Assembly (NCBI GenBank): GCA_024811115.1
Contig: JAKOGH010000763.1
Span: 124,001-188,000 of the forward strand
DNA from: Terana coerulea
Taxonomy: Eukaryota > Basidiomycota > Agaricomycetes > Polyporales > Phanerochaetaceae
Direction: 5' to 3'
DNA: 64,000 nt
This document shows positions 1 to 64,000 of the stretch, piece by piece (position 1 is the first letter of the stretch; each line of letters begins with the position of its first letter). Position numbers and translations under genes: made by a program. The notes below the pieces were generated by a model. That model ran no database searches, was not told the DNA's origin, and saw only the letters and a program-made list of their open reading frames with translations.

Positions 1-652
1 AACCGCGGAGTTCCGTAACGCTTCGCCTGCACAATAGTTGTACTGCTATCAGTGTGATAAGGTAAAGCAGAAGACTTCTACCAAGTCATGTCTTTCTCTA
101 GAGGCTTCCTTTCACCAGCTGTCTTGAGCTTGTGCCAGGTGTTCTGAATTGACTGGCCATGGGTGCATATCGCCTCTTCAGCGGGTGAGATGTTCGGAAT
201 CCGCATATAACTCCCGGCATTGTGAGCTTAAATCCGGAGGCCTTCATAGCCACGATGGTTAGTCAATTAGACGTTAAGTAATTGGCAGGATTATGGAAGA
301 CAAACCCGAGCATGTTATTGAGGGTGCCTTCGTGCAAGAGGGCTCGAACCAGACGGACGAAGGTGATGTCGTTTCGTCGATACTGACGAAGTGTGGTGGA
401 CCTCACCCAATTCAAACCATGGGTTTGTTATCATGCTGGAGTTGAGCCTGTGAAGAACCGCCTCCAAATATGCGCTGGAAGCATGGAGAGGATGGTCAAG
501 TGGACAGGCTGGCCTGGAGGTATTGATGGAGTCAGTAATTACTTTCCCACGCTTTGATTCCGCAAGCGCCCGTGAGCGGAAGGGCGCGATTGATAGCGAG
601 AGCGATTTGACGGTCGACGTCCCCCGCCCCCGCCTCCTCACCCCAAGCCACA
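1..652. other. Left-edge region, no gene recognised
   Basis: I see no coding signal that I would defend here. The open frames on both strands are short and have no recognisable domain or splice structure. The right part is presumably the promoter and 5' leader of the transcription factor gene that starts at 653. Confidence 0.4.
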
Positions 653-3570
653 ATGTCGACGTCGCCGACGGACAGCACCTACAGCGCTCAGTCCACCCAC
701 AAACGTCGCCGGACGAGCGACCTCCCGCCGAATCCGTACTACACCGGCCAGATGATGCAGTCACCGTCGCAGGAGTCCGGGGCGAGCCAGCCCGCGCTGC
801 CGCCTCCCCCGCAGATTCCGCCGGGGCACATTCCCAAGCGCGGTGCGCGTGCGTGTACGGCGTGCAGGAAAGGCAAGAATCGCTGTGAAGGCGAGGTGAG
901 TCGCCCGCTTTCTGCACCGAGGTCCGACACCCGTACTGACCTGGACCGCCCCTCCGCCCGGCCCGGCTGCCTCCCCCGCCTGCAGGCTCCCTGTCGACGG
1001 TGTCAACTGAGCGGCACCCAGTGCGTGTTTGAGAAACCAGAGAGGAAAAATGTGCAGCCCCTGGCGAGCGGCAGTGTCGAGTGAGTTCTTCCTCACCACC
1101 ATGACCAACCCAGGCAACACCGACCCTGACCCGCCCTACGGCAGACGACTCTCCAGACTTGAGGGCCAGTACCTTGTGAGTGTATCCAAGCAGTCTTCAA
1201 GGTTCAGGTGCTGAAACTCAAGGAATGCAGGTTATGCAGAGCCAGATGATAGGCATGCAGTCCACCCTCGACCGGATTCTCTCCGCTGTGCAGCAACCTC
1301 CTCCCCCTCCCATGTACAACCAAGGACGCGACGGCCCGCTACCACCAATTCGAGCTTCAGACATGTACGACGCTCCCAGCCCACGGCAAGCGAAGGTATT
1401 CCCGCCTCTCCCCGGCTTCGCACCCCCGCCGCACAAGTACGCGACGTACGGTATCGTGCCCAGCACCGCTCCTTCCTCGGATGATGAATCTGAAGACACG
1501 CTTCCGAGGTCGACCCTCAACGCCCCCATTGAAGCGCTTCAGGGACTCGCCAATGCTGCTGCTGAGGCCGCTGCTGCACCCTCCACATCCCCAAGAGTCA
1601 AGAAACGTAAGAAAGTCGAGCCGACGCCGCGGAATGCCTTCCCGCACGTAGTGGAGAAGGGCCTACTGTCGGATGCCGAGGCGAGGGAGTTGTATCACAT
1701 GTAAGCCCTTCAGAGCTTCACGTGTTGTCTTGCTGAAATGCCCTCCAGCTTCTTCTCTGGGTGCCACATCTTCATCCCAGTCTTCGACCCGAGCTACGAC
1801 ACCTATGAAGCTCTCATGGAACGTACACCATGGACATTCGACGCCATCCTCGCCGTGGCGAGCAAGATCCGAAGCGGCACTGGCCCACTCTCGCCATCGT
1901 TCTACAGAGCGTTAGAAGAAGCTCAGGGCATTGCGCGGTCTTCTCTTTTGGACCTGTCGTCAGGAAAGAGGCCGTCCAAGGTGCGATATATCCCTACCTG
2001 TAGGCTAAGCACAACGTTGATATGCTGATAGGCATGCTACTTCTCGCTGCATGGAGCACAAATGGGTGGCTCCCGAGCGGACACGCTATGCGCATGGCTC
2101 TTGACCTTGGCCTGCATCGTGCATTGGAGAAGCTTGCTGAAGATACAGGAAAGAAGCGGTCGGAAGAGGAGGAACGTAACCTCGGTAAGCTTCCTCTCGC
2201 TTGGGCAATAAGATGCGAAAGCTCACGTTTCGCAGTTGTGTCTGCGCGTATATGGCTCTGCCTGTATTGGTTTGACCACCAGTATGATTCTCTTGCTACA
2301 ATCTCGTCTTTGGGCACTGTACTGACTTTAACACGTAGGATGAGTCTCGGAACAGGACGGCCGATCGTCCTGCGTGATGAGTCTTCCATTCGACACTGTC
2401 GTGTTCTGCTCTCGCACCCTATGGCGTCTCCCACCGACGTTCGGCTGATTTCGCAAGTGGAGCTCATAGCACAGAAAAGTAGGCTTACACGCTGGTCTGA
2501 TTTGAGTATCACTCATCTCGATTTACATCTGTACTATCAGCCCAGATCTACGAAACCCTGTCGCCCCTAAATGGTCAAGTCAACCACAACACACTGGCGT
2601 TTATTCGTCGTGCGAACATCGCCCTGGACAAGTGGTGGCAGGACTGTGACGAACTGCATCGTATGTATATTGCATTATACAAACGGATAATCATCTGAAG
2701 GGCACGGTTACAGGCCAGAACCTCGACGAGGAGGCGCTGCCGCGGAAGATCCTTGCCGGTGAGCTCTACTACGCCAAGCTCTGGCTCGTGTGCGTCGCGC
2801 TCCGGGGCGTGTCGTGGGAGAAGATGCCGTTCGAGCAGCGCGAGCTCGCGTTCCAGGCCAAAGACGCGGCGTCCGCCTGTCTTTCCAACCTACTCAACTC
2901 GCCAACGTATCGGTGAGCGCACCCTTGTACCGATCGCGCGCAGTGCTGACGAATGCGTCGCTGGCAACAGCGCGGCACTGCGCTACGCCGTGCACGACAG
3001 CCTAGTCACGGCCGCGTTCTCGGGGCTCTTCCTGCTCAAGATGGCGAATCTGTTCCCCGGGGAGGTCGACCTCGCCGCGATCATCGCGCAGGTTGAGCAG
3101 CTCGCACAGGTGCTCTCTGATGTCGCCGCCGAGCGGTGCGTTTGCCGCTCCTGTCTCCAGTCGCAACGTCCACTGATTCCTTGCTTCTGCAGATATGCGC
3201 TGACCCTGCGCATCATGATTGCGAACCTGCGTAGGAAGATGGGCATCGTCCCGCAGCAGGACCCGGGGCTCATGGTGCCGCCGTTCATGGACCCCGCCCT
3301 CGTCGCGCCGCCGCCGTTCACGAGCGACGAGCTCGGGCTGCCGTGGCCGCCGAGCGGGTTCAGCCCGAGCGCGATCCCGGTGTGGCTGCAGGAACAGGCA
3401 CGTGGCTTCGTCGCTCAGTTGCGCAGGCAGTGGCTGACGAATATGTTCTCTGTTGTGCAGAGTTTGAACGACCTTGGGCTGCCGATCAATGGCTCGGATG
3501 GAATCTTCCTCCAAATGGCGAATTCGAACGGTTGGGGCGGCGATTTCCCCCTATGCCAGAGGCATGGTGA
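653..3570 (+). CDS. Zn2Cys6 fungal transcription factor (Fungal_trans family)
   Basis: Nuclear DNA-binding regulator of about 735 residues. The N-terminal binuclear zinc cluster is split by the first intron: ACTACRKGKNRCEGE, then APCRRCQLSGTQC. A short helical linker (VERLSRLEGQYL) and a low-complexity Pro-rich stretch follow, then the fungal-specific middle domain with an AAWSTNGWLPSGHAMRMAL segment and a WLCLYWFDHQ / GTGRP segment. Exons read: 653-895, 986-1080, 1145-1175, 1231-1700, 1749-1980, 2032-2184, 2236-2281, 2339-2478, 2541-2660, 2714-2912, 2971-3135, 3193-3397, 3461-3570. The intron at 3398-3460 would be GC-AG; it is frame-neutral, so retention is possible. Two single-base losses break the frame, in TTTT 1946-1949 and in CCCCC 3547-3551. 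In both cases the protein continues in the next frame, with the C-terminus ending MPEAW. Target genes cannot be inferred from context. Confidence 0.85.
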
Positions 3571-3863
3571 ACGGCCGCAACTTGAAAGTACAGCAGATCT
3601 CAATTTAATACCTCTCCTGCGTACGAACAGTACGAACACAATTCTTCTTGATTATATGCAGCCAACTTGTGGTCTTTGACATGGTAGCCAACATGCTCCT
3701 TTCAATACTGAGCGGCAGCCTTGCTTATACACAGTCGGAGGCATCTGTACAAATCATATCGCCGTTGTATTTCCAACAAATATACCAGTACAATACTCTT
3801 TGTCTTTCGTGTACGTAGTGCAACATTATGGGACGCTTGTCCGCCCGACACAATTATTAAACC
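3571..3863. other. Convergent 3' intergenic spacer
   Basis: AT-richer spacer between the 3' ends of the transcription factor (+) and the eIF5-mimic gene (-). It presumably holds both 3' UTRs and polyadenylation sites. No gene was recognised. Confidence 0.5.
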
Positions 3864-5399
3864 TCACTCGTCGTCCTCGTCTTCGCTCTCTTGTTCCTGC
3901 AAGAACTGCACACATGTTAGCGGAGCGATCATCTGGACAAAGTTGGGTTGAATGCTCACCTTCACTAGTGGCTGCGTAGCGGTCAAGAAGTGCTGCCGGC
4001 CCTGGGGCTTCGAGCCCTTCTGGTACCAGTATATGATAGCTTGATCAGAGATACAATCTTTATTGTACAAAACCTGTGTAAGTCAACATTAGTCGCTTGT
4101 TTAGCCTATCAACCAGTCAGCCGCACGACGAACCTTGAGAATCTGAGGGAATGCCTTGATAATACGGGTGTCTTCGTACGAGTACACTTGGACGGCGTTG
4201 ATCAACGCGACCTCGGTCTTCGCACCGTTACAGAACGGCTCCAGGATGTCCGTAAAGTTCGTGATCTCACGGATCGCGAGGGCCTCGTTCTGGTCCTGGC
4301 GCGCGCTCCAGTCGACGGAGGCGATGAGGCCCTGCCAGATGCAATTGATGAGCTCCGCGTCGGGCAGGGCCTGCTCCTCGAGCTGCTTGCGGATCGCGGC
4401 GATGATCTCTGCATGCGGCTCGCCGGCCGCGAGCATCTCGCGCAACGTCGAGACGACGGTCTCCCGCATGGACGCGTGCTGCCGCTTCGTCCACCAGTCC
4501 GCGACCTGCGGGAGCCCCGGCCGCGCGGAAGTGCTCGTCGAGCGCCTTGTCGGTGCGCTTGTTCGGCGGGAAGAAGGCGAGCAGGTCGCGCACGCCGCCC
4601 TTGCGGAGCGCGGTCGCGAGGTGGTCCATGGCTTGGTCCTTGAGGTATGCGCGGAAGGTGATCGTGATCATATTGACGGCGAGGTCTGGGAAAACAATCA
4701 ACACAGATCACAGAGGGAATCCAGCGGAAAGCCATACCATTCTTGACGAGGTGGTCCTTAGTCAAGGTGAGCAGGCAGCTGGACGAAGCCAGGCTTTGTG
4801 CAATCATCAGCGCGGTCGCGGTGCCGAACTTCTCGCGCTCAGCCTCGCTCCATCGGTTGACATACTGGAGCAGTCCCGGAAGAGAGCTGGTCTCGAGAGG
4901 TCTCTGCAAGTACTTGTAGCTGGAACACCATGAGGGGCGCGCTTCTGGAGTATCAGCAGGATGACATACCGACGGATCAGCTTGTTGAGCACTTCGACAT
5001 ATTTCTTCACGTCCGCCACCTCGACCGGCTCCTTGGCGTTGAAGATGGAGAACGGCGAGCGAGGGGCACCGTCGTCGAGGTAGCTGCCGCCGGGCTGGAG
5101 GAGACCGCCGACGAGAAGGCACTCGAAGAGGGCATCTGCATACTTGAGGAGTTCGAGCTGGGTACCGGCTGCGACTAGTTTGTTGTAGTATCCGTCAAAG
5201 TCTTCAGCCTGGACGGTTTCGAGATAGTTGTAGAGCTGGTCACGGAAGACTGTACAAGAGTCAGACACTCGTGTGCACGAGGGTGCTCTAAAGGCGTACC
5301 TGAGGGCTCGTGCTTTGCGGTAGCCTTTGCGACGCGTTTCCTAGTTTTGATTTTGACCCCTTGCAATGAAGGCTTTGCAGCAGCTTGTTGTGTAGACAT
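3864..5399 (-). CDS. eIF5-mimic protein (BZW1/2-like, W2 domain)
   Basis: Cytosolic translation regulator of about 422 residues, the usual BZW/5MP length. The family resembles the eIF5 C-terminal HEAT domain and modulates start-codon selection by binding eIF2 and eIF3; this role is family knowledge. Seen here: a basic N-terminus, an ARM/HEAT-like body (DQLYNYLETVQAEDFDGYYN) and a classic W2 C-terminus with DQAIIYWYQKGSKPQGRQHF, then an acidic tail FLQEQESEDEDDE. Exons on the minus strand: 5399-5300, 5249-4970, 4919-4738, 4685-4134, 4073-3960, 3905-3864. One extra base in the C run 4515-4518 shifts the frame: AFFPPNKRTDKALDEHF.. loses phase and the protein resumes before RETVVSTLREM. Because this is a conserved housekeeping protein, a sequencing error is more likely than gene loss. 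Confidence 0.93.
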
Positions 5400-6063
5400 C
5401 CACAAGTTACGAGAGCTCTGAACGAGTGGAATATGAGAAGAAAGAAAGACGGAGTGGTGGTTGTAGAGCAAACGCTGTGCGACTCGAGTGGGCAACCTAG
5501 AACAGCTCGGCACCGTCCGACGCTTGATCGATGCAGCGTCATGCTTACCTTTTACGGTGTCCAGATACTGGGAAAGCGATCTGGAGACATCTTAAACTCA
5601 CTCGTATTGCTTTCGACATTGTGCAGTAGCGTGAATGTACTGTTTGCACCCTTTTCACATAGCCGTTTGCACGAATCAACAACAAGTAAGCAGAGATGAT
5701 TTTCCAAATCAGTCATATGTTCTCGGAGCGCATATCTAGATCAGCTATGATTCTCACGGCTATATACGGAACGGACTAAGTTACCCCCACTCTTTCATTC
5801 AGAAGAGGTCCTCGGACCTCAGTGCAAAACGCAGTGCAAAGCCACGCCTGAACCACTCAGCTCGAATTTAGCTAGAAAACCCTGTCGAAACGAAATGCCC
5901 GGCTGTTATTCCACGTGGCATGGCCAGGCCAAATGACGCGTGCTTCCGCGCCTCAGCCAAGCCACGAACTCCGGCTCAGGCAACTCCACTCCATCCACCT
6001 TCTCTTTTACCCTCATCGTCGACTCAACCTCTTGCACTTTCCTACCTCTTCATCTTCCTCCAA
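5400..6063. promoter_or_regulatory. Divergent promoter region (eIF5-mimic / PP2C)
   Basis: The interval separates the start of the eIF5-mimic gene (-) from the start of the PP2C gene (+), so it must contain both promoters. Pyrimidine-rich tracts lie just upstream of the PP2C start. No clear TATA box was found. Confidence 0.5.
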
Positions 6064-7476
6064 ATGGCCCCCGTAGCAATTGACATTGGAAGCAGTACGT
6101 GTCCTCGCTTTCCTGGACAAGTAATGTGTTAACCTCAGTCACAAAAGACCCTACGGTGCCCCCGATATCACAGTACGTACCGTTGAGCCTCCCCGCATTT
6201 CATAGGCATGCTAAAACTCTGCTCAAAAGAACCGTGATGGTGGGCACGGACAAGGATGAAGCCTTTCCAGACCAGTTAGCGTTCAAATGCGCCGTCACCG
6301 ATTCCAAGGGCCCAAGACGTTTCATGGAAGACGCTCACTCTATTGTGGTGCCTTTTGCTGGGATACACGGCCAGGGTTTCTTCGCAATTTTTGACGGCCA
6401 CGCAGGCAAGCACGCCGCAGAGTGGTGTGGGCAGAATTTTTCCTTGGTACGCCCTCGTCCCCCTCACTCCGTGCCTGCCCCACCAACCCAAGCCATAACG
6501 GCATTAGACTCTTCTCGACACCCTTCGCAAATCCTCCTCCGATAGCATCCCAGATATCCTTAACCAGACCTTCCACGACGTCGACACCAATCTCACGAAG
6601 ATCTCTGAAGAGTCCGAGGGCAAGATGCACTCGGGCTGCACCGCTGTCACTGCCTTTCTGCGTCTCGAAGACGAGAACGGCAAGCAAGCCTTCCTCCCAC
6701 CTGACGTCGACCCCCTCGCCGGCGCGACTGACCTGATCGAGGGCGAGGAGGAGAGCGGGAACGAGAGCCCCGAGAGCACGCAGTCGGCCTCGAAACCAAA
6801 CAAACGCAGTAAGCTCAAGAACGCGCTCCGCAGCATGGCTCCCTCGTCTCACGCGCGCCGCGCCTCTCAATCAGGCTCGCCGTCGCCGACGTCCGCCTCC
6901 CCGCCTCCGGCGCCGGCGCGCGAGAAGGAGAAGGGGACGGAGCGGATCTTCACGCCGACGCCTGACCTGCGCCTGCGCCGCGTGCTCTACTGCGCGAACG
7001 CGGGCGACGCGCGCGGCGTGCTGTGCCGCGCGGGCAAGGCCGTCCGGCTCACGTACGACCACAAAGGGCACGGACAAGCAGGAGGCGAAGCGCATCATGG
7101 ACGCCGGCGGGTTCGTCATGAGCGGCCGCGTGAATGGCGTGCTCGCCGTCACGCGCAGCCTGGGCGACTCGTCGATGAAGGAGTTCGTCGTCGGCGCGCC
7201 GTACACCACGGAGACTGACCTGACCGACGACGATGAATTCATGATCCTGGCGTGCGACGGGGTAAGTACATATAGCCACATTTATCACTCATGCGCTCAT
7301 GAGTGTGTTAGCTCTGGGACGTCGTCGACGATCAAGGCGCTGTGGACCTCGTACGCCACATTGCGGATCCCAAGAAGGCAGCCGACGAGCTGCTGGACCA
7401 CGCGTACCGCAATTACTCCACCGACAACGTTACGGTCATGTTCGTCCGCTTCAGGAACCCTCGCCAGCAGTCGTAA
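6064..7476 (+). CDS. Protein phosphatase 2C (PPM family)
   Basis: Metal-dependent Ser/Thr phosphatase of about 399 residues. Seen motifs: [30 protein letters not shown] (metal-binding DGH), [53 protein letters not shown] and a C-terminal [14 protein letters not shown] with the final metal Asp. A low-complexity insert rich in Ser, Glu and Pro (about 6720-6950) interrupts the catalytic core between two beta strands. Exons: 6064-6094, 6139-6172, 6230-6446, 6508-7261, 7312-7476. The second acceptor could instead be at 6205, but that intron would be only 33 nt. One extra base in AAAGGG (7063-7068) shifts the frame just before [13 protein letters not shown]. Close to Ptc1-type enzymes by eye, but subtype is not certain. 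Confidence 0.93.
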
Positions 7477-9057
7477 TGTCCGTGCGAGGACGCTCATATG
7501 TGACCTCTCCCTTTCCCTATCCCCACTGGTTTCCACGGTATACACCTCGCCTAATGGGATGCTTCGACTTGCGCCTCACACAGGGCTTCCTTCTCGACAT
7601 GTAGGATTCGGATTGCAGTAGCGGGCTGGACATTCCTGCTACGACTTGATACTTTTTCTGGAAGCACAACGTGTACACAAGCATACGTTATAACGCATTT
7701 GTATATATTACCTCGCATCACACATGTATAATCAAGTGCCCTTAACTCCAGATTGTGTGAGGCAGCAAGTGGCGGAGTAAGTCTGCCAAGACGAGTCGCG
7801 CTGCTGTAGCCTGTGGAGCACTGGGCAGATTTCGCAGGAGCGACATAAGTGGACCCGTGGACTAAAATCACGGGCTAGGTACGTACGGTCTAGGCTCTGC
7901 ACAGCATGACGAGGCGCGAGCGGGTACAATCAACGTGGGAAGACCAAATGAGGGACATGTGCAGATGGTGCTGCTCCGAGTGTCTGGGTGCGGGGCTCTG
8001 CTCAGATGTTCTGAAACCCACATATAATTAAGTCATTATACACGCCTTCATTCTGCACGAGTTTGCACAGTTAGGCAAAGGCACTAGCTGGCCAGTAGAA
8101 GGATGAGGCAATAGCACACTTATATGTAGTCAATGTGGCTATTTCGGCCAGTTTAAAGGACAAGTCCTCTGAAAGACGTAATGCCAGCGGACGGAGCAAC
8201 GAAGCCGTATTATTTTGGCTGCATAAAACTTAGTGCTCGAAAAAGCTTTGGATGTTGTGGCCTTTATATCTAAAAGGAATTATTCTGGGACTATTCTCGT
8301 TGAAAAAAGCATTTACTGAGGCTGTTTGATGATTTTCTACTCGCCTAAAACCAGGCCACGCTGCCTGACTCTAAGTATAGCGATTGCGTTTCTGTTTGGT
8401 TCTGTTATGATCAGAGGCTGTTGATTGCCATTTTGGGATCTGTCTGGAACTGTGCGCTTCAATTGGTACAATTCGCTCCGAGTCGTTTAATTAGCTTCAG
8501 TAACGGTAGGATATACTCAGCGCTGAGATAAAATGCAGTAGCAGCCGGGTACCGAGCAAGATACCTAGCAACGATCCTGAATTTCAAGGTGTTTCCGAGT
8601 CGGCTTGCACATCATCAATGCAAACTAAAAATAAGGAAGGCAGACATTACTGTCATGGCTACTAGTCCCCAAATCAGAGCAGCCCTTCGCGAACACGTTC
8701 GGGACATTTTTCGCGAACTAGAAGCCCAGCCAGCCAGGGTTTCTGGAGCGCCCACCCACGGCCAACCCACGGCGCACTTCAAGCAAACCTCGGCGGCACA
8801 CCGGGCGTGGTGAGAGCATACTGATGTACCGAAAGCTCAGGCCACTGCATTTCGTAAAGTGCTATGTTTTTGGAGGAGCATTGGAAGTGCTATATTTATC
8901 AAATCTGAGACAATGGACTTCATCTTTAACAACGCGATACTTAGAACTTTTAGTCCACATGGTCTCGCAGAAATGACAAGCTTCGATAACTTGACCTTCG
9001 GAGCAAAATTAGCAGTAAGCTTTCCAATTTGTCCCTCCAGACTCGATCCAAAGGGGG
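7477..9057. other. Gene-poor AT-rich interval
   Basis: About 1.6 kb between the PP2C stop and the TATA box of the next gene. It is AT-richer than its surroundings and contains many stops in all frames. I see no gene, repeat family or structured element that I can support. Confidence 0.4.
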
Positions 9058-9065
9058 TATAAAAG
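9058..9065 (+). promoter_or_regulatory. TATA box (TATAAAAG)
   Basis: A canonical TATA box, TATAAAAG, lies 79 bp upstream of the ATG at 9137. This is the same geometry as in the secreted-peptide genes at 46-54 kb. Confidence 0.7.
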
Positions 9066-9136
9066 CACTGCGCGATGTGAAGGGAGCAGACAGAACAGCT
9101 CGAAGCCAATCCACATCCTCCCCAAGCGAACACACC

Positions 9137-9360
9137 ATGAACACCCTAGCTCAACTTACCACATTTGTGCTTGCCGTATTGCTTGCCGCAGTGGTCAGTC
9201 AGGCTGCTCCCAGCGTCGGTGAGTACATCCGAGTTTACGTTTGGTACTTTGCCTTGATTGCTCACTGCGGCCCAGTCGTCGTTTGAATCTGCCAGACACT
9301 GCGGCCAAGAGTGCACGCGACAAGTGTGTGGGATGCACCATGAGTCCCCGTGCCTACTAG
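9137..9360 (+). CDS. Very small secreted protein
   Basis: Predicted product of about 48 residues. Exon 1 (9137-9218) encodes a textbook signal peptide: a short start, a hydrophobic core FVLAVLLAAVV, then SQAAPSV with a likely cleavage after QA. The donor GTGAGT at 9219 and an acceptor ending at 9295 give exon 2 (9296-9360), which ends at TAG with two Cys in the motif DKCVGC. A nearer acceptor at 9275 puts a stop almost at once in the same phase. A read that ignores phase gives a Cys-richer tail. The strong TATA box supports a real gene. The function is unknown. It resembles the 44-54 kb peptides in size and promoter but has no Lys-Arg site. Confidence 0.55.
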
Positions 9361-10332
9361 ACCTTATGCACATGCTCGTAAGCCTTCCTTGCTGAAGTGT
9401 AGCCGGAACACTTATTAACCAGGCTCTAGTAATGGTTATAATACCGCTTGAAGGGTACTTATTTCTAATTCGGGGCCACAGCGCAGGCTGAGGTCGTTTC
9501 TATCATCGAGTCCCGCACCGCCTCAATGAAAAGAGCGGGTATGACACTCTAGTTTATCCTCCGTCTATTCAAACCTTTGCATGCCACCGACACATACCTA
9601 GTAGTTGCTGTCGCTCACCGCATCCATCGCCTGTCTGAGCACAACACGAAGGGTAACTGGCGTCGTCACGAGAGCGCATCTGTTCAAGTTCGGATGAATC
9701 CGGACCCCTCGAGCTAAGAAAGTAGTTCCGCGTCGGCAATATGTTGCCAGATCTCGAGCCCCCGGATTTGATCACACCGCGAGCTATACGAGACCTTCGT
9801 AACCCACACCGTCCGTTCAGAAGCGTTACGGCCCACTAGCGGCACGCCATCTCCGTGTTAAATCCACAAGACTCTTGAAGAACAGACGGCAGCTCGAGCC
9901 TGCACGACAGCCTTGATGGGAGACGCACGGGGCCTTCGCATTCCCGTCCATTCCGGGCACCCCATTACAGCGCATGGCATTCGGTCTTCGCGGTAAATCC
10001 ACATAGTCGCTGAACTAAAAGACGGCAACTCAAGATTGTTCAGCAGCTTTGTCAGAAATGCATCCGCATCCGCTCCCCGGATTTAAAAGTTCAGAAGCAA
10101 TATAAGGGATGTTGTTACGCTCACACGGAGACCAGGTTGATTCCAATCCGGCAAGAACACATCATTTTCGGAGAAAGCGTTCTTGACCGTGTTTCAAAGG
10201 GTAACAACGAACGTTGCAGGCTAATCGGACGCGCTGTCAATGAGAACCTCAAACCTTCTCCTTTCAGCGACGGCCGAGCCACCACAATGTAAGGATGTCC
10301 GTAAAGATGAATACACATGGCAACCCAGGTGG
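9361..10332. other. Intergenic region with a degenerate local repeat
   Basis: No gene was recognised. Two diverged copies of a roughly 45-bp segment sit near 9858-9903 and 9991-10036, sharing TAAATCCACA and AGACGGCA/CTC blocks. They look like remnants of an old local duplication. Confidence 0.35.
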
Positions 10333-12115
10333 CTACTTGGGCTCTTCCGCCAACGCCCACATATAGTACACGCCTAGTTTCACAGTCAGACGACAGAAAA
10401 CGCAGAATATACAGAGTACGCACCCAGACTCCTGTACGGCCGCCACGGCGCCGTCAGCTCCTCCATCTCCTGCGGCGTCAAGAACGCGCCCCTGCAGCAC
10501 ACATCGTCATCAGCCCTACGTCCACACCAGCGCACCCTGCCCAAGCGAAAACACACGCACTTGATCTTCTTCTTCGTGTCCAGCCGCGTCTTCAAGGCCG
10601 CGGCCGTCAGGCCCTGCGGCAGCGGCGGGACCGCCAGGTCCGGGACGCGCGCGGCCATGTTGAGCGTCTTGTTGATCGACGGCGTGAACGGCGTCGGCAG
10701 CACGCCCGCCTCCTCCTCTTCGTCGCTCGCCTCAACGGTCTCCTTCACCTTGCCCTTTGCTGTCCGCTTCCCTTTACCTTTTGCCGCGGCCTTGGGCACG
10801 GGCGCCGGCGGGACGGACGAGACGTCCTGCGCCGCCTCGCCGTTCAGGACCGGCAAGACGTCCGGGTCAGCCTGCGCCGCGCTTCGGGAGCCAGAGGCGC
10901 GTCCGCGGGCGGCGGGGGCAGCTTGAGCGGCGAGATCGTGAGGGGGTACGACGGCGAGTGCAGCGCGAGGAACCAGCGCAGGAGCCCGCGCTGCACGCCG
11001 AGGTCGCCGACGGGCAGGATGTCCGGCCGGCGGAGGGAGAAGATCGCGAACATGTCGACCGTCCACTGCCGCGCGTTTCTGTGAGCATCGGTGTGGTCGC
11101 GCAAGGGGTAAGGGAGGGACGCACCCGTCCGATGCCGCGCACGGCGATGAGCATCTCGTACAGCGCCTCGTCGTCCGCCTGGAGGAGCTTTTCTGTCGAG
11201 AGCCGGCCGTCGGCGAAGCGCGACGCAAGGTCGATGACTGCTCGGCTTCGGGTCAGCGACGCTGCTCCATACTCTCCTGATTTTATCACTCGCCGTATTC
11301 GGCTTTGCGCCCGCTCAAGCCCGCCGTGCGCAGCGGGATGTCCATCGCGGCGACTTGCGCCGCAGACGGGAAGAACGTGTCCGGGCTGCACTCGTCTTGG
11401 TCTTCCAGTCGGTGCAGGACGAGGGAGGGAGGGACGTACCCGCTGTGGTCCGTAGGTTGCTCGGGCAGCGACGGGTCGAACAGCCGCACGAATCTGTGGG
11501 CAATGGACCGCGCCGCGCGCCACGATATCTGCTGGCCCCTGTTCGACAACGGCGCGCATGATGAGTTCCGATCTGGCATTTCTGCAAGTGCGTCGTTGGC
11601 TTACAAGATCGAGTTTGCCAGCGTCCTGCGTTCTTATGCTCAGCACGAGTCCAAGAGAACAGAAATGCCGTTGAGAACTCACCGGAAGGGTCGAGCCGTT
11701 CGAGATGCTCAAACGGCTTGCACTGCATGCGGCTGAAAATGTCCTCGAACCGCGCGTCGGCGGCGATGAGGTGCTGCTTCGCGTCCGCGAACGAGAATGA
11801 GCTCCGCGGGCACGAGCTTCTGCGCGCCGTGCACCGTGACGGGCGTGACGACGGGTGTATTTGGTTTGGCATCGGCGGCGGCGGCATGAGCTTCGCGTCG
11901 TCGTTCTTGTCCTCCGCATCGTCGTCCTTGCGCGCCTTCTTTCTGCTCACAGCAACCCTCGAGACAGTGGTGCCAGCTTTGCGCTTCGTAGTTTTTGTCG
12001 TCGTCGTCGTCGTCGTCGTCGTCGTCTCGATTGCTTGTTCCGCTGCGATTTCTTCTGCTACACCGGGCTGAGCTGCAAGAGCGGCGGAACGCGCCGCTGA
12101 ACGCGTGACGCGCAT
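10333..12115 (-). CDS. DNA-3-methyladenine glycosylase (HhH-GPD, AlkA/MAG1 family)
   Basis: Base-excision repair enzyme of about 460 residues that removes alkylated purines; nuclear by family. Seen: a basic, low-complexity N-terminus with a poly-Thr run encoded by a GTC/GAC microsatellite; then [36 protein letters not shown], a helix-hairpin-helix ([18 protein letters not shown]) followed by [20 protein letters not shown] containing the catalytic Asp; and a C-terminal [12 protein letters not shown]. Exons (minus): 12115-11683, 11581-11440, 11385-11294, 11237-11125, 11065-10561, 10491-10424, 10373-10333. The intron 11293-11238 starts GC (GC-AG). Several frame breaks are visible: near 11797, near 11865, at the C run 11536-11539, and near 10878; the product continues in another frame each time. 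The Lys/Glu-rich insert before the last exons is unusual in length. Confidence 0.88.
11997..12026. repeat. GTC trinucleotide microsatellite inside the glycosylase gene
   Basis: About ten tandem GTC units (GAC/ACG on the coding strand) encode a Thr run in the non-conserved N-terminus of the glycosylase. Length variation would change the protein without changing the frame. Confidence 0.85.
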
Positions 12116-12944
12116 GGTGGTGGCTGGACTCGGAGTGGTAGCGTGCTGAACGAGGGCAAGTTGACGGCCGAGCCTGAGCATATGCCTGTTGAGCCTGCAA
12201 GACAAGAGGTTAGGCACGTCCTGCGCGCAGTGAAAGTCAAGACGAACCGCTCTCCAGGCCACAATTGATGCGACGCCGCTTCCTGCAAGGTGTCGGAGTC
12301 ATTAGAACAGCGGTCGTGAGGAGCGGCTCCGCTCGCCCGAGGCGCTCTTTCCTTAGCGGGATGCGGTGGGAATGCAGCGCCAGCGCATGTGCGCGCCACG
12401 ACAGATACCGACAAGTCGGGGTTGTCCAATGCAGAGGGGCGACGGCCGAGTCGGAGTCGGTCGTCGACGTAAGACGGGCGTCTGGATGGTGATGCGCTCT
12501 CCTGGTGCGCCGTCTTGATGCGCTGTTTCAGCGCCAAGACGAAGCCAGCAGCCTGCACCCCGGCACGATGTCGTTCTGCACAGTGACTGTCTACAGAGTT
12601 GCTTCGTTGTGGGCCTCCTCCGAGTCAATGTGCGCACGCGGGTGCGTCACACCTCGGCTCACCGCAGCGCTCACGTCATGCGAATTGGTGAGGTCTGTCG
12701 GGCAGGCGTGCTTGCACACAGCGGAAGGGTGATCCAAGATCGCGCCCGTCGCTCGCAGCAGCCCCCCGCATCGCATCGTGCTGTTAGTATGCGCGCCCTG
12801 CGACGTAGATGATCGCATGCCCGAGCTCGTCCTCAGGCTCAGCATACATATACGTACGCTTTTGTGAACAGAATGGTGTGCACTATACCTAACCCCGACC
12901 CCTCCCTGCTAGCCCCCCACTTGCAGTAGGCAAGACTAACATAC
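12116..12944. promoter_or_regulatory. Divergent promoter region (glycosylase / MDR oxidoreductase)
   Basis: Interval between two divergently transcribed genes, so both promoters must lie here. No TATA box or other named site stands out, and no further gene was recognised. Confidence 0.45.
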
Positions 12945-14324
12945 ATGTCTCACGGCACCATACCCGAAAAGCAGAAAGCGTGGGTCGTCGTCCGGCAGGG
13001 CAAACCCGCAAAGGCACTCGTCTTTGATACAAACGCTGCGGTGCCGAAGACCCTCAAGAAGGGCGAGGTGCTCGTCAGGGTACAGGCCGCCGCCTTGAAT
13101 CCCGTGTATGTCCACCCCATCTCTTCGTCACCAGCGGCCGAAGCTCAGTCAAGGGTGCACGCAGCGGATACAAGATCATGGAGAACATGCCCAGCTTCAT
13201 AGCGCGCCAGGCCCCACGTCTCGGAGCACGACTTCGCGGGCGTCGTCGTCGACGCGAACGGCACCGCGCTGCAGAACGGCCAACAAGTGTACGGGTGGTT
13301 GCCCATCGGTGAGCCGCCTTTCTACCCGCGCCCGTATCCCACACGCACTGACTTGTGTCTCGCGCACACAGGCGTGAAATTCAGCTCGAAACAAGGTGCC
13401 CTCTGCGAGTACCTGCGCATCCCGGCGCAGCTCGTCGTCCCCGCCCAGCCGCCCTCACGCCCACCGAGGCGTCCGGGCTCGGCATCGTCGGGCTCACCGC
13501 GTACCGCGCGCTCTTCCACGACGCGCAGCTCCAGGCGGGCCAGCGCATCTTCATCAACGGCGGGAGCACCTCGGTCGGCATCGCCGCGATCCAGCTCGCT
13601 AAGGCGCTCGGCTGCACGGTCACCGTCAGCGGGAGCACGAAGAAGGAGGCGTTCCTGCGGGGCGTCGGCGCCGACGACGTACGTCTCCCGTCTTCCGCTC
13701 ACAACACTTTCGGCGTAGGCCGCGGCGATGCCCAACATAATTTATTTTTATTTAGTTTGTGGATTACACGAAAGGCCCGATACACGAGCAACTCAGCGCC
13801 AACCCGCCCTCGCCCAAGTTCCACGCGTTCATCGAGGCCGTCGGCAGCTCCGACCCACTGGCTGTACACCAAGTGCGCGGCGTACCTCGCGCCCGGCGGC
13901 GCGTTCGTCAGCGTCGGCCCGCAGCCGCAGATCGGCGGCGGGTACCTCGGCGTGGTGAGGTTGGTGCTGGCGGTGCTCCGGCCGGGGTGGTTGGGCGGCG
14001 TCCGACGGTCGTGGAAGTGAGTGCTTGATTTTTCGTTGTGCGCCGTGGGGCGTAGGTGTTGATGGCGTATGTGGGGCAGGTTGGTGTCTGTGGTGGACCG
14101 ACGCGACGAGCTCGAGGGATTGGCGAAGTACGTCGAAGACGGTAAGCCAATCAGTCCTCTTGAGACGCCTCCTCGTATTGAGACAGCACCCCATGTCAGG
14201 CAAATTGAAACCTGTGGTAGACTCTGTCTTTGCCTTCGAGGACGTGTTGAAGGCGTACGAGCGCATGATGGAAGGCCGCGCGAGCGGGAAGATCGTCGTG
14301 AAGGTCGATCCAACCGTGGAATGA
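12945..14324 (+). CDS. Medium-chain dehydrogenase/reductase (zinc-independent quinone-oxidoreductase type)
   Basis: NAD(P)H-dependent oxidoreductase of about 352 residues. The N-terminal GroES-like domain is seen as KGEVLVRVQAAALNPV, then SEHDFAGVVVDANG and VYGWLPI. The Rossmann domain carries GQRIFINGGSTSVGIAAIQL (nucleotide-binding glycine motif) and AKALGCTVTVSGSTKKE. The C-terminus is VFAFEDVLKAYERMMEGRA / GKIVVKV. The catalytic zinc Cys/His set of alcohol dehydrogenases is absent, so a quinone or enoyl reductase-like activity is more likely; the substrate is unknown. Exons: 12945-13105, 13165-13308, 13372-13678, 13756-14016, 14080-14141, 14200-14324. Three single-base frame breaks occur, at CC 13207-13208 (+1), CCCC 13439-13442 (-1) and GG 13860-13861 (+1). 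Confidence 0.9.
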
Positions 14325-14640
14325 GCCTGAACAGTGCGCAGTGCATATGTTTATTGATACCTGTTATACCCCGTCTCTGTGCACGCTTATGGTATTTCTT
14401 CCCGAATAATCAGAGAGTTTCCCTTGCGTGGTGATACCGCGCGCGCGAGGTATTTACGCGAAGATGAGACAGACACTGCCTATGTGCTGCCGCGTGTCGC
14501 TTTGTCGCAGCCTGCTCGCCCCGTGTCCGCGGTCCGGGTCGCCTCTTCGTCCTGCGTCCTCGGGAATGCGAAGCGTCCTGTGCATCCGGGTGTCCCGATC
14601 CGAGCCGCGGCGCAGACGCCACAAGCGAACCTTCCAGTGT
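14325..14640. other. 3' spacer of the MDR gene
   Basis: Between the MDR stop and the first palindromic repeat unit. It presumably contains the 3' UTR. No gene was recognised. Confidence 0.4.
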
Positions 14641-14679
14641 AGATACGACGTCGCCATACTCACCACCCGCTCTTTTCTC

Positions 14680-16740
14680 CCCAGGCGCCGGGAGCGGATC
14701 TGGCTGCAAAACGAGGTTGGCCAGGCCTCGCTTTACAGCCACACCACGGCTCCCGGCACCTCCCCTCCCTCCTCAGTTTTTTTCGGCCGACCGTCCTGCT
14801 CGAAGCGGAACGTACGGTCAATATGACGAGTTGCGATGCGCAAGCACACGAGGAATACACGCACCCTGGTTTTTACTCGGGCTGCTCGTCCCCCAAGGTG
14901 CTGGTGGTGAATATGGTGGTGCGGCGAGGGTGGCCAGGCCCCGCTGCACCACCACATTCACATCACAGCGCCGCCTCCCTCTCCCTTCCTGTTGGCCGTG
15001 GTCGGCGGTCGCTCTGTGCAATTGAACCGGACAAGAAGATTGTGAGCAAACGAGGTACTGAGAACTGGCGAGCTTACCCTGGTGCAGTCGCGTCAGCGAA
15101 CTATCTAGAGCCGCGCGCACACGGTAGCGCGTGACGACCTGCTGGCGGTGCGACAATGGTAAACACGCGTGCACAAAAATCAGGACGAGTGTGCTACTTA
15201 TCTTCTTGGCCTGGCCAGGCGCTGAGAGCGGGTATGGCTGCAGAGCGAGGCTGGCCAGACCTCGCTTTGCAGCCATACCACAGCTCCCGACGCCTTAGGC
15301 ACCCCTCCTGGTCTTCTTCGGCAGGTCGTCCTGTCGGAAACGCAAAGTACGGTCAACACGACGGGACATAACACACGGGCATACGGGGAGTACATTCACC
15401 TTGGTGTTTTTGCGGGGCCCTTTGCCCCCAGGCGCTGTGAAATGAATGTGGCTGCACAGCGGGGGTGGCCAGGCCCCGCTGTACAACCCCATCCACTTGA
15501 CAGCACCCTCCCTCTCCCGCCCCGGTTGTTCTGTGTATGCTGACTCTTTGGTGAAAGATGTCATGAGCACACGACGCGGTGGGAATCGGCAGGTTTACCT
15601 TTGGCACGGAATAGTCTCGCGACATCCCGAGAGCTAAACGTGCACGATGGCGCGTCCCGACCTAGTAACGGTGTCGCAAGGGTCCTCACTTATGTACAAG
15701 CATAAGCGAAGCGGGCGACTTATCTTCTCCGTCGACCCAGACGCCGGAGCGGATATGGCTGCAACGCGAGGCTGGCCAGGCCTCGCGTTGCAGCCATGCC
15801 ACGACTCCAGGCGCCCTCCGTCCCCGCTGCCTCCCTGTTCGGCTGTGACCGTAGTCGCTCTGCGTAGTGAGCGCACAAGACGTAAAAGTGGGGAGCTCAC
15901 ATGTGGCGAGCTGCACACTCTCGACATCTGTGCAGCTCGGCGCGCATTGTGGCGCACACGGACCTGGGAGCGATGTAACAAGGGTCAGCATTCACATGAA
16001 AAGCACAAGAGGAGTGAGCTACTCATCTTCTTTGTCGGCCCAGGCGCCGGAGCGGATGTGGCTGCGAAGCGAGGCTGGCCAGACCTCGATTTGCAGCCAC
16101 ACCACAACTCCCCGGCGCCGTCCAGTCCTACTGGCCCGTCGTCCGCCGGTCGTCCTGTCCGAAACGGAGGTCCAGGTAAGCATAAGCATACGGAGAGGGA
16201 GGGAATACTCATCTTGCTTCTTCTCATCATTCGAGCGCTCCCTGGATGAGTTTCGCGCGCACAGCGGTGCGTACGGGCCTAGTGACGGCATAGCAAGTGT
16301 CAGCACTCACGTACAAGAGCTAGAGAAGTAAGTCACTCATCTTTTGTCGCTCGTGCGCCCGAAATGGATATGGCTGCAAAGCGAGGCTGGCCAGACCTCG
16401 CTTTACAGCCATACCACAAGTCTTGGCGCCTCACCGCTCGGCCTCCTCCCTCCTCGGCTGTGGTTGTTGCCACTCAGCGTAGTGAGCGCATGGGAAAGGA
16501 AAATGGGGGAACTCACACTCGGTGGGCAATGATCTCGCTAGCTGCGTAGCTCTGCGCGCACTGCGGCGCGTACCGGCCTGGTCATGCTGTAACAGGTGTC
16601 AGCACTTGGATGCAAGCCTGAAGGGAGTGGGCGACTTATCTTCTTCATCGATCCAGGCAACGGAGTGGATATGGCTGCAAAGTGAGGCTGGCCAAACCTC
16701 ACTTTGCAGTCATACCACAACCCCAGATGCCTCTACAGTT
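14680..16740. repeat. Array of eight palindromes on a diverged tandem repeat
   Basis: Eight near-perfect inverted repeats with about 18-nt arms around a constant CTGGCCAG-type centre occur at 14701-14741, 14914-14954, 15231-15279, 15447-15491, 15754-15798, 16057-16101, 16369-16413 and 16670-16714. The typical left arm is TATGGCTGCAAAGCGAGG, with its complement on the right. Outer flanks also pair in several copies (GGCGCCGGAG against CTCCCCGGCGCC in copy 6). Spacing alternates between about 215 and 305 bp, and the DNA between palindromes is itself a diverged repeat, for example GTAGTGAGCGCA in units 5 and 7. Arm changes are compensated on both sides: CAACGCGAGG/CCTCGCGTTG, AAAGTGAGG/CCTCACTTT, TGTGG/CCACA. 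Either a hairpin RNA or palindrome-maintaining gene conversion would explain this. No protein reading frame is shared between units. Confidence 0.85.
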
Positions 16741-17023
16741 CTCAATCTATAGAAAAAAATTAGTGAACACGGTCAGCAAGGGAGGATGGCGTACCTTGGC
16801 GGGTTGGGAACATGTACATATCAATACGTCAGCGCGTGCATGAATAGCGACAAGTTGAATGAAGGACTCACGCGGAACATGCACACTCCCGTCTCGCCTC
16901 CGCCTTGCCCTCGCCCCCCACCACCCTCCGGAGCCGCCTAGATAAAAGCGTATCAGCCATGCGTCTGCGGAGAGGATGCGTATAACGCACCTGCATCAAT
17001 CGCGAATGGTGCCGTCGCCGTGT
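16741..17023. other. Spacer after the palindrome array
   Basis: No gene was recognised. The region links the palindrome array with the direct duplication. Confidence 0.35.
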
Positions 17024-17685
17024 CGACTCTTGAGTCCCCGTCTTCAGTGCGCGCGCGTTGTCGGTCGGTGTCGTCCGTCGGGTGGAAAGAAAAGCACCTA
17101 CCGTTTGCCGAGAGCTGCGACCGTCACTGGGTAATCAGCCCTCAGAGCCCGCTTTCCGGCGGCGAAGGCGAGCGGGTTCGTGCTTGAGTCGTGCTTGAGC
17201 GACCTACGCCGGAGTCGGGCGCGGGGTGTCGAGGCTTATCGACCAAGCCCTCGTCCTGTAAGATGTCAATGGCCATTGCCCGTGCCCCGCCGCTTTCGAC
17301 CCTCACCAGACCGATCCTGAAGGACTCACTGCCTCCACTCTCCATCCCCTCGCCTCCTCCGCCCTGCGGGGCGGAACATGTCAGCCACATCATCGACGGC
17401 AACGACAAAACACATACATCATGTGGTGACCCCCCTGAGGTAGCAGCAGGCTCTTAAAGCTCGAATCTTGCGTCTTGCGTCTTGAAGCCCCTGTCTTGAG
17501 TGCGCACGCGTTGTCGGCTGTTGGTTGTCGTCCGTCGGGTGGAAAGAAATGCACCTACAGTTAGCCGAGAGCTGCGACCGTCACTCGGGTAATCAGCCCT
17601 CAGAATCCGCTTTCCGGCGGCGAAGGCGAGCGGTGTGTGCTTGAGCGACCTGCGCCGGAGCCGGGCGCGTGGTGTTGAGACTTTC
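17024..17685. repeat. Direct duplication of about 210 bp, period 459 bp
   Basis: The segment 17024-17232 is repeated at 17483-17685 with high identity. Shared blocks include CCGTCGGGTGGAAAGAAA, GCCGAGAGCTGCGACCGTCA, AATCAGCCCTCAGA and TTTCCGGCGGCGAAGGCGAG. The spacer is unique sequence. The frames that cross the repeats are short and not conserved between copies, so I do not call a gene. Confidence 0.85.
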
Positions 17686-18754
17686 CGACGGTGTCCGTGT
17701 CCTACATAGTTAGTTATTACTCGCGCTCCTCCCACCGCCTCCTCCTCATCTTCCGCCACCGCCGTACTCGCCACAACCCCGTCAAGAGCCGCCGACCTTC
17801 ACGGGCTGGCCAGGCCTCCGGTCCGCTCTTGACTCTCGACATACTTACTGTCAGGCCAACGCTGTGGATATCCCACTGCATGAGACGATGTGTTCTGGAA
17901 GAGGATGCAAGACACTTACCTCGGGCCGTTAGTGACGTCGCGGTCGGAGGCTTGTCTCCGTCTTGCTCGTCTTCGCCCCCATCTTGAGACCCCCCGCACT
18001 TGGTGTACCCTAGGTGACAGCACATGAGAAAGGAGTGTGGGAAAGGAGGCGGGGGATGGGCTGACCTGGTGGTAAGGGAAGAAGGCGTGAAGAGCCTTCG
18101 CGTCAGCTCTGAGGTTTATATACCCTGCCAGAGGTCTCTCTCGATCGAGAACAACGTGGATGACATTGCCTGTTTTGTGTATGTCAGAGCAGGTAGCGCA
18201 AGCGCAAATGGTGCTCGTGACATCACGGCACTCTGCCGAACGATGCCTGACACTGCTGACGTCGAGGAGGGTGACTGGAGGCTGGTGAGGCTGCCCTAGA
18301 GAATCAATATCGAGTAACAAAGGCTAAGAAGGCTTACTAGCTTCATTTTAAGCCCAGAGTCATCCTCCATGGAAATTAGCACGACTATTACGTCGATATT
18401 TGGGTTCTCGATATGGTGGACGAAGTGCAAGAGCGTGCGAAGCGCCGGCGGCCGACATGAGTCGCGACGCGACGCGACTAAATTGGGCGCTCCGTACTTC
18501 GATCGCCGAATCAAGCCCGAGAAAACATTGTTTCGTGCACGCTTTCAAGCGCATCAAGGTTAACTTACTTTTCTCCCGGATATTGTAGTGTTGAGCACTG
18601 CTAGCAACTTTAAGCGCCATAAGATGGGTATCAGATATGAAAGAAAACACGAGTAGGATAGAACTGCAACATTAAATGTTGTACAGATACAGGACAGTCT
18701 ATGAATATCGATACAAGAGCAGAAGAAATACAGGTCATAAGAATGCATGGCGCG
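17686..18754. other. Intergenic region before the ferric reductase 3' end
   Basis: No gene that I can support. A minus-strand open frame at 17916-18320 has no recognisable domain, no convincing splice pattern and no Kozak-like start. Confidence 0.35.
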
Positions 18755-20982
18755 TCATCGAGTCATGCCGAAGGTCTCGGTGTGCAACGTGACCGACGGC
18801 ATGCCCTTGAGGACATTGACGGGGTTCGTGATATCAGAGGCAAGAGCGCGTGTGACGGACTGCGACAATCCCGAGGGACCAGCGACTGCGAAACAGCGTG
18901 TCAGCGGCCGGAAGCAACACGATGCGAGAAAGCAACTCACCATCCACGGACACCGGGCCAGTCGACGTAGCGATCTCCTCCTGCAGAATCTTGCGCACAC
19001 TCGGGCGGCCGTGCACGATGCGCAGCGCCGAGTACGTCGGCAGCGGCATCTTCACGTCCTTCTCCGAAATCGGTGAGTCCACCGAGATCGGCGAATCTGC
19101 GGAGAAGCTGCCCCGGTCCGACTCCGCGTAGCCCACGCCCGCCATCGGCGGCGTCGGCGGCGTCGAGCCGGTGATGTACACGCGCGGGTCGACCGTGAGG
19201 CCGGTCGTCTGCGCCGCGGCGAGGGCGTCGCTCAGCACCTGCGAGATCCAGCGGACGTGCTCCGCGTCGCGCACGGACCACACGAAGACGACCTTGCGGC
19301 ACGCCGACCGGTTCGCGCGCGCTTTTCTGCGGGGGGACAGGTCAGCGAGGGGCGGAATGCGTAGGTTCGGCAGGGACGTACTGGATTAAGTTGAGCAAGA
19401 GCGGCAGGGCGTATGAGACGCCGGAGCCGCCTGCGATAAGGATGCAGGTAGAGAACTGGGTGAGGTCCGGAGGGCAGCCGTAAGGGCCGTCAACGAGGGC
19501 GGGTACCGTGGTCACCCCAGCGCCCGCCGCTGCATGCTCCCTCAGCCGGCCGGTGAACCCCTCGCGGCCCCGGATGAGGAAGACAACCTCCTTCTCCGCC
19601 GAGCTGTTGGTGCCGTCCAGCGAGTCCGGAATGCTCGCGATGGTGAAGGGGTGTGCCTCCGTCGGGAGGTCGCTGACCGTGGGTAGGATGACGTAGGCGT
19701 GCTGGCCCGGCCGCCAGCTGAACTTGCGGCGGAGCGTGAGCCGGACGGTGTCGGACGACACGAGCTCGACCGTCGCCGTCGTATGCTCCTTCCTGTTCGA
19801 CAACCCGAACCGGTTGTTCCACAGCAGGCGGCCGCCGCGCAACACCCGGTCGAACGCCCAGACGACGAGCGCGGGCCAGAGGTAGTCTCCGAAGCTGCGA
19901 CGCGACGACTCAATAGGGCGGTCGTATGCGGTTATCTGATAAGCACGTACCCTGGGTCCCGGGTGTGGAGGTACCCCGCAATCAGGAAGATACTGCAAAG
20001 AGGGTGAGTGGGGCAAGAGTGAATGGATAAAGTCCGAGGCTTACCCGATGAGGATGATGTGCGTGATCAGGAAGAACTCGAAGGCGGCGTTGCGGATGGG
20101 CCGCATTGATAGGATGGCGGCGATGGTGAATGCGGCCAAACCGACTGCACCCCAGCGCATCCAGACGTGGGAGAAGTCGAACTTGGCGGAGAGGCTGTTG
20201 GACAATCAGCTTAACTTATCACATTGAATAACGACAATGCATACCCTCCGGACACACGAGCAATAGCATGCAGCCAGAGGAACAATAGGCATGTCCGGGC
20301 AGCAGCTCGGTGGAGAACGTTGAGCTACAGATCTACTTAGTAGCGCTCGATAGATATCATCAGCGAGGGCTTTACCTTCTCATGGCTCACACCGGTTAGC
20401 CAAGAGATCAAGTTGTTCTTGCCTGCCAACGCGACAACCAAGGGCAACTGACTGGATGCTAGATGGGCGGCGCGATCTTCGAAGAACCAGGTCGTCAGGT
20501 CTTTCGCTGCAGATCACGAAGACCATCAGTGCCTGTGATCACGACCTGGGGTAAGAGGAACTCACTGTCGATCAGGAGAAAGACGAGCATGACTGCGATG
20601 TAGCCGAGGATGAAGAGAAGCTCCGCCACGGAGGCGACGGACCCAGGGCCGATCGGGATGCTGAGGCGGAAGGCGACCACTCTGAACGCAGACGCAAAAG
20701 CCGCGGGTATTCTTCTCCAGGACACCCTACCGTTACGCCCGGGCTGCACAATCTCGAGAGCGTGCTTCTCGTCCGTCGCAGGCTTAGCAGTGGAGCGACG
20801 GAACAGCAGGGGGAAAGCGCGAAACGGAGGGCCCGGATGAAGGTGAGGAACGCGACGATGCTCGCAAGGAGGATCCACAGATCCTTGACGTATCTCGCCT
20901 GCTTCAGAGCCTTTTCGGCGAGGTCTGCCTTGGTTGGCGAGAAGCGAGCTTCGAGCGCGAGAGGGCGGAGTGACCAGGCCAT
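18755..20982 (-). CDS. Ferric/cupric reductase transmembrane component (FRE/NOX superfamily)
   Basis: Plasma-membrane flavocytochrome of about 616 residues that passes electrons from NAD(P)H through FAD and haem to reduce extracellular Fe(III). Seen in order: an N-terminal membrane helix (LWILLASIVAFLTFI); several more helices, including ELLFILGYIAVMLVFLL; haem-ligand His in NVLHRAAARTCLLFLWLHAI; a second His-bearing stretch (FFLITHIILIGIFLIAGYLH); the FAD motif AHPFTIASIP; the NAD(P)H glycine motif CILIAGGSGVSYALPLL; and the far C-terminal CGPSG-like motif reading VAGPSG. Exons (minus): 20982-20566, 20506-20376, 20324-20245, 20194-20045, 19992-19951, 19894-19382, 19326-18941, 18885-18755. 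One base is missing in the G run 20809-20813 (C run on the coding strand), which splits the first exon. No multicopper oxidase or permease partner is adjacent. Confidence 0.93.
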
Positions 20983-23878
20983 GGCTAGGGATGAGCGAGC
21001 GCGAGCGGATGTCGGGAGGACACTGGCGGACCCCCTCCCGCCGGCACATGGTATTTATACGCACACCGCTGAGCCATAACCAAAACCTCTAGAACATGCG
21101 ATACGGGCCTAAGCAACCTGGCCCTCCAGGAGTAGCTCAGTTATTTCCGGGCAGCATGAGGTCCGGATGACGCTGCGCTGTCGCCCGTCGACCGTTTGCT
21201 CGTCAGGTACTGAGGGAACGAACGTCCAGTTTAAGAAGGTTCCGAAGCGGTGACACACAAGGTGGCTAAACGTCTTCGAATGCTCGGACAATTCAACCCC
21301 AGCTTTGCGGGGGACTCGCGGCGGCAGGTTCTCGAAGACGTCTGGGTTGCAAACGGCGTCAGCGTCTGGGATATTCAGTCGTGCGGTCGCGAAGCCGGCG
21401 TACCATGGTTATCTTGCAGGGGGCGGCTATGCTTCGGGACGAGAACGGTCAAGCTTCGGTTGCAAGAGAGCTTGCGAGGCGTCCATAGCCAATAGCGGGG
21501 CGCGAACCGCGTCAACATGGGGCTGCGCAGGTCTATGCTGCATCGTAGTGCAATTCAGAACGTGCTATGACAGCATAGACGAGGTTTCTATGTCTGGCCG
21601 TCGTGCTTCAGTAGTTCAACGGCATGGCCTAATTGCTACTTCTGCAAAATTAGCTCCTGATTTGCAACGGCGACGACGTTCTATCACGCACGACCTTGTT
21701 CTTATCGCGGTCTCGCCTGGTGGGGCATAGCGAGATGCAGGGCAAGTCCATGTGTCGAGAATTGGGCACCCGCTTCGAGATTATAGGTTGGAGAGGTCTC
21801 GGACATGCTGGTAGTCGGAGGCAGAGTGTGACTGGGTGGAGATAACCGCTCGCCACGGAGATGAGAGGGTAAGTAATCGTATCTGATTAGATCTCGAGGA
21901 CCCCCTATGAAACAGCCCATGTGAACCAAGGCCGAGATCAATTCGAATCTGGTCTCTCGCCACTGATCCGTTCGCTCAACCACCATCTGGAAAACGCAAC
22001 GACTCATATCTGCGAGCTGTCCGGTACAGCGCACGCCGCCAAGAAAGGAGATAGCCACCTTTAACGCATTATCTGGCTTCTAGGCCGCCCTGGACCTCGA
22101 CGGTAGTGCGCACACCGTGTAGCGGAAACACGCCACCGCTTTGTTGCAGGCTCATCTGCCGCCATGGGAGAATGTGTCTCGTTCAGGGAGCAGGGCACGA
22201 AGCCCGGCACAGCACAGCACCCGAGCTTGCAGTAGAAGCCTGTCCCCAATGTGCCCAGCAGCGCAGGTCATTGGGCCAGAAGGCACGGTGCGCATGCCGC
22301 CGGTTTCGCCATTTCGCATTGTCGCCTGACGCAACCTTGTGAATAGATTATGGCAGACACCGGATGTGGCTGTCGCTGCCTTCGTCACCCGCCGTTGCCC
22401 TATCGCAAGCCGCGGCGGTTGACGCAGCTAATAGCTGATCACAACCGAGGATGTGTAGGTTGAACGACCGATAATGAGCCCTGTGGATTCGCAGGCGGTC
22501 GGTGGCTATCCCTGCCTGTGCGTTCGACGTCGCTGACGCAGGTCCGAGCCAATCTAGTCGCTCGCCGCTGCGCTGTATCTGCCCGTAATTGCGAAGCAGT
22601 CTCCGTCGAGCGGCCACCACTCCTTCTCTCCGACTTTCTGTTCCCGTGAGTGGCGACTTATCACAGGACAGCGACGGATATCGACGGGTGCCTCGACACA
22701 TATGTTCCACTTTTTGCAGTTCTTCCAATCATGAGGACCTCATTAGGGGCCATGCGCAAAGAACCCTATGTTGGAGATGCACGCTGATGGCCTGACTTGC
22801 TGCGCAGCCGTCCGACTTCTCTCTCCGGTCGAAGGGCCATGTTTTCCGCTGCGTTCGTCCGCTCTAGAAAGGATGGCGCGTCTACCATGACATGGCGCAC
22901 TGCAATCCGCCAATCCCTTGGCAATAAATGGTGATTGCGCAGGCGTTATCTCCATCTGCTACATTAGTCATGCTGAAGCCATACCACAGACGTATGGTTC
23001 CTGTTACGCCCAACTTATGTCCTGAATCTTCGCCACCGAAGGATTTGCGGAGCTCGCGATGACTGGCCCATGCCATCGAACGTTGCCTATCCTGACTCTT
23101 CGTCGCCGAAGTCTCCGCCACTGCTCGCACATGCCATGGCCCCAGTAGATGCTTTGCTAGCACTACGAACAGGCATGTCAATAGCACTCAGCTCTCTCCG
23201 ACTCGTGCATTATCTTGCGTAAGCATTCATATCAGCCCTCAACGCCTCCAACAAAGGTACGATATGCTCTCTGTCGGCCTGTGACCAATCTTTTGCTGCA
23301 TGCTACAAGCTGGACGTTGAAATATCGGCTATTTTCCATTCGCACTACCCCACAGAGCTGTTGGCAGACTGCAGCGAACCCATACTGCAAATAGCTACAG
23401 TTGGGAGACCGAATATCTGATTATGCACTTTTGGAGGACACTTGGCGCATACCTGTACGTGAGCACCTTTCAATAGTTGAAGCCTCGCCCTAGCATTGAG
23501 CATTGCTCATGATCGTCCATACTTAGGGTACCGGGCTCTTTTCGAGATCATATGTTCGCTCACCCCAACGACTGAACAGAATGCTCCCAAGTCTGTAGCG
23601 ACCTGCGTCTTTACCTGAACGGTGTACTACCGTTGAGGCAAGTGTACAGATACTATGCCTGTAGCTGACAGTCTACGAACGGCAATTGGTTCGCTCAGTA
23701 CGCTAGTGGACTGACATGGCGGTGATCCCCGCGTGCAGTGACAGTTTGAATTGATGGCGCACAAAAGCTCGACGTCGGTGTGCGCACTGCGAAGCCTTTG
23801 ACTTACGCCGACGTGCATCGCATACTCCATCCCACAATCGCGTTCCAGCCTTGCGTGAATCCTTGCCAGTCGCAGATC
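20983..23878. other. 2.9-kb gene-poor region
   Basis: Promoter of the ferric reductase at the left end and of MND1 at the right end; otherwise no gene was recognised. Frames are short and unspliceable by eye. A weak duplication of a segment around 23010-23070 and 23085-23145 (CTTCGCCACCGAAG against CTTCGTCGCCGAAG) is visible. This could be decayed repeat DNA. Confidence 0.4.
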
Positions 23879-24940
23879 ATGGTCAGCTAACCGTTCTCAT
23901 GTTTGAAAGTGTATTCGTTGTTCATTTCCGCAGGCACCTCGAGGGTTGTCCGCCGAAGAGAAGCGAGTGCGTCTGTTGGAGATATTCCATGAAACGGTCA
24001 GTCGCACGTCCTCAGGGCTAACACCCAGCCTTCGACTGACCAGATGTTCTACAGAAGGATTTCTTTCAGGTATAGGCCTCTTTGCAGCATTAAGCGGGAT
24101 GTGTGCTGATGATGGCATGCAAGCTGAAAGAATTAGAGAAGTTGGGGCCGAAGATGAAAGGGATTGGTGCGCAACATTCTGCCACCCTCTTGTCTGAACC
24201 ATCCTCACATATCACCGCGTAGTATCGCAATCTGTGAAAGAGGTACTGCAGTCTCTCGTCGACGATGGCCTTGTCCAAGCGGATAAGATTGGGTCCTCTA
24301 ACTGTATGACCTTTCAGCGTATTTCATCACCTGGTAAACTGACTATATGCGCATACATGCAGTCTTTTGGAGCTTCCCGTCCCAACGCGGAGCCATGGTA
24401 ACCTTCTTTGCTGACACACGCTGTACGCGACATGTTACCGACCAGTCGTATGCGAACATTAGATGCAGAACCGCTTGAGCGCCGTGAAGGAAAGTCAAGC
24501 CGCGCAACAAGCTCAACTCCAGGAAATCCAAGCTGCTGTCGAAACCGAGAAAGCTGCCCGGCTTGAGAGCGTGAGTGTTTACTACACCACTGTGCTATGC
24601 CAACGCTGGAGTTCCTTCTCAGGCAGAGCGCGCTGCATCGCTTGCCAAACTCGGCGCGATGAAGCGGCAGCTGGAAGAGCTGGAGAAGGAGCTTGCGCAG
24701 TATGGCGCGTGCGACCCCGCAAAGGTAGACGAGAAGAAACGAGCGGTCATTCTCGCCAAGGAGGCAGCCGTCCGGTGGACAGGTGGCTATATGCGCTTCT
24801 ACTTGGGCCGTATACTCAAGTCACTCGTTTCAGACAATTACGCCGTCCTCCTGTCGCACTTTACACGACAGTATGGTGTGGACCCTGATGAGATCAGGAA
24901 ATATCTGGGTGTCGGGGAAGACTACGAGGACATCTGCTAA
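23879..24940 (+). CDS. MND1: Meiotic recombination protein Mnd1
   Basis: Nuclear protein of 221 residues, matching the usual length of about 220. With Hop2, Mnd1 stimulates Dmc1/Rad51 strand invasion in meiosis (family knowledge). Seen: the winged-helix N-terminus SAEEKRVRLLEIFHETKDFF, LKELEKLGPKMKGIVSQSVK and EVLQSLVDDGLVQADKIGSS; a long coiled coil (QNRLSAVKESQAAQQAQLQE onwards); and the C-terminal helices ending YLGVGEDYEDIC. Exons: 23879-23881, 23934-23996, 24055-24069, 24124-24166, 24223-24303, 24363-24397, 24463-24570, 24623-24940. The first coding exon is the ATG alone and the third codes only five residues. All phases join without a frame break. Splicing is dense, so the gene is invisible in simple reading-frame scans. 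Confidence 0.95.
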
Positions 24941-25237
24941 GTGTATGGTTCTGATATTTTTTGTGTACGTGATAGTGCTCTTTTGTTGTCTCTTCCGTGT
25001 CTCTTCACTGCTGGGTCGCTAAATATAGCATGCTCGCACGCGTCACGACGCGCTGCGCGTCGGAAGCAAGCCACCACGTGGGATGACATCACGCGCTGCC
25101 CGCTGCCGCCAAGGACGTCACCGTGCTTTTAGCGCCCATTCGCCTCAGGACCCGTCACTCTTCTGCGAGATGCGGGAATAAATAACTTTTGGTTTCCGAG
25201 GCACGGGGCTCTGTCTCTTTTCTCCCCGCCGTTCACC
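24941..25237. promoter_or_regulatory. MND1 3' end and PIN-like carrier promoter
   Basis: Short tandem intergenic region. It should hold the MND1 terminator and the promoter of the transporter. No specific site stands out. Confidence 0.4.
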
Positions 25238-26829
25238 ATGTTGTCGACGGCAATAAACACGATGGCGGACGACACAATCAAGTCGCTCGGAGCCACCTTC
25301 CTCGGTGCGCTCGAAGGCGCCATCTCGGTCCTCCTCACCTTGTTGGCGGGGTACTGGGTGGCACGCAGCGGCATGCTCGACCGCCCAACCGTCCACAAAG
25401 TCTCCAACATATGCTCTATGGTCTTCCTCCCGTGCCTCATCGTCGTGCAAATGGGGCCCAGAGCTCACGGTCGGCCAGCTCAGGAGGCTGTGGATTCTTC
25501 CCGCCTGGGGCCTTGCAAGCACAATTGTCGCGCATGCCCTCGGCTACGCCGGACACAAGCTGTTCAAGACCAAGGCGTGGGTCGTGGTTGCGGCGGGGCG
25601 TCCCAACAGCAGCGCCCTCCCGCTCCTGCTCCTCAAGGCGCTCTCCACGACGGGCGTGCTCAGCCAGTTCTCGGGCAGCGACGAAAGCAAGGACAAGCTC
25701 CTCGCGCGCGCAGTCGCTCATCCTGCTCAACGTCGTCGTCCAGCAGACGATCACGTTCCAGATCGCGCCTGCGCTGCTCATGCAGGACGCGAAGGCGGAG
25801 GGCAAGAAGCCCGCGAACGAGGCAGACGACGACGTCGAGAACGGCGGCCCCGTCCGCCTGGCCCCCGGGAACTCGTCGCGGCACGCCGCGAAGCTGAACC
25901 CCATTGTGCAGGATAGAGAGCGCGTGGGCCTGCTGGCCGACACGGATCGCAGGGACTACGGCTCGCAGAACGGGAGCGACGGGGCGGGATATACCCACGC
26001 GATCAACCCTATTGCGGATCTGCCAGACGTGCGCTGGCCCGCACGTATACGCTTCCTCGAGAAGCCCGTGAAGAAGACGTTTGGCATGATGAGCCCACCG
26101 CTGATAGGTGCCATTGTCGCCCTCATCATCGGAGCGAGTGCTTCCCTGTTTCCCTGCTTGTCCTTCCGCTCACTTTGGGCACCAGATGGTCCCGCCGTTG
26201 CACCATCTGTTCCTCGACGAAGACAGTGATGTGTACACTGCAGTCACTCAGACGGCTGGCAACCTTGGCGAGCTCTTGTGCGTTCCATCATCTCCATACA
26301 CTTGCTCCGGCCGTATTAACTTCTGGTACCTCCACTAGCGTTTCGCTGCAGATGTTTACCGTCGGTGCCGAACTCGCACTCGTCAAGAACGCTAACCCTG
26401 GCGTCGTGCCCTCCGCGTATGCCATATTCATCCGGTTCATCGCCATGCCTGGCTTGAGCTTGCTATTTGTGTTCCTGACTGCGGGCCGAAACTGGTACAC
26501 TAACGATAAACTTGTGTGGTACGTGACCCCGATTGTTGATGGGTGAAAGCGAGGACTTGAATTTACTGATTGCACTTTAGGTTCTTGCTGGTATTGATTC
26601 CTTCCGGACCATCGGCTATGTTGCTGGCGAATGTTGCAGAGCTCGTGGACGTGGACCAGGGACCCATCGCCGGTTACTTGACTATTTCTGTACGTACACC
26701 TTTGCACTCGTTATACTCGCCGTTTCTAACACTCTTCCTCCGATTTAGTACTTTTTCTCTCCGCTCATGGCGGTCGTGTGCTCTCTCGGCTTGCTCGTCG
26801 TTCAAAACGCTTCAAAACGGTTGTCTTAG
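25238..26829 (+). CDS. Auxin efflux carrier family (PIN-like) membrane transporter
   Basis: Integral membrane protein of about 451 residues in the PF03547 Mem_trans family (yeast Ecm3-like, plant PILS-like), probably of an internal membrane; the substrate in fungi is unknown. Seen: N-terminal helices GAISVLLTLLAGYWVARSG and VSNICSMVFLPCLIV, the family motif GRPNSSALPLLLLKAL, a central acidic loop (NEADDDVENGG), and C-terminal helices including PPLIGAIVALIIG, VSLQMFTVGAEL, FLLVLIPSGPSAMLL and MAVVCSLGLLVV. Exons: 25238-26133, 26186-26277, 26339-26518, 26581-26689, 26749-26829. The first intron is GC-AG (26134-26185). Two extra single bases break exon 1, in GGGG 25453-25456 and near 25708. A second in-frame Met eight codons downstream is an alternative start. 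Confidence 0.92.
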
Positions 26830-27245
26830 GCGAGACCTATTTCTGCTTTGCCTGACTACTGTATTACGCTTTGCTAGCTTAACTTGCTATCGTACGTGTT
26901 TTCCATAGTGTCGTACACGACTATCACTGGACACTGTATTATTATCTATGTATACAAAGTCCCTAACAGTATGATATATATTCAGAGGTGCTTATGGACA
27001 ATCGCAAATAGGGTCTACTATCCTGACGACATTGAAAGATGGTACTTTGCGAGAACACTTGGCGACAGCCATATTACAGACCAGTTGCCGCTTTCCCGCT
27101 TTGTTGTTGTATGTAAATCATTTTCAGGTTCACATAAAGCTATCATCGTAGACTGCACTGTTATCCCCATGAAAACAATACCAATGATCCAAGTGGTGTT
27201 TACAAGTATACGTGAGACATTGTGACGGACAGTTCCGAGATGTAT
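26830..27245. other. Convergent 3' spacer
   Basis: AT-rich spacer between the convergent transporter and lectin genes. No gene was recognised. Confidence 0.45.
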
Positions 27246-28686
27246 TCAGAAGAGCGCGAAGTATGGGCTGTACTTCCAAGCATCGTCCTACTGAAGCATC
27301 AGCTGGTTGTCACTGGAGTGAAACGGAAGACTACGCACACTAAATTTGCCGTTTTGAGGTCTACGTAAACAAGACGCTGTTGAATATTTGAAGGCTACGC
27401 GGCGACAGATGAAGACGCACTCAAAATAGGTGATCTTGTCCCTATTGTCCTCGCATGTCGTCCAGTTGAAGGCGTGTTTGTCCGACGCGCTCTTTGCGCC
27501 AAACACAATGCCGCACAGCATCGCAAAACCCTGTGAGTCGGTATTATGGTGAGGATCTGGACAAGTGCAAGGACGAAGAAAGGCACCGACGTCTGCCGCA
27601 AACGTCTCCGCGCCCCACCTGGACACCGAGGCTTTGTATTCTGTGTGTTAAAACTATGTCAGGGCTTGGTAGAGAGGAGGCAGGGAAGGCGGCCTGACGT
27701 AGTGCGAAATCGTCGCAGTCCCAGATCTCCGACCGCCACTGCGTCTTGCCGAGGTCGGTCTTGCTCCAGATGTCAGAGAGCGTCGCTTGAGGGACGACGA
27801 AGTAGCTGGAGAGGATGTCAGGTCCATCTGGTAGTCCATTCAGTCACGACGGTGAGCGACTACGTACATCGCGTCACTCAGGTAGCTCTTAAACTCGGGG
27901 TGCTTGACGACACCCTTGTTTTCGGCCTTGAGGTTCTCGAGGCGGTCTCCGACTTCCTTGGGGGACATGCTGATCCGCTCGAGCTTCCACTGCTGGGCCG
28001 GCAAGTTGGTGGACAGATTCCCGGCGCAACCGGTGATGATGCTGCCATCGTGGCCCACGAAGTTTGTGTCGCTGTGCACTAGGCATGAGCGCTGATAATA
28101 AGCATATGCAGAGCACCTACGTGGGAGCACTACCAAGATTAAGATAGGCTACCCAGAATATTAGCTATTTTGGATTTGAGCTGTGGCAGAAGGCGGCGTA
28201 CTCTTAGAAGCCTTGTTTTGCAACCTATAGTGCCCCTGCTCATCTTGCTGGATGAGCCATAGCCGCTCCTCCTTCTTCTCCGTGCCAGCCGCCGCAACGA
28301 TTGAAGCATCATTGCTCGGGTTCCCTGCACTAGCGGGTAAGCTCTCTAACCAAATTCAGGAAAACTAGCACTCACCACCCACCAACTCCAGGCCAGTGTT
28401 AGTCTTGATGCAGCGCACCGTATACGCGGCTCTATCAGACCTAGCCCTGCTCGATGAGCCACATCTGGTGGTATGAACGCTCCTCGGTAGCAGGGTAGCG
28501 CTGCCACCCGCCGATTGGGGTACCGTCAGCCGTCTCTGCAGCATCATATGCGATGCTGACGGTCATCGGAAGAGTGGCATGAGTAACGACATCTACAAGA
28601 ACCTTCAGACGCCACCAAATCCCCATGGAATAAAACTCACAGATGCCGGGTACGAGATTCACTCTAGCCAACACGCCAGGAGCCAT
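27246..28686 (-). CDS. Beta-trefoil lectin with C-terminal cysteine protease domain (MOA/PSL-type agglutinin)
   Basis: Fruiting-body-type chimeric lectin of roughly 285 residues. The N-terminal half shows ricin-B type repeats: DGTPIGGWQRYP with HQMWLIEQ, then NDASIVAAAG with LWLIQQDEQGHYRLQNKAS, then HDGSIITG with AQQWKLERIS. The C-terminal half matches the papain-like domain of the Marasmius oreades and Polyporus squamosus agglutinins: RSEIWDCDDFAL holds the catalytic Cys, DKHAFNWTT the His and KITYFE the Glu, so all three active-site residues are present. Exons (minus): 28686-28641, 28592-28376, 28324 to about 28266, 28091-27868, 27827-27699, 27640-27591, 27530-27421, 27360-27339, 27287-27246. 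An extra base in the C run 28445-28447 breaks exon 2. The joins on either side of exon 4 are out of phase as read, so one or two more indels are likely. Likely role: defence against fungus-feeding animals (inference from the family). No signal peptide. Confidence 0.85.
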
Positions 28687-29592
28687 TGCGTTGTCAGTAA
28701 GTAACAGATCAATGAAAAAAGAGAACGGGCGAGGGAGCAAGCAGATGGTGATACTAGGCATCGCTGGCGGCGGGCTCAGCTACTTATGCTGCACTCTAGT
28801 TTCGCGCAGGGCGAGTTTGCATGCAAGCACGACGTTTCTGACAACGGCGAGGTACGTCGGCCGAGTCTACTGAGGGCTCATCTTCAAGCTTCAGGGCCCA
28901 GGAACATGCATCGGGTTAATTACTCTCTTCACACATTCAAGACCCGAACGGTACTTATGCCTTGAAATGCTGTGATTGAGGGAAAGAACCAATAAGTAAC
29001 TTGTTCCCTGCCACCCAGCGTCCAACACTCACAGCAATAAACTGGTTGACGACACCCATATGAGCGAACTTTATAGCGAACGTGAGACGGAGGTTCTCCC
29101 TTGTTCCTGATTCATGGCGCTGGCGACAACCCCACAAAGCTGACGGACCCGAGATTGCACCTGATTGTTGGGTCGTCAGGCACCATGGGGCACCGCGCAA
29201 GCATCGAGAACGCGGGCTCCGGAGAGCAACGACTTCCGATGAGTACCCACAAGGATTGCCAGAATGAGACTGACGCCAGGCACGCAGCGGGAACGTGACG
29301 CAGATGTGATAGAGACTTTCATTCATGTTCGCTGAATCGAGGTCGAGGCAAGCCTATGAACTTCCGGCGGATAGCCTCAGCAAGCGCACCTCGGCCGGCT
29401 TATGCGGTCGGGCAATCCGGAGCTCGGAGCATAACAAGTGCTTGGAATAGACGCACCTTGGTTTAACCATGCCATAAACCACGCAAGAAAGCCCACTCGG
29501 ACTTCGATATGTGAAACCAATCCATGGAAGTGGTCTCTAGATACAAGTGGGCCTCGCTGCTGCGTAAATGTACTCTATTTTGCAGGCCTAGT
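28687..29592. other. Intergenic, no gene recognised
   Basis: Between the lectin start (-) and the NDUFS7 3' end (-). The right end of the interval should hold the NDUFS7 3' UTR, and the left end the lectin promoter. Several overlapping short frames exist on both strands near 29000-29330, but none has a recognisable domain. Confidence 0.4.
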
Positions 29593-30553
29593 TTACTTGC
29601 GGTACCTAAAGGCTATGAGTTGCAAGAACCAAGACCGAGGAAGGGAAGCGCTTACCAGAGAGTGCTCTTGCGGTTTCTCCGCATCTTGCGCTGCAGCTGC
29701 AGCATCCCGTAAAGCAGAGCCTCGGCGGTCGGCGGGCATCCAGGGACGTAGATGTCCACAGGCACGATACGGTCGCAACCACGGACGACGGAGTACGAAT
29801 AGTGGTAGTAGCCACCTCCGTTCGCACACGAACCCATGGAGATCACCCAGCGAGGTTCAGGCATTTGGTCGTAGACTGTTCGGAGGGCGGGCGCCATCTT
29901 GTTCGTCAGGGTACCCGCGACGATCATAATATCGGACTGCCGTGGACTTGCACGGAAGACGACACCTAGCCGATCCTGGTCGTACCGCGCGGCAGCCATG
30001 TGCATCATTTCCACTGCGCAACATGCGAGACCTATACGGATACGTTCAATATGTTGGCACCATAGACGAGAATACTTTGCACGCACCGAAAGTCATTGGC
30101 CACATGGAACTCTGCCGCGCCCAGTTCGTGATCTTATCCAGTGAAGAGAGAACATATTCTATAAGTCCTCCGTAAACCACATGTTGCTTTATGTTACGGC
30201 AATTGACTTCAAACCTGCTTTGTTCTGAGGGGTCTCGAGGCTGAGCTGGTTGGAGTTGAGCTTGGCGAGCTGTGTTATGGGCTCGGTTGCGGACGTAGTG
30301 GAGGTCCTTGGTACCTCCGCGTTGGTTGTCTGTGACGTATGTAGTTGCTTGAAAGCTATGAATACAACGTCCATATGGACTAAACATTTTACACATCCTG
30401 ACTGAAAGACACAGAGGCGTACCGGTTATCCCCACCTGAGGTCTAAGAGCAGCTCGTCGTCCAGCACCAGCAACTGCAGCAAAAGTTAGTCCATAGTTGT
30501 CAAAGTTTGCGCGATAATAGCACACCTGCATTCCGGAACACAGCGAGCGACAT
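29593..30553 (-). CDS. NADH:ubiquinone oxidoreductase PSST subunit (NDUFS7)
   Basis: Complex I core subunit of 213 residues, mitochondrial matrix side. It carries Fe-S cluster N2, the last electron carrier before ubiquinone. Seen: a basic presequence-like N-terminus ([19 protein letters not shown]), then [30 protein letters not shown] (adjacent Cys ligands), [39 protein letters not shown] (third Cys), [16 protein letters not shown] (fourth Cys) and a short basic tail. Exons (minus): 30553-30526, 30473-30436, 30329-30215, 30158-30087, 30031-29656, 29605-29593. The last exon adds only the end of a Trp codon plus YRK. All exon phases join cleanly. Confidence 0.96.
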
Positions 30554-31231
30554 AGTGGCGAGAGTGAAAGGAGAGTGAGCTGACTGTGCTGAACGACGAG
30601 TAGGGTGAGTTCAAAGCCGGAAGCCCTCATTGGGTGGAACCGGTTCCGGCCGGCGTTGGGCCGCCCGGCAATGTCGTGCCGGCCGAAAATGCCATAAACG
30701 GCCGTGGGACAATCCCGCCCGCCGACGACCAATTCCCGCCCGTCCCCAACGACCTCATACTCAAGCCCACCCAGTGCGCGCAAAGCATCTCGGCAAGCAG
30801 CACAGGCTGTCTGGAACTCTTCTGGAGCATTTCGGCTCATTTTCTGGCTACTGCCCTCCGATACGAAAGGAACCGGAACTTGCCGGACGGCAGCAACGTC
30901 CTTGCGGTCAAGGTCCCCCGCTTGACACAGCAACCATTCACCGAGCGGAATCGTTCTCTTCATCCCTTTCCACCATCTTCGTCGCTGTCGGAGGTGGTCC
31001 TTCGCCGTCTTACCGCAGGCCGTCAACGACCATCACATCTTCCAGGGACACTAGCTTTCGCGCGGTGTCTTCCGCTTCCTTGTGACGACAACGACCCTTT
31101 TCCGTTCTTATTCTCTCGGATTCTCTTGCTTGCTTCCGCGTACCACGTTCCCTCTCATTTTGACTTCAACACTCGCCTGTGCACCGACAGGAGGTCGATA
31201 GTCTCGGCCACCCTCTGCATCAGCTCACAAC
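30554..31231. promoter_or_regulatory. Divergent promoter region (NDUFS7 / large disordered protein)
   Basis: Separates two divergently transcribed genes. The right half is pyrimidine-rich, as expected for a 5' leader. Frames crossing it are long but unconserved and GC-biased. Confidence 0.45.
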
Positions 31232-34200
31232 ATGGCCGCCGCTCTGTCAATGTCTTCCGACAATCTCAACGTGGGGCGCGAGCCGTACTCACGACGCCTC
31301 ACGGTTGCCGAGCTGGACTTTGATTCAGACACACGCTACCCCACCGTGAGCTCGTCTTCCCGACATCGACAGACTCCGTCGTACTCCGACAGACCACTGG
31401 GCAAGACAGACCCATCACGCGCCAGCTGGATCGACTTCTCTCCCCCCACGGCCAGGATGTCCGGCTTCAACGAAGCGTGGGTAGCAGACAGGCTCGACGA
31501 GGAGCCAAGCGATCAAAGAAAGTCGTTGCAGTATCAAGCACAAGACGCCGACCTGCAGGTGGGGAACCGTCTACCTGACGGCGCTGGCGTTTACAGCTCG
31601 CCTTCAGGAAGCCCTTACCTCGACGAGGGCCGCTCCCGCCGTCGCCCCTCCACCTTGCCTCCAGTCCCCAAGAGCTCACCCTGGGCGACTTGGACCGAGA
31701 GTCCTTGCGGAACGCAGACATGGGGCAGCGAATCTCCGGGATAGAGCAACTCCGGGGCCAATCATTCCCCCGTCGAGCCCTAAACACCCCGCACTTCCTG
31801 CTGCAGGCATCGGTGCAGGCCCCAGCACCTCGAACAACTCTCCCATCGTCCCCATGTCGGCCGGTCCATCGTACAGCGCAGCGGCGGTGCCCATTCCCAT
31901 CTCTTCCAAGCCTCGCGCATATGCACAGCAACCCACTTACATCACCCCCGCATCCGCTCCAAATCCCATCAACCCTGTATATGCGCCGCCTCAAGTGCGT
32001 GGAGAGGAGATATGTGTCGAGTGCGCCATGCGAGATCAGGACATGGCGGACGTCGATGCGACCGGTCCGGGCGTGTGGAGACGAGATAGCGACGTTGACT
32101 ACGAGGAGCTGTTGCAACGGGAACTGGAAGATGAGGCTGCTGGTATACTCCGGCGGGAGAACTCGTCAAGACCACGAGCCCGAGGTGGAAGGCTCACAGA
32201 AGGGCACTTGAAGCTATGGCTCAGCATCGTGCGTCTCTCTTCGTTCTGTGTTTTCTGCGGCTCTCTCACACCCTTGTTGATTGGGTAGAACCCCAAAGAG
32301 CCGTCCTCTCGACAGCAGACCCTGGAGAAGTATGTCAAAGCGCAGAGGTCCCTTCTCGAGGCGGAGGCTTTGGCACATGCCCGCGCACAACGCGAATCCC
32401 GTCAACTCGAAGACAGGATGCGAGACACATACTCGCAGTTGCGTCGATCCGCGTACGAACTGGGGACCAGTGCGCAGCCCATGGACGACACGGGTGGCGT
32501 CCGCATCAAGGCACCTCGCTCTGCCTCGACACCGAGTGCCCTTATTTCCCCCAGTCGCGAGGTCACTCTTCTTGAGAATGGCATGATCGTGGAGCACGTC
32601 GATGTCAAGCGGGAGGAGCGCGAGGAGCGCGAGCGTCGAAGGAGGGAGGAAAAGCGCGACAGAAGCCGGGTCAGGAAGAACTCGCGGACGTCCCGCAGTG
32701 CCGACGTGATGTCGGTGTATTCTCTCCAGACCCCCCTGCCGCAGGACAGCGGCTTCTTCTCGGGCATGCGCAGCGACTCGCGCTATTCGCAGTCGGTGCA
32801 TGCGCGGCCGAGCAGCACCATGACGGGTGGGAACGAGCGGCCACTCACGTTGATACACGCTCAGTCGCAGGCCTCATTCTCAGATATGCAAAGCATCGGG
32901 TCGGCCGCGTCGCCCAGACGGTCAAGATTCTTCGGCCTTCGCAACCTCAGTTCTGGTTTCCGAAGCCAGGACAGCTTTGCACCCTCTGGTGCTAGCATGA
33001 TGGATATGCAGTACGTGGAACGCCTGGTTGATATGTCATGTCTCATGCTGATGCGCTTTATTCAGTGTCGCTTTATCGCGCGAGCAGCATATGTTCGACC
33101 AACAAAACTTGCAGCAACAGCAGCAGCAGTACGCTGGACAGGGCGTAGTAGACATTGGTAGCAATGCTCCCACACTACGACTTGGTGAGTCATGGCCTCG
33201 TCCGGAGACCCAGGCAGCGGCGCCGGAGCCTGTTGAGGCCAAGTCTGTCAAGAAGACCAACGGGCTCAAAAAGATATGGAAACTTGTCACTGGCTCGTCC
33301 TACAAGAGCGACACCCTCGCTGCCAGGCCGCAGTCAAGGTCGATGGACCGGACGGAGGACGATGCGCCGTTGGCGCCGCCACCACCGCTATCATACCTTG
33401 TTGATCAGCGCAGAAACCGACGGGCGAACTCGACCGTGTCGCTGCCGTCGACTGTCTCGCCCAACACCCTCTCGCCCTACGCTACGTCACCCCCTACCGC
33501 ACCCTCTTCCCTACAGCCGTCACCAACGTCCTCGCGGCGATCGGCAGATAGGGATCGTGGAGATCCTCGCAAGAACAGTGACCTCATGGCCGATCACGAG
33601 GATCAGGCACTCCCAGCGGATACGTCCATGCAGGAGACGGACTCGAGGGGCCGGACGACGCAGAGCTCATGGACGTTGTCAAGCACAACAGGCCCCGCGA
33701 CGCCGCCCCTCTCCGCCTCCCCCTCGGCCCATGTCTTCTTCCATGCGTCGGGACAAAAGTCTTCCTCCCCTTCCAGGCGAGGCCACATTGGACATTCCAG
33801 GCTATCCGATGCCCGAAATGCGGCCCCAAACCGTCTTCACCTACGATCCTCGCACATTGAACCTCGTCGCCTCACCGCCTCAGGCTCCCTTCCGTACGGC
33901 GGAGACGAGGAGACATTCCCTCAACGGCATCCCTAAGCCCAGCATATCCCAGACTTTGCCCGTGAAAGGGGCTCCTTCTGGCGCGGGGCCAGCTGAACGT
34001 TCCACCGTTCCTCGCTGAGGAGAAGTACGGCGAGTTTGGCTCGTCGCACGTGTCGATGGGCCCGTGGGCGAAGCCCGAGCCGAGCCGCAACTCGTTGGCT
34101 GCGCCCGACAAGCCCAAGAAGCGCAAGAGCAAGTTCGGGCTTTCCGCGCTGTTCGGCAAGAAGTCGCCGAGCGAGCACCAGGATGGCGCGGACGCACTGG

Positions 34201-34412
34201 ACTACTCGGCTTTCCGCCCGTCGCAGTCGGACTCGCGGGACCCCAGCGTGCTCTCTGGGAGCGGCTTCGTCGGGCCGACGTCGCAGAACAGCCATGCGCC
34301 GCGCATGTCGGTGATGTCGAGGAAGAACCTCGAGGAGCTCGTCGACCAGGACACAGAGTTCATCGCGTACCGGTACCCGTCGAACGATCAGCGCCTCGAC
34401 CTTCTGCGGTAG
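31232..34412 (+). CDS. Large, mostly disordered conserved basidiomycete protein
   Basis: About 1020 residues; I do not recognise a named domain. Seen: a Ser/Pro-rich N-terminus; a CxxC-bearing segment EEICVECAMRDQDMADVD followed by VDYEELLQRELEDEAAG; NPKEPSSRQQTLEKYVKAQR with a coiled coil (LLEAEALAHARAQRESRQL); a charged Arg/Glu run (REEREERERRRREEKRDRS); a poly-Gln; GLKKIWKLVTGSS; PLAPPPPLSYLV; a second basic block KKRKSKFGLSALFGKK; and a C-terminal VDQDTEFIAYRYPSNDQRLD. Short basic and proline-rich modules suggest a scaffold or cortical protein, but this is inference. Exons: 31232-32228, 32289-33010, 33066-34412. At least five single-base frame breaks: CCCC 31666-31669, AA near 31751, GGGG 33647-33650, CCCCC 33719-33723 and GGGG 33985-33988. 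Confidence 0.75.
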
Positions 34413-34944
34413 TACACTTGCCCCGCCTCCTCAGCTCCGTTCGAGTGTCCGCCTGGCCGCTTCGGATTTTTTGCTGCACAGATTTCTATCTATTCGCATC
34501 TTGCTCCTCGTTTTCTGGATCCACACGTCGCGACTTCATTCGGTTCTCGTCTTTGCATCGCATTTCTTGCCTACCCTGATATACTACCCTCATGCCGCTC
34601 ATTCACCTCGCCCGGACACTATTCAATCTCGCTCGGCTAATGCCCTCAGCTTGTATATTCGCATCACCGCTTGCGGCTGGCATCGCCGTTCATAATACTA
34701 CACATTGTCGTCGACGGTCTCCGTGTATGCGCAGCGTTGGTTGATTATTGCCATGTCTGCCGTGCGTGCGGTGCAGTGTGGCAGACGGTCTTAACTTAAG
34801 GTCGGTGAGCATATCGACGCTGATACAGATGACAGGTTTATTTCACAGTATGGACAGATCCTGTAAGTCATCCCGAGCACGGTACACAAATTGCAAACTA
34901 ACAAATTGAATGTTGAGATTTTGGGTATCGCAGCTGGTGGTCCG
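34413..34944. other. Convergent 3' spacer
   Basis: Between the convergent 3' ends of the large protein (+) and a small secreted protein (-). Pyrimidine-rich at the left, AT-rich at the right. No gene was recognised. Confidence 0.45.
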
Positions 34945-35317
34945 CTACTTTCGTAAGACGCCTAACATGCGTTGACCATGCAGCACCGTCTGCGCTTCCC
35001 GTATTTCCTCTTCCACGGCCAGCTGTTCTCCAAGACGCAAAAGAGTCTTGGACCATCCCTGGATAGTCTGTCGCACAGACCCGCTCGTATGTGAGTGAGA
35101 TGTAACGTGAGGAGACTCGCGCGGCGTCCTACCGTGTTCTTGACCGCTTGACTAGCGACTGCGAAAGCAGCCCCAAGGAGGTCATGGCGGGCAGCTCCTC
35201 GCAGCACGGTAGATGCTCTGGCACGGCGATGTTCTCGGTGCTTGACGGCCACATCGGGCTGCTCTGTGCGGCGACGACGGGCAGCACGACAAGGGCGAGG
35301 ATATTGCTGAGTTTCAT
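34945..35317 (-). CDS. Small secreted protein, unknown
   Basis: Two exons (35317-35133 and 35083-34945) give 107 residues. The N-terminus is a clear signal peptide, MKLSNILALVVLPVVAAQSS, then HLPCCEELPA with an adjacent Cys pair. A Lys-Arg-Ser-Arg-Thr-Arg stretch sits at the exon junction and could be a Kex2-type site. Exon 2 is an open, helix-prone segment (GWSKTLLRLGEQLAVEEEIR) ending at TAG. The Cys pattern is far too sparse for a hydrophobin. The function is unknown. Confidence 0.6.
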
Positions 35318-36886
35318 CTGTAGGACGGATTAGATTCCGTTACTGTCGCGGAGGAAGACGAAGACCTACTGGTGCGTGCTTCTGTGCCTGTTCGTCTAGG
35401 GATGCAGCTGCTGACGACTGGGCTAAGTTTAGGGCCTTGACCTGGAGGCGGCCATTGGACTTTTATGTTGCACTGATTGCAGCGTAGAGCGACGCCTAGA
35501 CGCGCGGCTCGAAGCATACATGACGGGAGGTATTGTGGCATACGTTCAGCGAACCCTGGTGTTGCTCACGAGATGGGATCAAGCTTATGCAACGTGCATC
35601 GCGAGTTGAAGAACTTGGAGAACTCTGAAGTTTCCCCGGTCCTAGAACGCGGCGAAGAAGATCTATATATGTACCCGACATGTTGAGGTGAGCGTAAGCC
35701 AGTATATTATATTGTGCATAACGGCAACCTCTGTACCTTCGGGTGGAAGGAACAATCCCATAATTGCGCTAATCGGCATTTCTACCCAGTTACGGATACG
35801 AAAAGGAAGTGTGGCAGCCGCCGCGTCGAGGCATCCTCTGGTCTGTGAGAACACATATACCTTCTTCTGCACATACAAGGTCAAGTCCTCCCATAGCCTT
35901 TCAACTACCTCCGCGCTGACGCACCGCTTGCATCCCGACAGTCATCACAAAGCCAGCTACACGCTTGGCCCGCTGAGGGCCGCTCCTCTCCGCGGTTTCT
36001 CATGACGTGTGGCACAGACGATCCATCACAAACCGCATACACATTCATTATCATTCATTAACGGAGGAGCTAGAGCTTGCGCGCGCATGAGCTTGAGCTT
36101 GGGGCATGTGCATACGGAGTAATAAATGCCTTCCAGTGGTGGTATGTGGCCCCCTGTGGCATCCGCTCGCGGTCCGAGGAGACGGGCTCGGCGGGCTCGG
36201 CTGCCGCCGCCCTGGAACGCCTTCGCTGGCCCCCGCGCGGCACCAGAGATCAGAAAGCAGCATCCAGCTGCACGCTGTACCATACGAGAAGCGACGCGTC
36301 GCAGCGGGAGAACGCGTCGCCCCAGGCGGGCAGGCTAAGCATGTATGGCACGTCGACTCCCATGGCGACCATTCAACACTCGCATCCTCGGAGACCGTGC
36401 TCTTCGACGCCGCATGGCCATGGTGCGCAAACTTTCCTTATTCCCGACGTGTCGCTCGGTGCTGGCGCCGTCGCCCATCAACGCGCACGCGGGCCCGGCC
36501 AGCTATCCGGGGTTTAAGCTCATAAGCTCACTCCGTCGCCAAACACGATGATATTTCCGACCGCGGTCATGCCGTCAAGCCAGCCTTCCTCGCTCGCTTC
36601 CTTACCTAGGCCGCTCTGCCTGAGCTCTGCGGTGCGGGGCCGGGATCGCCGGGAGACGCACCTGCTGAATGCTGGTGTTTGTCAGGGCGGGGTGGGAGTC
36701 AATGGTGAGTCCAACTGCTTATGATCAGCGCGTGTTTAAGCTATGTGCTTAGTCTTCCGGTCAGTGATTAGTGCTGATTTGGATACCGATAAGTAGCGAC
36801 TCGGAGGAGCAAGAATGCAGGCGGTCGGCGGCGGAGACATGTAGCTTATACGAACGCCTCGTCCGATTCTGTCTGAGGGGCGTTCG
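35318..36886. other. Intergenic, no gene recognised
   Basis: 1.6 kb with short, unconserved frames on both strands. The right end contains an inverted repeat (CGAACGCCTC at 36851-36860 against GAGGGGCGTTCG at 36875-36886) directly before the TATA box of the next gene. Confidence 0.4.
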
Positions 36887-36894
36887 TATATAAC
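36887..36894 (+). promoter_or_regulatory. TATA box (TATATAAC)
   Basis: TATATAAC lies 106 bp upstream of the ATG at 36993 and immediately follows an inverted repeat that could be a regulator site. Confidence 0.6.
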
Positions 36895-36992
36895 GCCTTT
36901 GCGCACTGTCTCTTCTTTGGATGTATACCATCGACATCAAGGTATGCACAGTCCTTCTCCTGGTGTCGCAAATGTTTGATGTCTCGACAGCA

Positions 36993-37402
36993 ATGCATTT
37001 GACGCGCCTTATCCCTTGCTTCGTCTTTGTGCTACTGGTCTTTATCACAAGCCTGACATACGCGCAAGAACTCAAGCATCCGGCTGTCGGCCATATGCGC
37101 TCGAAATCGTCTCATACCTGCCGCGATAGCCATGCCTGTCCTGGGATAGGGCCCCAATCCGTATGTTGTGACTGTTGATTTCATGACATCCATGGTGAAC
37201 GCTCATGCCGTCGCTCGCTCAGGACGTATCAGACTCTGCTCAAACCACACAACCTGACGCGATGTCTCTCACCGGACTCGCAAACCTTCTATACGGGCCG
37301 CGCGGCGTCGGTGGCATACACAGTCTGGCTGTAGCATTTGTGTATCTGGCACGTCTTCGGAGACTCGCACGGCTAGAGTCTCCAAATATAGGGCTTTCCT
37401 GA
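36993..37402 (+). CDS. Small secreted Cys-containing protein
   Basis: Exon 1 begins with a signal peptide (IPCFVFVLLVFITSLTYAQ, cleavage likely after YAQ) followed by HTCRDSHACPG. Splicing at GTATGT (37161) to the acceptor ending 37222 joins exon 2 (37223-37402), in phase, to give 115 residues with no further Cys. If the intron is retained, translation stops at 37178 after VCCDC, giving a 61-residue protein with five Cys after the signal. Both readings are sound, so alternative splicing between a Cys-rich and a Cys-poor form is possible. The function is unknown. Confidence 0.6.
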
Positions 37403-38802
37403 ACGACCTGTAACGTGAGCGCTGTCAGACTGTTTTTGTTGGAATGAAAGATATGGAAAGTGGTTGGACGCCTTTTCTGTCTCTGCTGATCCATCCTTCA
37501 TGGCTTCGCTCTAGGTTGCCTGGAAAGGGTCCAGGTAAGTACGTTGGTTACGAGTATGCTACCGATGGAAGCTGATGACATTGCTCTAGGCTTCCTGGTA
37601 TTCATTCTCACGAGGAAAGTTGCATATCGACCTCTTGCCACTGCCACTCTTATCACTGTTCGGCACTACTTCCAATCTGAATGCAAAACATTGCGTCCGT
37701 GACACTGTCGACATGGCTCTTTACTGAGCTGTCCCCAGCACCACTGACAGGCATTCCAGACAGATGCCTCGGTTGATACACGGCCTTGAGATTCACTGCT
37801 CTTAAGCATCTTTGCACGAAGTGTGACTGTCATGGTACGGAAAGATAAGTGCGCCAGCAAACTTGATGGGGTGTATGGAAGCTGAAAGCTATGTCTAGAC
37901 TCAACCTCAGGCTGAAGCGGAGATGAGGACTGTGGGTGCATTATGTATGGCCCACAGCAGCTCGTTCTTCTCATTTGATTACGTGGAAAGGGTTTGGGTA
38001 TGTGTTTCTCATTTATCCTTGCGCATGGAAACAACTAAAGGCAGCGCCTAGACACCGACTACAACCTGCGACCTATTGGCATCCCAGCGTGAAACTCGGG
38101 TATATTTCCTATCCAACATACCTAGGCGGTATGGAGTATGTGTACCCTCTACGTGGCAATTCGACCGCAGGCGTAATGGGATGTCGCACTTCCGGATCCC
38201 GAGTCTCGGCACTCTGGTCCGTAGGGTTTCTTTGACTCCAGCATGACTGTGAGCCTGACGTTGCTCTCCAGCTCAAAGGCATGCCGGTGTCCTATCTGCA
38301 CCGGAATGGCGACGTGGGTACACGCTCCTCTGCTTGCGGTGCATGCGGACCGTCTCGCTGGTAACAGATCTTTTGAGTTCCCGTCCATGTAGACATCTGA
38401 CCATTGGGTACGGGGGGCAGAAAGCTGGCACGGTCTGGCAGTATTTATCCAGAAATTCAAGACCGGCTGCTTTCAACTAATACTGCCATATGTCCACGGC
38501 CGATGGCGTCTAGAGTTGAGGCACGCGCGCCGTTCAGCCCTCGGAGGGCGGGCGGCGCATCAAAACCAGGACTGAAGCGCCCAAAGCCGAGGTCCGGCCG
38601 GATAGGCAACACGCTCCATGCACGCGCCCTAGGGAATGACATCATCCCCGCTCAGCACAATGGAGAATCCGTCTGGACACGGCCGACTCCGGCAGGGAAG
38701 CGTGCAAGTGGCTCTCCGTCGGTGCCTGCGCACCAATCCCTCTGACATCACCTCCCACTTCTCCTCGCACGTAATTGAGAGTCTGGGCGGGCCGCCTCCT
38801 AT
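37403..38802. other. Intergenic, possible gene remnants
   Basis: No gene that I can support. Minus-strand frames around 37670-38030 and 38150-38470 contain protein-like stretches (VAIPVQIGHRHAFELESNV) but no coherent exon structure. They may be a decayed gene. Confidence 0.3.
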
Positions 38803-38809
38803 ATAACCA
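38803..38809 (+). promoter_or_regulatory. TATA box (TATATAA)
   Basis: TATATAA lies 112 bp upstream of the ATG at 38915. Confidence 0.6.
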
Positions 38810-38914
38810 GGCTCCTCGCCGCAGATTCTCCTCACAAGTTCACAGCCCTCTTACCCACCCCAACCACCCCACACCTTTTTACGAATCTTTTACGACTCCC
38901 AACAACCAATCACA

Positions 38915-39277
38915 ATGGTCAGTCTTTGTTCTGCACTTGTTTAGGGCGCCGACGCTGACTCGAGCTCTCGCTGTAGGGTGCCATCTTCTCTGCTATTGGC
39001 GGCGCCATCAACGCCATCATCTCTGCTATCGCCAGCGTGCTTATGATCATCGTCTCAACCATCGTGACGGTAAGCCTCACCTTCGCGCACGCACAAACAT
39101 TGGAACTAACATATCCCTCACTAGATCATCGTGACCATCTTCGACGTCATCTTCGACATCCTGTGCTGCAACTGCTTCGGCGGACGCACTCGTCGGACGG
39201 GAACGCACAGATACAACTTCGGGCGGCGAGGGAGGAGCAGCGACGTACTAAGGGTAGTCGCGCGTGCTAGGCTCTGA
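38915..39277 (+). CDS. Small membrane protein with ATG-only first exon
   Basis: About 82 residues. The first coding exon is just ATG (38915-38917); exon 2 is 38977-39069 and exon 3 is 39125-39277. The product is a continuous hydrophobic stretch, GAIFSAIGGAINAIISAIAS then VLMIIVSTIVT, a second segment IIVTIFDVIFDILCCNCFGG, and a basic Arg/Gly-rich tail. Small proteins with this Gly-Ala-Ile-Phe-Ser-Ala start and CCxCFGG palmitoylation-like motif recur in Agaricomycete genomes, to my knowledge without known function. The Cys cluster beside the membrane suggests lipid modification (inference). Confidence 0.75.
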
Positions 39278-40146
39278 TACACGAATCTCCATATACCCAT
39301 CGACGTTCGTCAACCCTTCGACATATCGTGTCAATATTATACCCCGCCTATAATTTCTTGATGTTGTAATACACGCACTGATTTCGTACCTTGCGAACTG
39401 GCACTCTGTGAGAGAAGTGAGAATTACCGGAAGCTTTGCCTTGGTTGTTGTGGCGGTCTCTGGGCGTCCCGCCCTCTCATTGTAAGCGCATCACGGAAAT
39501 TGCCGACACGTCATCTTAAAGCGGCAACGTTTTGCACCTTGTCTTCACTGATCAACCAAAACAACCTGGAAAAATCACCGTGAAATGCCTGAGATGCTTT
39601 GGTATACTTTTTTATTTAATTTTTATTTTTGCGACAGATGTGCGGTCGGGATCTTCAGAATAACGTCCTTCTGCCTGAACACGCAGTGACCACAAAACGG
39701 GAAGGACGCGGTCAGTAGCCCGAGGAACCTCTGACAAAATACCAAGTCCCCGCCTTGAAGCTTGCAGGAGTATCATTATATGCCAACATGGAAGCACTTT
39801 GCCAATCACTCGACCCACCGCTGGCTTTCAGGCTTTCTTTGGCCGAACATGGCTCGATTTGGAGTTGCAGCTACTTCTTTGTGTGTCTAGATCGAGATTT
39901 GGCCATGGCTCTTCGACCACCGCCCTACCGTTGGGCCTCCACCCCTTGTTAGGTGCGCTTCTTAGCCTTTTGTGGAATGATGCGTACATCTGCGCTTGGC
40001 CCCGAGCTGCCGCACTGTATCGCCGTCGGCGGCATAAATACCTGGCCGCTCGAGGTTGAACCAGCCTGAACGGCGTCGTCCCCTCTCATTGTCGCCCCCA
40101 TCCCTCCCCGTGTCACCGGCCACCCATCCTCCCCTCTCGAGCGACA
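39278..40146. other. Intergenic / kinase promoter
   Basis: No gene was recognised. A GC-rich 5' leader lies directly before the kinase start. CGGCATAAATACCTGG at about 40029 holds a TATA-like ATAAATA roughly 110 bp upstream of the ATG. Confidence 0.4.
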
Positions 40147-42290
40147 ATGCAGGGTGCGACCGTCCAGTCGCCTCCGTTCGGCTACCTTTCCCCGCCCATC
40201 GACGGCTGCGACGCCTGCTCGGAGGACGGCGACGCGCTCCAGACGCCTTTGACGGAGCACGACGCGCACGACCAGCCGTACGCCGTCTACCACCAGCATC
40301 AGCACAGCTTCTCGCACGACCTGTTGCTCACCTCGGAGCATGTGCCCCACCACGGCCCCGACGCGAAACCTGAAGCGGGCCACCGCCAGAGCCGCGACCC
40401 ATTCTCCGCTCTTTTGACCCCCTCCGCCTCCGAGAAGCTGCGTCTCGCGCGGCCCTCCGTCGGCGAGAACGACTCGTACTTCCCGTCCTTGGCCTTCTCG
40501 CCGCCGCACGTGCTCGACCTGGCGAACGCCTCGCTCGAGTTCGACCCGTTCGCGGCGTCGTTCGCTAGCTTCACCTCCGTCCGCAACCCCCGCTCCGACG
40601 AGGACGCCTACGCGCAGGACACGCAGGCCTACGATGCCTCGCCGGACACCTCCCTCGACTCTATCACGCCGCAGTACGCCGGCAGCGACTCGAACCCACC
40701 TGGTGACACCTCTGGAGACTCGCTCGATCTGCCCGCTCTGCCTTCGCTCTCTGTCTCTACTGATTCTCTGGGCGACTTCGACTTGGGCGGCCGACTCCTC
40801 CCCGTCTCTCCTTCTCTCGCCTGCCTCGTATCGTCCTGGTGTTCCCCACGCGCCTCTGTCCGAGAACATGCTACACCACAAAGGGAGGATGTACTCGCCT
40901 CGCTTCCCTGCGGATCATGTTCTCAACCCATACTTCGTTGAAAGTTATCAGCTCAGTGACGAGCTCGGCGCAGGAGGCTACGGATTTGTGATGACCGCTC
41001 GGCAGCGGTTCGAGGGCTACGAAGTCGCCGTGAAGTTTATTATCAAGGATAAGGTGCCTGACCATGCGTGGTGGGATGACGACATGCTCGGACGTGTACC
41101 GACGGAAGTCATGATCATGTCTTTGGTTGAACACGAGAACATCGTGAAGTGCTTAGACTTGTTTGAGGATAATCTGTACTTCTACTTGGTGCGTTGCTTT
41201 TTTGTGCGTGGTGATATTCCTACTCATTGTATGCTACAGGTTCAAGAGCTCCACGGCACGCCCTGGGTCTCCAGCAAGACAAGGAAGACGAAGCAGGTCA
41301 CTGCCCCTGGGAAACTAGTCGTCCCTTCACCGACTTTGTCCCCGCCTTCCCTGACGCCGTCTCCGTCGACGGACACCGATGCGTCCTTGCCGCCGACTCC
41401 GATTCATGTCTCCGTGATGCTTGCGAACAGCCCTACACCTGGGACCAGTAACAAGCTCGAGATGGATCTCGCGTCTTCCAGCTCGAACAGTGGGCTTCAA
41501 GTTCCGACGTATGGTCCGGAAGCTCTGAAGGACGTCGGCATTCAGCAGCAGTGTGGGCCTCAACAGGGATACCTCCAGCCTCCGGCTCCTCGTCCGAACT
41601 TCTCTCGGCGCGCGTCGTACGATTTGTTCGAGTGCATCGAGCAGAGCAAACACAAGCGCCTGTCGGAGAATAATGCACGATACATCTTCGCGCAGGTCGT
41701 CGAGGCAGTTCACTACCTCAGTAGCCAGGGCATCACCCACTGCGACATCAAGGACGAGAACCTGGTTATCGACAACGAGTACAAGGTACGCCTTCTCATT
41801 ATATACGATGATTTCCCTTTGCTCACTTCGACTTTCTCGGGATAGGTCAAACTCATCGACTTTGGCAGCGCCGTCGTCGCCGACCCATGCGTCCCCGCGC
41901 CGTACTACACGCTCTTCTTCGGCACGACCGCCTACGCATCCTCCGAGATCCTCCTCAGGCAGCCCTACCAGGCCGCGCCCGCGGAGATCTGGACGCTCGG
42001 CGTGCTGCTCTCGTACCTCCTCACCGGGCACTCGCCGTTCCCGACGGAGCAGGACGCCGTCGACGGCCGCATCGTCGTGCGCGAGCGCGGCAACTCGGCG
42101 AAGCTGAGCCGCGCGGCGCTCAATCTGATGGCGCGCTGCCTCAGAGCGCGACCCTGCGCGGCGGGCGGACATCCGCGAGGTGCGCGGGCACCGGTGGTTG
42201 CTCGGTGCGCTGGAGCGCGAGGGCCGGGACGCCGAGGGGCGCGAGGTGAGGATGCGGAAGTTATTTTATTCTATCATACGTGCGGTATAA
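40147..42290 (+). CDS. Ser/Thr protein kinase with HCD in place of HRD
   Basis: About 676 residues. A long Ser/Asp-rich N-terminal region precedes the kinase domain: YQLSDELGAGGYGFVMTARQ (Gly loop), EVAVKFI (VAIK Lys), PTEVMIMSLVEHENIV (alpha-C Glu), then an insert of about 130 residues rich in Pro/Ser after VQELHGTPW. The catalytic loop reads GITHCDIKDENL, with Cys replacing the usual Arg; KLIDFGSAV is the DFG motif; FFGTTAYASSEIL replaces a standard APE; and GHRWLL closes the domain. The domain order and KDEN resemble PAS-kinase/CAMK-like enzymes, but no PAS domain is visible. Exons: 40147-41188, 41240-41785, 41846-42290. Extra bases at GG 40789-40790 and CC 42139-42140 break the frame. Confidence 0.9.
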
Positions 42291-42447
42291 TTTCTGGCGG
42301 TGTGCGCCGCATCGTTTCGTGTCTTTTGTTCTGTGCGTTTCACGGCTGTGGAGACGCATTTCAGAGTTGTCGGCATTGGATCGCAAGCAGTACTAGTACT
42401 AGTGTAGTTTTCTCGAGGTTTTTCGAGCATGTAATGTTCCGTCACCG

Positions 42448-42765
42448 GACTAGTTAGTGTTATAGTGTACTTAGTTCTTAGTGTAATGTAGTTCTACAAC
42501 GTGTTGTTTACTCGGGCGAGACTCCTTGGTGACGTCGGGCGCTTTTGTTTCTTCTTGGCACGACCTACCTCCTCCTCACGACCCATACCAGGCAATTCGG
42601 GCGACGTGTTGTTGCAGACGCATTGATGGGCGTTCGCGCTGTTTGATGGCGAGCACCTTCCGCGATTTTTTGTGGAAGTTATCGTTAACTTTGCTTGCTG
42701 GGGTCGGCAACGATGTCAAGACTAGTTAGTGTTATAGTGTACTTAGTTCTTAGTGTAATGTAGTT
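42448..42765. repeat. Exact 46-bp direct repeat downstream of the kinase
   Basis: 42448-42493 and 42720-42765 are identical over 46 bp (beginning GACTAGTTAGTGTTATAGTG). Each is followed by CTTGGTGACRTCGGGCGCTT, 31 bp nearer in the second copy. Full identity in non-coding DNA indicates a recent duplication. Confidence 0.85.
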
Positions 42766-43803
42766 TCCTTGGTGACATCGGGCGCTTGGATTGACTTTGT
42801 GGCGTTCGGCAGTTTGCGAGCTCTCTTTTCGGGCGGCTGTTCATCGTCGCTTGCTTGCTCTTGGCAACGATGTCACCTCTACTACTTGAAGTTTGCCCCA
42901 CCACACCACTAATAGCAACCCCGTCATGAAATATCACGACCCATCGCACCAGCTCAATTCTTACTTTGAGCCTTGAGACCTCGTCGTGATGGTGTTCGCC
43001 ACTACGTGCTGACGTGTCCGAATGATATTCTGCGAGAGCGCATGTGTATATGCCTGGATCACAGCATGTGCAGTGAGTGGTATGTCAAGGACCAAGGCAT
43101 TAGCAGACTTGTTTGGCTGACCTTTAATCCAGTTGCAAACCTTCTAATGGACGTCTTTGCCATTTTCAGGGTGGAGAACAGACTTACGAAGGGGATGCTT
43201 CACGCATAACATACGCGCTATATCTATTCGACGACGGACCGCGCTTCTGCTGTCATCTCACTGCATTTATGCTAAATGCTTTTTGGCAGCCAGTATGTCC
43301 ATCGTCGCGGCCATGTCGGACAGAGCAGCCAGATGTATGCTACTCCCTTCTCTTACATGCACTCAGATACTCACTCGATGTAGAGTTGGTGAAGTGCGGC
43401 CTTGCCAGGTGCTCATTTCAACACTGGACAGGATTTATCGCCTATCTCGCAGCCTCGGTAGCATGCTACAGCGCCTTCAGTGTCAGTCCAGCATTCACGG
43501 CATCCGCCCTCATGATCACGCGCAGCACCTATCATCACTCCAGTAGCGCACAAGATATGAAGGGACTGCAGCAATCCAAGCTATACTTAGATAATCGGAG
43601 GTGAATTGGGGCCACGAAAAGGGAGAAAGAATTTCCGAAGAGTACGTCCGCATGATGGTTCACATGAGCTTGAGAAAGTGGTTAATTCTTGCTTTATTCC
43701 TAGAGACTTAAAACGCGTCGAGGCGATTGCCATCTCATCCTCAGTGCATCCTGCGCCTCATCCTCGAAGTCTATATTGCAGGCCCACCCCAACCGTCCTC
43801 ACT
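42766..43803. other. Intergenic, upstream of the peptide cluster
   Basis: No gene was recognised. It contains one copy (42796-42818) of the dispersed motif TTTGTGGCGYTCGGCAG that recurs in and around the peptide cluster. Confidence 0.4.
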
Positions 43804-44087
43804 ATGGCTCCCATCCTTCAAGTCATGTCTGCTACGCTCGCGGTTGCGCTTGCCGTTATGAGCGTTAGCGCTGCGCCCACACCCGCCGCGGTTTCGAAGC
43901 GCAGTAAGGCACTCCCGTTACGTCAAAAGCATCGTCTTGTCGTTAATCCCGCTCGAATGTAGACCCTGTGGCCGAACTTAAGCAACGGGACACCGACGTT
44001 TGCATCCCTCAGTCCGGCTTATGGTACGTTTTGGATGTTTCACTACTTCTCGGACCGTTCAACTTACAGCCATGTTTTAGCTCTTAG
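43804..44087 (+). CDS. Secreted peptide precursor, copy 1 (55 aa)
   Basis: Three exons: 43804-43903, 43963-44023, 44081-44087. Exon 1 encodes a signal peptide (SATLAVALAVMSVSAAP) and ends in SKR, a Kex2-type site. Exon 2 carries a second basic site (KQR) and then DTDVCIPQSGL. The last Cys codon is split TG|C by the second intron, and exon 3 adds only Ser and stop, giving the end CIPQSGLCS. Cleavage at both basic sites would release a short peptide with two Cys, probably forming one disulfide. All these genes share the phase: the first intron follows codon position 1 and the second follows TG. The function is unknown. Confidence 0.6.
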
Positions 44088-44908
44088 ATGTGCTCATCTC
44101 TGCGTTGCAAGTGCCCGCTTGCAGGTCACGGGAGTCACAGTAGAACACATAACAAGCAGACGCCTGTTGTCTCAGCGGATAGCCCTTGTTATCTACCGCC
44201 TAACCCGACTGCCCGTAGAGTTCGATGTTGCAATGCGAGATTGGTCCATCACTCCACTTGTCCTCTGGGCACCTCTCACAAGCCGTGCGTGCCGTGCACG
44301 GGATGGCAGGTTGTCTACTCCCTGTGCCGGTTTCGCATGAAATTTGGGCAGTGAAACGGCTAAGAGGAGGCGATTTCAAACTGTGAGTGTCATCAAGATG
44401 CGACAAAGCGACAGCTCTCGGAAACGAGATGCTGCGCTGCCTTGCAAGGTTTAATTCACGCTGGACGACCGGAATGACCATCACGGGTGAGCGGACCCTC
44501 CCATCATCGTAATTCATGTGTTTCTGATAGATTTCGTAGGGACCGTGTGGTGCTGTCCGGTAAACGTACGGTTTTAGACACCCCCAGTACGTACCACTGG
44601 GGCAACCGCATCACAAGCTGGTATACCACAGAGCCCCACGCTCACAAGCGAGCGCAGTGTATCGCACGGACAGGTGATATTTTACTCCGTTATCAATTGT
44701 TATCGCAAGCCGACGGGCAGAAAGCGGCTGTCAGACCTCGACAGCCATTCGTGGTCTGGTGGGATGCTTCCACCGGGCATTGCTCACTGTGTAGAAAGTG
44801 AGCATCAAGAATCAGTTAAAGTGGTAAGATAAGACGAACACACCTCCACGAGCGAATCACCCTTAGTCTCGCACCCAACCCCTTGCACAAGCTTTGTCTT
44901 TGCCCAGA
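44088..44908. other. Peptide-cluster spacer
   Basis: No gene was recognised. If exon 2 of copy 1 were joined to 44071 instead of 44081, a longer open frame would run to about 44340, but it shows no similarity to the other copies. Confidence 0.35.
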
Positions 44909-45124
44909 ATGCTCGCGATCTCGAACCTTGCCAAAGCTGCCATCGTTCTTGCCCTGTCGACCATAGTCCTAGCAGGCCCGGCTCCCAACTGCCTGAGAGG
45001 TACGCGCATCGGTACTTAGATTACGGGGTTAGCTCACCTATCGCACTCGTACGGCAGAGTTCCCTGACGGCGTCGTCAAGAGAGTGCCATGCACTTGCAT
45101 CACTGAAGATGGTGTTACAATCTG
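44909..45124 (+). CDS. Secreted peptide precursor, copy 2
   Basis: Exon 1 (44909-44999) is a signal peptide (KAAIVLALSTIVLAGPAP); exon 2 (45058-45124) reads EFPDGVVKR then VPCTCITEDGVTI and ends in the split TG. The third exon is uncertain. The acceptor ending at 45163 gives Cys-Ser as in copies 1 and 6, but the next codon is AAC instead of a stop, so the frame runs on for about 50 residues. Either the stop was lost or another acceptor is used. The C-x-C plus terminal Cys arrangement matches copies 3 and 6. Confidence 0.5.
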
Positions 45125-46031
45125 GTGAGCAAGCCAATGTATTGAATCCGAAGCGAATCGCAGTTCTAACAGACTTAAAGTTAGCAGACACGGTCCTACT
45201 TGGCTTCGAGCATGGTTCGTGGAGGGAAGAGGTCGAGTTCGTATTTGCGCCGTTGCGGAGATGTTTGCTTGGCTTTGTGGCGCTCGGCAGCTTGCGGTTA
45301 CTGTTAGCGCCGTACTGTGACTTCCTCCTTTACCACGACAACCACCACACCTCATACATCTCCGTTCGCCGAGGAACGCTATGCATTTACTCCCATCATC
45401 GTATCATCGCATTCAGGCCGATATGGACTCTGGTTTATGAGGGTCTGCTCAACATATCTTCGTCGGTCGCTGCGAGCAGTTGTGACGTGGCAAGTACTAT
45501 GTGGTTCGACTGCTCGAGCCGACGCCAAACTGCTCAAGAAGGCAACGCCGCCTTCAACAGAAGAACGAACATCAGACGAATCTCCGTTTATTGGCTTTTC
45601 TATGAGAGAAATGTGAGGCCTCGAACACTATTCAAGCTGTCAGGGAGGTACTGATAATGAAGCCTTACCGCTCTCAGGTGCAGCACGACCGTGCGACGCC
45701 TGTAGCGCACTGATCCTTGGGGGCCATTTCTTGATATCAAGGCTGTTTAGAGTTTGCGGTTCTCAGCAGATGTTGCTCTGCAGAGCACTGGTGACAACGC
45801 AGCTCCGGCCGCGTGCGTTTGCACGCGGTCGTCCAGAGCCTAATGCACCCCTGAAAACACGGTACATTCTCTTATCTCATGATAACGACCCACCAATGCT
45901 CAGTTAGCAGAATTAAATGCCGTAATCTCACTGCGGTAAGGCACACCAGGATGAGATTCACGGCCTGTCTCATTCCCCGTCGATGCCTGGCTGAGCATCA
46001 CCGCAGTGAGTACATGTCGACAGGAACTGGA
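45125..46031. other. Peptide-cluster spacer
   Basis: No intact gene was recognised. It contains another copy of the dispersed TTTGTGGCGCTCGGCAG motif at 45274-45296. Confidence 0.35.
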
Positions 46032-46038
46032 TATAAAG
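46032..46038 (+). promoter_or_regulatory. TATA box (TATAAAG)
   Basis: TATAAAG, 88 bp upstream of the copy 3 start. Confidence 0.6.
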
Positions 46039-46119
46039 CCACGCTAACAATTTGCAGGTACCCTAAAATTCCAAAGACTTTCGTCTGATACACCGCTACG
46101 CTCCTCGCACATAATCAGC

Positions 46120-46380
46120 ATGGTCGCTCCTCGACACCTCATAATCGCTGCTCTCACCATCATGCTTGAGGCCGTAGCTGTCACAGCTGCACCCACCCCA
46201 TGTCCTGTGGGTACGTGTCATGGCTATCCGAGTGTTTTGGGTGGAGTTGATCATAGTACTCTTTACTATAGATTTCGTGAGTGGCGGCGAGAAGCGACAG
46301 CTACTCGTCTGCCCGTGCCTCCATGATGGCGGCTGGTGAGTGTGGTCTGCTTCCTGAATTCAGGTATCCCTTATAGCTAA
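46120..46380 (+). CDS. Secreted peptide precursor, copy 3
   Basis: Exon 1 (46120-46210) encodes a signal peptide (LIIAALTIMLEAVAVTAAP) and CPV. Exon 2 (46272-46335) reads DFVSGGEKR, then QLLVCPCLHDGG, and ends in the split TG. The acceptor at 46376 completes Cys and stop (TG|C TAA), giving the tail CPCLHDGGC after the Lys-Arg site. That intron is only 41 nt; other acceptors would give Trp and a few extra residues. The family pattern favours Cys. The predicted mature peptide is about 13 residues with three Cys. The function is unknown. Confidence 0.6.
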
Positions 46381-46887
46381 CAGATAACGCCAGCCCATCG
46401 TGATAGCAGGTCAATATTGCTCCTATGCGCCCATTTCGTTTAATCGGACAAGTCAGAGAAGCCGTGAAGCGGGATGATTTTAAGTTCAAGCCTGATCAGT
46501 CCGAAACTTGTGCTTGCATAGAGATGTAGAATATAGTGTAGTGCGTCGTGAAATGCACATACTAGGGGATACCACTCACTCCTTAGTGTTGTCGGCAGTC
46601 ATCCGAGGATAGTGCGTCAATACTAGTACGCGGCGCCAGTGTCAATGAGGCTTGCGCGCGCACTCTACGACCACTTCCGAGTCGACTCGGAGTTAGTTGA
46701 GGCTGCTTCTAGGAATTTGCATGATGGCTCACACGGTGATAGTGCCTGGTATGAAGCCGCAGTCAACTTCGCACGATCACACATTGTTGTAAGTAATCAC
46801 TCTGCCGGCCTTTCCAACAAGTGCACAGAGACGCCTGATCTTATACGTGATCTCAGCTAGAGGACATATTGTCGTTAGGCGAACGCC
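46381..46887. other. Peptide-cluster spacer
   Basis: No gene was recognised. An open frame at about 46645-46860 has no signal peptide or family motif. Confidence 0.35.
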
Positions 46888-46894
46888 TTATAAG
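46888..46894 (+). promoter_or_regulatory. TATA-like box (TTATAAG)
   Basis: TTATAAG, about 107 bp upstream of the copy 4 start. Confidence 0.5.
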
Positions 46895-46994
46895 AAGTGA
46901 GAGCACGCTTGTGGCTCGCCATCCGTAGAAAGCATCCCTTCCGACACGCACGCAGTAACTTCCACCCCTTGACAATTCTCTTCGCCCAACTGCG

Positions 46995-47279
46995 ATGTTT
47001 GGACTAGCGACTGTCACTAAAATGACCATAATTATCGCCCTGGCTGTCGGGGCGTCAGCGCTACCCGCTCCGACTGGTCTGGCACGAGGTGAGTATACCA
47101 AGCTATTAGCTGTTGGGCGGGATATTCTTATCGACCACATAAACACGCTAGGTTTCCCAGAGATCGCCGAGAAGAGGGAGCCTTTTGGTCGTTGCACCAT
47201 GCTCCCCGATGGCTCATTCCTTTGGTAAGAAAGCGTTTTATCTGTTGTGCACACAGTCTACTCACGGATCTTCAGTTGA
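46995..47279 (+). CDS. Secreted peptide precursor, copy 4 (56 aa)
   Basis: Exons 46995-47088, 47152-47224, 47276-47279. Signal peptide (MTIIIALAVGASALPAP), then GFPEIAEKR and EPFGRCTMLPDGSFL, with the last codon completed TG|T followed at once by TGA, so the protein ends in Cys. Cleavage after Lys-Arg would release a 16-residue peptide with two Cys. This copy shows the shared three-exon plan most clearly: the whole third coding exon is one base plus the stop. Confidence 0.65.
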
Positions 47280-47773
47280 CATCTCCAAAGGATGGCGTAC
47301 AACTGAAAGACGACTTACTATGTTGCCGAATGCAGTCGGAAAGGGGAAGGGAGGCTTCAGAAGCAATCGTGGAACAGCAGAGGCCATATAGCACCGCTAG
47401 TAGCGTAATAGGGCAACACTTAATAATCGTGAAGTGTGTGACGCTAACATCTACACAGAGAACGCGGTTAGTCACGAATAATGCAAGGCTGCAGCTTTGC
47501 ACTCACCATCAGGTTTCATGGATGACATTTGACTTGCGGTGCCTGAGTCAGCCTGACACTATCAGAGATCCGTAGATGACTGCTGTACTTATCATACTAT
47601 TAGACGCGACGATGCCATGCAGTAACAACGATTATGCCTGTTCTGACGAGCAGTTGGTAGAGAACTAATTGTGTGGGTCTTGTGGTACAAAAGCAGCGAG
47701 ATGTGGATAGTACTTGCTTCAAGTCAAGGCATTTCCTCGCACCTCCCGTCTCCTCAAACCATCAAGAGATCCA
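47280..47773. other. Peptide-cluster spacer
   Basis: No gene was recognised. The right end resembles the region just upstream of copy 6 (CTCAAACC..CATGGTGGCTCTGCA), showing that copies 5 and 6 share upstream DNA. Confidence 0.35.
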
Positions 47774-47994
47774 ATGGTGGCTCTGCAGCATATTGCGGGT
47801 GTTTTCCTCGCCGTCATTCTTGGCGCCACGGCGATTACAGTTTCACCGCAAGGTAGATAATCCGGGTACCTCCCTATATTCTGCTTCGCTGAACGTAGCA
47901 AACTCCAATCTCAGCTCCACGGGAGGAGGCCATCGCGACCATGGCTATCAACAAGCGGGAGCCAACGCCCACAGAAGGCTACTTGCCCCCTTGA
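47774..47994 (+). CDS. Secreted peptide precursor, copy 5 (Cys-free, 52 aa)
   Basis: Exons 47774-47852 and 47915-47994. The leader starts MVALQHIA, identical to copy 6, with the core GVFLAVILGATAITVS. Exon 2 gives APREEAIATMAINKR and then the tail EPTPTEGYLPP before TGA. The intron phase and the Lys-Arg site are conserved, but there is no Cys and no third exon. If a base is missing in the C run before the stop, the frame would continue, so this may be a truncated read. As written it predicts an 11-residue acidic, Pro-rich peptide. Confidence 0.5.
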
Positions 47995-48449
47995 GCGGCC
48001 AGAGCGTTGATTCCTAGTATATACCTTTCTGGAGCCATTCCTTCCCCCTCCTTACGCAACTTGACCGCAATAGGCAGGACGCTTTAACAGCCGCCATTAT
48101 CTTGGGTATAGCAAATGCCGCATAGTTGAGGAGGAGGGTTAGTGACAAGATGTGTAAGATCGCAGCTTTGCGCTCACGTTGAGATCCCACGGGTGACATG
48201 TTGTCCCTGACGCCACCACATAGCCCTCGCTTAGTATGGGACCAAGTGCTTGAATTATGATGTTACTACTCGAGTCGAAATCCAATCTTGACACACGTCA
48301 AAGCTAGTGGCAGTCCCGTTGTTAGGCAGCTTATTCCGAAGTGAGCACGAGTGTTGAGACTTAAATGACCCCGAACTACGTACAGCGTTGAGCCCTCCAG
48401 GTTCCTCTTGCCCTGCTTTCTCGAGCTCAAACCCTCCGCAGAACTCATC
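47995..48449. other. Peptide-cluster spacer
   Basis: No gene was recognised. It should contain the copy 6 promoter, but no obvious TATA box is present. Confidence 0.35.
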
Positions 48450-48753
48450 ATGGTGGCTCTGCAACACATTGCGCGATTTGCTCTTGCCTTCCTCTTTGGT
48501 GCCAAAGCCGCTGGCGCCATGCCGCGCTTCTGCCCGCTCGGTGCATACTTCACGCATACTTAAACCAACGCTGCATGGCTGACCATAGTCGCGGTGTTTT
48601 AGAGAAGAGAGACGACATCGTGACTTCTGTCTTCGTGAGGGCTGTGCCTCCAGGCTGCCCTTGCCTCATTGATCCACCAGAACTTTGGTACGTACCTTCG
48701 TGTTATTGTCTCTTCTCCTTCTTACACACATTGGAAGTGAGCAAAGTTCGTGA
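48450..48753 (+). CDS. Secreted peptide precursor, copy 6 (60 aa)
   Basis: Exons 48450-48540, 48603-48687, 48747-48753. Leader MVALQHIARFALAFLFGAKA, then RFCPLEKR, a Lys-Arg site, and a tail ending PPGCPCLIDPPELCS. The terminal Cys codon is split TG|T, and exon 3 adds Ser and stop, exactly as in copy 1. The CPCL motif is shared with copy 3. The predicted mature peptide is about 28 residues with three Cys. Confidence 0.65.
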
Positions 48754-49573
48754 GCCAAGAGGTTTCCCGTGGACGGTGCGAGGCTTGACGGATTAGAAGG
48801 TGGTTGGCGGCCACAGACCGGCTTTCGATATACTGGATGCGTTGCTCAGTAGCTAACTGCTGCATGAATCCGAGCGAACAGAACTACCTGGAAATAGCAT
48901 CAGTCTCATGGCCATAAGCATCATGATCACGCACGATGTCAGAAGTGAATGCTCCCAGCCTCAGTGGTGTGGCGGCAACTGAAACGACTGCCTTCCGGCA
49001 AGTCGCTCGAATTATGGCATCTGATCGAGCAATAGAAGAGAGACGACGCACGTTAAGAACGGTTACAAGATAAGGGTGCGTCGCCTATACAATTGGCGCT
49101 ACATCATATTGTCCTTGACATCTGCTCCGGTTTTCAAGGAGTTTTGATGACTATGGCGACGGCCTGCGGTGAGGCACAAAGTGCTCATCGCTGTAATCGC
49201 GTATGCATGTGTTCCTGAAAGCTTAATCAGTACCGATGGTTGCTGAACGCTAACTTGGCCGCAAGCACTCACTTTAATGTTAAAACAGTCACCTCCTCCG
49301 CGATAATTGGCGCTTCGGAAAAAGTGCCATCTGAGATACACGGCACCATCATTCCATGCTCGGCTATGCTCTGAGGCATTGCGTAATTGCCTGTACAACG
49401 ACGCCCGCGACACCACGATTCCGACACGCTGTACGCCGCATATCGGAGCAGCAGTGACCAACATAATATAGCACTGTTTTACTACGCAGAGATCTGTTAT
49501 GAAACGCAGACGACGAGTTCAGAATGATGTCGGTGCTGGAGCGCTGTTCTGTGGTACCGCCGCTGTAGAGAGG
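48754..49573. other. Peptide-cluster spacer
   Basis: No gene was recognised in either strand. Confidence 0.35.
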
Positions 49574-49580
49574 ATAAAAG
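49574..49580 (+). promoter_or_regulatory. TATA-like box (ATAAAAG)
   Basis: GGATAAAAGG context, 82 bp upstream of the copy 7 start. The same ten-base string precedes copy 8 at the same distance. Confidence 0.65.
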
Positions 49581-49655
49581 GTCTAAGTGTTAACACAACA
49601 GCACGCAAAAAGCTCACCTACCTTCGTCCCTATCCACCCAATCACTTGCTCCAGC

Positions 49656-49960
49656 ATGACAATGATTTTCCGCTTCTCGGCAGCCTTGGCTGTTATTATT
49701 GTCAGCGCGATGATGGCTTTACTTGTCGCGTCCTCGCCAGCTGCGCTACAATGTGAGACAAGTACGTTATCACAAATGTTCCACGCAAATAAGAACTTAC
49801 TCGATGGCAGTTGAAGGAGGAGGAGTGCTTCCCCGGAGCTGTTGCGCTACCGTGACTGCCACCCCAGGCGGTGCGCTCGAGAAACGCTGGTGGGTGCACA
49901 ATCACCGTGCCAATGGTACCGATTCAATCGCTAACCTTCTGCAAGCATTATCATAGTTGA
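49656..49960 (+). CDS. Secreted peptide precursor, copy 7 (CC/EKRC subfamily, 62 aa)
   Basis: Exons 49656-49761, 49811-49889, 49957-49960. Signal peptide with core AALAVIIVSAMMALLVASS, then QCETSI. Exon 2 reads EGGGVLPRSCCATVTATPGG followed by ALEKR, and the split codon TG|T then TGA gives a terminal Cys directly after Lys-Arg. Compared with copies 1-6, the Cys-bearing block lies before the basic site, so cleavage would release the peptide from its C-terminus. Exon lengths (106 and 79 nt) are identical to copy 8. Confidence 0.65.
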
Positions 49961-51292
49961 GCCAACTTCAACATGATCGGCAATGATGAAGAGCGACATA
50001 CCATACGTTCAATACCGTGCACAGTAAGGCAGTACTGCGCAGCGGCTGCGTGCCACGTCACGATGTAACAGATCCATTCGTAGTTAGCCTACAGCAACCA
50101 TTGCCTGCTGTTCAGTCCACAAAACTTAGTAGGCGTTGAATGCGTCCCTATCGGGCGTGCTGCGCTGAAATCGAAAAGTATTGAGAGTGGTGGTCATTGG
50201 TCGAGGTTTACTCAGTTTTCGGGCGTCCCTTCGCAACCTTGTGGCGCTCGGCAGCTGCTCGGCACCCGGCAAGTACCGAACACTGTAGTCGACCAGTTGG
50301 CAAGAACATGTAATGAAACTGCACTTGGTCAAAGTAAGAAGAAGCTTTAATACGAATTATACAGACGCAAAATGCTTCCTCCTCTCATCGAGGCGAGAAG
50401 CGCCAGAAGTCTGCCCTTCAGGGACTCATAAGTGTCAGAGGTCCTTATCCATTTCGGCAAGAGCCATCACGGCAATGCACGAGACCCCGTGCACCAGGCG
50501 ATGCCTCAGGCTACCACATCCGATCACTCTCAAACGCTTCACAGCATGGCCTATATAGCCCTATGCTCTGTCGGTGTTGCCAAATTTAATCTCGGCTCTG
50601 ACTTTTCTACTGTGGTAAGTCACCAGCTCTACTCATGAGTCACGGACTAAGCCAGGCGTCGGTAGTGTGACTCTCAGGTTCATCTTGCTCAGTAGCGGGC
50701 CATCATACGTGGCATTTGCCGATGGCCGTACTCAACTCAATGAGTCTGTTATGCGTCTCAGTACCGTTCGTTGGAAATGAATGTCGGCGCAGCGCCCATC
50801 CTCCGTTGTTGCGGTGTTTGAAACATGGCTTTCATCACGCTGCGCTCGGCCCTACGGAACATATGATCGCCTTGAGAGTGCCTGTGGGCGTGTACGAAGA
50901 GAATGATACAGGCCTCGTGTGTTGTAGCGGGTACCTGACATTGACGTAAGTAATACAATCATCATTCTAATAGTTCCGGGCTGCGAGTAGATGCTTATTT
51001 CCCTCTGTTACAGCATCTGAAAGCACTGCCTTCCGCTCTCCGTCGTGCATTTCAACGACCCTTGCGGTGACCGGAAATTGCAGATGCTTGTGATATCGTG
51101 CCTGGAACCTCCGCGCGTACCTGTATTGTGTACGCCACTCGTCCCGCAAAATACGGTGTGCTTTATATCCGTGATATCGGAGCCGGGTCGCGTATTGATC
51201 GCGCCTATGCAGCCGCGAATTCCAATACACAATTCATTCCAGCGAGAATGCCAGTACTAGAAGCGTCTATACAGCCACGTATGGGGAAATGG
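49961..51292. other. Peptide-cluster spacer with possible remnants
   Basis: No intact gene. A stretch at about 50363-50430 (acceptor-like TTATACAG, then ..RGEKRQKSALQG) looks like an orphan exon 2 of the family. A frame at 50716-50949 has a weak leader and a VCC motif followed by GTAAGT. Both may be decayed copies. Confidence 0.35.
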
Positions 51293-51300
51293 ATAAAAGG
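51293..51300 (+). promoter_or_regulatory. TATA-like box (ATAAAAGG)
   Basis: GGATAAAAGG context, 82 bp upstream of the copy 8 start. Confidence 0.65.
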
Positions 51301-51374
51301 CAAGACAGTACTAACAACTGCGCTGCAACAGCTCACCGATCATCCACTGCTTCGCTGAACTTCGGCCCAACACC

Positions 51375-51687
51375 ATGACCGCCATTCTTCGCTTCTCCGT
51401 GTCCATGGCCGTTGTTGTGCTCGGCACTATGATGGCTTTGCTCGTGTCATCTGCGCCATCCGGGATACACTGTGACTCCAGTACGTGAAGATACGATTTC
51501 GCAGAGGTACCATGCGCTGACTTGCTCTAGTTGAAGAAGGTGGAGACTTCCCTCCTAGCTGCTGCACCACCGTAACTGCTACACCCGGTGGTACTATCGA
51601 AAAACGCTGGTATGTATATGCGTCTGCTACAGTAGATTCAAGCCACTCACGATGCGCTGCAGCATTATCGTCGTAACGCCCAAGTAA
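51375..51687 (+). CDS. Secreted peptide precursor, copy 8 (CC/EKRC subfamily)
   Basis: Exons 51375-51480, 51531-51609, 51663-51687. Signal peptide core MAVVVLGTMMALLVSSAP, then HCDSSIEEGGDFPPSCC, TTVTATPGG, TIEKR and the split TG|C Cys. The acceptor at 51662 adds IIVVTPK before TAA. Exons 1 and 2 are the same length as in copy 7 and clearly homologous throughout. The two copies are about 1.7 kb apart. Confidence 0.65.
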
Positions 51688-53185
51688 CGCCCACTCTGAC
51701 ATACTGACCACCTTGCAATCACTTCTGCGGTGCGATATCGCGCTCCCTGTACGGCCGACGATGGGCTCCTGTTAGCTATGCTCAAATTTACCCTATTGGT
51801 TACAGTTGAAATGTGCATCCCTATGACCTTGGTTTGAATAAGATACTGCGTCGAGATTGACGTCGGCAACTGACCCGGTGCCTTCAATGCACTGACTCTC
51901 TGTGTTGAGAGTCCTTAATCAAGGAGTAGTTCATGAATATTAATGTAGTCGAAAAATGGAACATCACTAAGCGCACAATGTTCTATTTGACACTCGTTCC
52001 ATACTGTAGTGTGGAATAAAGGCCACCAGTACTAATGCTAGTTGCGAGCGAGCGGAGCGAGTGAGCATATTCCTAAGGGGCTGAGGCCGAACAAACATGT
52101 ACAAATTCACAGCACGTAGCGCCCGTGCTTTTCAACATCGCTGGCGAAGTGAGAAATATCCCTACAACGTGGCCAAATGTCACCCAAATCCTGTACCGCC
52201 TGCACCAATCGATAGGCATCGTTGGTCCACGCATTTTCGTGTAGCTTTTGTTGGGTTGTGTGGAGGTACATGCATGCTGCAGCGACTACGAGCTTCTGCC
52301 CTGCCCAAAAATCGCTGTATCAATAGGCGCTCATCCCTACCGACATGTCCCCGAACCTAGTCTGTATTTTGACGCGGGGGTCGTATGAGGTGTTCCGGAT
52401 TTGGACGCGTTTCGCTGGATTTGGTATGTTAGACGCCCAGAAATATTCGCGCGTTTTCCTATGCATTTCTCGCTCTGCTCTTGTCGTGCCCCCACCATGC
52501 AGGGCTCTTTCGACCTGCAGGATGGCGTCTTCACCTTATACACTGGTGACTTCCGACCAGGTTCTCCCTCACCTCAGCCTTCGCCACCACCGCACGTCGA
52601 CTAAGAGGCTTCAGAAGACAATCCTTTCGACAGGATCTCAGATGCCGTACCCGCGAAGGCTGCTCATCGTTCGGCCGTTTCATCATCTGGCCCTGGGCTT
52701 TTATGCTGCGGAAAAGGTCGTTCTCCCTATGCTCGCTGCAACGCTGTCGTCATTTTACACTTTCTTACTACTAGGGCAATCAGACAAGCAGGGCACACCA
52801 GTTCACCCCGGCTGTATGGCTAGAGATGATGAGACCTTGAATAGGCTGCAAAAATTCAGTCGCTTGAGCAGGATGGCAGGTCATGTTGTAGCGAGACAGA
52901 CCCATGGTGAATACTATATCTTGAGGTGTGCGTGGTGTGCTGTTCTCTGCCCACACTGACCTATAAGGCATGTGGAATAACCACCCACTAATTGCTCACG
53001 CATTCTTAAATATATCATGACACTCCCCTATGCATAATGGGCACCTCTGTACAGAAGTGAAGCACGGCGCAACTGAGTCGCGACTGCGTCGGACGCGACA
53101 AACACAGCTTGATGGATGCACGTGATGATATGATGGGATCAAACAGGAACACCTGCAACCACCCGCCCCGGTAGTAGCAGACGCT
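51688..53185. other. Peptide-cluster spacer with a possible gene fragment
   Basis: No intact gene. Around 52495-52605 one frame reads MQGSFDLQDGVFTLYTGDFR. The YTGDFR ending is reminiscent of the SNM1/Artemis metallo-beta-lactamase DNA-repair fold, but no HxHxDH motif or exon context was found, so I do not call a gene. Confidence 0.3.
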
Positions 53186-53187
53186 TA

Positions 53188-53666
53188 CAGCTGTTTCGGG
53201 TTATTATGAGAAGCGCCGTTTTTTTCTCGCGCGCGGCGACCTTCCTAAATAGGAATCTTCCGACTCTTGCCTCCCGACTTGAGTGTGCAGACCTCGGTAA
53301 CGGTGCTTATAGCAGGTACTTAAATGTTGCGAATGTACTCGTACATATATGTGCACCACTAATGCTTGATTTGAAGAGGCAAAAACATTCAGATAACACA
53401 TCCAGAGCCTGATTTGCGTACAACTAGGGCAAAATATGCATGCTGACCGGTCTTGCAAGGAGCGCAAGACTCACATACACAGAACATACCACGGAAAGCT
53501 CAGTGCATGCTGACATAAGTCATATTCCTACTATCAGTGTGTTCTGAACAATATTGAAGGGATGGTGCGTGCAACAGGCTGGGGCAAGGAGTCGGAAGAT
53601 TCCTATTTGGGAAGGTCGCCGCGCGCGAGAAAAAACGGCGCTTCTCATTATAACCCGAAACAGCTG
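53188..53666. mobile_element. MITE with 84-bp terminal inverted repeats and TA target site (Tc1/mariner-like)
   Basis: A 479-bp non-coding element. The left end (53188 onward) starts CAGCTGTTTCGGGTTAT and its complement closes the element at 53666. The arms pair over about 84 bp with only a few differences, including one extra T in a T run. The element is flanked by TA on both sides (53186-53187 and 53667-53668), the target duplication of Tc1/mariner elements. The interior (about 310 bp) has no transposase frame, so it is non-autonomous. It sits within the peptide cluster, between copies 8 and 9. Confidence 0.88.
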
Positions 53667-54463
53667 TAACAGCGTATCCGTAGCCCAAAGCGCAGGTTGA
53701 CCCGCTGTGTTCGCTGTCTGCCTCGGGGAGACTACCCGAACCTGACTCTTCCCCTACTTAAGTTATTCGCAGTACGGCAGCGCGCAGTCTCACAGGCCTG
53801 CGGTGTATAACGGCTCACAAACTGAACAAACCTCACATTCAGCAGCTCGCGAGCACGTGGCGCGACCCGCGGAACTTACATGTTAAGTAAGTACGACGGC
53901 AAAGTCGGCAGCCGGTCCAGGGTAGGTGCCAGAGGTCGTTACTTTTGATCTCACTCGCCAGACATCACCGCCCTCCGGACAGACCCCGAATACCTCTGCA
54001 GACTTCGTCACGACTTGAGACTGTTGTTGTAAGTGTACACGAACCACACAAGAACCACAGTCTAACACGGCCTGCTCTACCGTCTTTGCTCGCGCCGGAC
54101 AAAATAGCGCAGCAGATGCGCAGATATGCACATGTTTCGCTTGAAGCGAAGTCAGTGCATCGGCGGTCCGGCTGTAAAGGAGATCTGACGGTTTCGAGAG
54201 TGAACTGTCAAGATGGCTGGTCGCAGCAGCAATCAGACCCAGCAGGTGCCTGAATTCAAAGCAAGTAGCTTATCTCTCGGGACGTGGGAAAGCGAGCTGA
54301 TGAGTTTCGCAGATTGTCCCAGCCGCGCAGCAAAATCGCAGTCCTCTTTCTATTGTCGACTAACCAGCTATGCATCAATGGGTTACAGCCGGCGATGCCA
54401 TGCCGATGATGGCCTCAGTCTAGAGAGCATCTCCACATGAGTGCTCGTATGCATGATCCTAAA
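53667..54463. other. Peptide-cluster spacer
   Basis: No gene was recognised between the MITE and the TATA box of copy 9. Confidence 0.35.
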
Positions 54464-54475
54464 CATATATAACGG
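54464..54475 (+). promoter_or_regulatory. TATA box (CATATATAACGG)
   Basis: TATATAA about 90 bp upstream of the copy 9 start. Confidence 0.55.
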
Positions 54476-54555
54476 TGAGCTGGACTCTTCCAATTTTCAA
54501 GTATACTCCAGGATCTGGGCTGATTGAGCCGTTGCGCAGGAGCTCCACCTTCATC

Positions 54556-54852
54556 ATGGCCGCCACCCTTCGTCTCTCAGCATTCATGGCTTTCCTTATG
54601 CTCAGCGCAATGACGGGTCTGCTCGTCGCCTCTCGGCCGTCTCCTCAGATCCATTGCGACAGCAGTACGTATACAACCAATCTGAGTGAAGGAGGGATGC
54701 AAGCTCACCAAGCTTCAGTTGAGGATAGCGGAACCTCCCCCTAGCTGCTGCGTGACAACAACTCCCCACCCCGGTGTTATTGAGAAAGCGCTGGTAAGCA
54801 TGTACTCTTCACTATAGCGAACAAGTCACTCATACTTGCCTCAAGCATCTAA
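54556..54852 (+). pseudogene. Secreted peptide precursor, copy 9 (broken or mis-sequenced)
   Basis: Exon 1 (54556-54664) encodes a leader (FMAFLMLSAMTGLLVASRP) and HCDSS, homologous to copies 7 and 8. Exon 2 (54719-54793) is 75 nt instead of 79. As written it stops early, while the next frames still carry PPPSCCVTTTPHPG and the basic site. Two frame changes are needed, one near GG at 54730 and one in the AAAGCG before the donor. The possible exon 3 (54846-54852) would give a split Cys, Ile and stop. It could be a decaying copy or carry the same one-base errors seen elsewhere in the window. Confidence 0.5.
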
Positions 54853-55195
54853 TCCTCGAGCACGTCCTGTAGCTTATTATAAGCCACAAGATTCAAATTT
54901 TACCGTGCACAATCTGTCGCGAATCAGATATTCCTTTGGCAGAGAATATGGGAGACGAGAAGAATGCCTCGTTTCATGCCGCCTATGTGAATTCATTTTT
55001 GTGGTCTGTGTGAGCCATGCGATATATTCTTTTCTCACTGTAAGCAATAGTATTCATTCTCACAGACCGCAGACTCAACGCGATATACGCAAAGAATCAC
55101 GCAATGTTAGTCCTTGAGGGGCGTATCGAACGTTTTTGTGAATGATTTGTATTGACTATTTACTTCATACATGAAACTCTTTTGGCTTTTGTAGT
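54853..55195. other. Convergent spacer
   Basis: Between peptide copy 9 (+) and the 3' end of the kinase gene (-). No gene was recognised. Confidence 0.4.
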
Positions 55196-57817
55196 TTACT
55201 GAGCCGAATACATGTGGGCAAGCGTGCCCACAGGACTTGCGATGTGGACCTTCAAACCAGAGCTGAGGCTTCCGCGCGTCTGGCAAGTCCGGGTGAGCCT
55301 CGAGAAACAAAGTGAAGACAGATGGATACTCACATTTGAAGCGAGCGAAGCGTCGGGAAATTGGACGTCAACACTCAGAGCAGAAGAAAGCGAGACCGAG
55401 AAGATATCAGAAGGAGTAGCATCCGAGTCAGGAAGGAAAGAAACATCGCCGAGGTCCGAAAGGTCCTCGAAGTCGTGCAAGGAAGAAAGCCGAGGGGGAA
55501 AGCACGGATCGGGGCTTGCGAAGACGGAGCAAATCGACATGTCCGACTTAGCAGGGACCGCCGGAAGTACAGAAGCGAAGAATGGCTCGTCGTCGATGGC
55601 GCCAATGACCGGAGAGGGGTAAGCCTCGGTTTGAGGGGTGAGCAAAGGTCCTCAGACTCAACGCTCTCGTCGGTGGCCAAGAACGAAGAGTCGTACTCCT
55701 TTACTGGAAGTACGGATGTGGGAGGGGCCGGGGCCGGGGCGATGGGTGCAAGGGGAACGGTCATAGCGGGGACCAGCAAATCTGAGGTGAAGTCGAAGTC
55801 GGGGAAGGAAGGATCGTCTTCCTCGGGCTCATCGCCGCCCATGTAGTACCGAGGATCAGGGAAGCGGTCCAAGGAGATCGGCTCGTCCGCGGGGATGTCG
55901 AGCTGCAATGGCGCGGAGACCTTGCCAGCTGCGAGAGCCTTCCATTTGCTGACAAGAGCAGTCAGCTCAAGACGAGAAAATATAACTGCAGAGATACTCC
56001 ACATCGAGCGGAAGAACGGGTGTGACTTCAGCGTAGCAAGGGTTGCCCGCTCTTCGTGGTCCTTCTCAAAAATCTAAAGCGCGGAAACGTCAGATATGAT
56101 ATTCGCGAGCAAGAGGGTCTGGAACGCACCGTGTAGAGGAACGAGAACATCATTTCCGGAATCTCGTCATCACCGAGCCAATCCTCGAAATCTTCGTGGA
56201 TGACGTGGGCCATTGCGTCCTCAAGGCTGTGAACCTCGTCCTTGTCCCAGATTGTCTACATGCCAAGTACAATCAGTCAACTTATGGAGTAAATCTTTTA
56301 AACCGTAGTACTCACACGTCCAGTGATACACTTGAATAGTAGTGCGCCGTACGCCCACACATCGCTGGCCGGGGAGTAGTGCATGACCTGCCACACCTCC
56401 GGTGCAAAGTACTCGGGCGTTCCGGTATAGCCCTCCTTGACGCCTGCAGCCCGATTCGCCTTGAGCTCGTCGAAGAAGGTCGCAAGGCCGAAGTCGCCAA
56501 TGACGAGGTTGCCCTTCGCGTCGAGGAAGATGTTGGCAGGTTTCAGGTCGCGGTGGACGACGCCAAGCTGATGTACCTTCTGGAGGCCAAGGAGCTGCAG
56601 GGTAAACGAATGAGCAATCACGTGCGCGCGATGTAGGCAAGTTGAACGTACGAGCTGAGCAGCATAGAAAATAACCAATGGTGCCGGTAAAGGGCCGCAG
56701 TCCTCCATAAGCTCCTGGAGGTCGCCACCAGGATAGTACCGCTGGAGATATACTATCAGCCTCCCTCCCCGCAACAGGGTGAAAATACGTACCGTCACGA
56801 AGTAGAGGTGGGCATCATCCTGAAAGCTCGCGAGCATGTCGAGAATGCCGTTCTGCCCCACCACCGCCCGCAGCGCCGCCTGCTCCTTCCGCACCTGGTC
56901 TTCCCGCCCTTCCACATGGTCCTTCCGGATCGTCTTCATGGCGCACCTGAGGCCGGTGCGGCGGTGCTGAACGAGGGAAACTGCACCCCATGCGCCTCTG
57001 CCCAGGTAGTCGACCTCGACGAAGTCGTAGACCGACAGACCCTTGATGGCGACGGGCGAAGACGATGTGACTGGTGGAAGCAGAGTAGTCTGCACGCTAG
57101 GATGGATATCGTAGGAGGTGCTGATATCCTTTATAGCAGTGGTATCCACGATGGCAGAGGTAGATAGGACGACCAAAGCGTTCGTGGTGGTAGCATCGGT
57201 AACAGCGGCGGGCACATATACGGGGAAGACAGCGGACTCGAGCACAGCAGCTGTCGGCTGGACAGGCTCACACACTAGCGAGGCTGGCGCTGGGATAGTG
57301 TCGTCGGGGACCACGAAGGCGGTGATCCGCTCAGGGCGAATGGCGCCCTCGAAGAGGCGGCTGACGTGCTGCGGGGCTGATGCATCAGATCTGTAAGTCA
57401 ATACCACACTGCTAAGACGTACGTTGCGCTCAAAGAAGTGAAGTGGTTGGTTCAGCTTGACTGAGTGGTGGATGGACAGTACTTCAGGGTGGTGGACGGC
57501 TTGTCGCAGGGCTTCGAGGTAGGCGTGTTCCGTGGTGACGATGTTCAAGGTAGCCTACAAGAGCATGTTGAGAATGATCTTTTGCGAGTTGATGAGTACT
57601 TACTATATCCAGCAGCGACTCCGCGCATACCTTCTCTTCGAGGTCATGAATCGCTGTGTCCAACGCCTGCACCTCCGGCTTGACCTTCAACTTCTGTCAG
57701 CTACCTCCGATATGCCCAACATGGTATATACCTACCTCATGAGTAGTATCCTTCTTCAGCTTCTTCATGATCCTTTTGCTCCCGCAAGAACGACTTGATC
57801 TTCTTGAGGATTGCCAT
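55196..57817 (-). CDS. Ser/Thr protein kinase (AGC-like) with long C-terminal extension
   Basis: About 732 residues. N-terminal helical region (KPEVQALDTAIHDLEEKV), a Thr/Ala/Val-rich linker, then the kinase domain: VDYLGRGAWGAVSLVQHR (Gly loop), LRCAMKTIRKDH (VAIK Lys), HLYFVTRYYPGGDLQELM (hinge), QLGVVHRDLKPANIFL, GNLVIGDFGLATFF, GYTGTPEYFAPEVW and VWAYGALLFKCITGR. After it come ATLKSHPFF and an acidic, Pro/Ser-rich tail. Exons (minus): 57817-57736, 57693-57604, 57554-56793, 56741-56652, 56594-56316, 56255-56130, 56073-56003, 55948-55334, 55279-55196. Frame breaks: one extra T in TTTT 57774-57777, and one base missing in GG 55648-55649. The HPFF after the domain resembles AGC kinases of the PKA/S6K type; the substrate is unknown. 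Confidence 0.9.
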
Positions 57818-57911
57818 GGTGGCAGTAGGGCAACGAGCCAGGTCGGGTGTCGGGGATGTGGAAGGGAAGAGACTATGGGAGTGGCAAGACTACTTCGCCG
57901 TACAGACAGCT

Positions 57912-57920
57912 GCTTATATT
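57912..57920 (-). promoter_or_regulatory. TATA-like box (AATATAAG)
   Basis: AATATAAG on the minus strand lies about 95 bp upstream of the kinase start codon. Confidence 0.5.
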
Positions 57921-58530
57921 TGTCTCGCATGCGGCTAGCTAGCGGATAACAGGAGGCGAGCGTCAGCTTGCTCGTCCGCCGCTGAGGTTGGTGTTGCCCG
58001 CCTCAATTACCATCGAGGCTGGGCGGTAGTTTGTGCTTGCGCGCATGCATTCTGGTGCGCATATAGCCCATCTTAGGCCTAAAACGAGAGATTGAAATAC
58101 CGTTTGAGCTCATTCAATGATATTCGCACCTCTGTGTCGGAGACGATCCTCCTTCACCAGTTGATTTCCTTCAATACAAAGGTCAGGAATGTCCCGAGCG
58201 ATGCTGCGGTACTTCGGCATTCCCTCTTGCGACGGTTGTAAAAGACCACTGACAGCGGGACATCCTGCAGTTGAGAGGTAGAGGTTGGCCGACTGCGAAA
58301 GCGTAAGGGATGTGGAGAGGTTCATTCGTAAGCGTCTAAGATTTTGTCTCCATCAAGGCAGATGCCGAACGCCACAAAGACGCGAAGGGCCCGGGTTATC
58401 CTCAGCAGAATAATACCTACACTTCAGTCTCTCCCAGTTATGAATCGTAACAGCCAAATACGTTTTATCAATGTAATAAGCAAAATATGGTGTTAAGTTG
58501 AAGTTTACCAAATCTCCCTTCGTGCTGTCT
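57921..58530. other. Intergenic
   Basis: Kinase promoter and GGT 3' spacer. No gene was recognised. Confidence 0.4.
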
Positions 58531-60931
58531 CTAATACCCCGCGGCCTTGCCCCGCTTCCGCGAGTCGCTCGCAGCTGCAAGCCAGAGTCAACCTTCCAGC
58601 GCGTGAACCACAAACATTGCACTCACCATATATCGTGTCTCCCTTCTTCGTCACTAGCTGCACCACTGCTGCCACGCGATTGATATCCGCAAGGGACACA
58701 TTATGTCCCTTTGCTCTGAGCTCCTCCACTACGCCCGCGTCGTACACGTTATCCGTATCGACAATTTGGGGGAACAGCTGGTCATGCACACGGCCGTACT
58801 CAACGGCTGCACTCGCGTCGAGACCCCAGTCAAGGTTAACCAGCGACTGGAATACGGCAGGGAATATGCGCGAGCCACCCGACGCGCCGACGACGGCGAA
58901 CACGTCGCCGTGCGCGTCCTCAATGATGGTTGGCGCGGTGGACGACAACGGGCGTTTGCCGGGCTTTGGGTAATTGTCTACGTGTGCATAGTGGGTTAGA
59001 TGACACCAAGTGGTTAAAGGAGGGGAAAGAAACGGACAAGGTGACGGGAAGAGCCCGAACGCGTTGGGGACGCCGGGAATAGAGAAGTCGTCGAGCTGCA
59101 GGAAGGTAGCTGAGCAATATACAAACAATTAAACGAGAGTCGCGACGTACCTCGTCGTTCAAAATCACGCCCGTCTCAGGGTCAAGCACCAGCGAACCAA
59201 AGACGAGGTTTACAGTAGATGTTATGGACACGGCCATGCCGTCCTTATCTAATATGGACGAATGGCTCTGGTAAACACGACCGCGTTAAGGATGTTAATC
59301 GGTAAGCAGACCAAAGCTGCGCTCACAGTTCCGTGATCTATGGGGACGTCGTATATTGGTTGATAATATTCGGGCGTATGCGTATAATCCTAAAGACGGA
59401 GGATTAGCTGTATTACGCGACTCGAATAAGGCGAATGACATACGTCGGTGATGTTTGGGTAGATCGTCTCTGCGTAAGCCTTGGTGGAGATTTTCGCAAT
59501 GGTCTTCACTTCTTCCGTACCCATGAATGCAGGATCCGAGACTCGAGTTCTACAGTGCGGTTCAGTTGCGCCCGTGTTCGTTACAGCTGGCAGGCGTACC
59601 TAGCGGAGAACCCGACTGCGCTGTGTCAGCAAGGTCAACTAAAATACCAGCACACGCACATTTCATAATCTCAACCAGCCGGTGCACATTCAGGCCCGTA
59701 CGCCCCTCCGCAACCAAGTCAGGGTACATTTCAAGGAGGTTGAACATGTGCAGAAGCACAGGCCCAGATGTCGGCGCGTGGGTAGTATAAATGGTGCGAT
59801 CGCGGTACGTGCCCTTGAGCGCGGGCATGACCTTGACCTCGTAAGCGTCGAAATCTTCTTGGGTCATGATGCCTCGGTTCTCGCGAATCTTCTTGAGCAG
59901 GGCGTCGGCAATAGGGCCCTGGCGATACCTTCAGCACCTTGCACAAGAGATCCAGAGGCAAGGCATACCTTATAGAACGCATCTGGCCCTTCCTTCGCGA
60001 TGGTGTGTAATGTGCGTGAGAGTGCGGTTCGTCGGATGATGTCTCCTTCGCGGAGCAGACAGCCAGTGGGTGCAAAGACCTCTTTCCAGTCGGGGTAGTT
60101 GAGCATGAGGGACGAGAACATCTGCCACAGGTGTGAGACAGACGCTGCGAGTAAGACGTAGTGCCCGTACCTGTATTCTCCTGTCCAGCTCCTTCGAGAC
60201 CCGCCATCCCTTCGCCAATTCGGCCGCGGGCATGACGAGGTCTTCCCACGCAACGGAACCCCAGAGGTCGTGTGCCTTCTTCAGTCCACGCAACTCGCCA
60301 GGGACTCCCACGGCGAGACCACCCCAGCGTGCTGCGTCTGGTCGCCCGACATACATGGTCTCGGTGGCAGCGAGAGGTGCTACTTCACGGAAATCGATGT
60401 TGGTAACTTCGGAGGCGTTGGATGAGCTGTTTGTCATCGAGGGTGGGACACGGACGGTCATAAATCCTCCACCTCCGATACCTGACCTACGTCGACTGAG
60501 CAAAAGTGATAAAAACGCGGATTGTATGGGGCGCACGAAAACATGTTCACCACGCCGATGCAAAGCGTCGTGCTGATGGCAGCGTCCACCGCATTTCCAC
60601 CCCTCCTAAGCGTGCGCACTCCAATGTCCGAGCAAAGCTCGTTCTCGCTGGCTATCGCTCCGTGCTTTGCCTTGACAAGCCATGCCGGGTTCCGTGCACA
60701 CGACCGCGCCCCGCACGCGCCGTTCTTCGTCAAACTGACCTCGGCGTCGGGTTCACCAGCCCAAGGACGTCGCCATGCCGCGCAGACGAGTGTTATGGCA
60801 AGCAAGAGAACGTAGACAGGGTGTCTCCGAGTCCGCGGAGGGTGTGATGGACGTTCGTGGTCAAGATGCAGAGGCAGCATCTCGCCGGACTTGATGTCCT
60901 TGAGCGCATCGGATGGCTGCGAGCTCGCCAT
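58531..60931 (-). CDS. Gamma-glutamyltransferase (GGT)
   Basis: Type II membrane or vacuolar enzyme of about 632 residues that cleaves and transfers the gamma-glutamyl group of glutathione; it matures by self-cleavage into two subunits. Seen: a membrane anchor ([14 protein letters not shown]), [94 protein letters not shown], then the processing site [20 protein letters not shown] with the nucleophilic Thr, [24 protein letters not shown] and [10 protein letters not shown]. Exons (minus): 60931-60537, 60486-60171, 60121-59969, 59918-59660, 59586-59444, 59389-59327, 59267-59151, 59095-59038, 58977-58627, 58574-58531. All join in frame. The exon 5 acceptor is the least certain. Confidence 0.95.
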
Positions 60932-61386
60932 CCCGGACAGCAATGGTGAAGTGGGGTCTGGGTGAGGTTATCGCGGGGTCGTTGCACGCAATTCACGTCT
61001 TCCCGTGAGATAAGCCAGTGAGCGTAAGTCGCTATGTCATCCTCAGATTCCTCACGCGTAGCCGCCCTGCTCGGCCAACGAAGCCGGCACGACTTGAGCA
61101 TGTAGATCCCTCTCGAAACCCACTCGCTAACACTGCCTTTGCCAGCTTGTCTCTTGCAAACCTATGGTCTGTAGCTCCGCCATAATTATAGATGGCTTTC
61201 ATGGCTTTTTTGTGCCGGCTGCGTTGAAGCGGAGATGGTGGAAATTCACTATCCGACGCGCTCGCGTTGACACGCGTCAGGAGCGCGTCGAACGACCCTA
61301 ACCACAACTTCCACCAACGTAAATGTCCTATCATTCATACTTAGTCTGCGTCTTACTTACCTTCCTCCTACTAGTACGGGTAGAGG
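60932..61386. promoter_or_regulatory. Divergent promoter region (GGT / WRAP73)
   Basis: Separates two divergently transcribed genes, so both promoters must lie here. No clear TATA box was found. Confidence 0.45.
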
Positions 61387-63343
61387 ATGGACTTCACCGA
61401 GGTTTACAAACAAACCGCTGGCTTGGTCTCTTTCAGCCCGGGCACACACTTTCTCCCTCACCGCCGTGCAAGACAGAATAGTCATCCGTCGTGCCGACTC
61501 CTTCCAAATACAACGGACATGGCAGATTGCTGAACCATCAGAGGCATCCACTTCGCAGCTCGGCCAGTCACAACTGCAAATAGGGACGGGCTCGAAAGCC
61601 GCATCAACACCCAACACGCAAGCTGCAAGCCCAAATATAACGCATGCCGGGTGGTCGTGCGACTCCGAATGTGTCCTGGCTGCATGCACGAAGCAGGGTG
61701 TTGTGGAAGTGTTCAAGCTGAGGGACGAGGAGTGGAATGCGCGCATAGAGGCTGGTGCGGAGGGACTTGCCAGAGCGGAATGGGCACCAGACGGGAGGTC
61801 CATATTGTGTTTCTCGGAATGGGGTGTGCGTCTTTTCACTTTTCATCTCCTTCGTTGGCTAGACGTATACTCAGCTTAGGGTGACAATATGGTCGCTCGT
61901 GACTGGTACAGCGACACATATCCAGTTTCCCATTCATCCGGACAAGGGCAAGTGATCCAAAGTTCCTATTGCATTGACTTACGTCGGTACTCATCTGTCT
62001 TGCGAAACAGGTTTCACCTTCAGCAATCTCGGAAAATATTTTATTCTTGGCGAGCGACACAAGTCGAAAGATACCCTCGGAGTCTATGACGCTTCCAATT
62101 CGTATCGTCTAGTTCGGGTGCGTCAGTATGTCGACCCCTTGCTACGCGCGTAGGACAGACACTCAAAATACATGACAGCACTTCCCACTTCCCTCGGCCT
62201 CATTGGCTTCCATATCCCTGTCGCCGAACGGGCAGCATTTAGCGGTGTGGGAAGGACCATTGGAGGTAAGATCCTTGCATGGGCCCTCTACGACAGGTTA
62301 ACGAGCTCGTGGCAGTATAAGATATACATCATTACACTTGCCGGCGACTTACTTGGTACATTCTCTCCGGAACCGGAGCGAGGGACTCGGGATACGACAC
62401 GTTGCTTGGCATCCGTCTGGGGCCTTTCTACTCGTGGCGGGATATGACGACAAGGTAAAGCTCCAATGATGCAGTTTATGACCTAATTGGCTCGAGACCT
62501 AATTCATGAGCAGATTTATGTACTGGAGAGCTTAACATGGGGCGCGGTGGCAACTCTTGAGCTTCACAGCCGCATACCCGCAGGAGTGGTGAGTCTACAG
62601 CAATCCGAGTACCCCTGTTCCTCACTAACAATACCAGAATATCTGGCGAGAGCCCTCCAACTGGAGTGAATCAACGCAAGGGCGAGGCTTCATCGCATGT
62701 ATGTTTTCGAACACTCAGCGATTCATCACAATCACATTAACATAACTCCATGCAGACGAACGCGTACGCGCATCATGGTCGCTCACCATCACACGTCCGG
62801 ACCACACGAAAGCATACCCCAAGTCCGGTCCCATGCAGCTCTCCTTCAATATCTCAGGCACCCTCCTTCTCGCGCGTTTCGAGTCGACGCCACACGCGAT
62901 CCATCTCTTCTCCTTCCCGACGCCAGCAGACGTGCGCTCCATCCACAACCGTACCGGCGGTGCGGCCTACATGCCGAGACTCCGGAGCGTACTGTTCCAC
63001 AATCAGCCAGTGCTCAATGTGCAGTGGAACCCTGTGCGGGCAGGTGCGCTCGCAGCTTGCTGTGGCGGGGAGAGCGTGTATATGTGGAGCGATGAGTGGG
63101 TGACGGAGGGAGCGCGGGAGCAAGAGCCGCCGGAGGTTGCGGAGTGTGTGGGCGTTCCTGCCAGTAAGTCTCCACAAAAACACTCTCAAGCAAGGGTCTG
63201 ATCTGGGTTGTCTTGTAGGTTTGGGCACACGCGAGATTAAGTGGTCGCCAGATGGTAAAGGGCTGATACTGCTGGGCAAGGAGACATTCTGCTGTGCTTT
63301 CGAGGTGGAAGAGGAGGTCCGTCCGGAAGCTGAGGTTATCTGA
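61387..63343 (+). CDS. WRAP73/WDR8-type WD40 repeat protein
   Basis: About 503 residues of WD40-like repeats. The WRAP73 family acts at spindle poles and centrosomes (family knowledge). Seen: MDFTEVYKQTAGLVSFSPGT, an ITHAGWSCDSECVLAACTKQ repeat, LARAEWAPDGRSILCFSEWG with LRVTIWSLVTG, DTLGVYDASNSYRLVRHF, SLSPNGQHLAVWEG, IRHVAWHPSGAFLLVAGYDD, VLNVQWNPVRAGALAACCGG and REIKWSPDGKGLILLG. Exons: 61387-61825, 61875-61947, 62011-62117, 62179-62265, 62316-62454, 62514-62588, 62638-62698, 62756-63163, 63219-63343. The intron 61948-62010 is GC-AG. One extra base in CCC 61455-61457 and another frame break near 62380 disrupt the reading. Confidence 0.92.
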
Positions 63344-64000
63344 ACCCTACATGTTTCTTTCTTTGGCTACAGGTAGGCTTTCTTACCACCTGTAGTGCCG
63401 CTAAGTGTCGAGTACAAGACGATTCTCGTAACTCATGTTCACCGGGTGAAACACACAGTGGTAAATTCAGCAGGAAACAAAACTTCGCTGGTAGCACAGT
63501 CAGTTTTGATACTCGCTCCGTAACTGCACAACTTCCATGAGATCGGAAAGAAAGCCATGGCAAACTAGGCCTTCCTCCTGTAGTAGACAACTGCGTTGGT
63601 CGGCCGTGCCCACACAGCGTATTTTTAGTGAACGCTTTCCCGTCGTTGTGGCGCTCGGCAATTTCCCTGACGGCGCTGTGAGTTTCGCCAAGACGCCAGC
63701 GACCTCGCACAATACCACCATGTCTCTATGCAGCATGGTCTCACCTTACCCTGTGAACATGTCGCTCTCATCCTATCCTGCATTTCCTGACAATTGCGCA
63801 TACAAACACACTATGCATGCTACGAACTCTAAACGTTCACTCTGGTATACATACTGCCAGCTATGCTGTCAGTGCAAGACAACCTAGGCGCACCTTCTCA
63901 GGTATTGCGAGAAAGCTCTATGCGTTCTTTCACTACCCGTGAAACTGATTATGAATTCTAACACAGATTGTATGTCAGCTCTCCATGACAGTGGTACTGG
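63344..64000. other. Right-edge region, no gene recognised
   Basis: It contains one more copy (63644-63660) of the GTTGTGGCGCTCGGCA motif, here followed by TTTCCCTGACGGCG, a string also found in exon 2 of peptide copy 2 (45060). This may be a decayed or distant relative of that family. No intact gene was found. Confidence 0.35.

Follow-up and report, generated by a model that had tools for sequence, protein, structure and literature searches.

Nine loci lie in tandem on the forward strand of the window (the whole 64-kb stretch of Terana coerulea DNA analysed here), between position 43804 and about 54860, and in all nine the predicted first intron follows codon position 1 (phase 1), as a sequence-only reading had described. 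Exon 1 measures 100, 91, 91, 94, 79, 91, 106, 106 and 109 nt in copies 1–9. The eight copies with an open frame (1–8) encode precursors of 52–71 residues, about the 50–70 given earlier. Each of these eight carries Lys-Arg, extended to Glu-Lys-Arg (EKR) in copies 3, 4, 6, 7 and 8; Lys-Arg is thus usual, as claimed, and EKR 'in most copies' amounts to five of nine. The Lys-Arg closes a pro-segment after a signal-like N-terminus, falls at residue 8–9 past intron 1 in copies 2–4 and, judged by eye, lies beyond the protein midpoint in copies 1–8 (from residue 33 of 60 to 61 of 71). Also by eye, there is one tail per precursor in all eight open copies, with no repeated core motifs between Kex2 sites. 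Putative signal peptides were assigned by hydropathy and by eye, and the seven three-exon copies satisfy the hydropathy rule. Sequence similarity groups copies 7, 8 and 9, copies 5 and 6 and, weakly, copies 2 and 3; it does not unite all nine, and copies 1–4 and 7–9 have mainly the plan in common. A candidate TATA-like box stands 82–107 bases 5' of the ATG in five of the nine (3, 4, 7, 8 and 9).

Copy 1 (43804..44087; exons 43804–43903, 43963–44023 and 44081–44087; 55 aa) ends exon 1 in KR, followed by KQR and the tail DTDVCIPQSGLCS. The tail of copy 2 (44909..45184; exons 44909–44999, 45058–45124 and 45181–45184; 53 aa) is VPCTCITEDGVTIC, after KR. After EKR, copy 3 (46120..46403; exons 46120–46210, 46272–46335 and 46394–46403; 54 aa) has QLLVCPCLHDGGCPS, and copy 4 (46995..47279; exons 46995–47088, 47152–47224 and 47276–47279; 56 aa) has EPFGRCTMLPDGSFLC. 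Copy 5 (47774..47994; 52 aa) has two exons, 47774–47852 and 47915–47994, lacks intron 2, and follows NKR with a Cys-free tail, EPTPTEGYLPP; its exon 1 is resembled by that of copy 6 (48450..48753; exons 48450–48540, 48603–48687 and 48747–48753; 60 aa), where EKR precedes DDIVTSVFVRAVPPGCPCLIDPPELCS. Copies 7 (49656..49976; exons 49656–49761, 49811–49889 and 49946–49976; 71 aa) and 8 (51375..51687; exons 51375–51480, 51531–51609 and 51663–51687; 69 aa) both have Cys-Cys upstream of EKR, and then CIIIVEPTST and CIIVVTPK, respectively. Their paralogue, copy 9 (54556..54860, end approximate), has an open exon 1 (54556–54664) and an exon 2 (about 54719–54793) of 75 nt, compared with 79 in copies 7 and 8, which under the common plan is out of frame and leads to a premature stop; TG still precedes GT, and the copy is perhaps decaying.

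Predicted intron 2 divides a Cys codon in frame in seven of the nine loci, not in the eight copies first counted: copy 5 has no such intron and copy 9 is out of frame. As that reading had noted, exon 3 then adds nothing (copies 2 and 4), Ser (1 and 6), Pro-Ser (3) or a longer extension (7 and 8), giving proteins that end in C, CS, CPS, CIIIVEPTST or CIIVVTPK. With the preferred acceptor, 9 and 7 further residues follow the split Cys of copies 7 and 8, which is therefore not terminal; an alternative acceptor in copy 7 would place the protein end at that Cys. The description of a very short Cys-bearing tail fits copies 1–4 and 6, with two or three Cys each, but neither copy 5 nor copies 7 and 8, in which most Cys lie upstream of KR. 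Ten tails, eight from the cluster and two from elsewhere, comprise eight that are negatively charged, one neutral and one of +1, and so make a poor fit to classic cationic membrane-active peptides.

When both strands were searched for the plan, defined by the TG rule, a dibasic site and phases 1 and 2, the 64 kb yielded exactly the seven split-Cys loci, all on the forward strand, and no others. A stricter donor rule recovered six of the seven, and found no locus in 400 dinucleotide shuffles of 43001–55400 (forward strand). Without the TG and dibasic rules, and over nine phase combinations, (1,2) gave the same seven loci, (1,0) three entries (alternative readings of copies 7 and 8, plus copy 9) and (2,0) a single entry, a relative at 9137; a 58-kb control gave two, at (0,1) and (0,2). 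Because the rules were modelled on these genes, the scan demonstrates rarity and supplies no independent probability.

Another contig, C45, also bears genes 1–5, probably as an allelic copy. These five pairs differ by 12 synonymous and 5 nonsynonymous changes (pN/pS 0.15, binomial P 0.0002), with no exon indels and with GT/AG retained in all nine introns. The proteins of copies 1 and 3 are identical on both contigs, with no exon change in gene 1 and one in gene 3; copy 2 has an identical exon 2 and a single changed residue in exon 1 (A8F), and the two residue differences in copy 5 both lie upstream of the tail. Copy 4 is the most diverged pair, with seven synonymous changes and one nonsynonymous change in exons and 12 substitutions in introns, and its donor 1 differs at +5. 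Upstream of KR there are 8 synonymous and 5 nonsynonymous changes, and past it 4 and 0, a tail constraint that depends on those four synonymous changes, of which gene 4 accounts for three. The tails have diverged strongly among most paralogues but appear constrained between the two contigs. Paralogues 7 and 8 have a dN/dS of 0.21 (dS 1.14, dN 0.23). Their introns (0.87 and 0.73 over aligned columns, with gaps) look as alike as their exons (0.68 and 0.78), which is unexpected given a dS above 1. The genes look real, and chance open reading frames were dropped as an explanation on the strength of the selection results and the scan. The gene plan, the duplication of part of the set and the selective constraint on the reading frame can be regarded as established.

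Relatives also occur at 9137 and beyond the window, none of which the earlier reading had listed. The gene at 9137..9360 (forward strand; exons 9137–9218 and 9296–9360; 48 aa) has a 77-nt phase-1 intron, KSAR in place of KR and two Cys near its end. Two more lie 13–15 kb downstream, outside the window, on the cluster's own contig, at C594:192338 and C594:193943, the latter first recognised from its exon 1 and later recovered by the scan as well. Intron 2 is apparently absent from the 9137 and C594:193943 genes, as it is from copy 5, so that the plan is less rigid than proposed earlier. Whole-genome exon searches gave matches on C594, C45, C651 and C776 only; they do not bound the family, because they missed known paralogues (copies 5 and 9). 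The DNA pattern for C-x-C-[IL] had 13 matches, compared with 4 in a backward control; five corresponded to copies 2, 3 and 6 here and to copies 2 and 3 on C45, and no same-plan gene was found within the 3 kb surrounding the other eight.

Of eight proteins compared with Pfam and eight with NCBIfam, none scored above the curated cut-offs, matches being weak and sub-threshold, and membership of a known small secreted family was dropped for want of a profile match. In protein searches the family alignment drew 719 candidates, of which none reached E ≤ 1, and copy 8 drew one, which did not reach E ≤ 10. The same database yielded Phlebiopsis gigantea (38%) and Phanerochaete carnosa (33%) for a neighbouring kinase and therefore covers related fungi; the missing homologues are weakly informative, because the search depends on short words in common and genes this small are often missing from annotations. 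The C594:193943 protein had two matches among PDB sequences (E 0.56 and 0.66), and Rfam and tRNA scans with bacterial settings found no match in the window. Such a family is not described in the titles and abstract openings of the literature matches listed; with the profile and protein searches, this agrees with the earlier statement that no described family has this plan.

Taken together, the common plan, the purifying selection (against C45, and between copies 7 and 8) and a P-domain match in the genome, as in Kex2, lend good support to the proposal of a family of putatively secreted, dibasic-processed small precursors. We consider it rather probable that these are tandemly duplicated single-core prepropeptides, from which a Kex2-type protease would free short, mostly acidic peptides, some of which may form disulfide rings. 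Exon 1 would encode the signal peptide, Pro being the second residue beyond its likely cleavage site, and the chain would thereby enter the secretory pathway; the short pro-segment would end at Lys-Arg, where cleavage would release one tail of about 8–27 residues. In copies 1–4 and 6, where the tail contains two or three Cys and intron 2 interrupts the codon of the last, the peptide could form a small disulfide ring towards its end. The peptides would likely serve in communication or competition with other organisms. Counting against the single-core model are the Cys-free tail of copy 5, the lack of KR at 9137 and the position of KR past most Cys in copies 7 and 8.

It is unlikely that the tails are RiPP cores which, once released by Kex2, are oxidatively cross-linked by UstYa enzymes encoded elsewhere. 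A same-plan gene at C651:221641 (MASYT..LKR-ACNSAFV), located by the scan alone, has a UstYa match roughly 0.7 kb away, and an unchanged copy of its exon 1 is found next to UstYa matches on C776. On the cluster's contig, a UstYa-like gene near C594:112.5 kb, whose score of 24.2 bits falls slightly short of the 25-bit cut-off, has readable HELHC and HCLGYLRQ..C stretches, which we take to be the UstYa motif; it lies 20 kb from the 9137 relative, but the main cluster is 55 kb away, and the window contains none of the 22 UstYa matches listed for the genome. Moreover, the C651 gene turned up during inspection of UstYa loci, and is the sole same-plan gene in seven stretches from 6 of the 12 contigs bearing UstYa matches. 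Dropping the Pro and Cys rules added six places in three of these stretches and two in a fourth, and none in four comparison stretches; by eye, the eight do not resemble signal peptides. In the cited parts of the literature, UstYa genes lie near 22% of Kex2 repeat proteins, and near 6.1% in Basidiomycota (PMC7329392). Dikaritins likewise have secretory, Kex2-cut precursors (PMC9233826, PMC7329392), but their cores are repeated and often Tyr-bearing, whereas here the core is single, usually contains Cys and, outside copy 5, lacks Tyr. Less probable again is a basidiomycete class of single-core RiPPs, with Kex2-released Cys tails matured by UstYa-type enzymes at other loci and the last Cys placed by splicing; if copies 2, 3 and 4 retained intron 2, Trp would then replace the terminal Cys, giving a form without the disulfide ring that this Cys would close.

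On a par with UstYa cross-linking, and thus also improbable, is a function of the uncut chains as small secreted proteins, in which the dibasic site would be incidental. Copies 7 and 8 retain Cys-Cys and TVTATPGG upstream of KR, and such proteins are abundant in phlebioid fungi, with 430 candidates reported for Phlebia radiata (PMC6540522, in the part cited). However, KR is present in every open copy, at a near-constant position in copies 2–4, and five tails are stand-alone Cys-bearing units. That the peptides are secreted signals resembling ascomycete alpha-type pheromones is a distinctly poorer prospect: copy 1 has six residues between two Cys (VCIPQSGLCS), as in the RFCHLPGQGCSK motif, XP follows KR in copies 2, 4 and 5 as a possible STE13-type dipeptide, and the cited portion of PMC6339444 records alpha-type pheromones with two Cys, together with one putative example from a basidiomycete, but the other tails differ in Cys spacing and each precursor has a single core. 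Most improbable is that intron 2 stays unspliced and the split Cys is an artefact, the proteins ending in Trp: copies 2, 3 and 4 would read TGG-TGA or TGG-TAA, but copies 1, 6, 7 and 8 continue for at least 20 residues beyond TGG, so that a Trp end as the rule was dropped (four of seven read on), and all seven have a GTRNG donor, a branch-like motif and an acceptor after 51–59 nt.

The CaaX lipopeptide pheromones of basidiomycetes also have small precursors in which a Cys lies close to the C-terminus. Novel ascomycete pheromone precursors (PMC3068285, in the part cited) are comparable in this respect. The precursors modelled here differ from both in their signal-like N-terminus, and none of them has Cys as the fourth residue from its end. 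Cutting of a pro-segment at a Kex2 site is of a kind already described: Kex2-processed pro-domain (K2PP) effectors, exemplified in the cited text by the plant-pathogen effector proteins ToxA, SnTox3 and SIX1/4/6, comprise, like the precursors proposed here, a signal peptide, a short pro-segment, KR and a mature part, and the search for the site (KR, RR or LxxR) was confined to the N-terminal half (PMC8528282); here, KR lies past the midpoint and would leave 8–27 residues. With Kex2-processed repeat proteins (KEPs), the family shares a putative signal peptide, candidate Kex2 dibasic sites and short, putatively secreted peptides (PMC6339444, PMC7329392, PMC9769878), but has one tail per precursor, whereas KEP surveys, as far as the cited sections describe them, require repeated motifs, at least three in PMC6339444. 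Because those surveys seek repeated cores, single-core precursors of 50–70 residues with tiny introns would escape them. If the tails are released, such fungi would possess a repertoire of secreted mini-peptides that has so far gone uncounted. With its signal exon, phase-1 intron, KR and Cys tail, the exon plan offers a handle for their DNA-based discovery, and makes the action of UstYa enzymes on Cys-bearing single cores testable.

The nine tandem plus-strand loci (43804 to about 54860) gave gene models with introns of 49–63 nt, eight of which yield open precursors of 52–71 residues. Exon 1 ends in phase 1 in all nine copies. By eye, every protein carries Pro as the second residue past a plausible signal-peptide cut, the residues after the predicted cut reading APTP, GPAP, APTP, LPAP, SPQA, MPRF, SPAA, APSG and RPSP. 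In copies 1–4 and 6–8 a GTRNG donor directly follows TG and exon 3 opens with T or C, so that the split codon encodes Cys. Neither intron 2 nor a tail Cys is present in copy 5, and copy 9 resembles copies 7 and 8, with exon 2 out of frame.

Because our scan rules (signal-like exon, phase-1 intron with a branch-like motif, exon 2, phase-2 TG donor and dibasic site) were modelled on these same genes, the scan measures rarity alone: on both strands of the window it recovered copies 1, 2, 3, 4, 6, 7 and 8 and no other locus. Under a stricter donor rule, which misses copy 1, no locus appeared in 400 dinucleotide shuffles of 43001–55400. Without the TG and dibasic rules, and across nine phase classes, the window gave 11 entries: seven in class (1,2), three in (1,0) (copies 7, 8 and 9) and one in (2,0), at 9137. 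The control DNA totalled 58 kb, made up of 18 kb of flanks on the same contig, C594, and 40 kb taken from three further contigs; it yielded two entries, at (0,1) and (0,2).

A second contig, C45 (11.1 kb), aligns with window 38648–48481 at 96–97%, apart from some 0.96 kb of additional sequence separating copies 2 and 3. We read C45 as the other haplotype; it may instead be the product of a recent duplication. Across genes 1–5, exons differ by 17 substitutions and no indels in 825 bases and introns by 16 substitutions and 2 indels in 524 bases, with 119 substitutions and 13 indels in 4335 bases of intergenic DNA. GT and AG are conserved in all nine introns, and the intron 1 donor of copy 4 differs at +5. 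The exon changes comprise 12 synonymous and 5 nonsynonymous substitutions (four residues; pN/pS = 0.15), a signal to which gene 4 contributes much and gene 1, with no exon change, nothing. Tails account for 4 synonymous versus 0 nonsynonymous changes, and pre-tail parts for 8 versus 5. An extra stretch at C45:6671–7262 (at window about 42766), in part 81% alike to window 8667–8745, is perhaps a short mobile repeat.

A DNA search with 48400–55400 found no second contig for 48481–52041 or 53888–55400 among the 40 of 107 candidates scored, from which the 81-base overlap with C45 was also absent. Among the same candidates, 52041–53887, between copies 8 and 9, matched many contigs. The repeats here are nested: a 486-bp element, bounded by inverted ends about 87 bp long, lies inside a second repeat of about 900 bp, which in turn splits the outermost one (about 470 bp). 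Copies 4 and 5 have similar sequences on their downstream sides (47280–47529 and 47995–48244; z 11.4 against 60 shuffles), which suggests a shared duplication; their gene bodies fell below threshold in that test. Paralogues 7 and 8 differ with dN 0.23 and dS 1.14, their introns being about as similar as their exons in a gapped alignment that flatters introns.

Exon-1 similarity, plus one scan entry, led to two relatives outside the cluster: 9137 (MNTLAQ.., 77-nt intron, KSAR instead of KR) and C594:193943 (MNSLVR.., KR followed by ADDCLGCVCPPNNPSCP). A further relative of 9137, at C594:192338, may be degenerate; its second signal-like stretch lies 181 bases past the first, perhaps through internal duplication. 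The 150 bases upstream of all three are 75–89% alike.

In about 107 kb scanned outside C594 (stretches L031–L034, L038, L049–L055 and L059–L063), the single phase-1 Cys-tail match was a same-plan gene at C651:221641 (minus strand; MASYTKAIALCLLVLAATVVVTAAPVPESCEENPSTDMFLKR-ACNSAFV), and a UstYa match lies about 0.7 kb away. The gene's exon 1 recurs unaltered at C776:2779, likewise beside UstYa matches. A looser scan, requiring neither Pro nor Cys, gave eight unconvincing places, all within UstYa stretches (six in L060–L062, two in L064), and none in the four control stretches L031–L034. On C594 itself, outside the window, a minus-strand UstYa-like gene (C594:111501–113700) scores just under the Pfam cut-off, with HELHC and HCLGYLRQLFLC stretches readable.

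The assembly comprises 48.4 Mb in 896 contigs, and the window covers C594:124001–188000. Profile matches in the window include Zn2Cys6, PP2C, kinase and FAD-binding domains. Kinase genes flank the cluster at about 40–42.5 kb (plus strand) and 55.4–57.6 kb (minus strand) and are weakly alike (31% over 96 residues); a neighbouring kinase has its best protein matches in Phlebiopsis gigantea, at 38%, and Phanerochaete carnosa, at 33%. Together with the profile matches, this would put the assembly close to the phlebioid Polyporales. Separately, at 14400–16300 (GC about 0.6), a stretch like AAKRGWPGLALQPHH recurs in ORFs of several frames.

Net charge is 0 or lower in nine of the ten tails tabulated, five cluster tails (1–4 and 6) hold two or three Cys, and those of copies 2, 3 and 6 share C-x-C-[IL]. 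Because of this charge and Cys content, the predicted tails would suit small closed peptides better than cationic lytic ones. A P-domain, as in Kex2, was matched at equal score on three contigs, perhaps copies of one gene.

Among known systems, the family as modelled does not fit the CaaX kind. Nor does it qualify as Kex2-processed repeat proteins, for which PMC6339444, PMC9769878 and PMC7329392 require repeats. With Kex2-processed pro-domain effectors it shares the order of signal, pro-segment and KR, but the search rule of PMC8528282 confines the site to the N-terminal half, whereas in these precursors it comes beyond the midpoint, and the resemblance is thus partial. With UstYa-type RiPPs, as outlined in PMC9233826 and PMC7329392, the family would have in common the secretory Kex2 route predicted here.
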